Source of the DNA: Candidatus Zhuqueibacterota bacterium
GTDB lineage: Bacteria; BS750m-G25
Assembly (NCBI GenBank): GCA_016783505.1
Contig: JADHWK010000005.1
Span: 1-64,000, forward strand
Length of the DNA: 64,000 nucleotides
Reading direction: 5' to 3'
Below, piece by piece: positions 1 to 64,000 of the stretch; within the stretch, counting starts at the first letter, position 1, and each line of letters begins with the position of its first letter. A program made the position numbers and the translations under genes. The notes beneath the pieces are model-generated. The model saw only the letters and a list, made by a program, of their open reading frames with translations, did not search any database and was not told the DNA's origin.

Positions 1-2
1 CC

Positions 3-938
3 ATTAATTCTCACATAAAAGAGATTATCAATCAGTCCCAGCCCCGTAATCTCTATCCCCCCATCCAATATATGCTGGCAGGGGGCGGAAAGCGGTTGCG
101 TCCCATCCTCACCCTCATCTCCTGCCGGGCGGTGGGGGGACAGGTTGAAGAGGCCTTAGATGCGGCCTGTGCCATCGAGCTTTTGCACAACTTTACCTTA
201 GTACACGACGACATCATGGACGACGATGATATGAGGAGGGGCCGGCCCACCGTGCATAAAAAATGGGATCAGGGGATTGCTATCCTGGCCGGGGACGGAC
301 TGATCGGTCTTGCTTTTCAGTCCCTGCTGCGCACCCGATCACCACAGATTAGCCAGATCCTGAACCTCTTCACCGAAGGGGTGATCGAGGTTTGTGAGGG
401 GCAGGCACTGGATAAAGAATTTGAGGACCGCCCCCGGGTTTCCCTGGATGAGTATTTTAATATGATCAGAAAAAAGACCGGCAAGATGATCGCCCTGTCG
501 GCCCAGGTCGGGGGGCTGATCGGTGGTGGGGGACCAGAGCAGGTTGCCGGGCTGGAAATGTATGGGTCCCTGATCGGTAAGGCCTTTCAGATTCAGGACG
601 ACCTTCTGGATATTACCTCATCGGAGGAGGTCATTGGCAAGACCTTCGGCAGCGACATCACCGCCGGCAAGAAGACCTACCTTACCATTAAGGCCCGGGA
701 GATGCTGATGGGTAGGGAACACCCCCTGCTGTCCCCGAACAGGAAAAGGGGATGGGACCGGGCCGATTTACATTCTATCCGTGAATTCTTCGAGGAATTG
801 GGGGTAATTAAGGCGGCCCGACAGGAAGCGGAGGGGTGCATAGTCGCAGCCGACAGGGAGCTACGGGTCTTTGCGGATCCCCGCTCCAGGGAGGAACTGG
901 AGGCCTTCTCCGCCCTTGTCCTGAATCGAAAGCGCTGA
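3..938 (+). CDS. Polyprenyl diphosphate synthase (5' truncated by window edge)
   Basis: Trans-type isoprenyl chain elongation enzyme that condenses isopentenyl diphosphate onto an allylic diphosphate in the cytoplasm, for quinone side chains or carrier lipids. The frame is open from base 3 and reads NLYPPIQYMLAGGGKRLRP. This is the family's N-terminal diphosphate-binding GGGKRLRP segment and it continues before the window, so the ATG at 72 is internal. The first Asp-rich motif (DDIMDDDDMRRG) and the second (QIQDDLLD) are both intact, with the GKT-x-SD segment after them. Product chain length cannot be read reliably. The EIIC gene starts 8 bp downstream, so they may be cotranscribed. Confidence 0.93.
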   Translation: MNSHIKEIINQSQPRNLYPPIQYMLAGGGKRLRPILTLISCRAVGGQVEEALDAACAIELLHNFTLVHDDIMDDDDMRRGRPTVHKKWDQGIAILAGDGLIGLAFQSLLRTRSPQISQILNLFTEGVIEVCEGQALDKEFEDRPRVSLDEYFNMIRKKTGKMIALSAQVGGLIGGGGPEQVAGLEMYGSLIGKAFQIQDDLLDITSSEEVIGKTFGSDITAGKKTYLTIKAREMLMGREHPLLSPNRKRGWDRADLHSIREFFEELGVIKAARQEAEGCIVAADRELRVFADPRSREELEAFSALVLNRKR

Positions 939-945
939 GGGGTAA

Positions 946-1641
946 ATGGGTCCCGAACAGCAGATTTTGTTGGTGGGATTGGTGGGCGGGGTGGTGGCCC
1001 TGGATACCACCGCCGCCTGGCAGATAATGATCTCCCAGCCCATCATCTGTTGTCCCCTGATCGGATTTCTGCTGGGAGACCCCCAGACCGGCCTGATCGT
1101 AGGATTGTTGATGGAATTCCTGTGGCTGGCCTTCGTGCCCACCGGGGCCTCATTCTTTCCCGATGGGAACCTGGGTTCGCTGGTGACCGCTGCCTTAGCA
1201 TCGGTGGGGATTTCAGGGGCTGGTCCCCTATCCCCGATGGGGTTCTTCGTGGTTATGGCCTATGGGATCGCCCTGAGCTACCTGGGGGGAAAGGTGATCG
1301 TTTGGAAGCGGAAGTGGAATGGAAAGCGGCTCCACCGATGGGAAGGAATGGGGATTAAGGGAAACTTAAAAAGGTTTTCCCTGTCTTTCAGTCTACGTCT
1401 TTTGGAAACCTTTATCATCGGTTTCCTGTTCGCTGGAATAATGTTTTGGTGGGGATGGTGGCTTCTCCCGAAGCTGATCCGGTTAATCCCATCTTCCTTT
1501 AACCCCATTTTTTTACCCCTAAAGGCCGCCCTTCTGGGACTGGGGGGGGCAGTGATGCTGAAGCTCTTTTATTCTCGAAGGAAAATGGCTCAACTGGGAG
1601 TAGGGTTGGTAGTGGGGATGGTGTTGGCGTTAAGCTTCTAA
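946..1641 (+). CDS. PTS mannose/fructose/sorbose-family EIIC component
   Basis: Membrane channel subunit of a mannose-type phosphotransferase system; with EIID it carries sugar across the inner membrane during phosphorylation. The 231 residues are almost entirely hydrophobic. They open with the family's GLVGGVVALDTTAAWQ and GFLLGDPQTGLIVG segments, and the FVPTGASFFPDGNLGS loop follows. GAGGGG-like bases just before the ATG at 946 serve as ribosome site. The adjoining EIID, HPr and EI genes support the call. No EIIA or EIIB gene is visible in the window, so the phosphoryl relay to this subunit must be completed elsewhere. Confidence 0.88.
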   Translation: MGPEQQILLVGLVGGVVALDTTAAWQIMISQPIICCPLIGFLLGDPQTGLIVGLLMEFLWLAFVPTGASFFPDGNLGSLVTAALASVGISGAGPLSPMGFFVVMAYGIALSYLGGKVIVWKRKWNGKRLHRWEGMGIKGNLKRFSLSFSLRLLETFIIGFLFAGIMFWWGWWLLPKLIRLIPSSFNPIFLPLKAALLGLGGAVMLKLFYSRRKMAQLGVGLVVGMVLALSF

Positions 1642-1723
1642 TTGCTTAATATTAACCTAAATCCGGAAATTCAATAATGTTGACCGAAGGTTCGCCGTGG
1701 CGAAAAACCACTGAATTATTTAT

Positions 1724-1779
1724 TGTTAATTGCTAATTGTTAAAACCCAGGGTCCAGCAGAAATCAGCAATTAGCAATC
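1724..1779. repeat. Inverted repeat of the AATTGCTAATTG type between EIIC and EIID
   Basis: ATTGCTAATTG (1729-1739) and CAATTAGCAAT (1768-1778) form an exact 11-bp inverted repeat. Related AATTGCTGATTG/CAATCAGCAATT arms frame the remnant at 9641-9790, so this is a dispersed family. It lies in the 198-bp EIIC-EIID spacer, where no gene is seen. Confidence 0.6.
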
Positions 1780-1839
1780 ATTTCGGTGTCATTCGGTGTT
1801 TTCCGAATCAGGGATTAAAATCTTTACGAGAAAAATTTG

Positions 1840-2619
1840 ATGGCTGGCCTGAATCAGTTGACCAGGGGGGATCACTGGCGTCTGTTCTGGAGAAGTTTTT
1901 ACATCCAAACCGGGTGGAACTTCAAAACCCTGATCGGCAACGGCTTCTGTTTCTGTCTCATTCCCGTAGCTAGGAAGCTGTTCAGGACCCCGGAAGGAAA
2001 GAAATCTTTCTTTAACCGCCATTTGGCCTTTTTCAACGCCCATCCATATTTCGCCTCCTATGCATTGGGGGCGGTGCTGCGCCTCGAAGAGGAAGCGGTG
2101 GAGGATCCCGGCAGAGTCGGGATGATCGTCCCATTTAAAGAGAAATTGACTGGACCTCTGGGGGCGATAGGGGATCGTATTTTCTGGGAACTCCTGAAGC
2201 CCCTGACCGCCCTGGTGGGGGGCTCTTTAATCCTTCTTGACAAAACGGAGGACTATTCCCTCTCCCTGTTGGGGTTGTTTCTTTTTCTGGCCGGTTATAA
2301 TCTTCCCCATCTCTGGGTGAGGTTTCGGGGGATCAAGAAGGGGTATGTGCTGGGAATAAATGTTCTGGCAGAAATACTGTCACCCAAATACCCCCGGCTG
2401 GCCGGGGTGATCGGGACGTTTGCGACAGTAATGGCTGGGCTTTTCATAATCGTGGGGGGACAGTGGTCTCTGGATAGGGGTTGGGTCCAATTTATGGTTT
2501 TTATCAGTTCGGGGACGCTGGGTTTGTTCCTTCTAAAAAGGGCCTCTTTTGTCTGGGCGTTGGCTTCCGCTTTCGGGATGACCTTAGTCTGGGGTTGGCT
2601 GGGGACGGTGGTGGTTTGA
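1840..2619 (+). CDS. PTS mannose-family EIID component
   Basis: Membrane partner of EIIC in a mannose-class PTS permease. At 259 residues it has the usual family length (about 270). The signature region FFNAHPYFASYALGAVLRLEEE lies near residue 70, followed by the GPLGAIGDRIFW loop typical of EIID. Several membrane segments make up the C-terminal half. The ATG at 1840 is preferred to the TTG directly before it. The stop overlaps the HPr start (TGATG), which implies coupled translation and fixes the operon. EIID and EIIC together suggest uptake of mannose, fructose, sorbose or N-acetylhexosamines; the exact sugar cannot be told. Confidence 0.88.
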   Translation: MAGLNQLTRGDHWRLFWRSFYIQTGWNFKTLIGNGFCFCLIPVARKLFRTPEGKKSFFNRHLAFFNAHPYFASYALGAVLRLEEEAVEDPGRVGMIVPFKEKLTGPLGAIGDRIFWELLKPLTALVGGSLILLDKTEDYSLSLLGLFLFLAGYNLPHLWVRFRGIKKGYVLGINVLAEILSPKYPRLAGVIGTFATVMAGLFIIVGGQWSLDRGWVQFMVFISSGTLGLFLLKRASFVWALASAFGMTLVWGWLGTVVV

Positions 2620-2885
2620 TGGTCGAGAGGCGGGTGAACATACGGAACGAGCTGGGTCTTCATGCCCGGCCGGCGGCCCACTTTGTTAAACTGGCAGCCC
2701 AATTTCAGGCCGATGTGTTCCTTATCAAGGATGGGCTTAGGGTGAACGGCAAAAGCATTATGGGGGTGATGATGCTGGCTGCTGAGATGGATAGCCAGAT
2801 TATCATTCAGGCGCAGGGCAGCGATGAAGACCGGGCTTTGGAAGCCTTGGTTAAGCTGGTGGAAGACAAGTTTTACGAACAATAG
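2619..2885 (+). CDS. ptsH: Phosphocarrier protein HPr
   Basis: Small cytosolic phosphocarrier that accepts phosphate from enzyme I on a histidine and passes it to EIIA domains. The 88-residue protein places His15 in LGLHARP and the regulatory serine at position 46 (GKSIMGVMML), both at canonical positions. The ATG overlaps the EIID stop by one base, so translation is probably coupled. Keeping Ser46 leaves room for HPr kinase control, but no kinase gene is in the window. Longer in-frame readings from upstream would run inside EIID and are not needed. Confidence 0.95.
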   Translation: MVERRVNIRNELGLHARPAAHFVKLAAQFQADVFLIKDGLRVNGKSIMGVMMLAAEMDSQIIIQAQGSDEDRALEALVKLVEDKFYEQ

Positions 2886-2953
2886 GGATTACAGGAAAGA
2901 ATACATCGAAAAATCCTAATAATTGGAGAAATCCCAGTTGCGTCTTACGGTTG

Positions 2954-2969
2954 TCCCGAAAATTCGGGA
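2954..2969. repeat. TCCCGA/TCGGGA palindrome
   Basis: TCCCGAA and TTCGGGA arms with a two-base centre. Member of a family dispersed through the window (also near 3136, 11521, 17994, 25903, 27885, 27942, 30925, 45001, 45051 and 46305). It lies just upstream of the broken four-helix-bundle gene. Confidence 0.65.
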
Positions 2970-3005
2970 AAGCTTCGGGATCGTTTCGTAATTCGTTGAA
3001 CGGTT

Positions 3006-3388
3006 ATGGAAAACAAAAAAAAGCAAATCAAGAATTTCCATGATTTATATGTCTATCAAAGTAACTACAAAGCAATGCTTGCCGTGTTTAAACATATCCT
3101 GCCCAAACTTCCCAAAGAAGAACAATATGATCTTATCCCGAGTATTCGGGACAGAAATATCTTGATGATGCAATGACAGAATCGAACGAAACAATAGTTT
3201 CATTGAGTCAGACACGGGATATTTACCCTCACTGTGTTTCAGTTAAGATTTGCAATGAATTGATTGATGTTTATGATAAAGCCAGTCGGCAACTATACAG
3301 ATTATCGCTTTCCTGGACAAGGTTCAGTGACCGCAAGGATGAAGGCAACCGACAGACGATAGACGAAACGAGCAACGCAACCGAATGA
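3006..3388 (+). pseudogene. Four-helix-bundle protein (S23/IVP-like), internally deleted
   Basis: The frame from the ATG at 3006 reads like the start of a four-helix-bundle protein (FHDLYVYQSNYKAMLAV, then LPKEEQYDL). It then enters a TCCCGA palindrome and stops. In another frame from about 3155 the family's C-terminal part appears: KYLDDAMTESNETIVSL, DIYPHCVSVKICNELID, YDKASRQLYRLSLSW. The central segment with the conserved RR-S-x-x-IAEG helix is missing, roughly 100 bases. The family is known from rRNA intervening sequences and as small stand-alone genes. Imperfect inverted repeats (about 2980-2998 and 3356-3373, sharing ACGAAACGA) flank the remnant. No functional product is expected. Confidence 0.7.
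3136..3151. repeat. TCCCGA/TCGGGA palindrome at the breakpoint of the four-helix-bundle gene
   Basis: TCCCGA-GTAT-TCGGGA sits exactly where the two retained halves of the four-helix-bundle remnant meet. That suggests the palindrome marks or caused the deletion junction. Confidence 0.65.
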
Positions 3389-3436
3389 CGTATATACGAA
3401 CTACTTTAATGATACAATATATTTATTAACTCTACA

Positions 3437-5212
3437 ATGAATAGTAACAAAAACCAAGAAGGTAAAACCATTGTTTTACGTGGTGTCCCGGCATCCCCGG
3501 GGATCGCCATCGGACCGGTTTTCCGTAAGGAAACCAAGGATCTGGAAATAAGGCCACGGACGGTGACCGACGCCGAAAGCGAGGTCAAGCGATTTATTCA
3601 GGCGATAGAGAAGACCAAACGGGATGTGGAGCAGACCAGGCAGTCGGCCCGGAAGAAGCTGGGGGAGGAGGAGGCCAGGATCTTTGACGCCCATCTTATG
3701 TTGCTGGAGGACATCATCGTCATCGAAGAGACGACCAAACACATCCTGAAGGAGAAAAAGAACGCAGATTTCATTATCCTGGAGATGATGAACCGTATTG
3801 TTGACTCCATGCGCGAGCAGGAAGGGGGCTATCTTAATCAGAGGGTGGCCGATATCCAAGATGTGAGCCAGCGGATAATCCGCAATCTCCGCAAAGAGAA
3901 GCGGTTCTGGTTCGAGGAGATCCAGGCACCGACCATCGTGGTGGCCCCGGACCTAACCCCTTCTGAGGCCATTCATTTGAGCCCGGAAAAGGTGCTGGGC
4001 TTTGCCACCGACCTGGGGGGACGGACCTCACACTATGCTATCCTGGCGAGATCTTTGGGGGTGCCGCTGGTGGTGGGTCTGGGGAAAATCTGGGGTCAGG
4101 TGGAAACGGGTGATACCCTGATCGTCAACGGGAACAGCGGCAAGGTTATCCTTCGTCCTACCCGGGAACAGCTTGAAGAATATCGGCTTAAGAGAAAGCG
4201 ATATTTACAATTCGAAGAGAGCCTTTTAAATCTGAAGGATCTTCCCGCCCGCACCCTTGATGGTCACCAAGTAATCCTCTCGGCCAATATCGAACTGGCG
4301 GCTGAAGTGGACATCATGAAGAAGCACGGCGCCCAGGGGATCGGTCTTTTTCGGACGGAATACCTTTACCTCAGGGAAAATCGGTTCCCGTCCGAAGAGG
4401 AACAATATCAGGAATACCGGGGGGTGGCCGAGGCGATCTATCCTGACCCGGTGATCTTTCGCACCTTCGATCTGGGTGGGGACAAGATGTCGGCTGATTT
4501 GGACCACCATAAGGAGATGAACCCCTTCCTGGGCTACCGGGCTATCAGGGCTTGCCTCGATCAGCCGGATCTGTTCAAACCCCAACTGCGGGCCATCTTA
4601 AGGGCTAGTTCACGGAGAAACGTCAAGGTGATGTTCCCGTTCATCTCCGGATTGGAGGAACTGAGGGCGGCCAAGGGCGTTTTGGAAGGGGTCAAAAGTG
4701 AGCTTTTGGAGGAAGGTGTCTCTATTGACCGAGAGCTTGAGGTGGGCATCATGGTGGAGACCCCCTCGGCGGTGGTGATGGCCGATCTTTTGGCCACCGA
4801 GGTGGATTTCTTCAGCATTGGCACCAACGATCTGACCCAGTTCACCCTGGCCGTGGATCGGGGCAATGAAAGGGTCTCCCATCTCTATAATGCCCTCCAT
4901 CCGGCCGTCCTGAGTATGATCAAAGGAACGGTTGACGCCGGGAAAAAGGCGGGTATCTGGGTGGGGATGTGCGGGGAGATGGCGGGTGATCCCCTGGCCG
5001 TTCTTATCCTGCTGGGTTTAGGGCTTCAGGAGTTCAGCGTAAGCCCGATGGTGCTCCCCGAGGTTAAAAAAATCATTCGGTCCATTACGCATAAGGAGTC
5101 CCGGCAGATCGCCGAAGAGTCCCTGAAGATGCATACCACCGATGAATTGCAGGGATATATTGAAGGTGTAATGAAGAGGAAATTCGCTGATCTGCCCATT
5201 TGGTTTAAATAA
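3437..5212 (+). CDS. ptsI: Phosphoenolpyruvate-protein phosphotransferase (PTS enzyme I)
   Basis: Cytosolic enzyme that takes phosphate from PEP and loads HPr. The 591 residues contain the N-terminal HPr-binding helical domain (PASPGIAIGPVF start), the swivelling His domain with GGRTSHYAILAR near residue 193-204 (active-site histidine), and a C-terminal PEP-binding barrel. The barrel carries GLFRTEYLY, the RTFDLGGDK motif, SIGTNDLTQF and GMCGEMAGD. Length matches the family. There is no strong Shine-Dalgarno sequence before the ATG. It is separated from HPr by 550 bases holding a dead gene, an insertion into what was probably a tight ptsH-ptsI pair. The isomerase gene follows after 10 bp. Confidence 0.96.
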   Translation: MNSNKNQEGKTIVLRGVPASPGIAIGPVFRKETKDLEIRPRTVTDAESEVKRFIQAIEKTKRDVEQTRQSARKKLGEEEARIFDAHLMLLEDIIVIEETTKHILKEKKNADFIILEMMNRIVDSMREQEGGYLNQRVADIQDVSQRIIRNLRKEKRFWFEEIQAPTIVVAPDLTPSEAIHLSPEKVLGFATDLGGRTSHYAILARSLGVPLVVGLGKIWGQVETGDTLIVNGNSGKVILRPTREQLEEYRLKRKRYLQFEESLLNLKDLPARTLDGHQVILSANIELAAEVDIMKKHGAQGIGLFRTEYLYLRENRFPSEEEQYQEYRGVAEAIYPDPVIFRTFDLGGDKMSADLDHHKEMNPFLGYRAIRACLDQPDLFKPQLRAILRASSRRNVKVMFPFISGLEELRAAKGVLEGVKSELLEEGVSIDRELEVGIMVETPSAVVMADLLATEVDFFSIGTNDLTQFTLAVDRGNERVSHLYNALHPAVLSMIKGTVDAGKKAGIWVGMCGEMAGDPLAVLILLGLGLQEFSVSPMVLPEVKKIIRSITHKESRQIAEESLKMHTTDELQGYIEGVMKRKFADLPIWFK

Positions 5213-5222
5213 TTAAAGTAGA

Positions 5223-6335
5223 ATGATAAAAATTGATTCCCAAGATGTGAGAAAATATGATCCCTCAGACATGCTGGGGCTGATCTTGAACTTTCCCGAT
5301 CAGATTGAAGAGGCTGTCGCTATTGGGGAGGGTATTCAAACGGATCCGCACCCGGAGGGGCTTCAGCACCTTGTAATCTGCGGCATGGGGGGGTCGGCCA
5401 TCGGGGGGGATCTGTTACGAACCTATCTGTCCCGGGAAATATCCCTTCCCATCTTAGTGAATCGGCACTACACCCTGCCTAGATTTGTCGGTCCTAATTC
5501 TTTGGTCATTGTGTCCAGTTATTCGGGTAACACCGAGGAGGCCCTGGCCTCCTTTCAGGAAGCTAGGGTTAGAAAGGCGCATGTAGTCTGCCTGACCAGT
5601 GGGGGGAGACTTAAGGGATGGGCCCGAGAAGAAGGTTTCCCCGTGATCCAAATTCCGGGAGGATACCCCCCTCGGGCGGCTCTGGGTTTTTCTTTTTTTC
5701 CCGTTCTCATCCTTTTAATAAAAACAGGATTGGTTAAGAGACGTTCCCAGGATTTCCAAGAAGTTATCACTTTGCTTCGAAAAAAAAGCCGACTCTATCA
5801 TCCGGATAAGAACGAAGGGAATCTGGCAAAGCAGCTGGCCGGGGAGCTTAAAGGCCGGTTTGCCTTAATCTACGCCTCACCCCCCACCGAGGCGGTGGCG
5901 ATGCGATGGAAGGGGCAGTTTTCCGAGAACAGCAAGCTCTTGGCCGGTGTAAATCTTTTTCCTGAACTCAACCATAATGAAATCGTAGGCTTTAGGCCAA
6001 AGCCCGCCGGGCCCATCAGGGTGATTTTCCTGAAGGACAGCGGGGATCACTCCCGAATTAAAGCCCGGATGGACATTACTAAGGCCATCATTGAGGAAAG
6101 CGGGGCCAGGGTTTTGGAGGTCCATTCGGAGGGAAAGTCCCTGTTGGCCCGGTTGTTCTCATTGATCTATCTGGGGGATTTCGTCTCCCTGTATCTTGCC
6201 GTGTTGAACAAGGTGGACCCGACGCCGGTTAAAAATATTGACTTTCTAAAATCTGAATTGGCGAAAATCCCGGGATCCTTTAGAATGGCAACAGTTCAGC
6301 CACAAAGACACGAAGACACCAAGATTATAGAGTAA
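5223..6335 (+). CDS. Bifunctional phosphoglucose/phosphomannose isomerase (SIS domain)
   Basis: Interconverts glucose-6-P or mannose-6-P with fructose-6-P in the cytosol. Two SIS folds are visible: CGMGGSAIGGDLL and VIVSSYSGNTEEAL in the first half, and the ELNHNEIVGF motif (catalytic Glu/His region) near residue 255. This matches the archaeal/bacterial PGI-PMI family. Position downstream of a mannose-type PTS fits a role in bringing imported hexose-6-P into glycolysis. At 370 residues it is slightly long. The last dozen codons (from about 6297) read through a dispersed repeat, so the native C terminus was probably replaced by repeat-encoded residues. Confidence 0.88.
   Translation: MIKIDSQDVRKYDPSDMLGLILNFPDQIEEAVAIGEGIQTDPHPEGLQHLVICGMGGSAIGGDLLRTYLSREISLPILVNRHYTLPRFVGPNSLVIVSSYSGNTEEALASFQEARVRKAHVVCLTSGGRLKGWAREEGFPVIQIPGGYPPRAALGFSFFPVLILLIKTGLVKRRSQDFQEVITLLRKKSRLYHPDKNEGNLAKQLAGELKGRFALIYASPPTEAVAMRWKGQFSENSKLLAGVNLFPELNHNEIVGFRPKPAGPIRVIFLKDSGDHSRIKARMDITKAIIEESGARVLEVHSEGKSLLARLFSLIYLGDFVSLYLAVLNKVDPTPVKNIDFLKSELAKIPGSFRMATVQPQRHEDTKIIE
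6295..6330. repeat. Dispersed GCCACAAAGACAC-type repeat, copy 1
   Basis: The ~34 bp starting TTCAGCCACAAAGACAC recurs at 54332-54365 with one mismatch. Here it overlaps the 3' end of the isomerase gene and supplies its final codons before the stop at 6335. Confidence 0.75.
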
Positions 6336-6719
6336 TTCTTTTAATACACCAACACAGTTTTATCCCAGAGCCAGAAAACTCTTATTAAGACTGTTCTTTA
6401 ATTCCCTTATAATAGAACTTAGCCCCTGCGGGGCAACTGGAAGAATGGATGGGTAAACTCAACCTTTTCCTGCAGTTCTTGCCTGCCAACCCAGGATACA
6501 ACCTTCCAATCTTCCAACCTTCCAGCATTCCCCTACAGGTCTTACCTGCCCCTAGGCGGGTCTCCGACCGGCCAGGGGGACAATATTCAAGTAATATTTA
6601 AATAAAACTAATATTTTTAATGAGTTCTTAGAAAATCCGAGATGTGGAGTTACCCCGCCGTTGGCGGGTCTAAATAACAAGTCTTCCGATAAATTGAAAA
6701 ATAATAAAGAATCCGTAGA
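6336..6719. other. Intergenic region with repeats, no gene
   Basis: This 384-bp stretch has no credible ORF. It holds a GCCCCTGCGGGGC palindrome near 6421. It also has an element with CTGGAAGAATGG (about 6438) opposed to a CCAATCTTCCAACCTTCCAG run near 6507, and GGCGGGTC-type short arms near 6555 and 6655. I see no convincing promoter for the nucleotidyltransferase. Confidence 0.5.
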
Positions 6720-7706
6720 ATGAAAGCTATCATCCCAGTAGCCGGGATGGGCACCAGGCTTCGTCCCCATACCCATACCCTGCCCAAGGTGTTGCTGAAT
6801 GTGGCCGGAAAACCCATTCTGGGTCATATTCTCGACACCGTAGTTGATGCAGGCATAAGCCAGGTCCTCCTCGTGGTGGGTCATCTTGGGGATATGATCC
6901 AGGACTGGGTGCGAAGTCATTATGACCTGGATTTGAAGTTTGTGGAACAGAAGGAACCCCTGGGTTTAGGCCATGCGGTGGGATTGGGATTGGACCGGGA
7001 AGATAACGGGGTCTTGATAATCCTGGGTGATACTATTTTAGAGTTGGATATGGTTGATTTTTTGGGATCATCCTGTTCTTGTTTGGGGGTGAAAGCGGTA
7101 AAGAACCCACGGCGCTTCGGTGTGGTCGAGGAGGAGAAAGGCTTGGTGGTTCGCTTGGTTGAGAAACCAGAGCATCCCCCCTCCAACCTGGCCATTGCTG
7201 GAATATACTATCTTAAAAGTGGGGGAGACCTCTGGAAATGCGTCCAAGAAATGATGGCCGAAGGTCGGAAGACCGGGGGGGAATATCAACTTACGGATGC
7301 CCTGCAGCTTATGGTGGATCGGGGGGAAAAACTAAAAGCCTATCCCATTGATGGCTGGTATGATTGCGGCAAACCAGAGACCTTGTTGGCCACCAACCGC
7401 CATCTGTTGGATAAACGGGGAAATCGAAGGGGAAAGGCCCATTCGTATGGTAAGAATGCACTGGTTATCCCCCCCGTTTCCATCGGGGATGGGGTTAAGA
7501 TTGAACATTCCTTGGTCGGTCCTTACGTGACCTTAGCCGACGGGGCTTCGGTAGGGAATTCCATCGTCACCAACTCTATCATTGGGGAGAAGGCCGTTGT
7601 GGAACGGTCCCTACTTGCCGGTTCCCTGATAGCCGATAATGCCCTGGTGCGGGGGGCCTTCCGCAAGTTGAATGTGGGGGATTCCTCGGCCGTAGATTTC
7701 GAATAA
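6720..7706 (+). CDS. Sugar-phosphate nucleotidyltransferase with left-handed beta-helix tail
   Basis: Makes an NDP-sugar from a sugar-1-phosphate and NTP in the cytosol. The N-terminal Rossmann-like domain opens with IIPVAGMGTRLRPHT and LPKVLLNVAGKPI, the nucleotide-binding signature of the RmlA/GalU/GlmU superfamily. ILGDTILE and GWYDCGKPETLL are further family motifs. From about residue 245 the sequence shows hexapeptide-like repeats (VSIGDGVKIEHS, ASVGNSIVTNSIIGEKAVV), so a beta-helix follows. Glucose-1-P with dTTP or UTP is the likeliest chemistry, but base specificity is not readable. Next to PGI/PMI it would channel hexose phosphate into surface polysaccharide precursors. Confidence 0.87.
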   Translation: MKAIIPVAGMGTRLRPHTHTLPKVLLNVAGKPILGHILDTVVDAGISQVLLVVGHLGDMIQDWVRSHYDLDLKFVEQKEPLGLGHAVGLGLDREDNGVLIILGDTILELDMVDFLGSSCSCLGVKAVKNPRRFGVVEEEKGLVVRLVEKPEHPPSNLAIAGIYYLKSGGDLWKCVQEMMAEGRKTGGEYQLTDALQLMVDRGEKLKAYPIDGWYDCGKPETLLATNRHLLDKRGNRRGKAHSYGKNALVIPPVSIGDGVKIEHSLVGPYVTLADGASVGNSIVTNSIIGEKAVVERSLLAGSLIADNALVRGAFRKLNVGDSSAVDFE

Positions 7707-7708
7707 AG

Positions 7709-7972
7709 GAAAAATCTGCCAAAGCCTGGCTGGAATTTAAGGGAATTGAAGAACGGGTTCACTCCGTCTCCAGATTATTGACCTTGGGGGAAAAGAACCT
7801 TTCTGTGCTGATTGAAAAGGCTCGGGTTTTAGATCGTTATTATATTCCCACCCGTTATGCCAACAGCTTTGATGTAGGGGCGCCAGCCGATTACTTCGAC
7901 AAAAAAACAGCCAAAGAGGCTATTCATTATGCTGAGGACATCATTGCCTTCGTTGAAAAAGAACTGGTCTGA
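7709..7972 (+). pseudogene. HEPN-domain protein, N-terminal half missing
   Basis: The frame reads KSAKAWLEFKGIEERVHSVSRLL and then YYIPTRYANSFDVGAP and KEAIHYAEDIIAFVEKEL. These are the second half of HEPN toxins of the HEPN/MNT type, including the usual R-Y-x-x-x-x-Y-like region. The expected first ~40 residues (AEEDL ... FASQQAAE) are absent. The homology begins directly after the stop of the nucleotidyltransferase at 7706, with no ATG; only an internal TTG at 7778 could start it. It overlaps the partner nucleotidyltransferase downstream, as intact HEPN/MNT pairs do. It is probably a 5'-deleted, inactive toxin gene. Confidence 0.65.
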
Positions 7973-8399
7973 ATGCTCCACTTTCGAGATCCTTATCCAA
8001 TTCGTCAAAAAGGTGAAAGAAAAACCCCTGGCTTTAATCCTCTTTGGCTCCTGGGCTACCAATAATTATTTTCCCTCCAGTGACATTGATGTCTTAGTGC
8101 TTTATGAAAAGAAGAAGGACCTGCTGGCGAATGGTCTGGAACTGAGGAGGTTGGATCCTTCCGGTGCGGTAGAGCCCTTCGTCTATGGAAAAGATCAGCT
8201 TAAGAAGATGATTGCCGATTTAAACCCTTTCATATTGAACGTCTTAATGGACGGGATTGTTTTGTACGAATCCATAGATTCTAATCTTAAAGAAATTGAG
8301 AGGACCTTCTCAGAGATTCTCCAAAAATTCTCTGTTGTAAGGGAACATACCTGTTGGAAGATTAGAGATCTGAAGAGATGGAGTAAAGAGAGAATATAG
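7944..8399 (+). CDS. MNT-type minimal nucleotidyltransferase (antitoxin-like)
   Basis: A short DNA-polymerase-beta-type nucleotidyltransferase. LFGSWATNNYFPSSDIDVLVL contains the GS-x10-12-DxD active site. In HEPN/MNT systems such proteins neutralise the HEPN RNase by AMPylation. The start is uncertain: an ATG at 7929 lies deep in the HEPN frame, while the TTG at 7944 has a GAGGAC stretch before it. The second half has no conserved motif I can name. Because the neighbouring HEPN gene has lost its 5' half, this may be an orphan antitoxin. Confidence 0.7.
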   Translation: MPSLKKNWSECSTFEILIQFVKKVKEKPLALILFGSWATNNYFPSSDIDVLVLYEKKKDLLANGLELRRLDPSGAVEPFVYGKDQLKKMIADLNPFILNVLMDGIVLYESIDSNLKEIERTFSEILQKFSVVREHTCWKIRDLKRWSKERI

Positions 8400-8438
8400 T
8401 TGTTTGTTAATCAGCAATATTGAAAGAAAGGTGGGACA

Positions 8439-9569
8439 ATGGTGGAACATTTTTTTTCTTCCGAGTCGGTAACCGAGGGTCATCCTGACAAGATTGCTGA
8501 CCAGATTTCGGATGCCGTGTTGGACGAGGTGATCGCTCAGGATCCCTACGGTCGGGTGGCCTGTGAGACGTTGGTGACCACCGGGCTGACCCTGGTGGCC
8601 GGGGAGATTACTACCGATTGCTATGTGGACATCCCAGGGTTGGTCCGGGATACGGTTAAAAAGATCGGGTATACGGATGCCCGGTTTGGTTTCGACTACG
8701 AGACCATCGCCGTCCTCACCTCAATAGACCAACAGTCCCCCGACATCGCCCTGGGGGTGGATAAGGGGGGAGCCGGGGATCAGGGGATGATGTTCGGGTT
8801 TGCCACCGAAGAGACTCCGGAGCTGATGCCCATGCCCATTAGCCTGGCCCACAAACTGGCTCATAGGCTGGCGGAGGTGCGAAAGAAGGGTATCCTGCCC
8901 CACCTGAGGCCTGATGGTAAGACCCAGGTCACCGTTAAATATCATGATGAGAACCCGGCCAGCGTGCAGTCGGTGGTGGTGGCCGCACAGCATAATGAGG
9001 GGGTGAAGATCGAAGATTTGCGTCACGACATTATCGAGCATGTTGTCAAAGAGATCATACCCGAAGAACTCATTAACAAGGAGAATATTAGTTACCTTAT
9101 TAATCCTACTGGCCGTTTTGTCGTCGGGGGTCCTCAGGGGGACGCTGGTCTGACCGGTCGCAAGATCATCGTGGATACCTACGGGGGCTATGGTAGCCAC
9201 GGGGGAGGGTGTTTTTCGGGGAAAGACCCTACCAAAGTGGACCGCAGCGCCTCTTACATGGCCCGTTATGTTGCCAAGAACATCGTCGCCGCCAAGCTGG
9301 CCCGTCGTTGTGAAATCCAGATGGCCTATGCCATCGGAAAGCCGGAGCCGGTTTCCGTGATGGTTAATACAGAGGGAACCGGGGTTATGTCCGACGAGGA
9401 ATTACTGAAATTGGTAAAGAAAACGTTTGACCTGACCCCTGCGGGTATCATTGATAAACTGGATCTGTTACGTCCGATTTATAAGAAAACGGCCGTTTAC
9501 GGGCACTTCGGTCGTTCCGATAAAGATTTCACCTGGGAAAAGGTGGACATGGTGGATAAGCTTAGCTGA
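8439..9569 (+). CDS. metK: S-adenosylmethionine synthetase
   Basis: Makes SAM from methionine and ATP. The 376-residue protein has the full signature set: [20 protein letters not shown] at the N terminus (ATP/Mg binding), [32 protein letters not shown] and [17 protein letters not shown] near residues 250-270. A good ribosome site (AAGGTGGG) precedes the ATG. Together with ahcY 353 bp downstream it forms a methyl-cycle pair. The spacer between them is occupied by a gene remnant. Confidence 0.98.
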
Positions 9570-9640
9570 CAAAAAGATTGGGTCGTTAGGCCAGTTGGTT
9601 AAAAGGTAATTGAACTCAGACTCGGAATTTCATTATTAGT

Positions 9641-9790
9641 TAATTGCTGATTGTTATGAAAAAAGAATTTTTAAAACTGGAAGATATAACAGCTTACCAA
9701 ATTCCTTCTGGTCTTGGCGATTAAAAATCAATACCTTAATAAAAATCACTGGTAACTTTAAGGATCTGAAAGTTTAGCAATCAGCAATTA
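9641..9790. repeat. 150-bp element bounded by exact 13-bp inverted repeats
   Basis: TAATTGCTGATTG (9641-9653) and CAATCAGCAATTA (9778-9790) are exact reverse complements. Between them lie only the first and last codons of a four-helix-bundle gene. This resembles a miniature, internally deleted derivative of a larger element. It occupies much of the 353-bp metK-ahcY spacer; I see nothing else there apart from AT-rich sequence. Confidence 0.65.
9656..9777 (+). pseudogene. Four-helix-bundle protein remnant (start and end only)
   Basis: From the ATG at 9656 the frame reads MKKEFLKLEDITAYQI and stops at 9724. This resembles the opening of a second subfamily of four-helix-bundle proteins. In another frame, 9727-9777 reads INTLIKITGNFKDLKV and a stop, like that subfamily's C-terminal tail. 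About 80-100 codons between are gone. The match rests on recalled family sequence, so it is moderate evidence. Confidence 0.5.
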
Positions 9791-9922
9791 AGAATCAACA
9801 ATAAATCTTGGTTTTCTCAAGGATTTTAGCACGTTGCACCAATTTCACAAATAAACTTTTCGAATCCAGATTGAACTTTCACTGTAAATATTTTCCATAA
9901 TAGGGTAAGAAAGAGGGGATTT

Positions 9923-11176
9923 TTGGACTATCAAGTTAAGGACATTGAGCTAGCTGAGGGGGGGAGAAGGAAAATTGAATGGGCCGAGTCCCGCATGCCG
10001 GTGCTCATGTCTCTGCGGGAAGAACATCGGGGGAAGAAGTCCTTTCGGGGGGCTCGCATCTCGGGCTGTCTGCACGTTACCAAGGAGACGGCCGTCCTGG
10101 TGAGGACCCTTCAGGCCGCCGGGGCGGAGCTGGGCTGGTCCGGCTGCAACCCCCTGTCCACCCAGGACGACATCGCTGCTGCCCTGGCGGCAGAGGGGGT
10201 ACCAATCTATGCCTGGCAGGGGATGAACACCGATGAATTTTACGTTTGCATAGACGATGCTTTAGGGATTAAACCGACCCTGACCCTGGATGACGGGGCC
10301 GACCTCATCTTTAGCATCCATGACCGGCATAACGACCTTTTGAAAGGCGTCAATGGGGGCACGGAGGAGACGACCACCGGGGTTCACCGCCTCCGGGCCA
10401 TGGCCAAGGCCGGGGCCCTCCGCTATCCCATCATCGCCGTCAACGATGCGGAGACGAAATGGGATTTTGATAACGTCTACGGCACCGGCCAATCCTCCCT
10501 CGACGGCATCCTGCGGGCCACCGGTGTGCTTCTGGCGGGAAAGAATTTCGTGATCGCCGGTTACGGTCACTGCGGCCGCGGGGTGGCCATGCGGGCCAAG
10601 GGCATGGGATGCAACGTCATAATCACCGAGGTAAGCCCAACAGCGGCCCTGAGGGCTTCTTTGGACGGGATGAGGGTGATGAGTATGGATGAAGCGGCCC
10701 CCATCGGGGACATCTTCATCACCGCCACCGGCATGAAGGACGTGGTGGTAAAGGGGCATTTTGAGGCCATGAAGGAGGGGGCCGTGGTCTGCAATACCGG
10801 CCATTATGACTGTGAGTTGAATCTGGTTGACCTCAAATGCTTGACGGAGTCTGTCAGGGAGATACGCCCCAATAACGAGGAGTATACCCTTAAGAACGGC
10901 AGGCATATCTACGTTCTGGCCCAGGGGCGGCTGGTCAACTTAGCCGCCGCCGAGGGTCACCCCTCCGAGGTCATGGATATGTCCTTCGCCAACCAATTTC
11001 TGGCCCTCTTACGGCTCCATCGGGAGGGAGACGGCCTCAAGCCCGGTGTCTACACCATTGACCCGAAACAGGACAAACAGATCGCCCGGCTGAAACTTAA
11101 AACCATGGGAATTAATATTGATACCCTCACCCCGGAGCAGGAGAAATATAGATCCGACTGGCGGGAGGGAACCTAA
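9923..11176 (+). CDS. ahcY: Adenosylhomocysteinase
   Basis: NAD-dependent enzyme that splits S-adenosylhomocysteine into adenosine and homocysteine, removing the product of SAM-dependent methylation. At 417 residues it matches the short bacterial/archaeal form. It opens VKDIELAEGGRRKIEWAE and contains the substrate loop GCNPLSTQDDIAAAL, the catalytic N-D-A-x-T-K stretch (VNDAETKWDFDN), and the NAD-binding GYGHCGRGVAMRAKGMG near residue 213. The start is a TTG preceded by GAGGGGA, and no in-frame ATG gives a complete N terminus. A strong terminator follows at 11313. Confidence 0.97.
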   Translation: MDYQVKDIELAEGGRRKIEWAESRMPVLMSLREEHRGKKSFRGARISGCLHVTKETAVLVRTLQAAGAELGWSGCNPLSTQDDIAAALAAEGVPIYAWQGMNTDEFYVCIDDALGIKPTLTLDDGADLIFSIHDRHNDLLKGVNGGTEETTTGVHRLRAMAKAGALRYPIIAVNDAETKWDFDNVYGTGQSSLDGILRATGVLLAGKNFVIAGYGHCGRGVAMRAKGMGCNVIITEVSPTAALRASLDGMRVMSMDEAAPIGDIFITATGMKDVVVKGHFEAMKEGAVVCNTGHYDCELNLVDLKCLTESVREIRPNNEEYTLKNGRHIYVLAQGRLVNLAAAEGHPSEVMDMSFANQFLALLRLHREGDGLKPGVYTIDPKQDKQIARLKLKTMGINIDTLTPEQEKYRSDWREGT

Positions 11177-11186
11177 CTTCCTTAAA

Positions 11187-11282
11187 TGTGAAGTGTGAAG
11201 TTCGAAGTGAGAAGTGTAAAAATTACTGTCACTTAAAAAAAATATAACTTCGCACTCCGCATCTTAGCTCACTTCACACTTG
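11187..11282. repeat. GAAGTG-type repeat forming an imperfect inverted pair
   Basis: GTGAAGTGTGAAGTTCGAAG-like sequence near 11189 is opposed by CTTCGCACTCCGC and CTCACTTCACACTT ending at 11282. A related piece (GTGTGAAGTGAATTAAAGTG) occurs at 30653-30690. It is a dispersed non-coding repeat downstream of ahcY. Confidence 0.55.
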
Positions 11283-11312
11283 TTTGGGATAATACGAGCA
11301 TTTTCCCTGTTC

Positions 11313-11350
11313 ATTAATGCTGGACACTCCCCATCCAGCATTAATTTTTT
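11313..11350 (+). terminator. Rho-independent terminator after ahcY
   Basis: ATTAATGCTGGA and TCCAGCATTAAT make a perfect 12-bp stem with a 9-base loop, directly followed by a T run. It lies about 140 bp past the ahcY stop. Confidence 0.85.
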
Positions 11351-11436
11351 ACAATAGTGATGGGGGTCACGGTAAGTTAGGCGGTTTTGGGGTTATATTA
11401 AACATCGAGGAATTTTTAAGGGTTCACTTCAACAAA

Positions 11437-11468
11437 ATTAGTCGTCAGGCAATTGCCTGACGACTAAT
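11437..11468. repeat. Perfect 32-bp palindrome
   Basis: Two 16-base halves that are exact reverse complements, with GTCGTCAGGC as the left core and centre CAATTG. It forms the left end of the hairpin array 11437-11730. Confidence 0.9.
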
Positions 11469-11730
11469 AGGTTGGTTTGTCAGGATAGGAATCAATTCCT
11501 ATCCTAATCTTTATGAAGTAATCCCGATAAATCGGGATGGGGTGTTTTGTCCAATCTAATTTATCAGTCGGGAGCCTGACCGATTGGATTTCTAAAGAGA
11601 AGTTTAAGATGGTAATTGATTGCCATCCGATTGAAAAGACAACCACTATTAGTTTGAACTAACATCCGAAATAAAACGGATTTATGTTCTTTGGGCAGGT
11701 GTCCGACTGAGGTGTCATGAGTTTTTAATT
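11437..11730. repeat. Hairpin array A
   Basis: After the 32-bp palindrome come AGGATAGGAAT-CA-ATTCCTATCCT (11482-11505), ATCCCGAT-AA-ATCGGGAT (11521-11538), a CCAATC...GATTGG arm pair enclosing CAGTCGGGAGCCTGACC (about 11549-11586), and GATGGTAAT-TG-ATTGCCATC (11608-11627). A CAGGTGTCCGACTGA motif near 11695 is shared with the right end of array B at 18086. No ORF is convincing, so this is the content of the long gap between ahcY and the lipoprotein gene. Confidence 0.7.
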
Positions 11731-11919
11731 TACCGGCAACCGTTATAGATATAGTTGATTTATTGCCATTCCTGCCTCGCAAAAAGGGTCATTCCTGTCC
11801 CGCATCAAGTGCGGGATAAACTTCAGCAGGAATCCAAAACAAAGAAGAAAATGGATTCCTCCCGACAGGCCGTGACGGGAATGGCAGGCATGCAGATACT
11901 TTTTAAAATAGGCTCCGTT

Positions 11920-13980
11920 ATGAAAAAGACAATCAGAAATATGGCCTTGTTTTTCACTGGAATCATTGGTCTTATTCTTTTGTATTCTTGTACACCCAAA
12001 GCCCCGCAAGCTCCCAAATGGGAGACCAGCTATACCCTTTCCTTAGGCGGTAGGCTTTACAAAATGTCCGAGATCATTGATAATACCAATATCATTGATT
12101 CTACCTATAATGATGACATCCGCCTCCTCACCTTTCTCTTTGATCAGGAAATTGAGCCCTTTGAACTGGAGGAGAATTTTAACCTCGAGGATGTAGTGAT
12201 TTCTTACAACTTTGGGATGGATGAGATATCCATCGAAACGCCAGGATCTATTAGGATGCCTTACCTTCCATCACCGGTTTACCCCCCGCAATACACCTTT
12301 CCCTATACAGGAGTTGTAGATAGTCAAATGATTATAGATACCCTTTTTAATTTAAGTCCCCTTGAACGAGTTAATAAATTAGTCGTTACGAACGGGTATA
12401 TTGATTTTCAGATAGATAATAATTTAAGTTTTTCTCTTAGTAGCGACTCTATTGATTCTTTAAAATATAAGATCATATTAATAGAAACCACCAATGGACA
12501 ACTTATAGATTCTGTCATTTTTGATGAAATTGATCCCGATAATTCTGCTTTAGTGAGGATGGATCTGGCGGGGGATACCCTTTATCACCAGATGGCCTTT
12601 AAAATTATGGGAGGAACAGAAGGATCTAAGGGGCAGATTATGACTATTCCGGGCTTGGAATATTATACCTTGTCAATAGAATTTTCCCCCCAGTTTACCT
12701 CGGACTGGGCCGAGATGAGACCGCCCCCCATGTCGTTTTCCCAGCGCACCAGTCTAGACATTCAAGAAGCTGGAGAAATAGAAATACAATCCATAGATAC
12801 GTGTAAAGTTGACTCGGGGTTGGTGATCATTACGGTGGAGAATAATATGAACTTGGAAGCGGAGTTGTTATTGACTTTCCCTGAGATTTATGTTGATAGT
12901 ATAACTTGGTCAGTTAAGATGGACACTATTATAATGGCACCCAAAGAAACTGTGATTGATAGTGTTAATCTCAACAACCATTTCATGACACCTACTAATG
13001 GAAGGTTATTAAGCTTCCTTGTGGATGGAACCACCCAGGAGCTGCCCCCGGACAGTTTTGTTGTAGTAACCAATACGGATTCCATCAATATTGAGGTAAG
13101 GATTAAAGTTCTGATCTTCGAATGGGTCACCGGTGTTCTGGACCGCACCGAGATAGAGATTCCCTCCACCGCCCAAGGGTTCGAGGTCTTTCCCGAGGAG
13201 CTGGAGAACATTGAACTGGGAAAGGTCTATCTTCAACTGGCATTGGATAATACCATAGAGCGGATACCCATGGAGTTGGGCTTTACAGTACAGGCCTTCC
13301 GAACCGGGGGAGACACGGCCCAGGTGGAGGTCAACAAGACGATCACAGGGGATGACACCCTCAGTGTCCCCAACGCCGAGGTCCTGATCAATGTACTTCC
13401 GGACTCGGTAAAGATCATCAACGGTCAAGCCTACATCGGCAATGGGTTGATCCGGGGCACGATTTATGTGGGGAACTCCATGACGGGAACCATGTCCGTC
13501 ATCGCCCCCTTCATCTTTAAGATGGGTCCCTCCGAACTTCCCATTGAGCCCCCCACCAAGGTGTCCAAACTGGGGGAGATGGTGGAGTCCTTAAGCATTA
13601 CCGGAAGGGTGGAAAACCGGATCCCCATAGGGGGGAAGATCTATGTGCTCTTCAGTGAGAACGAAAGCTTTCTGAAGGATACGGTAGTTGTTGATTCGGT
13701 AGATACCCTTATGACCATCACCCTGCCCATGCCTATAATAGGTCCCGACAGCTTAACACAAACAGCCAGCGTTGATACATCCATAGAGTTGACCCCCGAA
13801 GAATTTGCCCGCTTTCAAGAGCAGGACAATTACATTAAACAGATCATCGCCCTGGAAGGCACTGTTATCCGGGATTCCGTGACGGGAGTCCCCATAGATA
13901 CGGTGATGGTAAAGGTCCAGAGCAGCGACTACCTGGCAGCTTATCTGACGGCCCGGGTGACGGTTAAATACGATTTCTGA
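11920..13980 (+). CDS. Large lipoprotein of unknown function
   Basis: I do not recognise a named family. The chosen ATG at 11920 gives a classic lipoprotein signal: MKKTIRNM, a hydrophobic stretch, then LLYSC as lipobox near residue 25. The earlier in-frame start at 11755 would precede this with residues encoded by intergenic sequence. The mature ~660 residues are rich in Ser/Thr/Asp and beta-prone, with no obvious catalytic motif. From about residue 400 the sequence looks like tandem Ig-like or beta-sandwich units. The downstream beta-barrel gene starts 4 bp after the stop, so the two probably act together at the outer membrane. Confidence 0.75.
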   Translation: MKKTIRNMALFFTGIIGLILLYSCTPKAPQAPKWETSYTLSLGGRLYKMSEIIDNTNIIDSTYNDDIRLLTFLFDQEIEPFELEENFNLEDVVISYNFGMDEISIETPGSIRMPYLPSPVYPPQYTFPYTGVVDSQMIIDTLFNLSPLERVNKLVVTNGYIDFQIDNNLSFSLSSDSIDSLKYKIILIETTNGQLIDSVIFDEIDPDNSALVRMDLAGDTLYHQMAFKIMGGTEGSKGQIMTIPGLEYYTLSIEFSPQFTSDWAEMRPPPMSFSQRTSLDIQEAGEIEIQSIDTCKVDSGLVIITVENNMNLEAELLLTFPEIYVDSITWSVKMDTIIMAPKETVIDSVNLNNHFMTPTNGRLLSFLVDGTTQELPPDSFVVVTNTDSINIEVRIKVLIFEWVTGVLDRTEIEIPSTAQGFEVFPEELENIELGKVYLQLALDNTIERIPMELGFTVQAFRTGGDTAQVEVNKTITGDDTLSVPNAEVLINVLPDSVKIINGQAYIGNGLIRGTIYVGNSMTGTMSVIAPFIFKMGPSELPIEPPTKVSKLGEMVESLSITGRVENRIPIGGKIYVLFSENESFLKDTVVVDSVDTLMTITLPMPIIGPDSLTQTASVDTSIELTPEEFARFQEQDNYIKQIIALEGTVIRDSVTGVPIDTVMVKVQSSDYLAAYLTARVTVKYDF

Positions 13981-13984
13981 TTTT

Positions 13985-15235
13985 ATGAAGACGAAGAGAT
14001 TCCTGACCATTCAATTTATTTTAATCCTTCTTTACCCCGCAGGTTCTTTAGCTTATCTGGGTTTAAGCGGAAGGGCAATCGGCCTGGCGGGAAGCTACAT
14101 CGCCATGGCCCGGGGTGCCGATGCCCCTCGCTGGAACCCGGCCAACCTGGGCCTTTCCGATAATCCCGAGTATAGCTATAAATTCCTATCGTTTGGACTA
14201 TATCTTGGAAACAACTCATTTTCCACTTCGCTATATAACTCATATTTTACTACTGGGGATTCGTTGACGTACCAGGACAAGCTTGACATTATGGATAATA
14301 TCAGTAAGGATGGTTTGATCCTCAACCTAAATACCCGCCTAGACATTTTTAATTTTTCGGCGGGACGGTTTGCCTTTTCACTGAGCGGGGTTGAGGCGTT
14401 CAAATTATCTTTTGCCAAAGAATATTTAAGCATTGCCCTTCTGGGAAACGTGCCGGAGCGGGACTATCGCTTTGAGACCACCGGCGGGGCGGGCTGGACC
14501 GGGCTTCAGGCCACCTTCTCCTACGCCTGGCCGCTAAGACTGCGGCTTTTCCGGGAATTTGCGGTAGGGGGGAACTTAAGCTATTTTCGGGGATTCTATT
14601 ACGCTGATGCCATGGATACTAAGGGCCATTTTATTGTGCTTCCTGACTCATCCATCTTTAATACCGAGGTGAATCTTTACACAGCAACCGGTGGAGATGG
14701 GATTTCGGTAGATCTAGGGATGGCTGGTGTGGTTAATGACCGCTGGGCGGTGGGACTTGTCCTCTTTAATGTTTTTGGTAGGGTGATCTGGGATAGTAAC
14801 GTCCGAAAAATTGAGGAAGTTGTCTTTTTGAATACTAATCTTGCCAGGCCGCTGGAGGACATATACGGTCTGGAAGAATCCTCAAGGAAGATTTCATATA
14901 CCACCTCCAAGTTCCCGGTTCTGTTACGGGCCGGAGTCAGGTATGTGGCTTCTGAGACCACGGTTATCGCTGGAGACATTGAGGAGGGGTTTTCCACCCT
15001 GCCCGGAGTCACCTACATCCCCCGGTTCTCGTGCGGGGTGGACTACCAGTGGCAGTCCTGGCTTCCCCTGCGGGTAGGGGGATCTATCGGTGGATTGGAG
15101 GGATTTGAATTAGCTTTTGGCTTTGGGCTGAAGCTGCCCCGTTTTGTCTTCGATTTCGGCATCGCCGGGATTGGGGGGGTGGGCAACGGAGCCCAGGGGA
15201 TCAAATTGGGAATAGATCTGGTGAGTTCAATGTAA
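13985..15235 (+). CDS. Outer-membrane beta-barrel protein, PorV/TraF_2/DUF5723-like
   Basis: The 416-residue protein has an N-terminal signal (MKTKRFLTIQFILILLYPAGSLA). GRAIGLAGSYIAMARGADA and WNPANLGL follow, the N-terminal hallmark of FCB porin-like barrels (PorV/PorQ, TraF_2 and DUF5723 groups). Alternating hydrophobic strands continue to the end, with glycine-rich turns. It follows the large lipoprotein after 4 bp, a lipoprotein-barrel pair. Role unknown; a surface assembly or uptake function is only inference. Confidence 0.75.
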   Translation: MKTKRFLTIQFILILLYPAGSLAYLGLSGRAIGLAGSYIAMARGADAPRWNPANLGLSDNPEYSYKFLSFGLYLGNNSFSTSLYNSYFTTGDSLTYQDKLDIMDNISKDGLILNLNTRLDIFNFSAGRFAFSLSGVEAFKLSFAKEYLSIALLGNVPERDYRFETTGGAGWTGLQATFSYAWPLRLRLFREFAVGGNLSYFRGFYYADAMDTKGHFIVLPDSSIFNTEVNLYTATGGDGISVDLGMAGVVNDRWAVGLVLFNVFGRVIWDSNVRKIEEVVFLNTNLARPLEDIYGLEESSRKISYTTSKFPVLLRAGVRYVASETTVIAGDIEEGFSTLPGVTYIPRFSCGVDYQWQSWLPLRVGGSIGGLEGFELAFGFGLKLPRFVFDFGIAGIGGVGNGAQGIKLGIDLVSSM

Positions 15236-15245
15236 ATATCTATCC

Positions 15246-15363
15246 CAAAGCTACCGGTGGATGTTGCCCTACGGGCGGGTCATCCGCCGGAATCAAAACC
15301 CTGCTCCAAATGGTCATTGCCTACCCCCAAGTTATGTCGGGAAAGACAGCTTCCCCGACAAGC
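15246..15363. repeat. Two-hairpin direct repeat, copy 1
   Basis: Begins CAAAGCT-CCGG-GGATGTTG and contains CATCCGCCGG, then ATGGTCATTGCCTACCCCC, then GTCGGG-AAG-CTTCCCCGAC arms. The same succession occurs at 16472-16578 on the same strand. The two copies flank the propeller gene. This copy carries an extra ~10 bases in the first hairpin and a mismatch in the second. Confidence 0.85.
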
Positions 15364-15407
15364 CGAGTTTAGGGTATTAAAAAAAGATAAGTGGGGGATG
15401 TATTAAG

Positions 15408-16436
15408 ATGAAGAGGTTAATCGTAATCGCCATCGTTTCTTTGGCCAGTATCTTCCTGTTATTATCTATTTTATTTGGCCAAAAGGAAAAGCAGGTTGTA
15501 TCAGCAGACCAACTAAAAATTGTAGCTATGAACAAATTAAGTAATATTCCTCTCCGTGCGAAGTTATTTGATTTAGAAAATTGGGCTTCTGAAGAAAGTG
15601 AAGGTAGATTTAAAGAAAAACTGATTGTAAAAACCAGTACAGATAATCAAAGCAAATGTATTCATACAGATGATGGAATCTATAATTTACGATGGTCGCC
15701 TGACGGCAAGAAACTGGCGTTTTGCAGTCGAAACCGACAAAGCAGATTATATGGCTTATATATATACGATGCCGAAAAAAAGGATCTGTCAGAGATTATT
15801 CTGAAAGATGTTGGTTTTGTATTCGGTTCTTGGTCCCCGGATGGCAAAAAAATAGTCTATCGACAAGGTTCACACATAAGTGAGTTTAAAATATTTATCT
15901 GCAATTATGATGGTTCGGACGAAAAATTTCTTACCGAAGGCTATAATCCTGTTTGGTCTCCCTCCGGGAAATACATTGCTTTTGTTAAACCTAGTTCCAT
16001 AACACTGCCTTATCGTAGCTGGGAGGACCGCATTTGGATAATCAGACCGGATGGAACAGGTAAGAAACGGTTAGAGGGACCGAAAGGGCAAACGGAGCTT
16101 ATCTGGTCACCGACTGATGATATATTGATTTGTGGATATTCTGGTCTCTATAATCTAAATCAAGATAGATATTATAAGTTTGATATACCGGGTGATGATT
16201 TTGCCTGGTCTCCTGATGGGAGCAAGATAATTTTTGAAGTTCCCGAATTAGCTGACGTTCAAGAGGGAGTGTTATCGGATATTGATTTATGGATAATGAA
16301 TTCCGACGGCAGCGGTCTTCATAATTTAACATACAGTGATGGCATCTACGAATCAAATCCACAGTTTGTTTCTAATAATGAAATAGTGGCTATCGTAGGT
16401 GGTAAATTGACATTAATTAAACTCGGAATGAAATAA
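15408..16436 (+). CDS. Secreted or membrane-anchored TolB-like beta-propeller protein
   Basis: A hydrophobic N-terminal segment (residues 5-25, VIAIVSLASIFLLLSILFG) acts as signal or anchor. At least five WD40-like PD40 blades follow: WSPDGKKLAFCS, WSPDGKKIVYRQ, WSPSGKYIAFVK, WSPTDDILICG and WSPDGSKIIFEV. Such propellers bind proteins or ligands in the periplasm; no Tol-Pal neighbours are present, so TolB itself is unlikely. The gene is more AT-rich than its neighbours and is framed by two direct repeats, which suggests it arrived as a unit or was duplicated with its flanks. Confidence 0.8.
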   Translation: MKRLIVIAIVSLASIFLLLSILFGQKEKQVVSADQLKIVAMNKLSNIPLRAKLFDLENWASEESEGRFKEKLIVKTSTDNQSKCIHTDDGIYNLRWSPDGKKLAFCSRNRQSRLYGLYIYDAEKKDLSEIILKDVGFVFGSWSPDGKKIVYRQGSHISEFKIFICNYDGSDEKFLTEGYNPVWSPSGKYIAFVKPSSITLPYRSWEDRIWIIRPDGTGKKRLEGPKGQTELIWSPTDDILICGYSGLYNLNQDRYYKFDIPGDDFAWSPDGSKIIFEVPELADVQEGVLSDIDLWIMNSDGSGLHNLTYSDGIYESNPQFVSNNEIVAIVGGKLTLIKLGMK

Positions 16437-16471
16437 AAATTGGGGGGATAAAATAAGTAATAAATAATTTT

Positions 16472-16578
16472 CAAAGCTCCCGGCGGATGTTGTCATCCGC
16501 CGGCATTTAATTCCCTGCTCTCGATGGTCATTGCCTACCCCCCCAGTTTTGTCGGGGAAGACAACTTCCCCGACGAGC
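16472..16578. repeat. Two-hairpin direct repeat, copy 2
   Basis: CCGGCGGATG-TTGT-CATCCGCCGG (16480-16503) is a perfect 10-bp hairpin, and GTCGGGGAAG-ACAA-CTTCCCCGAC (16551-16574) another. GGTCATTGCCTACCCCC lies between them. It is the better-preserved partner of 15246-15363. Confidence 0.87.
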
Positions 16579-16666
16579 TAAGGCTGATGGGTTTAATAAA
16601 GTGAGGAAGAGAATTTCGGGGAGATAATTTGTGTAGCCACACCAGCAAGGGTGTTTATTTAATTCA

Positions 16667-16698
16667 AAAGGCGGTAGGGTAAAATCCTTTCCGCCTTT
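16667..16698. terminator. Probable bidirectional terminator between propeller gene and lptG
   Basis: AAAGGCGG and CCGCCTTT arms with an inner AGG/CCT pairing, A-rich on the left and T-rich on the right. It stands in the convergent gap between the propeller gene and lptG. Confidence 0.65.
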
Positions 16699-16754
16699 CT
16701 TAGTTGTCGTAAGAAGAAATATTCTTTCCTATCTTAGATTCGTGTATTTCCTGT

Positions 16755-17831
16755 TTATTTCCTGACCTTTGCGAGAAGAATCCCGCCCCCGACCCCGAAG
16801 AGGATGTTCCCCAGCCAGGCTGACAGCAGGGGGGGGAGGGTGCCGCTGTAAGCCAGAGCCCGACCCACCTGAACCGCACCGAAGAACAGGAAGATGATGA
16901 AGATACCCAGCCCAAAGCTCAGGATCGTTCCCCCCCGGTGGCGGTGGGCGGCGATGGGGGCTCCGATCAGGACAATGATAAAGCTGGCCAGCGGAAAGGA
17001 GATTTTGAGATAGAGGTCCACCAGCCAGCGGTCTACCTTGCTGCCGGCCTGGCGCAGCCTGAGAATAAATTTCTTCAGATCTAAGTATCCCATCTCCTCA
17101 GGCTTGGTCTGCACCTTGGCCAGGTCCTGGGGACCGAAGGTGAACCCCATTCCCCGGTATTGCCGGAATCTGGTGATGGATTCGCCAGCCCGGGTAAATT
17201 CCCTCATGATGCCGTCCTTTAAGATCCAGCCATCCTTAGTCCATATCATACGGGCGGCGTCCACTCTGCGGGTGACCAGGTTGTGCTGCACCCGTTGCAG
17301 ACTGATCCCGTGGGCTATATTTTGTCCACCATCGAAATAACCGATGTGGAAGATATCGCCCCCAGTCCCTTGAAAGTAGATGTTCCCCCGGCGGGAGCTG
17401 AGCTTTTTGGAAACCTTTTCCACATAATGACGCTTAAGGTTTAGCCTCGCCTTATTCCCCGCCGGGACGGCTATCTCGGCAAAGAAGAGGGCAAAGCCAC
17501 TGATCAGCAGGGAAAGGACGAGCAGGGGGAGGAAGATACGGTAGAGGCTTATCCCCCCCGCTTTCATAGCGGTGATCTCGTTGTGGTTGGCCAGCCGTCC
17601 CACCAGGAACAGGGTGGTCAGCAGGACAGCCATGGGGATTATAAGGATTAGGATGTAGGGGATGTAATAAAGATAGTAAAGACCCACAATATTAAGGGGG
17701 ACCTTATTGTCCAGGAAACGGCGGAGGTTCTCAATGAAATCAACCATCAAATAAATAATAATAAAGGCGAAGATTGTTAACATCAAGGTGGTTACAAACT
17801 GGTGGATCAGGTATTTATCTACTAATTTCAT
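16755..17831 (-). CDS. lptG: LPS export permease LptG/LptF family (YjgQ-like)
   Basis: Inner-membrane permease of the Lpt complex that extracts LPS for transport to the outer membrane, working with LptF and the LptB ATPase. The 358 residues show the family's N-terminal DKYLIHQF, three membrane helices, and the coupling-helix stretch GRLANHNEITAMKAGGISLYRI near residue 80. A periplasmic beta-jellyroll follows, and three further helices ending in a glycine-rich segment complete the fold. Assigned lptG because the partner lptF lies upstream on the same strand; the F/G distinction is tentative. A hairpin array separates the two genes. Confidence 0.85.
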   Translation of the reverse strand: MKLVDKYLIHQFVTTLMLTIFAFIIIYLMVDFIENLRRFLDNKVPLNIVGLYYLYYIPYILILIIPMAVLLTTLFLVGRLANHNEITAMKAGGISLYRIFLPLLVLSLLISGFALFFAEIAVPAGNKARLNLKRHYVEKVSKKLSSRRGNIYFQGTGGDIFHIGYFDGGQNIAHGISLQRVQHNLVTRRVDAARMIWTKDGWILKDGIMREFTRAGESITRFRQYRGMGFTFGPQDLAKVQTKPEEMGYLDLKKFILRLRQAGSKVDRWLVDLYLKISFPLASFIIVLIGAPIAAHRHRGGTILSFGLGIFIIFLFFGAVQVGRALAYSGTLPPLLSAWLGNILFGVGGGILLAKVRK

Positions 17832-17896
17832 TTTTGCTCATATTTTTGTAGTAGGGCAAAAGTGGGCTTAAAAAACCATCATCTTTTTTAGCCTTC

Positions 17897-18099
17897 GGTC
17901 AGGCGTCAGTCAGGTGGGCCTGTTGCAGAACTACCGCATAGGAATAAATTCCTATGCTAACTCTAAGAAAGTATGTTGAAATATACTGTAATCAGTCCCG
18001 AAGTTTCGGGACTTTCTTTGAGATAGCGTGATAATTTATTATCATGCAAAGGGAAAATCAGCAATTTCAGGGTTGTACCACAGACCCAGGTGCCTGACC
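17897..18099. repeat. Hairpin array B with GGTCAGGC/GCCTGACC ends
   Basis: Left end GGTCAGGC (17897-17904) and right end GCCTGACC (18092-18099) are inverted. Inside are GCATAGGAAT-AA-ATTCCTATGC (17936-17957), AGTAT...ATACT (17970-17987), AGTCCCGAA-GT-TTCGGGACT (17994-18013) and GCGTGATAAT-TT-ATTATCATGC (18026-18047). The order and motifs parallel array A at 11437-11730, with different but still self-complementary stems. It fills most of the 351-bp gap between lptF and lptG. Confidence 0.72.
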
Positions 18100-18175
18100 C
18101 GACTGATTTGGAGTTTTTTAAAACCTTTTTATCCCTTTTGAATTCCCCACCCGAAACGGTCCCTAACAGGGGAGT

Positions 18176-19324
18176 TCACTTGTTTACTTTTTTCTTTTTC
18201 AACAGGGGTCTTCCCAGAGAAGTTCGCAGGAAAAGATAAAGCCCCAGGACCCCGACTAAGACATTGGGAGCCCACATGGCCCAGAAGGGGCTGAGTCGGT
18301 TGCGGTCGGCCAGGTCCTCCCCAGCACCCAGGGCAATCCAGTAGATGAGGAAGAAGAGGATGCTTAAACCCCCGCTTACTCCCATGCCCGACCGGCGCAC
18401 CCGCACCCCCAAGGGGGCACCTATCAACACGAAAATTAAACAGGCAAAGGGAATGGAATATTTTTTGTGAACTTCCACCATAAGCATATTGATCCGACGA
18501 CGGTTCTTCTGGGGATCTTTTTTTAAGGCCCCTACCTTTTTAAGCAGCATCCTGGCGCTCTGTTCTCGATCACCCCGGTAGGAACTTTCCCGGCGCTTAA
18601 GGAGCATGCCAGGGACCTGAATGCGGATGGCGGTGCGGCCAAACCTGGTCTTCTGATAACTCCTTTTGTTCTTTTTGTTAATGCGATGGATTTCCCCGTA
18701 CTCTAAGGTAAAGATAAAAACCCCATCGGTCTTTGAAAAAACCAACGACCCCTCTTCGGCCGTTAAGGTGGTTTGGGTTTTAGGATCGCTCTCATCGTAG
18801 ATGGTAACATCCCAGAGCCGGGAGCTTTTGGGGTCAACCTTCTTGGCCAAGAGTACATAATTGGGAATGTCCAGTACAAAAACACCGGGCTCGATGGATA
18901 GGGTGGGCTTTTTGCGTCTGATGTCGGCCCCCAACAGCCGGGCCCGATGGTTGAAATTAGGCAGGACCGAGTTGTTAAAACCCACCACCAGCCCCGTCAC
19001 AATAAGGGCGGCGGCGAAAGGGGCCACCGTCAGCCGGAAGAGGCTGATGCCACTGGCCTTGAAAGCGGTGATTTCGCCTTCGGATGCCAGCCTGCCGAAG
19101 GCCATCAACGTGGCCACTAAGACAGCCATGGGAATGGCCAGGGCCAAAATCCAGGCTAAGTTTAAAAAAAAGTATTCGGCGATCACCGAGGGATTCAACC
19201 CCTTTCCGATGATCTTACCCAGTATCTGAAAGGCGAAGTTCAGTATGAAGATGAGGCTGATGATGACAAGGCCGTAGAAAAAGGGGGCGATGTGTTCCTT
19301 AAGAATGTAACGGTCAAGAAGCAT
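18176..19324 (-). CDS. lptF: LPS export permease LptF/LptG family (YjgP-like)
   Basis: Second YjgP/YjgQ permease of the LPS transporter. The ATG at 19324 (LLDRYILKEHIAPFF) is chosen over an upstream TTG. The fold is as for LptG: helices 1-3, with GRLASEGEITAFKASGISLFRL as coupling segment near residue 80. A long periplasmic domain follows (SIEPGVFVLDIPNYVLLAKK), then FACLIFVLIGAPLGVRVRRSG and the last helices. The 382 residues match the family. It is transcribed divergently from sprA, with a promoter-like sequence at 19381-19408. Confidence 0.85.
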   Translation of the reverse strand: MLLDRYILKEHIAPFFYGLVIISLIFILNFAFQILGKIIGKGLNPSVIAEYFFLNLAWILALAIPMAVLVATLMAFGRLASEGEITAFKASGISLFRLTVAPFAAALIVTGLVVGFNNSVLPNFNHRARLLGADIRRKKPTLSIEPGVFVLDIPNYVLLAKKVDPKSSRLWDVTIYDESDPKTQTTLTAEEGSLVFSKTDGVFIFTLEYGEIHRINKKNKRSYQKTRFGRTAIRIQVPGMLLKRRESSYRGDREQSARMLLKKVGALKKDPQKNRRRINMLMVEVHKKYSIPFACLIFVLIGAPLGVRVRRSGMGVSGGLSILFFLIYWIALGAGEDLADRNRLSPFWAMWAPNVLVGVLGLYLFLRTSLGRPLLKKKKVNK

Positions 19325-19380
19325 GCCTGACCCCAAAGAATTTCTAATAATTTGGGAACGAAAATTTAATATAACGATTT

Positions 19381-19408
19381 AATATAACAATTCAAAATTA
19401 ATTTGCAA
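19381..19408 (-). promoter_or_regulatory. Possible sigma-70 promoter for lptF
   Basis: On the minus strand TTGCAA (19403-19408) and TATATT (19381-19386) are separated by 16 bases, about 60 bp before the lptF start. Confidence 0.4.
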
Positions 19409-19428
19409 GGATTTTTTGGATTTTTTTC

Positions 19429-19457
19429 TTGCTATTTCATTTTTTATTTATTATCTT
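19429..19457 (+). promoter_or_regulatory. Possible sigma-70 promoter for sprA
   Basis: TTGCTA (19429-19434), 17-base spacer, TATCTT (19452-19457), about 90 bp before the sprA ATG. The region is AT-rich, so chance matches are likely. Confidence 0.3.
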
Positions 19458-19546
19458 ATTTATGCACAAACCACATATAAGAAGGAGTGCCTATTCGAGG
19501 GAACTTGTTAACAGTTTGGCCCCCCTAAAGGGTGGCTACTGTTTGA

Positions 19547-22500
19547 ATGGAATTTGGAACTTCAGTGTGTAATTTAAGAAAAAGGAACAGATCGAAACCG
19601 GCGGTGGGCGTTGGCCTTGTCTTTTCGATCTTTTTTTTGTTAACCTTCGGCATTCCTTCCCCGGCTTCCCCGATGGTGGGATTGAAATACACCCCCCCCA
19701 ATGAGGTTATTATCTCTCCCTTTCTACCCCATCCTTACCCCGGATTTAGCCCCAACGGCGATGTCCCCCTCTTTCAAAACAACCTTTCCAATCTCAAACA
19801 TTCGGTAGAGATTGACTCATTAGGGGGGTGCATAACCTGCCGGGAGATGCTGTTTGGGGAGGATTTTCGTCTCCCCATGTTTTACCGTTTTGAGGATTAT
19901 CTGAGCCTGAAAACTCGGGCTGATATTCAGGAAAAATGGCGGCAGGAGACCCTGGTCGGTCTGAAGGAAACCGGGGATACTGGGGGTGGGGGGGGCATCA
20001 AGATTGACATCCCCTTCAAGATTAAGAGCCGCGCCTTCCAGCGGGTTTTCGGCGGCTCCCGGGTGGGCCTCAGGGTGTCCGGAAATATCAATATCAACGG
20101 GGGCCTGAGGCGCGACAAACGGAGTGAGGTAATCACCGCTACCAACCGTCAGTCTAACTATAACTTCAAGATTGACCAGACCCAGCAGTTCACCATTGAG
20201 GGAAAGGTAGGGGACAAGGTCTCCGTGTTCGTGGATCAGGACTCAGAGAGGATGTTTGAGTTTGAGAATAACATCCGGCTGAAATATACCGGGGAGGAGG
20301 ATGAGATAATTCAGTCCATTCAGGCGGGAAACATAGGGCTGTCGCTGCCCTCAACCCGGTTTGTGTCCTTCAGCGGCCACCACTCGGGTCTGTTCGGCTT
20401 GAAGTCGGAGATGAAGCTGGGGGCCCTGAACGTGACCGCCATCGCCAGCCTGGAGAAGGGGGAGAAGAAAAAACTCGAGGTGACGGGAGGGGCCCAGGAA
20501 ACCACAGATGACATCCGGGATTATGAATACCGAAAAGGTTATTATTTTTTCTTGGATAATGACTACCGGGAAAACTATAGATACTTCAATGAGGCCCGAG
20601 AGCACTACAGCGTCGGATTGGATAAAGTTATTCAAGACATCGAGGTCTATAAATCGAACGACAATTTTGATCTGGAAATCGGGTCTGTGGAAAGTTGGGC
20701 CTGCTGGGAACTTCCAGATTCTCCTGACAAATACGGGGATTTCATCGACACTTTGACTAGCAGTCGGGAGCATCAAAGGGGTTATTTCATACGTTTGGAA
20801 CCTGGAAAAGACTATTATGTAGACAATAACTTGGGTCTTATCCAGCTGGAGATATCCTTGAGGGAAAGGAGCAATGAAATTCTGGGGGTAGCCTATCAGA
20901 CTGCGGAAGGTACTTATGGGGATCTGGTGGTACCTCAAAATCGTAATATGTTGTTAAAATTGATTCGACCCCGAACACCTAACCCTACAGATAGCACTTG
21001 GAATTTAGCCTGGCGGAATGTATATTATCTGGGGGCTACTAATATCGAAAAAGATGGGTTTGATCTGAAAATCTATTATGATTTATCAGGGGCCGACGAT
21101 GCGGAGACGGACACGATTCTCACGGAAACAGGCGAGACAGAGGTGCAATCCTATCTCACCATCTTCGGTCTGGATACCAAGAACGAGCAGGGGATTGACG
21201 AACCAGACACCGAAATAGACGATTATCCCTCTATTATTAACTGGGCCCGGGGGGAGTTGATATTCCCCGATCTCACGCCGTTTGAACCTTCCGGATACTA
21301 TATTGAAGGTGAATTGATCATCACCCCCCTTGATTCTTCCCAGCGAGCGACAGAGATGTATCATAGTATTAATCAAACGGATATTAACCGGGACACCAAA
21401 TTTTATGTCAGGGTTAAATACCAGAATCGGAGCGACACCTATAATCTGGGCTGGAACGTGCTCGAGGGCTCCGAGGAGGTGCTGCTGAACGGGACGAAGC
21501 TTAACCGGGGGACGGATTACGTCATTGACTACATGTCCGGCAGCCTTACCATGTTGAACGAGGCGGCCACCGCTCCAAACGCTGACCTAGAGATCCTGTA
21601 TGAAAGTGGTTCGGTGTTCCAGTTGGATAAGAAAACGCTTTTGGGCGGCCGGGCTGAATACCGCTTCTTGGAGGATTCCTTCCTGGGGATGACGGCTCTT
21701 TATATGAATGAGACCCCCATTGAGGAGAGAGTGCGGGTGGGCAATGAACCCCTACGCAACTTTGTCTGGGGTCTGAACGGAGTAATGAGGTTTAAGCCGG
21801 AATTTCTGACCAGGGCGGTGGATTTTCTCCCCCTGATTCGCACCGAGGAACCCTCGGCTTTCAACGTCGAGGGGGAGATCGCCCAGGTTCTTCCCGATCC
21901 CAACCCCATGCACCCCTACATTAAGAGCGATAGGGACGGGGCGGCGATCGTGGACGATTTCGAGGGGGCCCGCAAGACCACCCCCCTGGGGGTGATGCGC
22001 CGCCAGTGGAGCCTGTGCAGTAGCCCGGGGGGGAATTATACGGAGTCGAAACGATGGCGGGAATTTATCTGGTATAATCCCTTTCAACAGGTGCCCATCA
22101 AAGAGATATGGCCTAACCGGCCGGTGAACACCCGGGTGGCGAACAACGTCCATGTGCTGAACCTCGGCTTCATCAGCGAAAAGCTGCATCAGGTTAAGGA
22201 CCAACACTCTTGGGCGGGGGTGATGCGAGCCCTTTCCTCTGGATATGCGGACCAGACGGACAGCCGGTATATCGAGATGTGGATCAAAGGGGAACAGGGT
22301 CGCATCCATGTTGACATCGGGAAGATCAGCGAGGATGTGATCCCCAACGGGAGATTGGATACTGAAGATATTCCTTTCCCGGGGCGGGTGACCGGGAACG
22401 GCCTTTTGGATGAAGGGGAGGACGTAGGGCTGGACGGAATGGCGGGCACTGACCCGGGTGATTTCTGGGACATCAACGGGAATGGAATCCAGGACCCGGG

Positions 22501-25500
22501 CGAGCCCCCCTCCATGGACGATTGGGATTACCAGAGCCGCAGCTTTGACTACGACCACATCAACGGGATTGAGGGCAACCAGAACGATGTGGGGGGACGC
22601 TTTCCGGATACCGAGGACTTAAACCGCAACGGCAGCGTGGACCTGGCCAGCGATTTCTTCCGGTATTCCTTCACGCTGGGGGACCAATCCTATATCGTCG
22701 GGGAGGGGGGACCCGAAGGGGCACCCCAAGAGAAAAAATGGCACCTTTACCGGATTCCTCTGGAGGAACCCCAATCAGTGGTGGGGTGCCCCGAAGTGAC
22801 CATGATCGAATACGCCCGGCTGTGGGTATCCGATTTTGAGAAGGACGGTGATATCAGCATCGCTACCTTTGACATCGTGGGGAACGACTGGAGGGTGGCT
22901 GACAGCACCTCGGCCGATTATGTGGAGGTAGCGGTCATTAACAATCATGAGAATCCCCAATACGACCCCAGGGAAATCGGGGTGGCCGGTGAGTTGGATC
23001 GGATAACCGAGCTGGCGTCCAAAGAGCAATCACTGGTTTTAAAGGTCAAACGTCTCCCCCCCGGGGAAGCGGGGATGGTGGAGAAGGTGTTTGGCTTTGG
23101 CGGACGGAAGCTGAACTTCACCGAATACCGGATCCTCAAGATGTTCGTCCACGGTGGGGGGGTGGGGGTCCATCCGGGTGATTTTGACCTCTGGGATTAC
23201 GATCTGGACCTGTTTGTCCGCTTCGGGGCCGATGAGAACAACTATTATGAATTCAAAGAGAAGGTTTGGCCCGGTTGGCATTTGAACAACGAAATGGTGA
23301 TTGATTTTGCCGACCTGAACGAGATCAAGCTAAAAATGAGAAGTGACCCTACCCAGAACTTTGCGGTCTTCCCGGAGACCGTAGGGGAGGAAACCTTCTA
23401 TGACACCCTGCGTATCGTGGGAAAACCCTCGCTGACGGAGATAAAGCTGTTCGTCCTCGGGCTAACCAATAAGGGCGAGGATGAAATTAATGAAAATGAA
23501 GGGGATATTGTGGAGGTCTGGTTCAACGAGCTTCGGCTGACGGATGTGAAGAAGGATCGGGGCTGGGCCTACCGGGCCCGGGCCGACCTGAAGCTGGCCG
23601 ACCTGGCGAATTTTAACATCGAGGTGAACCATAAGGACGATGATTTTCACAACCTGTCCAGCCGGGTGGGCGGGGGCCGCAACGAGAACCGGCTGACCAT
23701 GAATAGTGGAATAAGCCTGGACCGAATGCTGCCCCCCAGCCTGGGACTGCGGATCCCGGTGAACCTTTCTTATACGGAGAGCAACGCCTTCCCCAAATAT
23801 TTTCCCGGCAGCGACATTGAGGTGAACCAGCTAGAAGTTCCCGATTCCATCCGCACCAAGAAGCTGCAGCGGGGGATCACCCTTTCTCTTTCCAGAACCA
23901 GCCAGTCCCCACATTGGTTTAGCAAATACACCATAGACAAAACCTCCCTCAGCGCCAATTATAACAACAGTCGTTCTTCTAACCCCACGGTTGCCTTCGA
24001 CCGCACCGAGGCAAGTGGGGGTAGTATCAATTATGGACTGACATTCAGCCGGGACCATTCCCTGACCCCCTTTGGATTTCTGGGAGAAGTTCCCTTGGTC
24101 AAGAAGATCAGTCAGACCAAGTTTTATTATTCCCCTACCAAGCTAAACCTGGGCCTTTCGGCATCGGCCAATACCGGTTGCCGACAGACCCGCAGCCGGG
24201 TGACATCATTTTCTAAAGCCTTTTTCATGACCCAGAAATTTTCCACTGGCTACCGTCCCACAGATAGGCTCTCCTTTGATTTCAGTCGCACCACTAAACG
24301 GGATCTGCTGACCCAGGGGGAGCAGCCGGTTTTGAGCGGGGAATGGGAGAATCCTACCCGGTTATCCCAGCTTTTAGGTCGGGCCGGCCAGCCTATCCTG
24401 GAGGGGAGGTTCGGCGATGCTACTGACATCTCCCAGAACGTGACTGGAAGCTTCAATACCCCCACCCCTGATTGGTTGAGCAATGATTGGAACTACTCTA
24501 CGAATTATCATTGGTCCCATAATATTCAATCAAACCGCCAATCAGCTTCCAACCAGAACACTCTGTCCACCTCGGCGGCCTTTAAGTTTAACCGACTTAT
24601 GCAGAAGTTCAAACGCTCCCAGCCTCCCGGGCAGCCACCGAAGCGAGGGGGTATTCCCCTGCCCCCGAAGAGGGGGGAGGATCAGGAGGAAGAGGAGCCC
24701 CAGGGACAAGGTCCGCCCCCGGGTCAAGAAGAAGGAAAGAAACAAAAGCCCCCATCCTTGCTGGATGGCTTAAGGTTTTTAAGTGAGAAGATGGGGGATA
24801 TCAGGTATGAATGGAGCCAAAGCCGACAGTTGAATAACCCGGCCATCCAAGGGACCCCGGGATGGAACTATCAACTTGGGCTGGTGGACCCGTCCAATCC
24901 CGATATTGAGATTGACTCTGCCTACGTAACGGTTCCCAGTTGGTCCCAGGTGGACAACCACGGGGTGCGCACCGCCCTCAACCTGACCAAAAATATATCT
25001 TCAAACCTCCAGTATAAGCTAAAGAATTCCCAGAACCACGGCACCACGGTCACCGGGGAGCTGTCCCACAGCAGCTTTTACTATTTTAAAAAAGGTAAGA
25101 CCAGTATTCAGGACTTCCCCTTTTTCGAATGGTCGCTGCGCTGGGGGGGATTGGAGAAGACCCCGCTGTTCTCCAAATTAACCACTAGCGTTTCCCTGGA
25201 TCACTCCTTTACGGGGAACAAGGCAGAAAAGTGGAAGGAGATCCCCGGCGGTGACCGGGAGATCACTAACGTCAACTATACCAAAGGTTTCCAGCCGTTG
25301 GTGGGGCTGAACATTATGTGGAAGAAGGGGATTTCCACCAACCTCCGGTTGAACCAATCGGAAACGGTGGGGGACGTGCGCACCAGGGGGGAGAAGTCCC
25401 GCACCCGGCGGAGTTCACTCCAGCTTTCGGCCAGCTACTCCCTCACCAAAGGGGTCCGGATCCCCCTTTCCTTCTGGCCCTTTAAGAACCGACGATTCAA

Positions 25501-25756
25501 AAACAAGACGGATTTTTCCTTGACCGGGAATTGGTCCCAGGAGACCAGCGAGAGAAACACCGATCCTAAAGCCCCGTTTTACGAGGTGGACAGCAGCGAG
25601 AGCTGGTCCCTGATGTCCAAGATAAACTACTCCTTCACCAACAAGGTTACCGGGGGGGTCTTCTACGAATTCGGGAAAAATAAACGGAAGGCATGGGGGG
25701 AATCATCCTACCAAGAACTGGGTCTGGATGTCCGCATCGTTATCCGGGGAGGATAA
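19547..25756 (+). CDS. sprA: Cell-surface/outer-membrane translocon protein SprA
   Basis: Giant outer-membrane barrel; in Bacteroidota SprA (Sov) is the pore of the type IX secretion system and of gliding machinery. At 2069 residues it is close to family length (about 2300-2500). A hydrophobic signal segment (residues ~20-40) precedes the conserved N-terminal region, which includes GVGLRVSGNINI-like VGLRVSGNINING. AAIVDDFEGARKTTPLG near residue 800 is the hallmark DDFEGA motif. MWIKGEQGRIHVDIG and DLNRNGSVDLASDF loops follow, then long runs of amphipathic strands. Residues ~1690-1735 are a Pro/Gly/Glu/Lys-rich low-complexity insertion. A possible terminator lies at 25897. Confidence 0.93.
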   Translation: MEFGTSVCNLRKRNRSKPAVGVGLVFSIFFLLTFGIPSPASPMVGLKYTPPNEVIISPFLPHPYPGFSPNGDVPLFQNNLSNLKHSVEIDSLGGCITCREMLFGEDFRLPMFYRFEDYLSLKTRADIQEKWRQETLVGLKETGDTGGGGGIKIDIPFKIKSRAFQRVFGGSRVGLRVSGNININGGLRRDKRSEVITATNRQSNYNFKIDQTQQFTIEGKVGDKVSVFVDQDSERMFEFENNIRLKYTGEEDEIIQSIQAGNIGLSLPSTRFVSFSGHHSGLFGLKSEMKLGALNVTAIASLEKGEKKKLEVTGGAQETTDDIRDYEYRKGYYFFLDNDYRENYRYFNEAREHYSVGLDKVIQDIEVYKSNDNFDLEIGSVESWACWELPDSPDKYGDFIDTLTSSREHQRGYFIRLEPGKDYYVDNNLGLIQLEISLRERSNEILGVAYQTAEGTYGDLVVPQNRNMLLKLIRPRTPNPTDSTWNLAWRNVYYLGATNIEKDGFDLKIYYDLSGADDAETDTILTETGETEVQSYLTIFGLDTKNEQGIDEPDTEIDDYPSIINWARGELIFPDLTPFEPSGYYIEGELIITPLDSSQRATEMYHSINQTDINRDTKFYVRVKYQNRSDTYNLGWNVLEGSEEVLLNGTKLNRGTDYVIDYMSGSLTMLNEAATAPNADLEILYESGSVFQLDKKTLLGGRAEYRFLEDSFLGMTALYMNETPIEERVRVGNEPLRNFVWGLNGVMRFKPEFLTRAVDFLPLIRTEEPSAFNVEGEIAQVLPDPNPMHPYIKSDRDGAAIVDDFEGARKTTPLGVMRRQWSLCSSPGGNYTESKRWREFIWYNPFQQVPIKEIWPNRPVNTRVANNVHVLNLGFISEKLHQVKDQHSWAGVMRALSSGYADQTDSRYIEMWIKGEQGRIHVDIGKISEDVIPNGRLDTEDIPFPGRVTGNGLLDEGEDVGLDGMAGTDPGDFWDINGNGIQDPGEPPSMDDWDYQSRSFDYDHINGIEGNQNDVGGRFPDTEDLNRNGSVDLASDFFRYSFTLGDQSYIVGEGGPEGAPQEKKWHLYRIPLEEPQSVVGCPEVTMIEYARLWVSDFEKDGDISIATFDIVGNDWRVADSTSADYVEVAVINNHENPQYDPREIGVAGELDRITELASKEQSLVLKVKRLPPGEAGMVEKVFGFGGRKLNFTEYRILKMFVHGGGVGVHPGDFDLWDYDLDLFVRFGADENNYYEFKEKVWPGWHLNNEMVIDFADLNEIKLKMRSDPTQNFAVFPETVGEETFYDTLRIVGKPSLTEIKLFVLGLTNKGEDEINENEGDIVEVWFNELRLTDVKKDRGWAYRARADLKLADLANFNIEVNHKDDDFHNLSSRVGGGRNENRLTMNSGISLDRMLPPSLGLRIPVNLSYTESNAFPKYFPGSDIEVNQLEVPDSIRTKKLQRGITLSLSRTSQSPHWFSKYTIDKTSLSANYNNSRSSNPTVAFDRTEASGGSINYGLTFSRDHSLTPFGFLGEVPLVKKISQTKFYYSPTKLNLGLSASANTGCRQTRSRVTSFSKAFFMTQKFSTGYRPTDRLSFDFSRTTKRDLLTQGEQPVLSGEWENPTRLSQLLGRAGQPILEGRFGDATDISQNVTGSFNTPTPDWLSNDWNYSTNYHWSHNIQSNRQSASNQNTLSTSAAFKFNRLMQKFKRSQPPGQPPKRGGIPLPPKRGEDQEEEEPQGQGPPPGQEEGKKQKPPSLLDGLRFLSEKMGDIRYEWSQSRQLNNPAIQGTPGWNYQLGLVDPSNPDIEIDSAYVTVPSWSQVDNHGVRTALNLTKNISSNLQYKLKNSQNHGTTVTGELSHSSFYYFKKGKTSIQDFPFFEWSLRWGGLEKTPLFSKLTTSVSLDHSFTGNKAEKWKEIPGGDREITNVNYTKGFQPLVGLNIMWKKGISTNLRLNQSETVGDVRTRGEKSRTRRSSLQLSASYSLTKGVRIPLSFWPFKNRRFKNKTDFSLTGNWSQETSERNTDPKAPFYEVDSSESWSLMSKINYSFTNKVTGGVFYEFGKNKRKAWGESSYQELGLDVRIVIRGG

Positions 25757-25842
25757 GTGGTCTGAGGATTACGAAAGTTGATAATTGAAGGATTATTAAA
25801 ACCGGATTGGTAGTTGTCCGAATACTGGAAAATTAAAAAGGA

Positions 25843-25862
25843 AACCGCTCTAAAGAGCGGTT
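25843..25862. repeat. Hairpin downstream of sprA
   Basis: AACCGCTC-TAAA-GAGCGGTT, 8-bp perfect stem without a T run. It is probably a stem-loop protecting or marking the sprA 3' end rather than a complete terminator. Confidence 0.6.
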
Positions 25863-25896
25863 CCGGATAACATAACATTAATATAAACTCAGCCAG

Positions 25897-25928
25897 AACC
25901 TTATCCCGATGCTTCGGGATAGGTTTTT
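25897..25928 (+). terminator. Rho-independent terminator after sprA
   Basis: AACC-TT-ATCCCGA-TGCT-TCGGGAT-AGGTT with a small bulge, followed by TTT. It uses the TCCCGA/TCGGGA palindrome as its stem and lies 33 bp before the next gene. Confidence 0.65.
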
Positions 25929-25960
25929 GGCAGGCCAAAAATTTCTACCAACAAATTTAG

Positions 25961-26896
25961 ATGACTAAGCTCTTACAATCATCAACTTTGAGGTGGTTGA
26001 TTTTTCCCTTGGTGGGACTGGTGTGGGGACTTTTTGGTACCCTCCGTTCCCAGACCGTCCCCCAATTTGATGACGATTCGGCCTTTGGAAATTTGGTGAG
26101 GCAATGTGAGTTCGGTCCCCGGAATCCAGGGTCGGAAGGGCATCGGAAATGCCGTAAATTTTTGGTGCAGGAGATGAAGCGTTATGCTGAAGAAGTAAAA
26201 ATGCAGCATTTCACCCATTTCGACGAGGGAATGGATTCTTCGATTTCCATGTCCAACATCATCGCCCGGTTTGGGCCCCAACGGGGTGGGCGGCTGCTCC
26301 TGTGCGCCCATTGGGATACCCGACCCCGGGCGGACCGTGATCCAAACCCAGGGAACCGGTCCAAACCCATTCTCGGGGCTAACGATGGCGCTTCAGGGGT
26401 GGCCATTCTGCTGGAAATTGCCCGAATTATGGGCTCTTATCCACCACCGATGGGTGTTGATGTCGTGCTGTTTGACGGTGAGGATTGGGGCGAGGAGGGC
26501 CATATCCAGGACTATCTTTTGGGGTCCCGGGCCTTCGTAAAGGAAAATCCAGGGCTATCCTATCGGTTCGGGGTGTTGCTGGACATGGTGGGGGACCGGG
26601 ATCTGGAGATTCCCATGGAAGGTCATTCGCTCAAGAATTTTCCTTTTAAAGTCCGCCGACTTTGGGATCGGGCTCGGGGCCTGGGACTGACCCCCTTTGT
26701 GCATCGGGAGGGTCCCTGGGTGATAGACGATCACCTGATGCTGATAGATGCCGGCATACCCTGTATTGATCTCATTGACTTCGACTATCCCTACTGGCAC
26801 ACCCTGGAGGATACCCCGGACAAATGTGAGCCGGAAAGCCTGGGAGCGGTGGGTTCCCTGCTACTGAGTCTGATTTACGAAGGAATCCCCGAATGA
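25961..26896 (+). CDS. M28-family glutaminyl-peptide cyclotransferase-like protein
   Basis: Zinc metallohydrolase fold; the bacterial members nearest to this pattern convert N-terminal Gln of exported proteins to pyroglutamate. A signal or anchor spans residues ~13-30 (IFPLVGLVWGLFGTL). Zinc and catalytic motifs read CAHWDTRPRADRDP near residue 115, GANDGASGVAILLE near 140, LFDGEDWGEEG near 172, LLDMVGDRDLEI near 205 and a late DYPYWHTLEDT. This order fits bacterial glutaminyl cyclases better than aminopeptidases. In Bacteroidetes this enzyme acts on periplasmic and secreted proteins, which fits a place beside sprA. It overlaps the Ppx/GppA gene by 4 bases. Confidence 0.78.
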   Translation: MTKLLQSSTLRWLIFPLVGLVWGLFGTLRSQTVPQFDDDSAFGNLVRQCEFGPRNPGSEGHRKCRKFLVQEMKRYAEEVKMQHFTHFDEGMDSSISMSNIIARFGPQRGGRLLLCAHWDTRPRADRDPNPGNRSKPILGANDGASGVAILLEIARIMGSYPPPMGVDVVLFDGEDWGEEGHIQDYLLGSRAFVKENPGLSYRFGVLLDMVGDRDLEIPMEGHSLKNFPFKVRRLWDRARGLGLTPFVHREGPWVIDDHLMLIDAGIPCIDLIDFDYPYWHTLEDTPDKCEPESLGAVGSLLLSLIYEGIPE

Positions 26897-27831
26897 AGAG
26901 GGTGGCTGTGGTTGACATCGGAAGCCATACCAGCCTGTTTGCGGTGGTGGAAGGGGACGGCTCCGGTGCCTTTAGGGTTCTTCTTGAGGCTCAGGCCACC
27001 AATTGTCTGGGCATGAGTTTGGGCGTGGATAGGGAAATTCCACCCGGGGTAATTTCGAAAAACATCGGGATTATCCAAGGGTTTCTAAGGAAAGCCCGGG
27101 GGTTAAAGGCCGAGAAGATAGCAGCGGTGGGGACGAAAGTCCTGAGGAAAGCTACCAATGCGGGGGATTTTATCCAGGCCGTCCGACAGGAATTGGGTGT
27201 TGATCTGGTTATCGTATCAGGGGATGAAGAGGCCCGGCTGGGTTATCTGGGCGTCAGGACCGGTCTGGGACAATCCGTCGGCGGGGTTTACCTTATTGAT
27301 GTGGGGGGCGGGAGCACTGAGGTTACCATCGGTCAGGGTGAGCTCATTAAAGAAACCTATAGCCTGGAACTGGGGGCGGTGAGCCTGACCCAGAAATATG
27401 TTCATAACGACCCTGTTACCCAGGAAGAGTGGGGGGCGATGGCAGAATACATCGCACGATGGCTAAAAGAGCGGCTTCCCCCTCTCGATCAGGATCAGTT
27501 TATGCTTTTCGGTATCGGGGGCACCCTCTGCACCCTTGCCGCCTTAGACCTGGAATTGACCCGTTTTGATTACATCCGGGTGGATGGTCATGTGCTTTCC
27601 CAGTCCCGGGTTAATAAATTTCTGGAGACATTCAAAAAAAACACCAGCCGTCTAAACCGGGCTCTGCTCAGCTTCGACCCTGACCGGGCGGGAATCATTC
27701 TGGCGGGGACCACCATCTGGTCGGAAATCCTGAAGAAATTAGGGTCTGATAAGGTAATTGTATCCACAAGAGGGGTGAGGCATGGGGTGGCGTGGCAATA
27801 TTTAAACTCGGATCCGGGGATTAAATACTAA
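26893..27831 (+). CDS. Ppx/GppA-family exopolyphosphatase/guanosine-pentaphosphate phosphatase
   Basis: ASKHA-fold phosphatase acting on inorganic polyphosphate or pppGpp. The 312 residues match the short single-module form. VVDIGSHTSLFAVVE is the N-terminal phosphate-binding loop, VSGDEEARLGYLGV follows near residue 112, and DVGGGSTEVTIG near residue 136 is the second loop. FGIGGTLCTLAAL lies near residue 205. The ATG overlaps the stop of the cyclase gene (ATGA), so the pair is translationally coupled. Polyphosphate and pppGpp cannot be separated from sequence. Confidence 0.9.
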   Translation: MKRVAVVDIGSHTSLFAVVEGDGSGAFRVLLEAQATNCLGMSLGVDREIPPGVISKNIGIIQGFLRKARGLKAEKIAAVGTKVLRKATNAGDFIQAVRQELGVDLVIVSGDEEARLGYLGVRTGLGQSVGGVYLIDVGGGSTEVTIGQGELIKETYSLELGAVSLTQKYVHNDPVTQEEWGAMAEYIARWLKERLPPLDQDQFMLFGIGGTLCTLAALDLELTRFDYIRVDGHVLSQSRVNKFLETFKKNTSRLNRALLSFDPDRAGIILAGTTIWSEILKKLGSDKVIVSTRGVRHGVAWQYLNSDPGIKY

Positions 27832-27864
27832 AAAACAACGAAAAAATTTTAAATTCAGACCTCC

Positions 27865-27984
27865 TCATTCTGAATCCCGATCTATCCCGAATAATCGGGA
27901 CGGGTCGGGTGAAGAATCTGGATGGAACAACGAGATTCTTCCCCCGAAACTTCGGGGTCAGAATGACAGGGGGTGAACTATTAC
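27865..27984. repeat. 120-bp MITE-like palindromic repeat
   Basis: TCATTCTGA (27865-27873) opposes TCAGAATGA (27958-27966), and GAAGAATCT (27911-27919) opposes AGATTCTTC (27933-27941). Two TCCCGA/CCCCGAA palindromes are embedded. The right end (ACTTCGGGGTCAGAATGACA onward, 27949-27984) recurs at 35794-35829 with four changes. It overlaps a false N-terminal extension of the next gene. Confidence 0.75.
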
Positions 27985-27989
27985 AAGAA

Positions 27990-29075
27990 ATGAAAAAATT
28001 ATTCTTGTATATCCTCTGTTTAGGTTGGGTTATGGGGGGATGTGATCGGGAGCCCAATGGTCCGGAACCCGAAGATCCCAGTCCTGTTTTTGAAATAGTG
28101 GATGTACCCTCGAAATGGGCCCTGAGATCGGATAGGCCCCGGACCGTGGCGGCGAAGGTTTACGATCCTCAGGGGGTAGAAGACCTCTCCGCCGTATGGG
28201 TTAATATTATGGAGTTGGGCACCAATGGGGTAACGTGGGCGGATACCTTACTGGATGACGCAAATATTGATTCAACCAGTGGCGATTTGGTTCCCAAAGA
28301 TGGGATTTTTTCTAAACTTATGAAATCCGATGATTTCGCTCCCTTTGAGGGACAATACATTTTTTTGTTTCAAGCATTGGATATTTCCAGCAATCTGGGA
28401 GAACATCTGGATACGGTATGGGTAGGGGAGAATTCCCCTCCGGTGGTTTATAATCCGGACATCCCTGATACCCTGCTAAGTGGGTTTGCGGTGGCCCAGT
28501 TTTCTATCCAGGTCTCCGACTCCCAGGGCCAGGGGGATATAAAGGACGTTTGTTTTACCATCGGGGGTTCTGTGTTCTATCTGTTGCCATCTACACAGCC
28601 TTTTCACTATTATTTAGCAGTGGACTCCTCCTTTAGTGCCGGGTTAAAGGGAGATTACCAGATCGTTTTCAGAGCCACGGATTACTTCGAGGAAACGAAC
28701 GAACCAGTAATAGACAGCCTATGGATAGAAAATCTGTCCCCCCGCCTGGGTCAGATCACCGCCCCTGACACCATGGTCAGGGGATCGGGTGACACTTTCG
28801 TTCTGGAGGTGGTGGTAAGCGACCCTCAAGGCCTTGGCGATATCAGGGAGGTTCGCTTCCGGGTCATTAAGCCCGATGGGTCCCAAGGTTTTAGCGATGA
28901 TCTTCACGACGACGAGACCCACGAGGATAGGGATGCTGGGGATGGAGTTTTTTCCCAGGGCATTTCTGCCCCCGACCCTGAAAATCTTGAAGGGGATTAT
29001 ACCTTCATTTTCTGGGCGGAAGATCGGGTGGGTAACATCAGCCCTGAAGATTCGGTGATTGTGGTGGTGGAATAA
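27990..29075 (+). CDS. Lipoprotein with tandem Ig-like (choice-of-anchor type) repeats
   Basis: Start at the ATG 27990 gives MKKLFLYILCLGWVMGGC, a good lipoprotein signal. The upstream in-frame ATG at 27909 would translate a dispersed repeat and is rejected. The mature protein holds two to three beta-sandwich repeats with an acidic loop: LLDDANIDSTSGDLVPKDG near residue 85 and LHDDETHEDRDAGDGVF near residue 325. Such DD...GDG loops are common in extracellular Ca-binding repeats of FCB bacteria. No enzyme motif is seen. It is likely surface or periplasmic, in an operon with the secreted protein downstream. Confidence 0.72.
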   Translation: MKKLFLYILCLGWVMGGCDREPNGPEPEDPSPVFEIVDVPSKWALRSDRPRTVAAKVYDPQGVEDLSAVWVNIMELGTNGVTWADTLLDDANIDSTSGDLVPKDGIFSKLMKSDDFAPFEGQYIFLFQALDISSNLGEHLDTVWVGENSPPVVYNPDIPDTLLSGFAVAQFSIQVSDSQGQGDIKDVCFTIGGSVFYLLPSTQPFHYYLAVDSSFSAGLKGDYQIVFRATDYFEETNEPVIDSLWIENLSPRLGQITAPDTMVRGSGDTFVLEVVVSDPQGLGDIREVRFRVIKPDGSQGFSDDLHDDETHEDRDAGDGVFSQGISAPDPENLEGDYTFIFWAEDRVGNISPEDSVIVVVE

Positions 29076-29172
29076 ATTTCTATGGTCATGTTACAGACAA
29101 TGAATCGGTGCATATCTCATTTTATTCATTTCTTTAGATTGGGGGGGTGCATTACTCAATTAGAGCGGAGTT

Positions 29173-29189
29173 ACCCAACCTTGTTGGGT
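29173..29189 (+). promoter_or_regulatory. Hairpin just upstream of the BNR-type gene
   Basis: ACCCAAC-CTT-GTTGGGT, 7-bp stem and 3-base loop, ends 9 bases before the ATG at 29199 and abuts the ribosome site AAGG. It may modulate translation. Confidence 0.45.
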
Positions 29190-29198
29190 AAGGTTAGA

Positions 29199-30638
29199 AT
29201 GAAAATCTTTTTTCTTGTTTTTCTATTAACTACTACAATCGTCCATTCCCAGGTTTTAAAACCGATCAGTTTCAATCTTACAGAGAATGAGTCCCCGGTA
29301 GAACGGATTCTGTCAAATTCCGTCATTGACATCCAGGCGTCCGATGGGGTGGTTTGGTTTGCTACGGGTAAAGGGGTGAGCAAGACTCCTGATGGAGGGG
29401 ATAACTGGTTCACCTACACCCGGGATCACGGACTGGGCAAGGGGGGGATATCGGCCCTGGCGGTCAGGGACAGCATTATCTGGGTGGCCACTGCTTTCGA
29501 TACCACGGTGGGGGTAGTGGGCGCCGGAGGGGGGTTGAGCTATTCAACCGATGGGGGGAATAGCTGGACCTGGATGCCCCAGCCAGTGGACTCCCGGGGG
29601 GATACTTTAGGCGGCATGAACCCAACTACTACCAATGTGGACAATATCACCTACGACATTGCCCTTACTGACTCGACCGTCTGGATTGCTTCCTTCGGCG
29701 GGGGATTAAGAAAATATTCCTACGCCAATGGCCGCTGGGAGGTGATTCCCCCCGATGATAAACCCTTCAGCGTCTGGGATAATCTGAACCACCGGGCCTT
29801 TTCAGTGGCGACTGCGGAGGAGAGTATCTGGGTGGGAACGGCGGATGGGCTGAACAAGTCCACCGATGGTGGGGAAAGTTGGGACAATTACAATTCACAG
29901 AATGGAATCCCTGGTGACTGGGTGACGGGCCAGGGGGTTCAACGCTGGGGTGAAAGGGAAATCCTCTGGGCTGCCTGCTGGCCCACCGATGAGAGCGAAT
30001 ATTATGGGGTGGCTAAATCAGAAAACGGGGGGCTTTCCTGGCAGACCACTCTCACCGGGGAGAAGGTTTACAACTTCGGTTTTCAGGATTCGGTGGTATA
30101 CACCGCCGCCGAGAGCGGGCTTTGGAAGTCAGCCGATGGGGGGTTGACCTGGGGAAAATTTCCCCCAATGGTAGATCACCAGAACGGGGACCGTATTTAC
30201 TCTGATGCGGTTTATGCCGTCTTCCCGGCGGGAAATACCCTGTGGGTGGGAACGGGAGATGGGGTGGCCAAATCGGATGACCTGGGTTACAGCTGGACGA
30301 TCTACCGTTCCTTCGTGCCGGCGGGTAGGGATGGCCAGCCCTCAACCTACGCCTATCCCAACCCCTTCTCTCCTGCCCGGATCGGTGATCTACCCCCGGT
30401 GCGGTTTCAATACCGAACTACTGCTACCAACACCTTAGTGACGATGAAGGTTTATAATTTCGCACTTGAGTGGGTACGAACAGTAGTAGAGAACCGGCAG
30501 CGGCTGGCGCCCGGGGATTACGCCGAGATCTGGGACGGTAGGGATGACGACGGCCGTATCGTGGCCAACGGAGTTTACTTTTACCAGCTAATCCGAAACG
30601 GCCGGGAGGACTGGGGGAAGGTGATGGTGCTCGATTAG
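29199..30638 (+). CDS. Secreted BNR-repeat protein with FlgD-like/T9SS-type C-terminal domain
   Basis: The ATG at 29199 gives MKIFFLVFLLTTTIVHSQ, a cleavable signal peptide leaving an N-terminal Gln, a natural substrate for the nearby glutaminyl cyclase. The body is a beta-propeller with BNR/Asp-box-like motifs: TPDGGDNWF, STDGGNSW, STDGGESW and SADGGLTWG. Residues ~385-479 form the FCB C-terminal domain, with YAYPNPFSPARIG, KVYNFALEWVRTVVE, WDGRDDDGRIVANGVYFYQL and GKVMVLD at the very end. This resembles FlgD Ig-like/type IX sorting domains. It is probably exported through SprA and attached or released at the surface. Confidence 0.8.
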   Translation: MKIFFLVFLLTTTIVHSQVLKPISFNLTENESPVERILSNSVIDIQASDGVVWFATGKGVSKTPDGGDNWFTYTRDHGLGKGGISALAVRDSIIWVATAFDTTVGVVGAGGGLSYSTDGGNSWTWMPQPVDSRGDTLGGMNPTTTNVDNITYDIALTDSTVWIASFGGGLRKYSYANGRWEVIPPDDKPFSVWDNLNHRAFSVATAEESIWVGTADGLNKSTDGGESWDNYNSQNGIPGDWVTGQGVQRWGEREILWAACWPTDESEYYGVAKSENGGLSWQTTLTGEKVYNFGFQDSVVYTAAESGLWKSADGGLTWGKFPPMVDHQNGDRIYSDAVYAVFPAGNTLWVGTGDGVAKSDDLGYSWTIYRSFVPAGRDGQPSTYAYPNPFSPARIGDLPPVRFQYRTTATNTLVTMKVYNFALEWVRTVVENRQRLAPGDYAEIWDGRDDDGRIVANGVYFYQLIRNGREDWGKVMVLD

Positions 30639-31053
30639 GATTATTCTAACCAAGTGTGAAGTGAATTAAAGTGCGAAGTTAGAAGTGCAAAAAGTTTATA
30701 GGTAGGAATTCAGTGAACTGCGCATTTGGAGAGTAGCCGAAAACCCTTCCTTGCCTGAAGGTCTCCCCAGACGGGCCGTATGGCTGACCGAGGAATGGTC
30801 TTGTTCGGTAAGGACACCTTTGCCCTAAATATAGTGATAGTCGAAATTTTCTTCGCAATTTGATTTACGATAAAATATAATAAGCCCGTGAACGGGTAAC
30901 CCTGGCACTTTTTTAATTGGAGTTATCCCGATGTATCGGGATTTATCAAAAGTAATATTTTCGGACATTCATCTGGGGAAATTGATAGGTTTTCGTTGTT
31001 ATAGAATAAATTGGCTTATGCATAATCCATTGGAACTAAGACATAGTTTTTTA
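30639..31053. other. Intergenic region with repeats
   Basis: Contains the GTGTGAAGTGAATTAAAGTG-type repeat (30653-30690) shared with 11187, a GGTCTCCCCAGACGGGCC-like stretch near 30765 and a CCCGTGAACGGG hairpin near 30886. The ATCCCGAT-GT-ATCGGGAT palindrome lies at 30925-30942. In-frame codons from 30931 to 31053 belong to an unlikely extension of the next gene. Confidence 0.5.
30925..30942. repeat. TCCCGA/TCGGGA palindrome
   Basis: ATCCCGAT-GT-ATCGGGAT, 8-bp arms and two-base centre, just ahead of the first formylglycine-enzyme-like lipoprotein gene. Confidence 0.65.
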
Positions 31054-32991
31054 ATGCCACTACTAAAGCTGATATCTTTAGTCGGATTCTTAAGTTTCAT
31101 TATTGGGGCAGGATGTGAAGTAAAACCCCCGGGGGCGGGAAACCATGCCCCTGAAGTAACCAGGATAACGGCTTCGCCGTCGGTGATCCTTCCCCAGGGG
31201 GAAACAACCTTGAAGGTTGAAGCTTCTGATGATGATAATGACCCCTTGCAATATCAATGGATGTCCGAGGCTGGATCTTTTCTTGGGGACAGTACAAAGA
31301 GTCAAGTGACCTGGAAGGCCCCTAGTTTGGTGGATACATTTACTTTTTTTGTAACGGTGAGTGATGGCAAGGATTCCACCTCGGGGATGGTAGATGTGGT
31401 CGTGGATACAACAACCGGGGAGATTGTGGGCTATGTAAAAGCTGGAGGGGATAGTATCCCTGTTGCCAACGTAGTTGTGGAATGTCGAGGTGTGGCGGAT
31501 ACTACTGATGCTGACTCGGGTTTGTATCGGCTGAAGAATATCCTCATCGGGATGGATTCGATCCGGGCTGAGGTGCTGCCGGAGATCATTCAGGTCGTCT
31601 TTTACCAAAGCTTGTTTGAAATCCCCACATGGGATTACTTGCCCTGGGGGGATACAATTATTGTTGAAGTAGGGGTGAACCGTAAGGATATCCTGCTGTC
31701 ACCGGCCGCTAACCTATACGGATATGTCAAGAATTCCCAAGATGTACCTGTTGACAGCGCAATCGTTTTCTTGGATAGCTGGGAATACGTTACCGACAGC
31801 ACCGGGGTTTTTGGATTTCTTTCCGTTCCCTGGGATCAGTATGAGCTAACAGTTCAGGCCAGGGGCTATCGGGACACCAGTTTTGTCCTGAACCTGGACA
31901 CCTTCCGTGTTCGTTTTGACCCCCAGTTGGTGGCCGAGCCGATCTCCCCCCCATGGGGAATAGATGCCTTCTTATATGGGAACAGTGTAATTGCTGTTAC
32001 CTGGAATTTTCCCGAGGAAAGGTTTACACTATTAGGATATACCCTGTATCGAGGACGCTCAGCAGAGAGCCCAGGTGAGCGGGTGAATACAACTCTCATT
32101 TCCCCTGAACAAGTATTTTATGAAGAGTCGGGACTGGAACTGGGAAGATATTTCTATAAAATTTGTTCAGTTAATATTGACTCAGTAGAAGGATTCCTAT
32201 CCTTAGCCAGCCCCGGGGTGGGGATATGGGATACCGTTGATGCGATGGCCCGGGTGCCGACGGGATATTTCATACAGGGCGATTTCCCGGCGGACTCGGG
32301 CTACGGGAATTATACGGTGCCAGCCAATCCCGTATGGGTAAATGAGTTCTTCATGGATCAATTTGAGGCGACCAATCAGCAATATGCAGACTATTTGAAT
32401 GATGCCATGAACCAAGGGAAGATCGAAACCGATGGGCTCTCAGTTACCGGGATCACCCCCTATTTCGGGGAAGAATATCTAGATTTGGATGACACCCATT
32501 GTATAATAAACTATCAGGGTGGTGAGTTTGAGATTGAAAGTGGTTTTGAAAAATTACCGGTGGTGGAGGTGTCGTGGTTTGGTGCTGATGCCTACGCCCA
32601 GCATATGGGGAAAAGGCTGCCCACCGAAGCCGAATGGGAGAAGGCGGCCCGGGGAGTATCCCCTGACTACGGGCAGACAGAAGGGGTCGGGTGGGGTTTT
32701 AAATACCCCTGGGGCAACAATCCATCCAACCCAAGCCTTTGCAATTCGGGCAACTGGATGGGTGAGCTAATCCCGGTGGACAGCTTAAATAATGGGGTTT
32801 CCCAATATGGTGTCTACAATATGGCCGGCAATGTCTGGGAATGGACCGCCGATTCCTCAGGGACGAATCGAATCCTCCGGGGGGGGAGTTGGCTGAATGA
32901 TTATTATCTGGGCTGCGGCTTCCGTTTCGCCATAGCTCCATCCACGATGAAGAACGATGTCGGGTTTCGTTGCGTAAGCGACACACGTTGA
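31054..32991 (+). CDS. Multidomain lipoprotein with C-terminal FGE/SUMF1-like domain
   Basis: Start 31054 (MPLLKLISLVGFLSFIIGAGC) gives a lipoprotein signal; an ATG at 31018 is an alternative. Domains in order: a PKD/Ig-like sandwich with ASDDDNDPLQYQW; two carboxypeptidase-regulatory-like repeats (GYVKAGGDSIPVANVVVECR and GYVKNSQDVPVDSAIVFL); an Fn3-like unit; and a SUMF1 domain from about residue 400. The SUMF1 domain has EVSWFGADAYAQHMGKRLPT, EAEWEKAARG, NMAGNVWEW and RILRGGSWLND. The two catalytic cysteines of true formylglycine enzyme are absent after RGGSW, so it is probably structural. GldJ/GldK of type IX secretion are lipoproteins of this fold. Confidence 0.82.
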   Translation: MPLLKLISLVGFLSFIIGAGCEVKPPGAGNHAPEVTRITASPSVILPQGETTLKVEASDDDNDPLQYQWMSEAGSFLGDSTKSQVTWKAPSLVDTFTFFVTVSDGKDSTSGMVDVVVDTTTGEIVGYVKAGGDSIPVANVVVECRGVADTTDADSGLYRLKNILIGMDSIRAEVLPEIIQVVFYQSLFEIPTWDYLPWGDTIIVEVGVNRKDILLSPAANLYGYVKNSQDVPVDSAIVFLDSWEYVTDSTGVFGFLSVPWDQYELTVQARGYRDTSFVLNLDTFRVRFDPQLVAEPISPPWGIDAFLYGNSVIAVTWNFPEERFTLLGYTLYRGRSAESPGERVNTTLISPEQVFYEESGLELGRYFYKICSVNIDSVEGFLSLASPGVGIWDTVDAMARVPTGYFIQGDFPADSGYGNYTVPANPVWVNEFFMDQFEATNQQYADYLNDAMNQGKIETDGLSVTGITPYFGEEYLDLDDTHCIINYQGGEFEIESGFEKLPVVEVSWFGADAYAQHMGKRLPTEAEWEKAARGVSPDYGQTEGVGWGFKYPWGNNPSNPSLCNSGNWMGELIPVDSLNNGVSQYGVYNMAGNVWEWTADSSGTNRILRGGSWLNDYYLGCGFRFAIAPSTMKNDVGFRCVSDTR

Positions 32992-33016
32992 CCAGCTGCG
33001 TTTAAATCGGTTCGTT

Positions 33017-34477
33017 ATGATAAGGAAAAGAACACATAGACTGATTTTATTTCTCATTCTTTCGGGGTTGGTTTCCTGCAGCCGGGACGAGGGTGAAGAG
33101 CTGACAGGTCCTGGGGGGGGAGATGATTTGACGGGAAATTTCCCCGTCAGCATCGCCTATCCCCCCCATCAGGCTACTGTCTTCGATTCAATATCCATAG
33201 TGGTGACTATCGGCGCCGAAATCGAAATCATCAGTGTGAACTTCTTCATCAATCTCAATTCAACCTTCACCGATACGTTAGCCCCATGGCGGTATGAGTG
33301 GGACTTATCTATTTATGAGTCGTTTGCGGAATGCGAGCTCTTTGCCATTGCCTACGACATTAATAATAAGGGTAGTTCGTCGGATACTATCACTGTTACA
33401 ATTGGGCAACCAGGGGGAAACAACCCCCCCTTACCGGTGAACTTATTTAAACCGGGCGAAGATGATGTCACTTCATCTTCAGTCTTTTTGTCCTGGTCAA
33501 AAAGCGAAGATGATGATTTTACTTTTTATAAAATTTGTTACTCCCGAAATCCTGAAGTCGGATTAATCCCCTCTAATTTGGATACTACCATTGAAGACAT
33601 ATTGGATACTACACACTATGTTCAGGGTTTGGGTTCTGATAGTGTTTATTATTTCAAGGTGTTTGTTGCCGATTCAGGGGAGATGACATCGGAGAGCAAT
33701 GAGGTCAGGGTAAAAACGCCAAGGGGTGGGGGAACCTATGGCGAAATGGTCTTCATTCCCCGGGGATATTTCGTCATGGGGGATACCCCGGATGGTTACG
33801 GAAACGAGGATCATCCCGACACCGCCGTTTTTGTCCCCGGGTTTTTCATTGACAAATACGAGGTAACCAATGAGGCCTTTGCCGATTTTCTCAATGATGG
33901 AAATGCCGCCTATTATGACAGTGCTCAGAAAATTCAGGATACCCTGGGAATATTTTCAACCAGTCCGGGCTATAAACATCATCCGGTGGAGTATGTTTCT
34001 TGGGAGGCGGCCCACACCTTCGCCAACTGGGCGGGCAAAGGGCTGCCCACCGAAGCCGAATGGGAGAAAGCGGCCCGGGGGGTAAGCAGGGAACACGGAT
34101 ATGTCATTATAGGATCGGATACGGTGGGTTACGGTTATAAATATCCCTGGGATAATGGGGACTATTCCTCAGGCCTGGCCAATTGCAATAACGTCGTTGG
34201 GGAGACCACACCAGTGGGGGGCTATCCGGATGGGGATAGTCAATGGGAGGACGGTAGTGTGAGCGACCTGGCGGGCAACGTGGCGGAATGGACCGCTGAT
34301 TGGTACGGGGCATACCGGTCCACCCACCAGCCCCCAATTTCGGGGACCCACCGGGTTGTCCGTGGGGGTGGATGGAACCTGAACCTCACCGGTATACCGA
34401 CGGCTGCTCGGAGCCAGGTGCCGCCGTCGTTCACAGAGCAGGGTGTGGGATTCCGCTGTGTAGCGGATGCGAAATAG
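33017..34477 (+). CDS. Lipoprotein with Ig/Fn3 domains and FGE/SUMF1-like domain
   Basis: MIRKRTHRLILFLILSGLVSC is a clear lipoprotein signal. The mature protein has a bacterial Ig-like unit (VSIAYPPHQATVFDSISIVV), an Fn3-like unit (LFKPGEDDVTSSSVFLSWSK) and, from about residue 240, a SUMF1 domain. That domain reads FIPRGYFVMGDTPDG, FFIDKYEVTNEAFADFL, HPVEYVSWEAAHTFANWAG, PTEAEWEKAARG, DLAGNVAEW and VVRGGGWN. The active-site cysteine pair is missing. It lies 25 bp after a paralogous gene and just before a PorV-family barrel, an arrangement that recalls T9SS accessory lipoproteins. Role unproven. Confidence 0.82.
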   Translation: MIRKRTHRLILFLILSGLVSCSRDEGEELTGPGGGDDLTGNFPVSIAYPPHQATVFDSISIVVTIGAEIEIISVNFFINLNSTFTDTLAPWRYEWDLSIYESFAECELFAIAYDINNKGSSSDTITVTIGQPGGNNPPLPVNLFKPGEDDVTSSSVFLSWSKSEDDDFTFYKICYSRNPEVGLIPSNLDTTIEDILDTTHYVQGLGSDSVYYFKVFVADSGEMTSESNEVRVKTPRGGGTYGEMVFIPRGYFVMGDTPDGYGNEDHPDTAVFVPGFFIDKYEVTNEAFADFLNDGNAAYYDSAQKIQDTLGIFSTSPGYKHHPVEYVSWEAAHTFANWAGKGLPTEAEWEKAARGVSREHGYVIIGSDTVGYGYKYPWDNGDYSSGLANCNNVVGETTPVGGYPDGDSQWEDGSVSDLAGNVAEWTADWYGAYRSTHQPPISGTHRVVRGGGWNLNLTGIPTAARSQVPPSFTEQGVGFRCVADAK

Positions 34478-34567
34478 TAGACGTAAAACACTTCACAGGG
34501 TACGGCCTTAAAGGGCCTACTCCGGGAGAATGGCTGATTTTTGAGGTGATTCATCAGGCAGAATCTT

Positions 34568-35503
34568 ATGAAACGTTTGACTTTAGGTAAGTTTTGTCTC
34601 TTTCTTGTTTTTTTCGGCCTGGTCTTCCCGGGACTTTCTGGAGCCAGCCAGGGCGCGGCGGGGGCTTTTCTGCGGATGGGGCTGGGGGCCAAGGCTATGG
34701 CCATGGGGGATGCCTTTGTGGCCGGAGGGAATGACGGATTCGCCGGGTTTTACAACCCCGCCCTGCTTCCCTCCTTGGTGGGACGATGGATAGCCCTCTC
34801 ATACCGTTTCCTTGCACTGGATCGTCGGTTTATGTATCTGGGGTATGCTTCCCCCCTTAAACCCACCGCTGGCCTGGCCATCGGATGGATAAGTTCCGGA
34901 ATAGGTGACGTCGGTGGGTATGATTTTGAAGGAAATTATTACGGGGATCTAACCGCCGGTGAGGATGCCTTCTATTTTTCTTTTGCTAACAAGTTCGGAG
35001 ACCGGGTTTCGGTGGGCCTGAGCGCTAAAGTGGTCCGGCACCGATTGGATGAGGTTACCGCCAGGGGATTTGGGTTGGATTTCGGGGGGCTGATTCAAGT
35101 CTGGTCCGGTCTTTGGATCGGGGGTCAGGTTAAAGATGTGCGGACCCAATACAGTTGGGATACCTCGGACTACTGGGAGCACGGAATGAGCAAGGTGGAC
35201 CACTTCCCCCGGGTTCAGCGCTACGGTCTGTGCTATCGCTTTTCTGGATCCCGAATGGTAATGGCAGACGTTGAAGCCCAGGATGGGGAAGTTGCCTATC
35301 ATCTGGGGGGAGAAGTCGGTTTTGTCCTAAACCCCACGGCACTTTTTGTCCTCCGGGGTGGATATGACGACGGAAAACCGACCCTGGGATTCGGATATTC
35401 CTTCTCTTTATACCGTGCCTCTTCGGTGCTGGATTATGCTTTCGTCCTCGAAGATGTAGCTCCGGCTGGAAGCCAGATCATCTCGTGGTCATTTCTCTTC
35501 TAG
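34568..35503 (+). CDS. PorV/PorQ-family outer-membrane barrel, copy 1
   Basis: A signal peptide of about 27 residues (ends LSGASQG) is followed by AAGAFLRMGLGAKAMAMGDA and GGNDGFAGFYNPALLPS, the family's N-terminal motif. The remaining ~250 residues are amphipathic strands ending SWSFLF with a terminal Phe, as in many barrels. In Bacteroidota PorV shuttles cargo from SprA to the cell surface, and PorQ is an outer-membrane partner. Position downstream of two SUMF1 lipoproteins and in the same region as sprA supports a T9SS-like role, but the family is broad. Confidence 0.83.
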   Translation: MKRLTLGKFCLFLVFFGLVFPGLSGASQGAAGAFLRMGLGAKAMAMGDAFVAGGNDGFAGFYNPALLPSLVGRWIALSYRFLALDRRFMYLGYASPLKPTAGLAIGWISSGIGDVGGYDFEGNYYGDLTAGEDAFYFSFANKFGDRVSVGLSAKVVRHRLDEVTARGFGLDFGGLIQVWSGLWIGGQVKDVRTQYSWDTSDYWEHGMSKVDHFPRVQRYGLCYRFSGSRMVMADVEAQDGEVAYHLGGEVGFVLNPTALFVLRGGYDDGKPTLGFGYSFSLYRASSVLDYAFVLEDVAPAGSQIISWSFLF

Positions 35504-35840
35504 CATAGCTTATTCATTAGTCATAAAGAGACAGAGATTCTTTGCAACAATTCACTACTAAATGTTATTTCTGAATCCTTTATCCTTTTTGTTCTATTTC
35601 AAAGTTCCCCTTTGAAATCCCCCCTTATTCCCCCCTTTAATAAAGGGGGGATTACAAATCAAGGCCTATATTGTGCCTTGCTCCAAAGGGACTCCTTCGG
35701 GGGGTGACTTAGTGGCTGAACTGTTACAAAAACACTAATGTTTTCATTAAGTTTTAGAAAATCTTAAACATTAAGAAAGGTTTTTTTCTCATAACTTCGG
35801 TGTCAGAATGATAGGGAGTGAACTGTTACGGAGACTGAAT
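35504..35840. other. Intergenic region between two PorV-family genes
   Basis: Holds a strong C-tract/G-tract stem (TCCCCCCTTTA...TAAAGGGGGGA, 35629-35651), a TTAGTGGCTGAACTG piece near 35711 related to the GCCAC repeat, and the 36-bp repeat end 35794-35829 shared with 27949-27984. Apart from these I see nothing that looks coding. Confidence 0.55.
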
Positions 35841-36764
35841 ATGCGCTCGGCTGGTATGGGATTTATAGGAAGAGGCGCTGTTAGTTTTATCTTTTTGTTT
35901 CTCATTGGGACCCCTTTATCGGCGAAAGAATCCGGTCTGGCCTTCCTTAAGATCGGGGTCGGGGGCCGGGAGATGGGAATGGGAGGGGCGGGCAGTGCCC
36001 TTGCCAGGGGGGGGGTGGCAACTTACTGGAACCCGGCGGGGTTGGCTGGGTTGGAAAGAAGCGAGATCGTTTTTTCCCACAGCCCTTGGATACTGGATAT
36101 TAAGCGTCAATTTTTAGCAGTGGTTCTTCCAGGGTGGGGTGTGACTTTTGGCATGAGTGCAAATTATCTAACCGTAGGGGGAATTGAGATCCGAAAATCC
36201 CCTACCGCTGAGCCAATTGGAACCTTTACCAGCCGGGACGTGGCATTGGGTCTGTCCGTTGCCAGGACTATCGGGGGGGGACTGTCAGCGGGCTTGACCC
36301 TAAAATACCTGTACGAAAAGATTTACTGGGAGAGCTCAAAAGGGGTGGCCCTGGACATGGGAATGTTATGGGGTGATCCCAGCGGGGATCTGAGATTGGG
36401 ACTGGTGGGTCAGAATCTGGGCACCATGGATGCGATGAAAGAAGAAAGGGTTGCGCTGCCAACGCAGATCAGAATGGGGATTGGCTACCGGATTCCCCGG
36501 GATTTTTTTGGTGGGCAGGTTCTGATGGGGTCCGATCTGATTCGATCCTTTTCTGTCCCCCTTACTTGCTTTCATAGTGGGATGGAGTATAGTTTTCGTG
36601 GGCTATTGGCCCTGCGCTGGGGGTATCGCTGGAGTTCCCGACAGCGGGGGATAACAACGGGGTTCGGCCTAAGCTGGGGCTGGCTTCGGCTGGATTACGG
36701 GTACGTCCCCTTCCCTTATGATCTGGGAAATACCCACTGCTTTTCCATGACTATAGATATTTAA
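35841..36764 (+). CDS. PorV/PorQ-family outer-membrane barrel, copy 2
   Basis: The ATG at 35841 has GGAG eight bases upstream and starts MRSAGMGFIGRG; the in-frame ATG at 35808 lies inside a dispersed repeat and is rejected. After a signal ending TPLSAKESG come LAFLKIGVGGREMGMGGA and VATYWNPAGLAGLERSE, the family hallmark. About 250 residues of beta-strand follow. It is paralogous to the gene at 34568, but separated by repeats and probably transcribed on its own. One copy may serve cargo recognition and the other assembly, which is inference. Confidence 0.83.
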   Translation: MRSAGMGFIGRGAVSFIFLFLIGTPLSAKESGLAFLKIGVGGREMGMGGAGSALARGGVATYWNPAGLAGLERSEIVFSHSPWILDIKRQFLAVVLPGWGVTFGMSANYLTVGGIEIRKSPTAEPIGTFTSRDVALGLSVARTIGGGLSAGLTLKYLYEKIYWESSKGVALDMGMLWGDPSGDLRLGLVGQNLGTMDAMKEERVALPTQIRMGIGYRIPRDFFGGQVLMGSDLIRSFSVPLTCFHSGMEYSFRGLLALRWGYRWSSRQRGITTGFGLSWGWLRLDYGYVPFPYDLGNTHCFSMTIDI

Positions 36765-36831
36765 GCCTGCGCTTTCCGATCAAAAAATCTATTTCCTTAT
36801 TGTTCCTCTTACAAAAAATGTATATTTCTTG

Positions 36832-36859
36832 TTGACTTTTAAAAAATTTTTAGTAAATT
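36832..36859 (+). promoter_or_regulatory. Sigma-70-like promoter
   Basis: TTGACT (36832-36837), 16-base spacer, TAAATT (36854-36859), in an AT-rich stretch 140 bp before the lipoprotein gene. The -35 context TTGACTTTTAA is the same as in the stronger promoter at 42703. Confidence 0.5.
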
Positions 36860-37000
36860 TAAGGCATAACTATGTAACGTTGGTTATTCAAGAAGGAAAA
36901 ATGCGGACCCATTAAAAGGGGAGGGGATCCTTCAGCTTAATTTTTTTGTTGCATTTACCATCAAATTTTATTGGTTTTGTTTATAGGGAGGGATGATTTT

Positions 37001-37603
37001 TTGAAACGGATTTGTTTTTTTATCCCCGGCTTAGTCTGGGCCTTGCTTAATTTCGTTTCCTGTGACGATCTTTTCAGCACCCGGAGCCCGGAGCCCCCCG
37101 AAGGGGGACAGCGCTCCAGTTGGGTCCCGCCAACCTCACCGGATATTGTGCTAACGAACATGAAAAATGCGGTGCAAGATTTGAACTCGAGCGATTACCA
37201 ATCATGCTTTAGTGACACTGGCGGTGGACTTGAACCCTTCATGTTTAAGGCGGATCAGGCTTCATTAAATAATTTTCCGATACTTAAAGATTGGGGGTTA
37301 GAGGAGGAAATAGATTTCTTTGATCGTTTAAAGCCCCCCTTTCTTCCATCCGATTCAACGAAGGAACTGAGACTCTATCCTCAGTCTGAGACATTGTATT
37401 CCGACTCGGCGGTGTTTATCGAAGATTATGTCCTGACGGTTAATCATACCGACTCTCAGATCCCCCAGCGGGTTCAGGGCAATGCCGAATTTCATTTAAA
37501 AAGGGATGAAGGTGGGCTTTGGGCTATCACCTTGTGGCAGGATGAAGATCTAGCCGACGATATCCCCCCGTGGAGCGAACTCAAAGCCCTTTTGGCGGAT
37601 TAA
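37001..37603 (+). CDS. Small lipoprotein, NTF2-like fold possible
   Basis: Unrecognised. A TTG at 37001 preceded by GGGAGGG gives MKRICFFIPGLVWALLNFVSC, a lipoprotein signal. The mature ~180 residues begin with a Pro/Ser-rich linker. VLTNMKNAVQDLNSSDYQSCF and a late EFHLKRDEGGLWAITLWQDE resemble the first helix and last strands of NTF2-like domains. The gene after it has the same plan. A promoter-like sequence lies upstream at 36832. Confidence 0.65.
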   Translation: MKRICFFIPGLVWALLNFVSCDDLFSTRSPEPPEGGQRSSWVPPTSPDIVLTNMKNAVQDLNSSDYQSCFSDTGGGLEPFMFKADQASLNNFPILKDWGLEEEIDFFDRLKPPFLPSDSTKELRLYPQSETLYSDSAVFIEDYVLTVNHTDSQIPQRVQGNAEFHLKRDEGGLWAITLWQDEDLADDIPPWSELKALLAD

Positions 37604-37628
37604 AGCTATATTTGGGAAGCTTAAAATT

Positions 37629-38108
37629 ATGAGGCCGATATTTATAGTTTTATTGGTGATTTTGATGACGGGGTGTTATAATCCCTTTGCCCCGAAACTG
37701 GGCAAGTCCGGTTCCTCTCTAATCACCTCACAGGAAACCGTCCCCGACCTTCTGGATAATTTTAAATACGCATATACCTTCAAAGATTCTGTTATTTACA
37801 GTAACCTTCTAGATTCATCCTTCGTTTTTGTCTATTATGATTATGATCAGAACCGCTATCTCTCGTGGGATCGGGATGTGGAACTGAGGACGACGGGGAG
37901 ATTGCTCCGGTATTTCGAACATAACCAACTGGTCTGGCATGAACCCATTCCCGAGATGACCCCTTCGACCCAGGATAGCAGCTTTCTGGTTAGTTTTAAT
38001 CTGGAAATGGACGATCATCATATCTTCGGGGACGCATTCTTCACTATTGTTCGCAACGCCGACCAGAAGCTTCGCATCGCTAAATGGAAGGATTTTAGCA
38101 ATTTTTAA
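37629..38108 (+). CDS. Small lipoprotein, NTF2-like fold possible, second copy
   Basis: MRPIFIVLLVILMTGC gives a short lipoprotein signal, followed by YNPFAPKLG. The 159-residue protein has the same arrangement as its neighbour: an initial helix with a tyrosine/aspartate-rich segment (FKYAYTFKDSVIYSNLLD), then strands ending NADQKLRIAKWKDFSNF. The two are probably distant paralogues in one operon, 25 bp apart. Function unknown. Confidence 0.72.
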   Translation: MRPIFIVLLVILMTGCYNPFAPKLGKSGSSLITSQETVPDLLDNFKYAYTFKDSVIYSNLLDSSFVFVYYDYDQNRYLSWDRDVELRTTGRLLRYFEHNQLVWHEPIPEMTPSTQDSSFLVSFNLEMDDHHIFGDAFFTIVRNADQKLRIAKWKDFSNF

Positions 38109-38135
38109 GATTATAATTAAGCTGGTTTCTTAGAA

Positions 38136-39278
38136 ATGGGGAATATTAGGACCAAGACTAATTGGGTTGTTTTTTTGGTAGCCATTTCTGCCGTCCTGTT
38201 GGTGTTGTATCTGGTGTTGCCAGACCAGCTGCCCAAGGAAATTGAAGAAGGCTTGGAACCGCCCTCCCATGCGGGTGATTTCGTGACCCAGGTGGAATTG
38301 ATCCAGTCCCAGGTGGATGCCACCTTTCGGGAGCTTGGTTTCAAGAAAGACTGGATCAGAACCCAGCGTAAAGAAGATAGGATTTCAGGGAATAAGAAAT
38401 GGCAAAAGTTATGGCTAAAGGTTAAGACCCCGGAGAAGACCTCCTTTATTCAGATTCACGATCAACTCAGTCGAGGAGTACAGGGGTATGGGGGAAGGGT
38501 CCTTTTGGCCAAGGAAGAAAAAGGGGGTCGGGCCTTTGCTTTGGTGGTCGGGTATGAAAACGAGGCGCTCGTAGAGATCAATCTTCAGAAGATCCCCGGG
38601 CTTTTGGGACCCAAGGGTCAGATTGCCATTATCATTGACGACTTTGGGAATCAACTGGATACCCCAACCGTCAAGGGGTTTTTATCATTGCAGTATCCCC
38701 TAACTCTTTCGGTGATCCCCGGACTGGCCGCTTCGGGGGCAGTGGCCCGACGGTCGGTTCAACATCAGAAGGAGGTGATGATCCACCTGCCTATGGAGGC
38801 TTTTGAAGAGGGATGGAAGGATCAACGTTTTCTGATCAAAGTGGGGATGAGTGAGGAGGAAATAGCAGCGGTATTCCAAAGAGCAATCGAGAGCGTTCCC
38901 AACGCCAAGGGGCTCAACAACCATATGGGATCTAAGGCCACCGGTTCTTGGAGCACCATGGGGCTGGTGGCCGATCAATTAAAGAAATATCGTCTTTATT
39001 TCATTGACAGTCTGACCTCTAAGAACTCGGTGGCCTACGAGGAGACCCATCGCAGAGGGGTCTGGTGTGCTAAACGGGATGTGTTTCTGGATAACCGAGA
39101 CGACATCGAGTATATAAAAAATAACATTCGCCGACTCATGAAGATCGCCGACGAGGGGAAAAGGGCGGTCGGCATCGGTCACGTCCGGGCCAATACCCTG
39201 ACGGCCCTTAAGGTCCTTCTGCCGGTGCTGAAGAGAAGGGGCTATCAGCTTGTCTATGCCTCAGAGGTTGTCCGCTAA
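38136..39278 (+). CDS. Divergent polysaccharide deacetylase (YibQ-like)
   Basis: An N-terminal membrane segment (residues ~6-27) and a ~130-residue linker region precede the divergent polysaccharide deacetylase domain (PF04748-like). [17 protein letters not shown] opens it near residue 165, with [32 protein letters not shown] near residue 255, [11 protein letters not shown] and AVGIGHVR after it. The Asp/His metal residues of a deacetylase are retained in DDFG and NNHMGS. The substrate is probably a cell-envelope glycan. It lies between small lipoproteins and pdxJ; the pdxJ start follows after 16 bp. Confidence 0.85.
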
Positions 39279-39294
39279 ACGTTATAGGAGGAAT

Positions 39295-40032
39295 ATGAGA
39301 TTAGGGGTTAACGTAGATCATGTGGCCACGGTTCGTCAGGCCCGGGGTGGTCAGGAACCGGACCCGGTGGCGGCTGCTTTGCTGGTGGAGTTGGCTGGGG
39401 CGGACGGCATTGTCTGTCACCTTCGGGAGGACCGGAGACACATCAACGACCGCGATCTGGACCTGCTGAAAAAGTTGGTCAAGACCCATCTGAATTTAGA
39501 GATGGCGGCCACCGAAGAGATGGTGGCCAAGGCCATGGCGGTGAAACCGGACATGGTGACCTTAGTCCCCGAGCGACGGGAGGAGCTGACAACAGAAGGG
39601 GGATTAGACGTGGTAGGCATGGGGGAGAATCTGGTGGCGGTTATCGGGGAGCTTAAGCGGGAGAATATCGTCGTCAGCCTGTTTATTGATCCTGAGATCC
39701 AACAGGTCAAGGAGGCGGCTCGGGTGGGGGCGGATTTCGTAGAGTTGCATACCGGACCTTATGCCAACTCGGTTGACGAGAACGAGGCCGACCTGGAAGC
39801 TGAGAAGCTGGAATCTATGGCGATAGCGGCCTCCAAGTTGAACCTGGGGGTGTCAGCCGGGCATGGGCTGAACTATCAAAACGTTCCCCGCATCGCCCAA
39901 ATCGAACTGATCGAAGAGCTAAACATCGGCCATTCCATAATATCCAAGGCGGTTTTCGTGGGGCTGGAAAGAGCGGTGAAGGAGATAATCGAATTAATTC
40001 GTGGATCAATCCAGGGAAGGATTGAAGGATGA
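39295..40032 (+). CDS. pdxJ: Pyridoxine 5'-phosphate synthase
   Basis: Last ring-closing enzyme of DXP-dependent vitamin B6 synthesis. The ATG at 39295 has a perfect AGGAGG six bases earlier. It gives [19 protein letters not shown]; the earlier in-frame start would lie inside the deacetylase gene. [52 protein letters not shown] and GHGLNYQN are all present, and 245 residues is standard. It overlaps the next gene by 4 bases. Confidence 0.97.
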
Positions 40033-41096
40033 AAAATCGTTGTAGGTTCATTGTTGGCTTAGGGGGTTTTGTGCTGCTGTTTTTTAGTTCCTGTACCTGG
40101 GAGCCGGACGACACGCCCCCCGCCGCCCCCACCGGGGTGGGCACCCGGAATGGCTACAATTACATCGAAATCTATTGGGATGAGAATACCGAGAGCGATC
40201 TGGACGGTTATAACGTGTATTGGAGCCCCACCGAATTTGGGGAGTATCAACCGGTAGCTGAGCATTTGGGGAAGAATCAGACTTACTTCCAGGATAATCG
40301 AATCGCATTAAACCAAAGCTATTACTACAAGGTTACTGCTTTTGATGATTCCGACAATGAAAGCGGTTTCAGCAACCCGGCTCTGGGCTATGTGGTCGGT
40401 GGTGTGACCTCTATAACCGGGGATGGTGAGGTTAGCTTGGAGTGGGATGAATGTCAGATTGAAACTATTGAGAGGTTTAGGATTTATCGGGGGGATAGTG
40501 CAACTCAAATAGACTCAATAATCGGTGAAGTTCTCGTCAGCGATAGTTCCTATCTGGATCAAAACCTTCAAAACGGGGCTACCTATTTTTACGCCGTGTC
40601 CGCCTATGATGATCAGGGAAATGAGGGTGGGAAAAGCGTTGCCGTTGATGATACCCCCAGGCCTGAGGGACATGGATTAATTCTGAAGAACCGAAGTTTT
40701 TATTCAGAAAATGGTATTGACTTTTCAGACTATTTAGACAACTTAATTATAAATTACAACATAGATTCCTTAAACACCGATGTCTATTTGGAGGATAACC
40801 ACCTTATTGTTCCTGGTTTTAGTTCATTTAACAGAATCTTGGAATACGGTCTAACTAATAATTTAAATGAGGTTAATGAAGTTCCCATTAATGCCCAATG
40901 GAATAGTGAAGGGAAGGCTGAAGTTAATGTCAACCAATCTTACATCGTATCAACAGAACTCTTCGGTTATATTAATTATGCCCATATAAGGATCACTGAT
41001 GTTTACGGGGATTCCATAAAGTTGGATTGGGCCTACCAGATTCAGGCTGGTAATCCCGAGCTTAAATCAATTCCTCCCGGGGGAACTAACCCATGA
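40029..41096 (+). CDS. Fn3-domain lipoprotein
   Basis: [22 protein letters not shown] is a lipoprotein signal. Two fibronectin-type-III-like repeats follow: [20 protein letters not shown] with [18 protein letters not shown], and [20 protein letters not shown] with [16 protein letters not shown]. The C-terminal ~140 residues are unassigned. ATGA overlaps link it to pdxJ upstream and to the S41 protease downstream, so it is translated with both. It may act as a surface-binding partner or substrate of the protease; that is inference. Confidence 0.78.
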
Positions 41097-42673
41097 ACCG
41101 AAAAAGATTGGGATATGCTGCCATTTTGCTAAGTACGCTGGTGCTGGCCTTGGTCCTTATCAGCGGGGGGTTCTTAGCTGCCGGACAGAACATCTACCGC
41201 CAGTTGAATAAGCTGACCCGGGTGATCAAGATCATCCATTCTGTCTATGTGGAGGTTCCGGACGGGGGTAAGTTAATTGATGGGGCTGTCAGGGGGATGC
41301 TGGAACAACTGGATCCCCATTCGGTTTACATTCCCCCGAAGAAGCTTGCCAAGGTGGAAGAGAAGTTTAAGGGGTCGTTCACCGGCATCGGGATCAGCTT
41401 TATGGTTCAGAATAAAATCTTGACGGTGATTTCCCCCATCCCCGGTACCCCCTCCGACCGATTGGGCATCCGCAGCGGGGACCAGATTGTGGAGATTGAC
41501 GGGGTCTCTGCTATTGGGATCACCACCCAGGGGGTCTACGAGAAGCTCCGGGGTCCCAAGGGGACGGAAGTGAAGATTAAGGTGAGGCGATCCGGGGTGA
41601 AGGACCTTCTGGATTTCACCATTCAGCGGGATGAGATACCCATCTATTCCGTTGAAGCCGGTTTTTTATTGGATGATTCCACCGGTTATGTGCTTCTCAA
41701 CCGCTTTTCCAGTACCACTGCTGACGAGCTGGAAAAGACCTTAAGCGAATTGGAAGCCGGGGGAATGAGACGGTTAATTCTGGATCTGAGGGGTAATTCC
41801 GGCGGATACTTGGAACAAGCGGTCAGGGTGGCTGACATTTTCATCGAGGGGGATCGAAAGATCGTCTATACCCGGGGCCGGCTACCCGATTCCAACCAAG
41901 ATTATTACGCCACCTACCGGGCCACCCACCCCAAAATTCCCCTCATTATCCTCATCAATCATGGCTCTGCCAGTGCCTCAGAGATCGTGGCCGGCGCCGT
42001 GCAGGATTGGGACCGGGGTCTGATCGTGGGGACCACCACCTTCGGCAAGGGACTGGTGCAGAGGCAATATGTATTGGAAGATAGCTCGGCCATCCGGGTC
42101 ACTGTGGCCCGCTACTATACCCCATCGGGCCGGCTCATCCAACGATCCTATGAGGAGGGGATCAGCCAGTATTACCGGGATGGGTATGATGAGAAGGATC
42201 CTAACTTTCAGGCCGATTCGGCAGCCGACCGACCCATCTACTATACCCATGCCGGGAGGACCGTCTACGGGGGTGGGGGGATTACCCCCGATGTTTTCCT
42301 GAAATCAAAATACCTAACCCTCACTACCAGTAAAATTCTGGGCAAGAGGCTCTTTTTTGAATATGCCTTCCAATATGTTGCCGACCATAAAGATCTGACC
42401 CATAGCTTTGCTGGCTTTCTTGGGGATTTTAAAGTAAACAAGAGGATGATTAGGGGGTTTAAGGTATTTATTAAGGAAAAGGGTATCGAGGTAATCGAGA
42501 AAGATTTTGAACAGGATATAGAATATATCAAGGTATTCATCAAGGGAGAAATTGCCCAGAGCCTGTGGAGCAACCGGGAGAAATATTATCAGGTCCGGAT
42601 TCAGGGGGACCCGCAGGTACAGGAAGCGCTGAAGCTCTTTGGTCAGGCCAGGGAGATAGCGGGAATTTTTTAA
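41093..42673 (+). CDS. S41-family C-terminal processing protease
   Basis: Periplasmic serine protease with an N-terminal anchor (residues ~8-30). An S41 N-terminal helical segment contains EQLDPHSVYIPP, a PDZ domain follows (GIGISFMVQNKILTVISPI, RSGDQIVEIDG), and then the catalytic core. The core has LILDLRGNSGGYLEQAVRVA, GSASASEIVAGA near residue 292 (nucleophile) and GTTTFGKGLVQ (general-base Lys). At 526 residues it carries a C-terminal extension after the core, as in CtpA/Prc relatives. It is the last gene of the pdxJ-lipoprotein-protease unit; a new promoter precedes exbB. Confidence 0.92.
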   Translation: MNRKRLGYAAILLSTLVLALVLISGGFLAAGQNIYRQLNKLTRVIKIIHSVYVEVPDGGKLIDGAVRGMLEQLDPHSVYIPPKKLAKVEEKFKGSFTGIGISFMVQNKILTVISPIPGTPSDRLGIRSGDQIVEIDGVSAIGITTQGVYEKLRGPKGTEVKIKVRRSGVKDLLDFTIQRDEIPIYSVEAGFLLDDSTGYVLLNRFSSTTADELEKTLSELEAGGMRRLILDLRGNSGGYLEQAVRVADIFIEGDRKIVYTRGRLPDSNQDYYATYRATHPKIPLIILINHGSASASEIVAGAVQDWDRGLIVGTTTFGKGLVQRQYVLEDSSAIRVTVARYYTPSGRLIQRSYEEGISQYYRDGYDEKDPNFQADSAADRPIYYTHAGRTVYGGGGITPDVFLKSKYLTLTTSKILGKRLFFEYAFQYVADHKDLTHSFAGFLGDFKVNKRMIRGFKVFIKEKGIEVIEKDFEQDIEYIKVFIKGEIAQSLWSNREKYYQVRIQGDPQVQEALKLFGQAREIAGIF

Positions 42674-42702
42674 GCAAGGGGTCCTGATTGATAAAAAAAT
42701 TA

Positions 42703-42731
42703 TTGACTTTTAAGGAAAAAATAGTTATAAT
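42703..42731 (+). promoter_or_regulatory. Sigma-70-like promoter for the exbB-tonB operon
   Basis: TTGACT (42703-42708), exactly 17-base spacer, TATAAT (42726-42731), 49 bp before the exbB ATG. GATGAGGAGGAG, a strong ribosome site, lies between. Confidence 0.75.
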
Positions 42732-42780
42732 TATAATGGTAAAGAAGAGAACAATTTATTAGGGATGAGGAGGAGCAGTT

Positions 42781-43413
42781 ATGGTCAAGATGTTTATCCA
42801 GGGTGGGGGATTTATGTGGCCGATATTGATCTGCCTCGTTGCTGGTATCGCCATCAGTATCGAGCGGTTAATCTCCCTCCAGTTAGCCTCCGTCAACACC
42901 CGGAAATTTTTGGGGATGATTAAAGAGGCTTTAGTTTCCACGGGGGTGAAGGGGGCTATCGAGAGGTGTGCCCGGACCCGGGGTCCGGTAGCTTCCATCT
43001 TTCATGCTGGGCTGATCCGGGCCGACCGGGGTATCGAGCACGTGGAAAAGGCCATCACCAATGCCGGCTCCATTGAGATGTCCATGCTCGAGCGGGGGCT
43101 GGTGTGGCTGTCCACCATTATCGCCATCGCCCCCATGCTGGGGTTCACGGGCACGGTGTATGGGATGGTGCTGGCCTTTCAAGCCATTGAGAAAGCCAAC
43201 GATATCTCCCCTTCGGTAGTCGCCAGTGGGATATCGGTGGCCCTGCTTACCACCCTGTTCGGGCTGATTGTAGCCATAATCATTCAGCTGGCCCACAACT
43301 TCTTCGTGTCCAAGGTGGACCGGATCGTGATCGGAATGGAGGAGGGGTCGGTGGAGCTGGTGGACTACCTCATCGAAATGGAGGAGAGCAAAGCCACCGC
43401 TGGCAGTAAATAA
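42781..43413 (+). CDS. exbB: MotA/TolQ/ExbB proton-channel family protein
   Basis: Inner-membrane stator that uses proton motive force to drive TonB or a related rod. The 210-residue protein has one N-terminal membrane helix (FMWPILICLVAGIAISIERL) and two more around residues 115-145 and 155-185. The family motif GLVWLSTIIAIAPMLGFTGT-V-GM begins near residue 101. A strong AGGAGGAG site precedes it. Two exbD genes and tonB follow, forming a complete energiser. It could power TonB-dependent transport or outer-membrane secretion in this organism. Confidence 0.92.
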   Translation: MVKMFIQGGGFMWPILICLVAGIAISIERLISLQLASVNTRKFLGMIKEALVSTGVKGAIERCARTRGPVASIFHAGLIRADRGIEHVEKAITNAGSIEMSMLERGLVWLSTIIAIAPMLGFTGTVYGMVLAFQAIEKANDISPSVVASGISVALLTTLFGLIVAIIIQLAHNFFVSKVDRIVIGMEEGSVELVDYLIEMEESKATAGSK

Positions 43414-43426
43414 CAGGGGGTGAACC

Positions 43427-43828
43427 ATGTTGACTGCAAGACCGAGCAAGGCCACGGGCGAAATTCCCACCTGTTCTATGGCCGACATCGCCTTTCTGCT
43501 GCTGATCTTTTTTCTGGTGACCACTACCATTGATATGGACAAGGGGATCGGACTGACCCTACCCGCCAAGGGGGAGACCATAGAGGTGGCCAGCAGGAAC
43601 ATTATCAACATTCTCGTTAACGCCGCTGGTGATGTGATGATCGGCGATGAGATCGTGGGTCGGATGCAGATTAAGGAGAGGGTGAGGATGGAACTGCAAA
43701 AAAACCCCAGATTAATCCTCTCAGTTAAGACGGACCGGGAGACAAGATATAATGACTTTATCGCCGTCATGGATCAGATAAAAATGGCCGGGGCCACCCG
43801 AATATCCCTGGCTGAACCCGAAATTTAG
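43427..43828 (+). CDS. exbD: Biopolymer transport protein ExbD/TolR family, copy 1
   Basis: Single-helix partner of ExbB. The conserved Asp needed for proton coupling is in SMADIAFLLLIFFLVTTTID near residue 22; the motif IPTCSMADIA is typical. About 85 periplasmic residues follow, with VSVKTDRETRYNDFIAVMD-like structure at the end. The 13-bp spacing to exbB and 25-bp spacing to the next exbD indicate one transcript. Confidence 0.92.
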   Translation: MLTARPSKATGEIPTCSMADIAFLLLIFFLVTTTIDMDKGIGLTLPAKGETIEVASRNIINILVNAAGDVMIGDEIVGRMQIKERVRMELQKNPRLILSVKTDRETRYNDFIAVMDQIKMAGATRISLAEPEI

Positions 43829-43853
43829 TTATGTAATCTGATGGGATTTTAAG

Positions 43854-44261
43854 ATGAAGTTCGAAAAGAAGGAGAAGGCGGCGGCGGAAATCCCCACCGC
43901 ATCCATGCCCGACATTATTTTCATGCTGCTAATTTTCTTTATGGTCTCTGCGGTCTTTAAAGAGTTCCGGGGGCTTCCGGTGACCCTCCCCTCGGCCAAA
44001 ATGATAGAGAAGCTGGAAACAAAACGGAACGTGGCCTACATCTATACCGATAAAGACGGCCGGGTTTCTATTGATGATATGATCGTGCCCATCCCCTCCA
44101 TCGGGCCTATCATGTATCAGAAAAGGGTGGACAATCCGAGGGTGATCGTCTCCTTGAAAACGGACAAGGAGTGTAAAATGGGGGTCATGAACGACATTCA
44201 GGAGCAGCTCCGAGAGGCTGACGCCTTAAGGGTTAATTACTCTTCCAAATTTAAGGGTTAA
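43854..44261 (+). CDS. Biopolymer transport protein ExbD/TolR family, copy 2
   Basis: Second ExbD-like protein of 135 residues, only moderately similar to copy 1. It has IPTASMPDIIFMLLIFFMVSA with the conserved Asp and a periplasmic domain ending YSSKFKG. ExbB systems with two different ExbD subunits are common in FCB bacteria, probably forming a mixed dimer inside the pentamer. TonB starts 5 bases downstream. Confidence 0.9.
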   Translation: MKFEKKEKAAAEIPTASMPDIIFMLLIFFMVSAVFKEFRGLPVTLPSAKMIEKLETKRNVAYIYTDKDGRVSIDDMIVPIPSIGPIMYQKRVDNPRVIVSLKTDKECKMGVMNDIQEQLREADALRVNYSSKFKG

Positions 44262-44266
44262 AGAAG

Positions 44267-44905
44267 TTGAGAAAACATCCTGAAGCCGACCTGCGGTTGA
44301 AATACCGGAAATTCATGGAGATCTCGTTAACCATCTCCCTTTCCATCGTTATCATTGTCTTCTTAATTTCAAAGGAGTTCAGGGCTAAGGAGATCAAGCA
44401 GGAGGTTACGCAGATTATCGTGGAGGTGGAGGACATTCCTCAGACGGAGCAGATTAAGCGTCCCCCGCCCCCCCCTCGCCCGGCGGTGCCCATCGAATCG
44501 GAGGACCCAGACATCGAGGAGGACATCACTATTGAAGAGACCCTCCTGGACCTCTCAGACTACGACATCTCTCCCCCTCCCCCACCGGCGTCGGCCATTG
44601 AATTCTTCGCCTACGATGAGGCCCCTACCATCATCGGGGGGATGGCCGCCATCAAGAAAAACCTGGTATATCCAGAGATTGCCCAGAAGGCCGGGGTATC
44701 GGCAACGGTCATTGTCCTGGTGGGTATTGACGAAAAAGGGGGGATCATTCTCGTTGAGGTCATGCAGGAGAGGCCGAAGGGTCTGGGGTTTGGTGAGGCG
44801 GCCATGGATGCGGTTCGTAAGGTCAAGTTCACCCCGGGCAAGCAGCGGGATAAACCCGTTCCAGTGAAAATTTCCATCCCCGTGCATTTCCAGATTAAAA
44901 AGTAA
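44267..44905 (+). CDS. tonB: Energy transducer TonB
   Basis: Starts with TTG at 44267. One membrane helix at residues ~21-38 (LTISLSIVIIVFLI) is followed by a proline-rich spacer (KRPPPPPRPAVPIESEDPD and SPPPPPASA). The C-terminal TonB domain contains APTIIGGMAAIKKNLVYPEI, a VIVLVGIDEKGGI strand, VRKVKFTPGKQRDKPV and VKISIPVHFQIKK. It would transmit ExbB/D energy to outer-membrane receptors. A terminator follows at 44929. Confidence 0.93.
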   Translation: MRKHPEADLRLKYRKFMEISLTISLSIVIIVFLISKEFRAKEIKQEVTQIIVEVEDIPQTEQIKRPPPPPRPAVPIESEDPDIEEDITIEETLLDLSDYDISPPPPPASAIEFFAYDEAPTIIGGMAAIKKNLVYPEIAQKAGVSATVIVLVGIDEKGGIILVEVMQERPKGLGFGEAAMDAVRKVKFTPGKQRDKPVPVKISIPVHFQIKK

Positions 44906-44928
44906 CCTCCTTACGAGAAAATCCAAGA

Positions 44929-44961
44929 CCCTGGGATGTGACTCAATCCTGGGGTTTTTTT
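44929..44961 (+). terminator. Rho-independent terminator after tonB
   Basis: CCCTGGGAT pairs with ATCCTGGGG through nine positions including two G-U pairs, followed by TTTTTTT. It lies 24 bp after the tonB stop. Confidence 0.85.
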
Positions 44962-45000
44962 GTTTTAACCTAGATTTGGGGAAAAGGTGTTTATAATGTT

Positions 45001-45067
45001 TCAATCCCGAATGTTCGGGATTGAAGCAGCAGTTGAATTTTAAGGAGTTATCCCGAAAAATTCGGGA
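45001..45067. repeat. Two adjacent TCCCGAA palindromes
   Basis: TCAATCCCGAA-TG-TTCGGGATTGA (45001-45024) is an 11-bp perfect stem; TCCCGAA-AAA-TTCGGGA (45051-45067) a second. Both lie in the 285-bp gap before the oxidoreductase gene, where no other feature is seen apart from the tonB terminator. Confidence 0.75.
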
Positions 45068-45190
45068 CAGATTAACCCCAACGGATTAACCCGAAAAAAC
45101 GGTAGACAATTAGCTTTTTAGAAAAAAGAGTTGATTCTTTGGAGAGAATATGTTATTTTTCTGATGTGAAAAAGATCGTGAGGTTAATTA

Positions 45191-46195
45191 ATGACCCGGG
45201 TAAAGGTGGGCGTTATTGGGGTTGGTAGGCTCGGTCAGCACCATGCCAGATTATACAGACAACTTGAAACGGCTCGGTTGATAGGGGTTTTTGACGCCGA
45301 TTGGGAAGTCTGCCAGGGCGTGGCCGTTGAGCTTAAAATTTTAGCCTTCAGGCAGATGGAAGATTTGCTGAACCAGGTGGATGCCGTCAGTGTGGCTACC
45401 CCCACCGCCACCCATGGCAGGATTGGCCGACTAGTGCTTCAGGCAGGGGTTCACATTTTTATTGAAAAACCCATCGCTGATACCCTGGCCACGGCGGATG
45501 ATCTGATCAATCAGGCCCGGAAGCGGGGACTTAAGATTCAGGTCGGACACATTGAGCGTTTCAACCCTGCCCTTTTGGCCCTGCGGGGGGTTGGGCTTGA
45601 GCCCCGGTTCATCGAGTCGCACCGACTGGCTACCTTCGATCCCCGGGGGACGGATGTGGCCGTCGTCCTCGACCTGATGATCCACGACCTCGATATTATA
45701 ATAAATTTGGTGAAAAGCCCGATAAGAAGGATTGATGCCAACGGGGTCAACGTTCTCACCGATTCGATTGACATCGCTAACGCCCGGCTGACTTTTGATA
45801 ACGGTTGTGTTGCCAATGTAACCGCCAGCAGGATTTCCCAGAAGAAGATGCGGAAGATGCGCCTATTCCAGCGGGATGTCTATATCTCCGTTGACTTTCT
45901 CGATGGGATATCTGAAATCTTCCGACTGGAGGATGTGCATGAAGGGCTGGAAAAGACCCCGTCCATTGGGGTAATCGGGGAATACAGGATTGGAGGCAGG
46001 AAGAAACGGATCGTATACAACCAGCCCCAAGTTCCCGGGGTCAACGCCCTCCAGCTCGAACTTGAGGGTTTCCTGAAGGCCGTTGCCGGGGGGGGTGATC
46101 CCCCCGTCACTGGTGAGGACGGCAGGCGGGCCCTGGAGGTGGCTATGAAGGTCATAGAGGAAATCGAAAGGCAAAATCAAAAGGTAACTTTTTAG
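45191..46195 (+). CDS. Gfo/Idh/MocA-family oxidoreductase
   Basis: NAD(P)-dependent sugar oxidoreductase fold. VGVIGVGRLGQHHARLYRQL is the Rossmann nucleotide loop, and VATPTATHGRIG, EKPIADTLATADDL and the catalytic-region QVGHIERFNPAL (near residue 118) follow, with VLDLMIHDLDI later. 334 residues is standard. Members next to lpx genes in several Gram-negative lineages modify UDP-GlcNAc for amide-linked lipid A (GnnA). Here lpxB lies two genes downstream, which makes a lipid A related role possible, but no GnnB-type aminotransferase is visible. Confidence 0.88.
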   Translation: MTRVKVGVIGVGRLGQHHARLYRQLETARLIGVFDADWEVCQGVAVELKILAFRQMEDLLNQVDAVSVATPTATHGRIGRLVLQAGVHIFIEKPIADTLATADDLINQARKRGLKIQVGHIERFNPALLALRGVGLEPRFIESHRLATFDPRGTDVAVVLDLMIHDLDIIINLVKSPIRRIDANGVNVLTDSIDIANARLTFDNGCVANVTASRISQKKMRKMRLFQRDVYISVDFLDGISEIFRLEDVHEGLEKTPSIGVIGEYRIGGRKKRIVYNQPQVPGVNALQLELEGFLKAVAGGGDPPVTGEDGRRALEVAMKVIEEIERQNQKVTF

Positions 46196-46304
46196 CCGTT
46201 GGAAGTTGAAAAGCAGCAGGGGGACAGAGGGGCTGGGGAGCAGAGGAGAAAAAAATCGTATCCTCAATAGGTATCATCGTGAATCCGTCTAACAATATGG
46301 AATT

Positions 46305-46322
46305 ACCCCGAAACTTCGGGGT
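46305..46322. repeat. CCCCGAA/TTCGGGG palindrome
   Basis: ACCCCGAA-AC-TTCGGGGT, 8-bp arms. Variant of the TCCCGA family; a matching CCCCGAA-AC-TTCGGGG occurs at 27942-27957. Confidence 0.65.
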
Positions 46323-46408
46323 TTATCATAAACCCGTCCATACGGATCCGTCTGGATAAACGGATAACTCCGGTTGTTTTTATTGCGTTTTGAATTTCGG
46401 TCATTTGT

Positions 46409-46437
46409 CGTGCCTGAGGCAGATCCGCCTTGGGCGG
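46409..46437. repeat. GTGCCTGAGGCAGATCCGCC-type repeat, copy 1
   Basis: TGCCTGAGGCAGATCCGCCT followed by a GGCG arm. A second copy occurs at 61418-61442. Two short hairpins (GCCTGAGGC, CCGCC..GGCGG). It sits upstream of the methyltransferase-like gene inside a false N-terminal extension. Confidence 0.7.
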
Positions 46438-46479
46438 AAATTTGTTTCGGATTTCGTGTTTCGGATTTTATCTTGTAAT

Positions 46480-47052
46480 ATGGACATTCGTCAATTTTTT
46501 TTCCAATATCGCAGCTTTACGCCGATTCCATTAATCCTGCTTTTGTTCTATCTGGCACAGCCGAAAATTTATCCTTTTGTATTCGGTCTGCTTTTGGCCC
46601 TTGTCGGGGAGGGGCTTCGGTGGTGGGCGGTGGCCCATGCGGGCGGGGAGACCCGAACCCGCCAGGTGGGTGCCGGGGAATTGGTAACCAGCGGCCCCTT
46701 TGCCCATGTACGGAACCCCCTTTACCTTGCAAATCTATTCATCATTACCGGATTTGTCCTCATGGCCGGCGGGGGTCTTCCCTGGATGCTGGGGGTGGGC
46801 TGGGCCTTCTGGGCGGTGCAATATTCCCTCATCATCTCCTTAGAAGAGGAAACCCTGGACAAACTCTTCGGGGATACCTACCGCCGATACAGAAACAAAG
46901 TTCCCAGGTTCTTGCCTTTGTTAAAAGGTCAGACCCCAGAAGGGAGGACGACCCTTCCCCTAAGGAAAGTCCTGCGGTCGGAGCGTAGTACGCTTTTAGG
47001 ACTTTTATTGCTGACGGGCGGCATCATTTTACGGGGTGCTCTTTTTGGGTAA
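46480..47052 (+). CDS. Isoprenylcysteine carboxyl methyltransferase-like membrane protein
   Basis: The ATG at 46480 gives MDIRQFFFQYRSFTPIPLIL; the earlier in-frame ATG at 46390 reads through a dispersed repeat. Four or five membrane helices span the 190 residues. The family motif ELVTSGPFAHVRNPLYLANL near residue 65 (H-x-R-N-P-x-Y) and LEEETLDKLFGDTYRRYRNKVPRFLP near residue 125 are typical of the ICMT/PEMT-like group with SAM binding. In bacteria the substrate is usually unknown. It lies 4 bp before lpxB, so an envelope lipid is a reasonable guess. Confidence 0.82.
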   Translation: MDIRQFFFQYRSFTPIPLILLLFYLAQPKIYPFVFGLLLALVGEGLRWWAVAHAGGETRTRQVGAGELVTSGPFAHVRNPLYLANLFIITGFVLMAGGGLPWMLGVGWAFWAVQYSLIISLEEETLDKLFGDTYRRYRNKVPRFLPLLKGQTPEGRTTLPLRKVLRSERSTLLGLLLLTGGIILRGALFG

Positions 47053-47056
47053 TGGG

Positions 47057-48181
47057 ATGGTCAAGAGAATATTAATGGTTGCCGGGGAGCCCTCGGGAGA
47101 CCTGCATGGTTCGGGGTTGGTTCGGGAGCTGAAGCGGCGATCACCAAACCTTAATCTCTACGGCATCGGCGGGGACCAGATGGCCGCCGCCGGGTTTGAG
47201 AACCTCTATCACATTGATCAGCTCTCCCTGCTGGGGTTTACGGAAGTGGTCAGACGGCTGCCTTTCGTCAACCAGGTCCTTCGGCAGCTCGGCAGGCTCC
47301 TGAAATCCCGACGGCCCGACTTGGTGGTTCTCATTGATTTTCCCGGCTTCAACCTGCGGTTGGCCAGGATGGCCAAGGGCCTGGGGGTGCCGGTTCTCTA
47401 CTACATCAGCCCCCAAGTGTGGGCCTGGGCCCGGGAACGGATATGGAAGATAGCCCGCTGGGTGGATCGGATGGCCGTTATTTTGCCTTTCGAGGAGAAG
47501 TTATTTCGTCAGGCCGGAATAAACGCTCGATTTGTGGGCCATCCCCTGTTGGATGGTCAGGGCTCCCAAATGACCCATTCGGAGTTTTGCCTTGCCTACG
47601 ACCTGGATCCCAACCGAAGGACAATTGCCCTATTGCCGGGAAGCCGGTCCACCGAAATTCTTAAGCTGTTTCCTGTTATGATAGGGGCAACAGAACGTAT
47701 CCGGGGAATCTTAGGGAATATTCAGGTGACCGTGGGGGTGGCCTCTACCGTTAATCAGCGGGATCTGGAGCGAATGGTTCCCCCAGACGCCTGGGTGCGT
47801 TTGGTGCCCGATGCCATCCAGGACGTGTTGAAGCACGCCGAAATAGCTATCGTTGCCTCGGGGACGGCGACACTGGAGGCCGCCATCCTGGGGGTCCCCA
47901 TGGTCATCGTATACCGTGTTTCCCCCCTTTCCTATCTCATCGGCAGGCTGCTGGTGAGCACAGATTACATCGGGCTGGTGAACTTAGTGGCCGGTCGAGA
48001 GGTAGTTCCCGAGCTCATTCAGGGGGCGGCTACGGCCGAGAATATTGCGGCTACGGCGATTCGAATTATTCGGGATTCCACATATCGCCAATCCATTCTG
48101 AAGGATTTAAGGATGGTGCGGGAGCGGCTGGGGAAGCCGGGAGCCACCCGCCGGGTGGCCGATATGGTGTTTGAATTTTAA
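47057..48181 (+). CDS. lpxB: Lipid-A-disaccharide synthase
   Basis: Glycosyltransferase that joins UDP-2,3-diacylglucosamine and lipid X to give the lipid A disaccharide at the inner membrane. The ATG at 47057 (MVKRILMVAGEPSGDLHG) is preferred to a GTG at 47036 that would overlap the previous gene. YGIGGDQMAAAGFE, LSLLGFTEVVRRLP, VVLIDFPGFNLRLA, YYISPQVWAWA, FVGHPLLD and LLPGSRSTEI are all in order. 374 residues is standard. Confidence 0.96.
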   Translation: MVKRILMVAGEPSGDLHGSGLVRELKRRSPNLNLYGIGGDQMAAAGFENLYHIDQLSLLGFTEVVRRLPFVNQVLRQLGRLLKSRRPDLVVLIDFPGFNLRLARMAKGLGVPVLYYISPQVWAWARERIWKIARWVDRMAVILPFEEKLFRQAGINARFVGHPLLDGQGSQMTHSEFCLAYDLDPNRRTIALLPGSRSTEILKLFPVMIGATERIRGILGNIQVTVGVASTVNQRDLERMVPPDAWVRLVPDAIQDVLKHAEIAIVASGTATLEAAILGVPMVIVYRVSPLSYLIGRLLVSTDYIGLVNLVAGREVVPELIQGAATAENIAATAIRIIRDSTYRQSILKDLRMVRERLGKPGATRRVADMVFEF

Positions 48182-48376
48182 ATGAACTTTTAGCTATGCT
48201 CCTTTTAGATTCTGCGGGTCATCTGCCATTATTTTTAATTTGACAGGATTGATTGTTTTTATTCTTGTGCCGACTCGTCGGCATGATGGTTTAGTTAGTA
48301 AATAAAATTAAATGATCTAACAATATAAAACTAGAATTTTTGAGAATTTTACTAATCAGCTGAGAGAGTCTCCATT
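48182..48376. other. Left border of an AT-rich island
   Basis: No gene. Contains TGCCGAC-TC-GTCGGCA (48268-48283), a 7-bp palindrome with two-base centre like those elsewhere. Base composition changes sharply to AT-rich from here to about 49520. Confidence 0.5.
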
Positions 48377-48862
48377 ATGTACCCAATAAATGAAATTGAA
48401 ATTGCTGCAAATGAATTTGTTGAGTTACGGCGAAAAGTACATCATGAGATAGCTAAAAAGTTAGATCAAGGATCATTCGAAAATGGAACTACTTTAATCT
48501 ATAAAGGAAATTTTATGCGTATAGAATTAACTATCAAGGATGATACCCAAAAGAGTACACTTCATAGCTATGGGACTTTATCGCCGAATGCGCGTTACTT
48601 TCTAAAGGCCTTTGCCAAGGGAATTTCAACACCTTTCAGACTTGAGATAGACAATAAATGGAATACTCCTCATATTAACAGTTGTTGTTCACAAGATAAC
48701 CATCGATCCATTCCGAATTGGGGAACAAGCAACATTAGTTCTATTGGATCGACTGTTACCGGTGTTGTTCTTGGTGATTGTTTGGTATTTGATTTAATGA
48801 AGCGTCATTTGAAATACGGCGGTTTTGGAACAACAACGGATTGTACCCTACACCATAGTTAA
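48377..48862 (+). CDS. Unknown protein of the AT-rich YidD island
   Basis: Not recognised. The 161-residue protein has no signal peptide. An initial helix (IEIAANEFVELRRKVHHEIA) is followed by a strand-rich part (TTLIYKGNFMRIELTIK) and a Ser/Gly-rich, weakly hydrophobic C-terminal segment (SIGSTVTGVVLGDCLVFDLM) with four cysteines in the second half. Codon use is AT-biased, unlike lpxB and lpxK around it. The YidD-like gene starts 16 bp after its stop, so the two are probably one unit. Likely acquired by transfer. Confidence 0.65.
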   Translation: MYPINEIEIAANEFVELRRKVHHEIAKKLDQGSFENGTTLIYKGNFMRIELTIKDDTQKSTLHSYGTLSPNARYFLKAFAKGISTPFRLEIDNKWNTPHINSCCSQDNHRSIPNWGTSNISSIGSTVTGVVLGDCLVFDLMKRHLKYGGFGTTTDCTLHHS

Positions 48863-48878
48863 GGATATAGGTAATCTG

Positions 48879-49259
48879 ATGGCAAGAAGACGTACATGTG
48901 GTGAGGAATTGGTTGAGCAAACGACAAGTGCTTGCGGAAGAGAATGTAGTAAAAGTTGCTCTAAAGGATGTATTGTCTCCTTTGTACCAATTTTGCTTTC
49001 AAATCTGAGGTTGTTCTTATACAGTATCGTAAACTTTTCATCGCTCAAAAGCGTGCTTATTGAAATGATTCATCATTATCAAACAGATGTTTCTCCTTAC
49101 CTAAATACTTGCTGTCTATTTGAACCTTCATGCTCAAACTACGCAATCCAAACATTTCGGAATCATGGTTTATTGATGGCATTACTGAAAGTGTCCTTTC
49201 GTATTGTGAGGTGCAACGCAATGGTTGCCCATTTCTTTCAGTTAACGATTTATAGTTAG
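48879..49259 (+). CDS. YidD-domain protein with cysteine-rich N-terminal extension
   Basis: YidD family members are small membrane-associated factors that assist YidC-dependent insertion. LIEMIHHYQTDVSPYLNTCC, EPSCSNYAIQTFRNHGLL and a following VSFRIVRCNAM match the YidD pattern YQ-x-SP, PSCS-Y, HG and RC. Before this, ~60 residues include a cluster of six Cys within MARRRTCGEELVEQTTSACG and RECSKSCSKGC, absent from normal YidD. The ATG at 48879 is preferred over the one at 48825, which overlaps the previous gene. It is not in the usual rpmH-rnpA-yidC setting. Perhaps a specialised YidD acting on its partner at 48377. Confidence 0.75.
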   Translation: MARRRTCGEELVEQTTSACGRECSKSCSKGCIVSFVPILLSNLRLFLYSIVNFSSLKSVLIEMIHHYQTDVSPYLNTCCLFEPSCSNYAIQTFRNHGLLMALLKVSFRIVRCNAMVAHFFQLTIYS

Positions 49260-49519
49260 CCTAGAATTTTTACTTCAAATAATTAGGAAGTCTTAAGCTG
49301 TACCGAATTATTTACCATAAGTTGAAGAAGTTGAAGGAAATTCCATAGGAATTATTAAAATGTGTATTTTTCAGTGCAAGTAATGGATCATAATATGGAC
49401 TGCATTTCTATAAGGTTTGTTTGGAATACTGTCAGCTTCTTTAGGCAATTAACTAACACGCCTGACCCGAATAGTGTGACTGTATGATCAAGCTTTTTTA
49501 ATAACTTATTACCTAAAAA

Positions 49520-50203
49520 TTGGGACCAAAGAAGAACATACTTTCTTGGTTAGCGGTCCATTTCGGGTGGCTCATAATTCTTTTATTAGGGGCGACCTTA
49601 CGGATCAAGTTTGTGGGCAGGCAGCATTATCTGACGCTTAAGAAGAAGAAAAAGCCCTTTGTCATTACCCTTTGGCACGGGAGGATTCTGCTGCCCATTT
49701 ACGTTCACCGGGGGGAGGGCATCCGGGGCATGGCCAGCCTGAGTCAGGACGGTCGGATGGTCGCTCAGACCATCCTTAAATTAGGGTATAGGATTGCCTG
49801 GGGGTCCAGCTCCCGAAGGGGAAAGGAGGCTCTTCATGAACTTGCCGCTGCTTTAAAGCGGGGTGAGGTAGGCGCCTTAATACCCGATGGTCCCCGGGGC
49901 CCCCGACACAGACTGAAGATGGGCGCCATTGTGCTCTCTTTAAAGACCGGAGCCTTTCTGCTCCCCCTGACCTACGCCGCCACCCGCCGGACGGTCTTCC
50001 GTTCCTGGGACCGCTTTTACCTCCCATGGCCCAGCTCTCGATGTGTAATTATGTACGGGGAGCCCATCTGGGTCAGTCCGGACCTGTCTGACGATGCTCT
50101 GGAGGCCTTTCGTAAACAGGTTGAGGAAAGAATGATAGCTCTGGAACGTGAAGCTGATGAATTTATTCAGAACTACAAAAATAGCAAAGGCCTGGTGAAA
50201 TGA
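49520..50203 (+). CDS. DUF374-family lysophospholipid/lipid A acyltransferase
   Basis: Membrane-associated acyltransferase. The start is TTG at 49520 with an N-terminal hydrophobic segment. Family motifs are FVITLWHGRILLPIYVHR (histidine of the acyltransferase site), SLSQDGRMVAQTI, GSSSRRGKEALHEL, and IPDGPRGPRHRLKMGAIVLS near residue 118. In Gram-negatives lacking classical LpxL/LpxM, DUF374 proteins near lpxK may add secondary acyl chains to lipid A. The gene overlaps lpxK by 4 bases, which supports that reading. Confidence 0.85.
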   Translation: MGPKKNILSWLAVHFGWLIILLLGATLRIKFVGRQHYLTLKKKKKPFVITLWHGRILLPIYVHRGEGIRGMASLSQDGRMVAQTILKLGYRIAWGSSSRRGKEALHELAAALKRGEVGALIPDGPRGPRHRLKMGAIVLSLKTGAFLLPLTYAATRRTVFRSWDRFYLPWPSSRCVIMYGEPIWVSPDLSDDALEAFRKQVEERMIALEREADEFIQNYKNSKGLVK

Positions 50204-51240
50204 AATTGAACCCCTTTGTCAGTCTGTTGATGGTTCCTTTCTCTTTCCTTTATGGGACAGCGGTGGCTCTTCGAAACTGGCTCTACAACCGGGGGATTAA
50301 GGTCTCCCACCGGTTGGACTGCCGGGTCATCAGCGTGGGTAATCTGAGCGTTGGGGGCACAGGGAAGACCCCTATGGTGGAGTGCTTTGCCCGGCGGTTG
50401 CACGGGGATGGCCGGGGAGTGGCTATCCTCAGCCGGGGATACCGGGGTAAAGGCAAGGGGACGGTCATCGTCTCCGATGGGGTGAACCTGCTGGTGGATG
50501 ACCGGTATGCCGGTGACGAGCCCTATCTTCTGGCCTCCCGCCTGCGGTCGGTGCCCATCATCGTGAACCGGGATCGGGTTAAGGGGGCAGAAGAAGCCCT
50601 TCATCGTTTCCATTCTAAATACCTGATCCTTGACGACGGGTTCCAATACCGCCGACTCCAGCGGGACCTGGATGTGGTTCTAGTTGATTTTCAATCCTCC
50701 CCCCAGAGGCTTCTACCTGCTGGTCCCTTAAGGGAGCCCTGGAGAAACCTCAGGCGGGCTGACCTCATTTTCCTGACCAAATGCCCCCTGCCCGGGGGCA
50801 GCAACTGGGAGCTGGTAGCCGGGCAGAAGGACTTCCTTCGCCAGTTTACGGAGGCCCCTATTGTAGCCTGCCGTCACCACCCGGTGAAATTGGTTGATGT
50901 CAAGACCAGGGAGGATGTGGGGCTTAAGATTCTTCACAATCGCAAGGTGGTGGCCTTCGCTGGAATTGCCAATCCGGCCTCCTTCAGGCTGACCCTGCTG
51001 GATGAAAAGTCCAAGGTGGTGAAATTCTTCCGCTTTCCCGACCATTATCGGTATGGGACCAAGGATATAAAACGCATTTTTTCCGTTAGCAGCGAGCTTG
51101 AGGGAGATCTGGTGGTGACCACGGAGAAGGACCGGGTGCGGCTTCCCCGGGAATTCGACATACCCATCCCCCTCTATTTTCTAGTCATAGAGATCGAGAT
51201 ATTGGAAGAGTTCGATGTCTTAAAAGCGTTGAAATGGTAA
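50200..51240 (+). CDS. lpxK: Tetraacyldisaccharide 4'-kinase
   Basis: Inner-membrane kinase that phosphorylates the lipid A disaccharide at 4'. An N-terminal anchor ([20 protein letters not shown]) precedes [20 protein letters not shown], the Walker A loop near residue 50. [25 protein letters not shown]-like [32 protein letters not shown] and the late [10 protein letters not shown] follow. 346 residues fits the family. ATGA overlap with the acyltransferase indicates coupling; nadB starts 3 bp after the stop. Confidence 0.95.
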
Positions 51241-51243
51241 AAA

Positions 51244-52830
51244 ATGGAAATAGAAAGTGATTTCTTGGTCATAGGAAGTGGCATTGCCGGGCTGTCCTTT
51301 GCCCTAAAGGCGGCCCGTTTCGGTCGGGTAAATTTGGTTACCAAGAAGGATAACACCGAATCCAACACCAACTACGCCCAGGGGGGGATCGCCGTCGTGG
51401 TGTCCCCTGAGGACAGTTTCCAGCGCCACGTTGAGGATACCCTTGAGGCCGGAGCCGGTCTCTGCCACCCCGATGCGGTGGAGATGCTGGTCCGGGAGGG
51501 GCCCTGCGGGGTTCGGGAATTGATGGACTGGGGAGTCAGGTTCAGTCTGAGAAAGGCGGGGGTCTTCGACTTAGGCCGGGAGGGGGGACACTCGGTCAAG
51601 CGCATTGTCCACGCCGCTGACCTCACCGGCCGCGAGGTGGAGCGGGCCCTGGTGGCCGCCGCCAAGGCCAACCCCAACATCACCATCTTCGAAAACCATC
51701 AAGCCGTGGATCTGCTGACCGAGCACCATCTAAAGGACAAGAAGCAAGATGGTATTCACTGCTGGGGGGCTTATGTGCTGGACGAGGGCCGCGAGGTTGT
51801 GTTTACCTTTAAGTCTATGGTGACATTTCTGGCCACCGGAGGGGTGGGGCAGGTGTATCTGCACACCACCAATCCGGGGATCGCCACCGGGGACGGGATC
51901 GCCATGGCCTACCGGGCCGGAGCCAGTGTGGCTAACCTGGAGTTTACCCAGTTTCACCCCACCACCCTCTACCATCCCGATGCCAATTCCTTCCTCATCT
52001 CCGAACGCCTGCGGGGATATGGGGCGGTGCTCAAAACCAAGGACGGCAGGACGTTTATGGAGAACTACCATCCCCAGGGATGCCTGGCCCCCCGGGATGT
52101 TGTGGCCAGGGCCATAGACAACGAACTGAAAAAGAGGGGTGAGGATTACGTGCTGTTAGACGCCACCCACCTGGACAAGGAGGGTCTAAGATCCCATTTT
52201 CCCACCATCTATCAAAAATGTCTTTCTTATAATTTGGATGTAACGGAAGAGCCCATTCCGGTGGTGCCCGCCGCCCACTACATCTGCGGGGGTGTGGTGA
52301 CCGACTTGGATGGCAGAACTTCTATCGAAGGGCTTTTTGCCGGGGGGGAAGTGGCCTGTACCGGGGTGCACGGGGCCAACCGGCTGGCCTCGAACTCTCT
52401 TTTAGAGGCGGTGGTCTTTTCCGACCGGGCGGTGAAGGGTACGGTAAAATACTGGAAGGAACACAAGGGCAAATTGCCATTAATCCCCACCTGGAGCGAT
52501 GAGGGAACCTTTGACCCTGAGGAATGGGTGTTAATCTCCCATGACAAGCAGGAGATCCAGCGGCTGATGTGGGACTACGTGGGCATCGTGCGGGCCACCC
52601 ATAGATTGAAACGGGCCCAGGAGAGAATTCAGTTAATCGCCAAGGAAGTTGAGGATTTCTATCGAAAGACCAGGGTCACCGAGGGGTTAATTGAACTGCG
52701 GAACATCACCACCGTGGCCCTCCTGATCATTGAATCGGCCATGCGCCGCAAAGAGAGCCGGGGATTGCACTACATTCTCGATTATCCGAATACCGATGAT
52801 AAATACTGGAAGAAAGATACTATCCTGTAA
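51244..52830 (+). CDS. nadB: L-aspartate oxidase
   Basis: FAD enzyme that oxidises aspartate to iminoaspartate, first step of NAD synthesis. DFLVIGSGIAGLSFALKAA is the FAD dinucleotide loop, TESNTNYAQGGIAVV a family hallmark near residue 41, and REGGHSVKRIVHAADLTGRE, EFTQFHPTT, RGYGAVL, ARDVVARAID-like PRDVVARAID, and GLFAGGEVACTGVHGANRLASN follow. The C-terminal helical domain is complete (528 residues). Neither nadA nor nadC is nearby. Confidence 0.96.
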   Translation: MEIESDFLVIGSGIAGLSFALKAARFGRVNLVTKKDNTESNTNYAQGGIAVVVSPEDSFQRHVEDTLEAGAGLCHPDAVEMLVREGPCGVRELMDWGVRFSLRKAGVFDLGREGGHSVKRIVHAADLTGREVERALVAAAKANPNITIFENHQAVDLLTEHHLKDKKQDGIHCWGAYVLDEGREVVFTFKSMVTFLATGGVGQVYLHTTNPGIATGDGIAMAYRAGASVANLEFTQFHPTTLYHPDANSFLISERLRGYGAVLKTKDGRTFMENYHPQGCLAPRDVVARAIDNELKKRGEDYVLLDATHLDKEGLRSHFPTIYQKCLSYNLDVTEEPIPVVPAAHYICGGVVTDLDGRTSIEGLFAGGEVACTGVHGANRLASNSLLEAVVFSDRAVKGTVKYWKEHKGKLPLIPTWSDEGTFDPEEWVLISHDKQEIQRLMWDYVGIVRATHRLKRAQERIQLIAKEVEDFYRKTRVTEGLIELRNITTVALLIIESAMRRKESRGLHYILDYPNTDDKYWKKDTIL

Positions 52831-52954
52831 AGCTTGTGTCCTAATAATGACTAGACTTCGGCAAATTTTATAATGTGCAGTAAAGAAAACCGACCGGCCT
52901 TAGGCGGATGAATCGGTTAGTTCTGTTGTTATGGCGAAAATCATTATCCCCCAA

Positions 52955-53052
52955 ATGAATTCGGGGGCTATCATGTTCAAATAAATAACCCCCCAGTTTC
53001 AACTGGGGGGTTAACCGAAACCAAAATATCAGTTGTAACCGTTTCAACGGTT
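52955..53052. repeat. Hairpin array C
   Basis: CCCCC...GGGGG arms around AAATGAATTC (52958-52977), AACCCCCCAGTT-TC-AACTGGGGGGTT (52987-53012, 12-bp perfect stem) and AACCGTT-TC-AACGGTT (53037-53052). The last two share a GTTTCAAC centre. It lies in the convergent gap between nadB and the minus-strand membrane protein, where it could also end transcription. Confidence 0.75.
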
Positions 53053-53106
53053 TATTATCCTAATTCATCCCCAGAAATATTTTTTGCTAAAGTTTAGTGA
53101 TGAGCC

Positions 53107-53574
53107 TTATTGAGCCTCTCCTTGGGATTCCTTTTCCCTTTTGATAGCCCCTTCCTGATCAGCCAATATCCTGGTGAAGATTAACAGAGCAATACCTATT
53201 AAAAAGGGAATAACCCCCCATACCCCAACCCTGATTCCCACCGCCACCCATAGTGCGATAAATGTGCCTACCCCTAATCCAGTAAAGATCAGGCCCCAGG
53301 CCAGTGGTATGCGACTGCGGGGGGGTTCCTCGGGCAGGGGGGGAACAGACATCCCCTTCTCAATGGCCAGCATGATGGCCGCATGGCGGAGCATCCTCCG
53401 AGAGCTTGAGGCCGTCAGCGAATGGATGGATACCCCTTTTTCAATGGCTGATATCCGCTCTTCGCTTAAGAGCCTCCTTTTCCTGAAACCATAATAGAGC
53501 GCTAAGACAATAGTAACCAGGGGGGCTCCAAAAGACATCACGATGGCAACAATGGGTACCCATAATTCTTTCAT
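53107..53574 (-). CDS. Small membrane protein (DUF6249-like)
   Basis: The 155-residue protein has an N-terminal helix (VPIVAIVMSFGAPLVTIVLAL), a cytoplasmic segment with two similar stretches (ERISAIEKGVSIHSL and AAIMLAIEKGMSVPPLPEE) and two more helices (AWGLIFTGLGVGTFIALWVA, VIPFLIGIALLIF). The IEKG repeat and overall plan resemble DUF6249 proteins, which often accompany ECF sigma factors. It is transcribed divergently from the sigma gene, so a shared control region is likely. Confidence 0.7.
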   Translation of the reverse strand: MKELWVPIVAIVMSFGAPLVTIVLALYYGFRKRRLLSEERISAIEKGVSIHSLTASSSRRMLRHAAIMLAIEKGMSVPPLPEEPPRSRIPLAWGLIFTGLGVGTFIALWVAVGIRVGVWGVIPFLIGIALLIFTRILADQEGAIKREKESQGEAQ

Positions 53575-53669
53575 AATAACTCCTTTGATCTATTTAACCT
53601 CTCACATTACTATTAAAATGAAAAACAACCCTTTTTCAGGTTTCTAATCTATTTGATAGGGATACTGAG

Positions 53670-53698
53670 AAAAATGTTTCACTAAAAGAACATTTTTT
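53670..53698. promoter_or_regulatory. Dyad in the divergent sigma-factor intergenic region
   Basis: AAAAATGTT and AACATTTTT arms, 9 bp each with a 10-base loop, about 60 bp before the sigma gene and 95 bp before the membrane-protein gene. It could be an operator or a terminator-like structure. Confidence 0.4.
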
Positions 53699-53758
53699 GA
53701 AACTTTTTTTATTTTAAACCAATCAAATTAATCAGAGAACAGGTGGTTGGAATAGGGG

Positions 53759-54328
53759 ATGGTTGAAACCAGCGAAAAAGAGCTGATCAAAAGATGCCAG
53801 CGGGGCGATCAAAAGGCGTTCGCAGAGCTGGTTGACCGTTACAAAGTATGGGTGTTCACTATTATTGACCGCATGATTTACGACGAAAGCCAAACCGAGG
53901 ATTTAGCTCAGGAGGTATTTATAAGGATATTTAAGGGGATCGCCGATTTCCGGGGGAAGGCCAAGCTCTCTACCTGGATTTACCGGATTACCTACAATAT
54001 ATGTTTAACCGAGATCGCCCGGAAAGGAAGGGAGAAGGAGTGGATTTCCCTAGACGAAGAGAATCCTTTGGGAGGTCAGTCTTTGGGAGAGATACTTCCG
54101 GGTGGTGAGGACTTCATCCGAGACCATGATATTAAAGATACCGTAGAGGTACTGTTAAAAGAGTTATCCCCCCGTTATCGAATGGTCATTACACTTTATT
54201 ATTTAAGGGAAATGTCATACCAGGAGATCGGGGAGGTGATGGATCTGCCCCTTGGTACGGTGAAGGCCCAGCTTCATCGGGCCAAAAAGTTCATGCGGCG
54301 GGTTTTACTGAGTGAAGATATAAGGTAA
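53759..54328 (+). CDS. ECF (RpoE-like) RNA polymerase sigma factor
   Basis: The 189-residue protein has sigma region 2 (LVDRYKVWVFTIIDRMIYDE, then TEDLAQEVFIRIFKGIADFR and LSTWIYRITYNICL) and sigma region 4 (LKELSPRYRMVITLYYLREM and SYQEIGEVMDLPLGTVKAQL, the helix-turn-helix). No extra domain. The matching zinc-finger anti-sigma gene lies downstream, separated by a dispersed repeat. Likely an envelope-stress regulon controller. Confidence 0.93.
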   Translation: MVETSEKELIKRCQRGDQKAFAELVDRYKVWVFTIIDRMIYDESQTEDLAQEVFIRIFKGIADFRGKAKLSTWIYRITYNICLTEIARKGREKEWISLDEENPLGGQSLGEILPGGEDFIRDHDIKDTVEVLLKELSPRYRMVITLYYLREMSYQEIGEVMDLPLGTVKAQLHRAKKFMRRVLLSEDIR

Positions 54329-54331
54329 CTA

Positions 54332-54492
54332 TTCAGCCACAAAGACACTAAGACACCAAGATTATTATGAGGCTAGCTACTGGAGACCGAAGACCGAAAA
54401 AAATAGAATAAACATCTATCCTCTTACTTCGTAATTCATAATTCTTAATTCTACATTATTTTTCGTGCCTTGGCGCCTTAGTGGCTAAGCTG
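54332..54492. repeat. GCCAC-type inverted repeat element between sigma and anti-sigma genes
   Basis: Left arm TTCAGCCACAAAGACACTAA matches the repeat at 6295 with one mismatch over 34 bp. The right arm (CCTTGGCGCCTTAGTGGCTA, 54469-54488) is its imperfect reverse complement. The middle is AT-rich and non-coding. The right arm overlaps the upstream region of the anti-sigma gene. Confidence 0.75.
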
Positions 54493-54510
54493 ATACGATA
54501 TAAGGGAGTG

Positions 54511-55053
54511 ATGATGATGGATTGTAGTCAGTTCAGCGATCTGCTGTCGGATTATCTTGAGGGATCCTTATCCCCGCCTTTAATGCAGGCGATGAAGGAC
54601 CACTGGGAAAAATGCCCGACCTGTCAGAAAGAACTAACCCTTGAGGGGCGGTTGAACCAGGCATTGCGGGCCGGAAAACTTAAGGAGCCCCCGGCCAATT
54701 TTACCAATCGGCTCATTGAAAAAATCTCTGAGCTACCCGACCCTCTTGTCCCCGAGAAAATACCCATCATAAATGTGGTTACCGCTGTGGTAGCGATCCT
54801 GGTTTTGGGGGGGCTCTTGTTTTTCGGTGTCCATCGCCTCTTGGATTTCAGCGATATAGTCTTATTGGTGAGTCAGAAATTCATCTGGGTCGCTGCTGAT
54901 CTATCCGATGGCCTATACCATTTTTTCTGGAATTTTAGTCACCAGGTTCAACTGCTGCCTGGATTTTTCGGCTCCCTTGTCTTTGCTGTGATTATCATTC
55001 CCATATTTTTGAGCTGGGGGGTATGGGAAACGGTGAAGGCTTTAAGGAGTTAA
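54511..55053 (+). CDS. Zinc-finger anti-sigma factor, membrane-anchored
   Basis: The ATG cluster at 54511-54519 follows GGGAG. The N-terminal cytoplasmic ZAS-type motif is CSQFSDLLSDYLEGSL, then DHWEKCPTCQKEL near residue 28-40 (H-x3-C-x2-C). Residues ~90-112 form a membrane helix (VVTAVVAILVLGGLLFFGV) and a second lies near the C terminus (LVFAVIIIPIFLSWG). Such proteins hold the ECF sigma inactive until an envelope signal triggers release. Ending tail-to-tail with a GH130 remnant, its last codons overlap the remnant's stop. Confidence 0.87.
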   Translation: MMMDCSQFSDLLSDYLEGSLSPPLMQAMKDHWEKCPTCQKELTLEGRLNQALRAGKLKEPPANFTNRLIEKISELPDPLVPEKIPIINVVTAVVAILVLGGLLFFGVHRLLDFSDIVLLVSQKFIWVAADLSDGLYHFFWNFSHQVQLLPGFFGSLVFAVIIIPIFLSWGVWETVKALRS

Positions 55054-55295
55054 CCCCGAACTTTGGGTTTTGGCTGAACTTCCCAATTTATACCGTCATC
55101 GCTAAAAGCAAGCCCCATATTCCTACCATCGAGGCGCTTATCTTTAAGAGAGCCGTAATCATTGCGGAAAACCATAACATGCCTGCCTTGAAACCTAGTG
55201 ACCCCTGGATTGAAGACTAAAGTACCCTGATATGGAATATCCCTTGCCGTCAGAATCGGGTTCCCGTAGTGGCATTTTATTACGGGGCTGGACAT
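55050..55295 (-). pseudogene. GH130 (beta-mannoside phosphorylase family) N-terminal remnant
   Basis: Reads NPILTARDIPYQGTLVFNPG, VTRFQGRHVMVFRNDYG and LDGRNMGLAFSDDGINWEVQ, the first ~75 residues of glycoside hydrolase family 130 phosphorylases, which are normally about 330 residues. It ends at a stop inside an AACCCCGAACTTTGGGTT-like sequence that also overlaps the anti-sigma 3' end. The catalytic domain is lost, so this is a dead gene at the distal end of the sugar operon. Confidence 0.8.
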
Positions 55296-55390
55296 CAATT
55301 CGCTGATTATTAAATTTCCCATTGCCAGACTTTTGTTGGACTTGGCTTTTATCCTTAAACAGATTTATAGTGCTTTCACCCTAAAAGCGG

Positions 55391-56278
55391 CTATTTCTTC
55401 CATGGTGGCACTTCCGGTAAGAGTGTGTCGAACTCAGCGATCAGCTCTGATTCGTATTCCGCCGTATATAAACCGTTCAAGAACTTATCAGCGCCCTCTT
55501 TGAAGAAAAGTTCCCAAGACCTGTCCTCCTGCCCGGGATTTATCGGAAAAAAGATGGCTCCATTCGCTTTGGCGGCCTTCATATCACCGGGAGCATCCCC
55601 AATCATCAACAGGTGGCCCTCAAGATATTTACCGTCGGAGGCCAAATGAATGTGCTCCTTTTTGCTTCCCATTTCTTGGCCGGCAATCACACGGGCATAT
55701 TGAGCAATGTTATGTTCCTGCCATTCCCGACGCAGTGCCTCGCCTGGGGTCGCGGAACAGACAATAATGTCAGCCCACCGGGAAATCTTCTCTAAGCTCT
55801 CGCGCACAAAGGGAAACGGTGGCACCCCATAAACCATATCCGCCACAGTGGCATTTACGGCTTCGCTCCATTTTAAGGCCTGTGCCAAAATCGGATCACC
55901 GGTTTTCTTCACCTCGGCTTTCAGAGCCGGATTCCCCAATTTTGTCTCTCGTTCAATCCAGTCGCGCAGGGGCTGGGCAACCGGAATATTGAGATGACGC
56001 TTCTGCACATCCGGCCACTCGCGGAGCAGATCGAAAACCATAATCAGGGCCGGGAAACGATTCACGCCGCGCCATTTTGAGTAGAGGTTAACAAATTCGG
56101 CCGCCGCCCGGGCATATTTGGATACCGGCTGCAGGGTCCAATACTTGATGATATTCGGGATAAAACATTCTTTGTGTTTGATCTCCATCGTATCAAAGGC
56201 ACATCCATCCGAATCAATCGCAACCAAGAAATCATGCCGTGGTTCTAAATCCTTCAATTCAACTTGGGGATCTGACAT
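55391..56278 (-). CDS. HAD-superfamily hydrolase
   Basis: The 295-residue protein carries HAD motif I AIDSDGCAFDTM (nucleophile Asp22, acid Asp24), motif II near VCSATPGEAL, the motif III lysine region SKKEHIH and motif IV MIGDAPGDMKAAKANGAIF. A long helical cap of about 100 residues lies between motifs I and II. Substrate unknown; position behind PFP and near sugar-acid genes suggests a sugar-phosphate phosphatase. It is the last intact gene of the minus-strand operon. Confidence 0.85.
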   Translation of the reverse strand: MSDPQVELKDLEPRHDFLVAIDSDGCAFDTMEIKHKECFIPNIIKYWTLQPVSKYARAAAEFVNLYSKWRGVNRFPALIMVFDLLREWPDVQKRHLNIPVAQPLRDWIERETKLGNPALKAEVKKTGDPILAQALKWSEAVNATVADMVYGVPPFPFVRESLEKISRWADIIVCSATPGEALRREWQEHNIAQYARVIAGQEMGSKKEHIHLASDGKYLEGHLLMIGDAPGDMKAAKANGAIFFPINPGQEDRSWELFFKEGADKFLNGLYTAEYESELIAEFDTLLPEVPPWKK

Positions 56279-56320
56279 AGGCTAAACCCTCTTTATCGTT
56301 AAATTCTAATGACCAACAAG

Positions 56321-57613
56321 CTATTTACGATATGCTTGAGGTACATATTCTGGCAATTTTTGTTCTGCGAAAATCCTGTCAAACCGCGCAAATCTCTGCA
56401 ACCCGTTGACAACGGGCACACTCACCCAATCTTCGCCGATCAATGGGCGGGCATAATGGATAAAATCATCTGTTACGTCAATCTGATTGGGAGCGATCCA
56501 ATCCTTTGGGAATTTGCGTTCGGAATTGGCCACCACGTCCAAGGGTACTTTATCGTAATCCACATTATAAATCAAACCCTGCCGGCGAAGGATAGTGGAC
56601 ATATAGCCAGAGCCGTGTTCGACCGCGATGACCACCGCCTTCTGACCTACTTTATAAGCTTCGTCTAAATCCACTGTGGATGCATAAATCGCTGTGTCGC
56701 GCTGATCCGTACCAACAACTTGCCCGCGCGCAACTCCCCTCGCCTTCAATCCGACTTTATTGAGATGATTGACCACGATCTGCTGCGCGGTAGACATGCT
56801 CGAACTAAATTGGGTATGACCGAAAGAATCCTTTACTTCACCGACCGTACCGACATCAAAACCTTCACTTACGACAAGGATGACCCGTCCACTTCGCTTA
56901 AGCTCATCATTTACATTATCCATTAACTCGGATAAACTGAGACCGGATTCTGGCATATAGATCTGGAGCGGCATTTCACGTTTGGGGTCTGCTAACCGTA
57001 CTGCTGCCGGAATAAAGCCAATTTTCCGTCCCATTACCTGTATCACAAGAACGGGGTCTGATGGGCAAGAACCCATATTTTCTTCGTTAGCATTTTGGAT
57101 ATTATAGGCCCAGTATCGAGCCACACTACCATATCCTGGGGTATGATCAACCAGTTTGAATTCGGAGTCGCCTACATCGTTGTCAATCGTTTTGGCAATC
57201 CCCACCGCCACTAGGTCAAAACCTTTTTCGTGAGCCATTTTCGCTACTTTTTGCGCCGTGTCCATTGAGTCGTTACCGCCGATGTAAAAGAAGTAGCCGA
57301 TGTTATGTGCTTTGAACACATCAATGATGCGATTAAAATCCTCTTGCTGATGGCTTTTTAGTTTATAGCGGCAGGTGCCGATGGGACCGGCGGCGGGGGT
57401 GGTCCGCAACAAGCGAATTTCCTCTTCTCGCTGGGCAGAGACATCCAGCAATTCCTCTTTGAGAATGCCTTCTAACCCGTGGTACCCACCGTAAATTTTA
57501 TCAAATTTATCTGGATACATCCAGCAGGTTTCTACAATCCCCCGAAGGGAATTATTGATCACCGGCGATGGACCGCCGGACTGAGCAACGACTACGTTTT
57601 TGTCTACTGCCAT
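56321..57613 (-). CDS. pfp: 6-phosphofructokinase, pyrophosphate-dependent type
   Basis: Reversible phosphorylation of fructose-6-P. The ATG at 57613 (MAVDKNVVVAQSGGPSPVIN) is preferred to an upstream TTG. FYIGGNDSMDTAQKVA carries GGNDS where ATP-PFKs have GGDGS, and VGIAKTIDNDVGDSEFK is the catalytic TIDND motif; VIQVMGRKIGFIPAAVRLAD follows. At about 430 residues it matches PPi-type enzymes. It links the pentose/uronate intermediates of this operon to glycolysis. Confidence 0.88.
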   Translation of the reverse strand: MAVDKNVVVAQSGGPSPVINNSLRGIVETCWMYPDKFDKIYGGYHGLEGILKEELLDVSAQREEEIRLLRTTPAAGPIGTCRYKLKSHQQEDFNRIIDVFKAHNIGYFFYIGGNDSMDTAQKVAKMAHEKGFDLVAVGIAKTIDNDVGDSEFKLVDHTPGYGSVARYWAYNIQNANEENMGSCPSDPVLVIQVMGRKIGFIPAAVRLADPKREMPLQIYMPESGLSLSELMDNVNDELKRSGRVILVVSEGFDVGTVGEVKDSFGHTQFSSSMSTAQQIVVNHLNKVGLKARGVARGQVVGTDQRDTAIYASTVDLDEAYKVGQKAVVIAVEHGSGYMSTILRRQGLIYNVDYDKVPLDVVANSERKFPKDWIAPNQIDVTDDFIHYARPLIGEDWVSVPVVNGLQRFARFDRIFAEQKLPEYVPQAYRK

Positions 57614-57642
57614 ACACAAACCCCCAAATTGCTGCTTTTTAG

Positions 57643-58917
57643 TTACGGCCCGAATGGATCGTCTTTCAAGCGATAGAGCATTTCTCCCGCCCTGGGGACA
57701 TATAAAACCCCTTCATCCTCATGATTTTTCCAATCGTCTACGTTGATCAATTTCGGATCGCAATAGCCAAGATTTATCTTCTTACAAACATCCTCTGGGA
57801 TTTGCGTAGCTAAAACCACCTTGACCCGCGGCTTTTCTACGCCGTTCTCGAAAGAGCCAATCCCTTTCACGTGGGTGGAGTGCGCCATCACGCCGCCGGG
57901 TATATCTGTGAATCTATCCATTTGTTTGATAAAATAGTCGCGAACGTGATAACCGATCTTCTCAATGATTGCCCCATGGGTAACGGATATTTCGGTGATA
58001 TTTGGCGCATAGATGATTAACTCACCACCGTCAGCAACCACGGGTTCGAGTTTGTACATGCATTTGCCCCCGGTCCAGAGGTCATCGTACATTTTGGGGG
58101 CGCAGGATAAAACCCGATGAAAGGGATGATCCTTATAAATAATATGCAATTTGCCTGACAAATCAGCAGCGGAAGCAAACGCTTCCTCCGGAGTCCCGAC
58201 GAAAAGACCGGCCAGATCATTCCCCTTAACTACTAGACTCAAACAAATCCGCTCTATAAGTAAAAATGCTGCCGCCTTATCCACCAATTTCCGCACCGGT
58301 GTATCCTTGGTGCCGATGATGACCGGGTTGGTGATAAGGGCTCCGAACCAATGGAGTATATCAATGATCTCCTGCCCACCAATGCCTGGAAACAGATACT
58401 TGTTGCCACCCGAGAATCCCACCACCTCATGGGGAAAGGTGGGACCAATGATCATGAGCAGGTCATAATCAAAAATCAGTTTATTTATGGTTACATCTAC
58501 TTTCTGGCGCAGCAGTCCACCGGAGATGTCGGCGACCTCATCTTCGCTAATGGTCCCAATGCACCTTAGCTGATCAGGGTCCTTCCAATAATGATTGAAG
58601 AATCTCGCTTTGGGATATTTACTGGTACGCTCTTTCTGGGTAATGCCGACTCGCTCGTTAATCGCCCTGTCGCTCATAGGTGGATGGGTACCAAGAGCGA
58701 TAAGAAAGTGAAGGGCTTGCACCCGTGCCGCCAGCAATTTATAGACGACCCGGAACATTGCATCCATAGGGGCGGTGCGGGTGTGATCGGGTATGATGGC
58801 CAGAATGCGCCTGTCGTCCAAATGGTTTAGCGAGAACGCTTGGGCACAGAGATTGAAGACCTGCGCCTCATTCAGCAAATCAGATGGAGAGCCTTTGCCA
58901 ATAACCATGTGTAACAT
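57643..58917 (-). CDS. LarA-family (lactate racemase/2-hydroxyacid epimerase) protein
   Basis: Nickel-pincer-nucleotide enzyme fold (DUF2088). IPDHTRTAPMDAMF near residue 45, ALGTHPPMSDRAI with a conserved histidine, and IGPTFPHEVVGFSGGNKYLF near residue 165 (histidine and the lysine that holds the pincer cofactor) are in place. 424 residues fits LarA. No larB, larC or larE cofactor genes are in the window. Among gnd, an SDR and UxaE it is more likely a sugar-acid epimerase than lactate racemase; some LarA homologues are reported to epimerise gluconate. Substrate unproven. Confidence 0.82.
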   Translation of the reverse strand: MLHMVIGKGSPSDLLNEAQVFNLCAQAFSLNHLDDRRILAIIPDHTRTAPMDAMFRVVYKLLAARVQALHFLIALGTHPPMSDRAINERVGITQKERTSKYPKARFFNHYWKDPDQLRCIGTISEDEVADISGGLLRQKVDVTINKLIFDYDLLMIIGPTFPHEVVGFSGGNKYLFPGIGGQEIIDILHWFGALITNPVIIGTKDTPVRKLVDKAAAFLLIERICLSLVVKGNDLAGLFVGTPEEAFASAADLSGKLHIIYKDHPFHRVLSCAPKMYDDLWTGGKCMYKLEPVVADGGELIIYAPNITEISVTHGAIIEKIGYHVRDYFIKQMDRFTDIPGGVMAHSTHVKGIGSFENGVEKPRVKVVLATQIPEDVCKKINLGYCDPKLINVDDWKNHEDEGVLYVPRAGEMLYRLKDDPFGP

Positions 58918-58936
58918 TATAGGGAAAAGCCAACCG

Positions 58937-60358
58937 CTAATCTTTCAACCACTCGGTATGGAAAAACTGACCGCGCGGTTTGTCAACGCGTTCATAGGTG
59001 TGAGCGCCGAAATAGTCACGCTGGGCCTGCAGCAGGTTCGCCGGCAGTTGGGCGCTACGGTAGCCGTCATAATAGGCCAACGCACTGCTGAAAGCCGGAA
59101 CCGGCAGACCTAAGGCAACCGCTTGGGCAACCACCTTACGCCAGGCATCCTGGTTCGCCTCCACAGCGGATTTAAAATAGGAATCCAGCAAAAGATTCGG
59201 CAGATCCGGCTGCCTGTCAAACGCTTCTTTAATCTTGTCTAGGAATTGTGCGCGGATAATACAACCGTTGCGCCATAACAACGCTATCTCGCCGAACTTC
59301 AGATCCCAGTGGTACTCCTCGGCCGCGGCCCGCATCAATTGATAGCCCTGGGCGTAAGAGCAGATCTTGGAAGCATACAGTGCCTTGCGGATAATCTCGA
59401 TAAATTCTACTTTATCACCTTCGAACTTGGCATCGGGGCTGGATAAAACCTTTGATGCGGCCACACGCTCTTCCTTTATAGCACTTAAAGCACGGGCAAA
59501 CACGGCCTCTGCAATCGTCTGCGAGGGGACACCCAGATCCAAAGCGGCCTGGCTGGCCCATTTGCCCGTACCTTTCTGCCCAGCCGTATCCAGGATAACA
59601 TGGATCATCGGTTTACCGGTTTCGGGGTCCTTTTTAGCCATAATGTCACTGGTGATTTGAATCAGGTAGCTGTTTAATTCCCCTTTATTCCATTCTGCAA
59701 AAACATCGTACATTTCCCCTGGGGTTAATCCGAGGGCCTGTTCCATTATAAAGTATGACTCACAGATCATCTGCATGTCGCCGTACTCAATCCCATTGTG
59801 GACCATTTTAACGAAATGCCCAGCGCCGTTGTTCCCGATCCATTCACAGCAGGGGGAGCCATCAGCAACCTTGGCAGCAATGGATTGAAAGATCGTTTTC
59901 ACGTGGGGCCAGGCCTCGGGGCTTCCCCCAGGCATAATAGAGGGGCCCTTTAATGCCCCCTCTTCGCCACCGGAAACGCCGGTGCCGATAAATAAATAAC
60001 CTTTTTCTTTCAAATAGTTGGTCCTGCGTATGGAATCCGGAAAATGGCTGTTACCACCGTCAATGATAATATCACCTGGTTCCAAATGCGGCAGAAGCAG
60101 CTCGATAAAATCATCCACGGGCTTACCGGCTTTGACCATAAGCATGGTCTTCCGCGGTTTTTTAAGACTTGCGGCCAACTCCTCAATGTTGTGACAACCC
60201 TTAATGTTTTTACCTTTTGCACGGCCTTCAATGAATTTATCCACTTTGCTGACGGTGCGATTGAAGACGGCTACCGAAAAACCATGGTTCTCTATATTGA
60301 GAACAAGATTTTCGCCCATTACGGCAAGACCAATCAGTCCGATGTCATAAGTGCCCAT
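58937..60358 (-). CDS. gnd: 6-phosphogluconate dehydrogenase (NADP, decarboxylating)
   Basis: Oxidative pentose-phosphate enzyme giving ribulose-5-P, CO2 and [25 protein letters not shown] is the coenzyme loop, [12 protein letters not shown] follows, [15 protein letters not shown] and [21 protein letters not shown] lie near residues 98-143, and [19 protein letters not shown] holds the catalytic Lys/Asn. At 473 residues it is the long form. In Thermotoga, as I recall, gnd also lies beside uxaE and an SDR gene. Confidence 0.96.
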
Positions 60359-60374
60359 TCTGTTTTCCTCCCTG

Positions 60375-61154
60375 TTAAATGGTCATGGCGGTAAAACCGC
60401 CGTCCACGCGAATAACGGCACCGGTAACGAAAGAAGAAGCCTTTTCTGAGGCCAACCAGAGTGTGGCTCCCACCAATTCCTCGGGTTCACCAAATCGAGC
60501 CATGGGAGTATGGCGGAAAATAGCCTCGGTGCGCTCCTTGGTCAGCAGTTTGCGATTCTGCTCAGCCGGGAAAAACCCTGGGGCAATGGCATTCACCCGA
60601 ACCCTATGGGGCGCCCATTCCCGGGCCAGAAACTGGGTCAGATTGTTGACACCTGCTTTGGAAATACCGTATGTAAACACCTTGGAAAGCGGTGGTCCCG
60701 ATGAGGCTGAGGAAATGTTAATGATACTCCCCCCTTCGCCCTGTTCAATCATTCTTTTCCCAAAAATCTGACAGGCTAAAAACATGCTCTTCAGGTTCAC
60801 GCTGAGGATCTTTTCCCACTCCCCTTCGGTAATCTCGAAAAAGGGAGTAGCTGAATTGATGCCCGGGGCATTGATCAGGATATTTACCCGGCCTAACTCA
60901 GTGACGATTTTCTCCAGGGCCTTCATAATATCCTCTTTTATGGAGGCATCCAGTTGGATCGCCAGCGCCCTGACACCTACGGCAGAAATTTCCTCGGCCT
61001 TTTTCCTGGCACTCTCGACGTTAAGATCCAAGACGGCAATATCGGCCCCTGCCCTAGCCAGCCCATCTGCTATGGCCCCAGCAAGCACCCCACCACCCCC
61101 TATAATCGCTGCTACCTTATTCTTTAATCCAAAAAGTGATTCAAGAAATTCCAT
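60375..61154 (-). CDS. SDR-family oxidoreductase, probable fructuronate/sugar-acid reductase
   Basis: Short-chain dehydrogenase of 259 residues. Glycine-rich loop [27 protein letters not shown], the [13 protein letters not shown] loop, [10 protein letters not shown] and [19 protein letters not shown] (catalytic Tyr/Lys) are present, and [15 protein letters not shown] ends the core. Position between gnd and uxaE suggests D-fructuronate/D-mannonate interconversion. A gluconate 5-dehydrogenase-type role is the alternative. Confidence 0.87.
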
Positions 61155-61460
61155 ATTTAATCCCCTCTTATGAACTTAAGGGCTACGCCCCAACTGGAAT
61201 AATGGGCAATAAATATATCTGGAGATCAGGGTATCAGTGGGAAGAATATCAGTGGATCAGAACATTCGGAACGATCTTGGGACAGGATAAAATCTGATAT
61301 TCTTGTAATCTGATTCCCTTCCTATCCCCAAGCTTCGGGACTGATATTCTGATTTACTTTGAAGCCCTTTCTTAGAGATTCAAAGATGTTAAGTTACCAT
61401 CCGCAATCATGAAGTCATGCCTGAGGCAGATCCGCCTATGGCGTGACCTGCGGCTACATC
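61155..61460. other. Intergenic repeat region between SDR and uxaE
   Basis: GAATATCAG (about 61234) opposes CTGATATTC (about 61302) and further ATCAG/CTGAT arms; an imperfect CCCCAAGCTTCGGGA palindrome lies near 61327. The TGCCTGAGGCAGATCCGCCT repeat (61418 onward) matches 46409. No ORF is seen; the operon appears interrupted here by repeats. Confidence 0.55.
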
Positions 61461-63020
61461 CTACAGAAAAGGTATAATATGTTTTCTCAAATGCTTCGAT
61501 AGATTCTCATAGTGATCTTCTTCGTTTGCAACCAAACACTCCTTGATTTGGTCCCGAAACAGATAATTCCCCTTAGTATCCTTTGCGGTCAGAACAGAAC
61601 CGAAGGCAACATGCAACACCTGACGGGCATCGTCCTGTTCAAAAAGAGCCAACAGTTGATCGTTCGAACATTCCGAACTCAATGGGACATCATCCACCTT
61701 GGCTGAGACATGATAGGATGCTTTGTCCAACGGATATCTTTCCCGTGAGAAATCAAAGATCTCGCGGAACAGATCCGGCTCTTTTGAACAGATGGTATAC
61801 AATGCCACCAGGTAGCTCGTCCCGGCGGTTTTCACATGAACATACCCTTGCTTAAGCTTTCCGATAATTTCATACACACTGAATTTATCACTACCGGAAT
61901 GAAGGCTGATTTTATAAGGACCCCATTGCTGAGCGATCAGCACATGTTTTTTATACTCCTCCGCAAAGCGATCGAGATCCCCCCTGTAGTCAACCCCTTT
62001 TTCAAAATCCCCGATGAAACGCGGGGCCAGACTCACAAATTTGATTCCCAATCTGATCATTTCTCCGACGAAAAAAAGGTGCTCAAAGGCGGTGGTGACA
62101 GAATCTGTCTCGTCTACTGAGACTTCCAATTCAAAGGGACTCCCGGAAGACCTTTCCACCAGATATTTGTACATCTTATAGGTGTGTGCAATCGCCTTCC
62201 CATATTTAGCCATGGCACGGTAAATTTCTTCCCGATCGGGATGGATGACGAATTCATCATCAAGCACAAAATCCCGGTCATCATATCTTCGCAGGCAATC
62301 ATCAGAGGTATCTTCGAGCGTGGACCACGGGATTTTCTCCACCCTGGCCATAAGCTCCCGGCTCGAATATGAATCGGCCTGGTTGTCCACGTGATCCCCG
62401 GGATCGATGGTATACATGGTGTAACCGGCTTGGACCATCAAGTCGATGTCCTCTGACGTTTTGAGATGATCGGCATCGGCCCCGAAACCCTCCATATATC
62501 CCTCCTGGAAAACAGCCCAGGTGGCGGCATTCATCACCTCCTCGGGACTACGATGGGTCCGCTTAAGCTCCCGAATGGACTGCTGGGCCAGCACAGGTTT
62601 TATCCCTGTTCCTACAACCGCCCGGATGTGTCCCGGTCCCGCCAGGCCCAATCTGTCGCCCAGCCCGATTGCATTCCCAAGACCGAGCACCTTCGGTCGG
62701 GTAAAAGGGAAAAAATTACGTATGGTCACCGCATTGGAATGACTTATGGAACATTTTTTTAGAAATATGTTTTCCTTATCCAAGATCTCGGCTAAAATCT
62801 CCCCATCAAAATCCATGAATTGAGAGCTTTTATCCCCACCGAATAGTATCCAAAGACACTTTTCTTCCTCAGAGACACCGACAAAAAAATAATCCTCCCC
62901 GATTTTGGTAATTGACCGGGGATAAACGTCAACCTTTACCTTATCAGTAAACCTAATTTTTTGCCTTTGGGAAGGGGCACCTTTCTTTAGTCCTTCAAGC
63001 AGGGCTTTGTAATCCCCCAT
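61461..63020 (-). CDS. uxaE: Tagaturonate/fructuronate epimerase UxaE-like protein
   Basis: Large epimerase of the hexuronate pathway (D-tagaturonate to D-fructuronate), as characterised in Thermotoga. The 519-residue protein shows family stretches FTRPKVLGLGNAIGLGDRLG near residue 105, GHIRAVVGTGIKPVLAQQSI, FGADADHLKT, YTIDPGDHVDNQAD and, late, KISLHSGSDKFSVYEIIGKL. It combines with the SDR and gnd into a pectin- or uronate-breakdown route. Assignment rests on overall similarity to my recollection of the family, without a search. Confidence 0.8.
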   Translation of the reverse strand: MGDYKALLEGLKKGAPSQRQKIRFTDKVKVDVYPRSITKIGEDYFFVGVSEEEKCLWILFGGDKSSQFMDFDGEILAEILDKENIFLKKCSISHSNAVTIRNFFPFTRPKVLGLGNAIGLGDRLGLAGPGHIRAVVGTGIKPVLAQQSIRELKRTHRSPEEVMNAATWAVFQEGYMEGFGADADHLKTSEDIDLMVQAGYTMYTIDPGDHVDNQADSYSSRELMARVEKIPWSTLEDTSDDCLRRYDDRDFVLDDEFVIHPDREEIYRAMAKYGKAIAHTYKMYKYLVERSSGSPFELEVSVDETDSVTTAFEHLFFVGEMIRLGIKFVSLAPRFIGDFEKGVDYRGDLDRFAEEYKKHVLIAQQWGPYKISLHSGSDKFSVYEIIGKLKQGYVHVKTAGTSYLVALYTICSKEPDLFREIFDFSRERYPLDKASYHVSAKVDDVPLSSECSNDQLLALFEQDDARQVLHVAFGSVLTAKDTKGNYLFRDQIKECLVANEEDHYENLSKHLRKHIIPFL

Positions 63021-63043
63021 TGATTTTCATCCTCCAAAAACGA

Positions 63044-64000
63044 TTACCCACCATTCGACCAAGCCTTGATTTTCTCTGAAACCGCCTCACCCGTAAACCC
63101 GAACTTCTCAACCAGCATCCCTAACGGTGCTGAAGCGCCAAATCGGTCCAGGCTGACAATCAAAATGGGAGATTCGGTTATGCCATCCCAACCATGCGGA
63201 ACTCCTGCTTCGATTACTGCTAACCGACAGTTTCTCCGGGGAATTACTGACTCCCGGTAGCTTTTCGATTGCCCCCTGAAGATTTCCAGGGAGGGCATGG
63301 AGACCACTCGAACCGAGCAACCCTCGCCTTCAAGAATCTTTTGGCTTTCTAAAGCCAAATGAACTTCCGACCCGGTCGCCACCAGAACGATGTACGGCCC
63401 TTCCTTTTTTTCTTCAGAGAGCACATACCCCCCCTTCTGAATGAGGAACGGATCGAAATTAGCCGGCCTTGGCAGGGTGGGAACATTCTGCCTCGTCAGG
63501 ATCAAGGCCGATGGGCCGCTGCGATTCTTCAGTGCGTAGGTCCAGGCTATGGCCACTTCTAGACCATCGGCAGGGCGAATAACGGTAAGATTAGGTATCG
63601 CCCTCAAGGCCGCTAACTGCTCTACCGGCTGATGCGTCGGCCCATCCTCGCCCACAAAGATACTATCGTGAGTAAAAACGTAGATGACCTGAACCCCCAT
63701 CATGGCAGCCAGGCGGATAGAAGGCCGCATATAGTCCGAAAAGACCAGAAATGTAGACCCGTATGGAATCCAACTGCCGTACAGTGCCAGTCCGTTGAGA
63801 ACCGCTCCCATAGCATGTTCCCTAACACCGAAATGAAAATTCCGGCCCCCGAAACGACCTTGACCAATCGAAGGGGAATCCTCGATCAAGGTTTTGGTTG
63901 ATGGGGCCAGATCCGCCGATCCTCCACAGAGGCTGGGAACTAACTCAGCAGCTTTTTGCAAGATTTTACCCGAAATCACTCGTGTTGCATTCGGCTTGGT
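63044..64000 (-). CDS. Transketolase, C-terminal part (truncated by window edge)
   Basis: Thiamine-diphosphate enzyme moving two-carbon units between pentose and triose/hexose phosphates. The frame is open to base 64000 on the minus strand (TKPNATRVISGKILQ) and continues past the window. LCGGSADLAPSTKT, FHFGVREHAMGAVLNG (cofactor Glu), VFTHDSIFVGEDGPTHQPVE, TLPRPANFDPF-type tail and VEAGVP-like IEAGVPHGW are present. At this length it comprises the pyrimidine-binding and C-terminal domains only; the N-terminal half lies beyond. The uxaE gene starts 23 bp downstream. Confidence 0.93.
   Translation of the reverse strand, partial: TKPNATRVISGKILQKAAELVPSLCGGSADLAPSTKTLIEDSPSIGQGRFGGRNFHFGVREHAMGAVLNGLALYGSWIPYGSTFLVFSDYMRPSIRLAAMMGVQVIYVFTHDSIFVGEDGPTHQPVEQLAALRAIPNLTVIRPADGLEVAIAWTYALKNRSGPSALILTRQNVPTLPRPANFDPFLIQKGGYVLSEEKKEGPYIVLVATGSEVHLALESQKILEGEGCSVRVVSMPSLEIFRGQSKSYRESVIPRRNCRLAVIEAGVPHGWDGITESPILIVSLDRFGASAPLGMLVEKFGFTGEAVSEKIKAWSNGG

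Follow-up and report, generated by a model that had tools for sequence, protein, structure and literature searches.

A sprA–glutaminyl cyclase gene cluster and a candidate type IX secretion core without detectable GldL, GldM or GldN

Gene content and conserved order of the sprA cluster

We analysed a 64,000-nucleotide stretch of DNA, hereafter the window, in which a long open reading frame encoded a full-length SprA. In a profile search, this protein scored 914 bits against TIGR04189 (cutoff 200) and 152 bits against the Pfam model SprA_N, its DDFEGA motif was located at residue 803, and the only solved structures that it matched were those of the F. johnsoniae SprA (6h3i and 6h3j, E 3e-74). 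On the same strand, sprA was followed by genes for an M28 enzyme, a Ppx/GppA protein, a lipoprotein, a beta-propeller protein, two FGE-fold lipoproteins and two PorV/PorQ-family barrels (Table 1). Among named organisms, this SprA was closest to those of the bacterium BMS3Bbin03 (42% identity) and of WOR-3 genomes, and the host bacterium apparently lies outside Bacteroidota. A preliminary description of this region had named sprA on its DDFEGA motif, two PorV/PorQ-family barrels, a glutaminyl-cyclase-like M28 enzyme and a secreted BNR cargo protein with a FlgD/T9SS-like end. The first three assignments were borne out by the matches given here and in Table 1, while the cargo role in the fourth is probably to be revised, as described below.

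Table 1. Features of the window and the matches that identify them
Feature	Position	Strand	Evidence
Large lipoprotein and PorV-like barrel pair	11755..15235	+	Homologues near sprA also in loci L013 and L041
Two lptF/lptG LPS-export permeases	16755..19336	-	PF03739, 289 and 308 bits; divergent from sprA
sprA, outer-membrane translocon of type IX secretion	19547..25756	+	2069 aa; TIGR04189, SprA_N Pfam, PDB 6h3i
Two terminator-like hairpins in the sprA/cyclase gap	25841..25923	one per strand	Pattern scan, consensus match only
M28-type glutaminyl cyclase (QC)	25961..26896	+	311 aa; PDB 3gux, 6qro and other bacterial QCs, E to 9e-60
Ppx/GppA-like exopolyphosphatase	26893..27831	+	Pfam, 172 bits
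Lipoprotein between QC and propeller genes, position conserved	27909..29075	+	49-71 bits to L048, L047 and L040; lipobox
Secreted beta-propeller with predicted divergent type A sorting tail, PorZ-like	29082..30638	+	518 aa; tail profile, orthologues, conserved order
FGE-fold lipoprotein, first	30931..32991	+	PF03781, 143 bits; GldK, 64 bits (cutoff 350)
FGE-fold lipoprotein, second	33017..34477	+	PF03781, 164 bits; GldK, 65 bits (cutoff 350)
PorV/PorQ-family barrel a	34568..35503	+	NF033709, 77 bits (just under cutoff 90); orthologues in same place
PorV/PorQ-family barrel b	35808..36764	+	NF033709, 162 bits, over cutoff
exbB-exbD-exbD-tonB, candidate alternative energy source	42781..44905	+	Pfam

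Among 22 sprA loci compared, the order sprA, QC, variable gene, lipoprotein, propeller, barrel, barrel was also present in L040, L047 and L048, which belong to genomes of other families and deep lineages (about 24-46% identity). Since this order has been kept in three other lineages, the cluster is not a chance assembly. The Ppx/GppA-like gene is probably a passenger because prmA holds its place in two relatives. FGE-fold lipoproteins were found inside the cluster in this window only. FGE is the fold family of GldK/PorK, and both proteins were therefore tried as GldK and rejected on their scores against its model (Table 1) and their lack of conservation in other sprA loci. The gap between sprA and the cyclase gene contained a strong plus-strand terminator-like hairpin (25900-25923), which would end sprA transcripts and which sits inside the order-conserved pair.

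When compared to proteins in the PDB, the M28 enzyme matched bacterial glutaminyl cyclases with E values of 1e-50 to 1e-60 and, more weakly, animal QCs (1e-10 to 1e-13). The positions that align with zinc ligands and catalytic acids did not vary among eight homologues and included the Glu-Asp pair typical of the Bacteroidota cyclases (PMC5837995), which places the enzyme among the bacterial M28 glutaminyl cyclases. The periplasmic cyclase behind the Bacteroidetes Q-rule (PMC5837995) is likewise an animal-type M28 enzyme with an E-D active-site pair, whereas here the QC gene directly follows sprA and the host is apparently not a member of that phylum. A close QC relative was detected in 45 of 79 SprA genomes and its gene was directly downstream of sprA (same strand, no more than ~2.2 kb from where the SprA match ended) in 33 of the 45; in nearly all of the remainder, it was on a different contig. 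The 33 genomes with the pair span at least 22 families. Literature searches, which left most subscription papers outside their coverage, returned no description of the sprA-QC linkage. Through the conserved pair, the formation of pyroglutamate would be linked genetically to export by the type IX route.

The propeller protein consisted of a Reg_prop/BNR propeller and a tail at about residues 425-515, starting YPNPFSP, which scored below the cutoff of the Pfam FlgD_ig model and had no match to TIGR04183. We built a tail profile from 37 other tails of the window genome, leaving the propeller tail out. On this profile it reached 31 bits vs 7.5 bits for E. coli FlgD, and for this reason we regard it as a divergent sorting tail rather than a plain FlgD-like domain. 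Known PorZ proteins have two beta-propellers plus an uncleaved tail. Orthologues of the propeller protein in two other lineages matched the end of the PorZ model NF052228 (E 1e-6 and 1e-9, 27 and 38 bits), while the window protein itself obtained 5.5 bits against the cutoff of 260 for this equivalog. PorZ, whose tail stays uncleaved, works with PorU, PorV and PorQ (PMC8545088). The window resembles that attachment complex in having a tailed beta-propeller beside PorV/PorQ-family barrels, and in the two orthologues that match the end of the PorZ profile, but differs in that its protein has 518 residues and fails the profile. Because it adjoins the two barrels, the propeller protein appears more likely to be a PorZ-like component of the system than ordinary cargo. 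The T9SS-like tail of the preliminary description stood, while the protein's role as cargo probably gives way to a PorZ-like one. As for the barrels, a joint profile of both matched the PorV of 6h3i at 2e-30.

PorU, sorting tails and glutamine after signal peptides

The window genome (G000; 2.5 Mb, 60% complete) was searched for further type IX components. A genome profile search identified a PorU sortase (NF033707, 776 bits vs cutoff 420) at a separate locus (L063:521-8081, contig C51), where PorU, which carries its own sorting tail, was followed by a PorV-family barrel, an M6-like protein and a fusion of a TolB propeller with an Omp85 barrel. The barrel beside PorU obtained 282 bits with the family model and 213 bits with the PorV equivalog (cutoff 250), and it, not the barrels of the sprA cluster, is the closest PorV of this genome. 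Together with barrel b, it exceeded the NF033709 cutoff for PorV-family shuttle barrels. The M6-like protein corresponded to a T9SS-dependent inactive protease with a sorting tail (M6i, NF052323, 685 bits vs 600). An operon of this make-up recurs in several lineages. The NCBIfam models PorU2 (NF052324), PorV2 (NF052325) and M6i indicate that curators are already aware of variants among the type IX components; the window genome shares with them the M6i match next to PorU, while its PorU and barrels fell below the PorU2 and PorV2 cutoffs. In addition, the genome contained 82 matches to type A sorting tails, despite being 60% complete, with tails that start YPNPFNP and end RKM-like. These results support the type IX secretion-like system proposed beforehand, since SprA is now accompanied by a genome-wide set of PorU, PorV and 82 sorting tails.

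In the propeller protein, the signal peptide is followed by Gln (VHS|Q). For all genomes alike, we used a home-made, motif-based signal-peptide caller, which was run together with shuffled sequences and control genomes. In the window genome, Gln followed an A-x-A type site in 32 of 70 signal-peptide-like ORFs, with 10 expected from shuffles. The same procedure found it in 16 of 30 and 15 of 32 ORFs (31 of 62 in total) of two presumed Bacteroidota genomes, G206 and G337, and in 2 of 20 of E. coli. The enrichment was therefore of the same size as in the two Bacteroidota-like controls, and the Q-rule, for which a continuum outside Bacteroidota had been reported (PMC5837995), extends to the window genome. 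Across ten other SprA genomes, the presence of a QC was no clear predictor of Gln enrichment (0.36 vs 0.27, p 0.14). That the N-terminal Gln is a plausible cyclase substrate, as had been suggested, is supported by the genome-wide enrichment and the conserved sprA-QC pair, from which we infer its cyclisation.

Distribution of SprA and the search for GldL, GldM and GldN

We screened 336 genomes from all over the domain and detected SprA in 113 of them. Sorting tails were present in 111 of these 113 genomes vs 20 of the 223 without SprA, and 99 of the 101 genomes carrying four or more tails had SprA. With the threshold set at E 1e-40, PorU-like proteins were found in 69 of 79 SprA genomes. Over 12 genomes, SprA and PorU distances agreed (Mantel r 0.86, 0 of 5000 permutations, in a comparison that included no housekeeping control), as expected of parts inherited together. 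One small genome (G200, L043; 0.9 Mb, 98% complete) kept sprA and QC with only two tails and had no PorU at E 1e-40.

GldL and GldM exceeded their cutoffs in only 2 of the 79 SprA genomes, G206 and G337, and GldN was likewise over its cutoff in the same two and not found in the other 77. These two genomes, presumably true Bacteroidota, showed by far the highest SprA scores (2705 and 2064 bits) and doubled as positive controls for the Gld searches. In the window genome none of the three was over its cutoff; since that genome is 60% complete, their absence there is weak evidence on its own. Among the 77 SprA genomes without GldL, GldM and GldN, 64 had a completeness of 90% or more; kinship is known for 74 of the 77, and these span 54 families. 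The idea of a reduced or variant export system without these proteins, put forward from the window, is therefore supported by the failure to find them here and in 76 of the 78 remaining SprA genomes.

An ordinary, complete type IX system could also produce this pattern if its GldL, GldM and GldN had diverged too far for the profiles used, which we consider unlikely. The profiles were built from Bacteroidota, short membrane proteins diverge fast, and weak sub-cutoff GldL matches exist. However, these matches were under 21 bits, lay mostly in long unrelated frames and also appeared in controls such as B. subtilis. Moreover, three independent profiles failed in the same 77 genomes and succeeded in the same two, and SprA and PorU were far over cutoff in most of the 77. 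SprA retains about one-third of the highest score it reaches, and a GldM that had lost as much would still be expected at around 130 bits. It is far less probable still that what resembles SprA is a relative without a role in secretion, and that the tails are ordinary Ig domains of the FlgD kind. The propeller tail, weakly FlgD-like and without a TIGR04183 match, would fit such a reading, but it outscores E. coli FlgD on the sorting-tail profile (31 vs 7.5 bits), SprA and tails co-occur almost perfectly, and PorU with a tail of its own is encoded in the same genome.

If GldLM is indeed missing, its place in powering SprA could be taken by the ExbB-ExbD-ExbD-TonB set of the window, which lies on the same strand as the cluster, ~6 kb past barrel b. 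ExbBD is, like GldLM, a rotary motor of the 5:2 type, but exbBD/tonB genes are common and serve TonB-dependent transport. This class of motors has been described elsewhere (PMC9389320). No conserved ExbBD cluster was observed near sprA or porU in other loci, and the exbD and tonB genes of the window had no homologues in the other sprA loci, so that we judge this particular assignment improbable, more so than undetected Gld proteins. The reading that we favour, and hold to be likely, sees in the cluster the translocon and the surface end of a core type IX system, made up of SprA, PorV, PorU, tails and QC, in which the GldLM motor and the GldN ring are not involved.

A proposed export scheme and its relation to known type IX systems

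According to the core-system reading, proteins would leave the cytoplasm by Sec, and signal peptidase would expose the N-terminal Gln, which the cyclase may turn into pyroglutamate in the periplasm. PorV-family barrels that are docked on SprA would then recognise the ~75-residue tails, and the PorV-cargo pair would exit the pore sideways. PorU, encoded elsewhere with its own PorV, is predicted to process or anchor the cargo, and the propeller protein and its two barrels might form a PorZ/PorQ-like surface module. Binding of the tails to PorV inside the SprA pore has been shown to need no energy, and release of the pair has been deduced to be the step that requires the motor (PMC10994853); for this reason, release would be powered in another way in lineages without GldLM. 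With the GldLM motor and the GldN ring taking no part, release may be driven by another inner-membrane motor, for example an ExbBD-TonB set, or by downstream, motor-independent steps such as PorU processing.

Like the Bacteroidota type IX systems of F. johnsoniae and P. gingivalis, the window genome has SprA/Sov, PorV, PorU, type A tails, adjacent porU and porV genes, and Gln after the signal peptide together with an M28 cyclase. In contrast to them, no GldL, GldM or GldN was found, sprA is paired with QC, and genes for a propeller protein and two barrels form part of the sprA cluster. Identity of SprA and PorU between the lineages compared was only 24-42%. As reconstructed here, the window system works like type IX secretion, yet it falls outside the usual definition, which includes the motor and GldN. 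Type IX secretion has been described as confined to Bacteroidota (PMC4793230) or to the Bacteroidetes-Chlorobi-Fibrobacteres (FCB) group (PMC12421860), and further FCB phyla have been named as possible hosts (PMC11285876). In literature searches that did not cover most subscription papers, we found no account of a type IX system lacking GldLM and no statement that GldLMN is missing from most SprA systems.

Tentatively, and with somewhat more doubt than confidence, we propose that the pore-shuttle-sortase core, often linked to QC, is the older form of type IX secretion, widespread in many bacterial lineages, that GldLM and GldN are a Bacteroidota addition tied to gliding, and that other lineages export without that motor. 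If the core works without GldLM in dozens of bacterial families, the motor would not be intrinsic to the pore mechanism, and comparing motorised with motorless systems could then reveal what the energy does.

Finally, homologues of the lptF/lptG permeases that diverge from sprA in the window adjoined sprA in six other loci, a proximity that may fit the anchoring of cargo to LPS.
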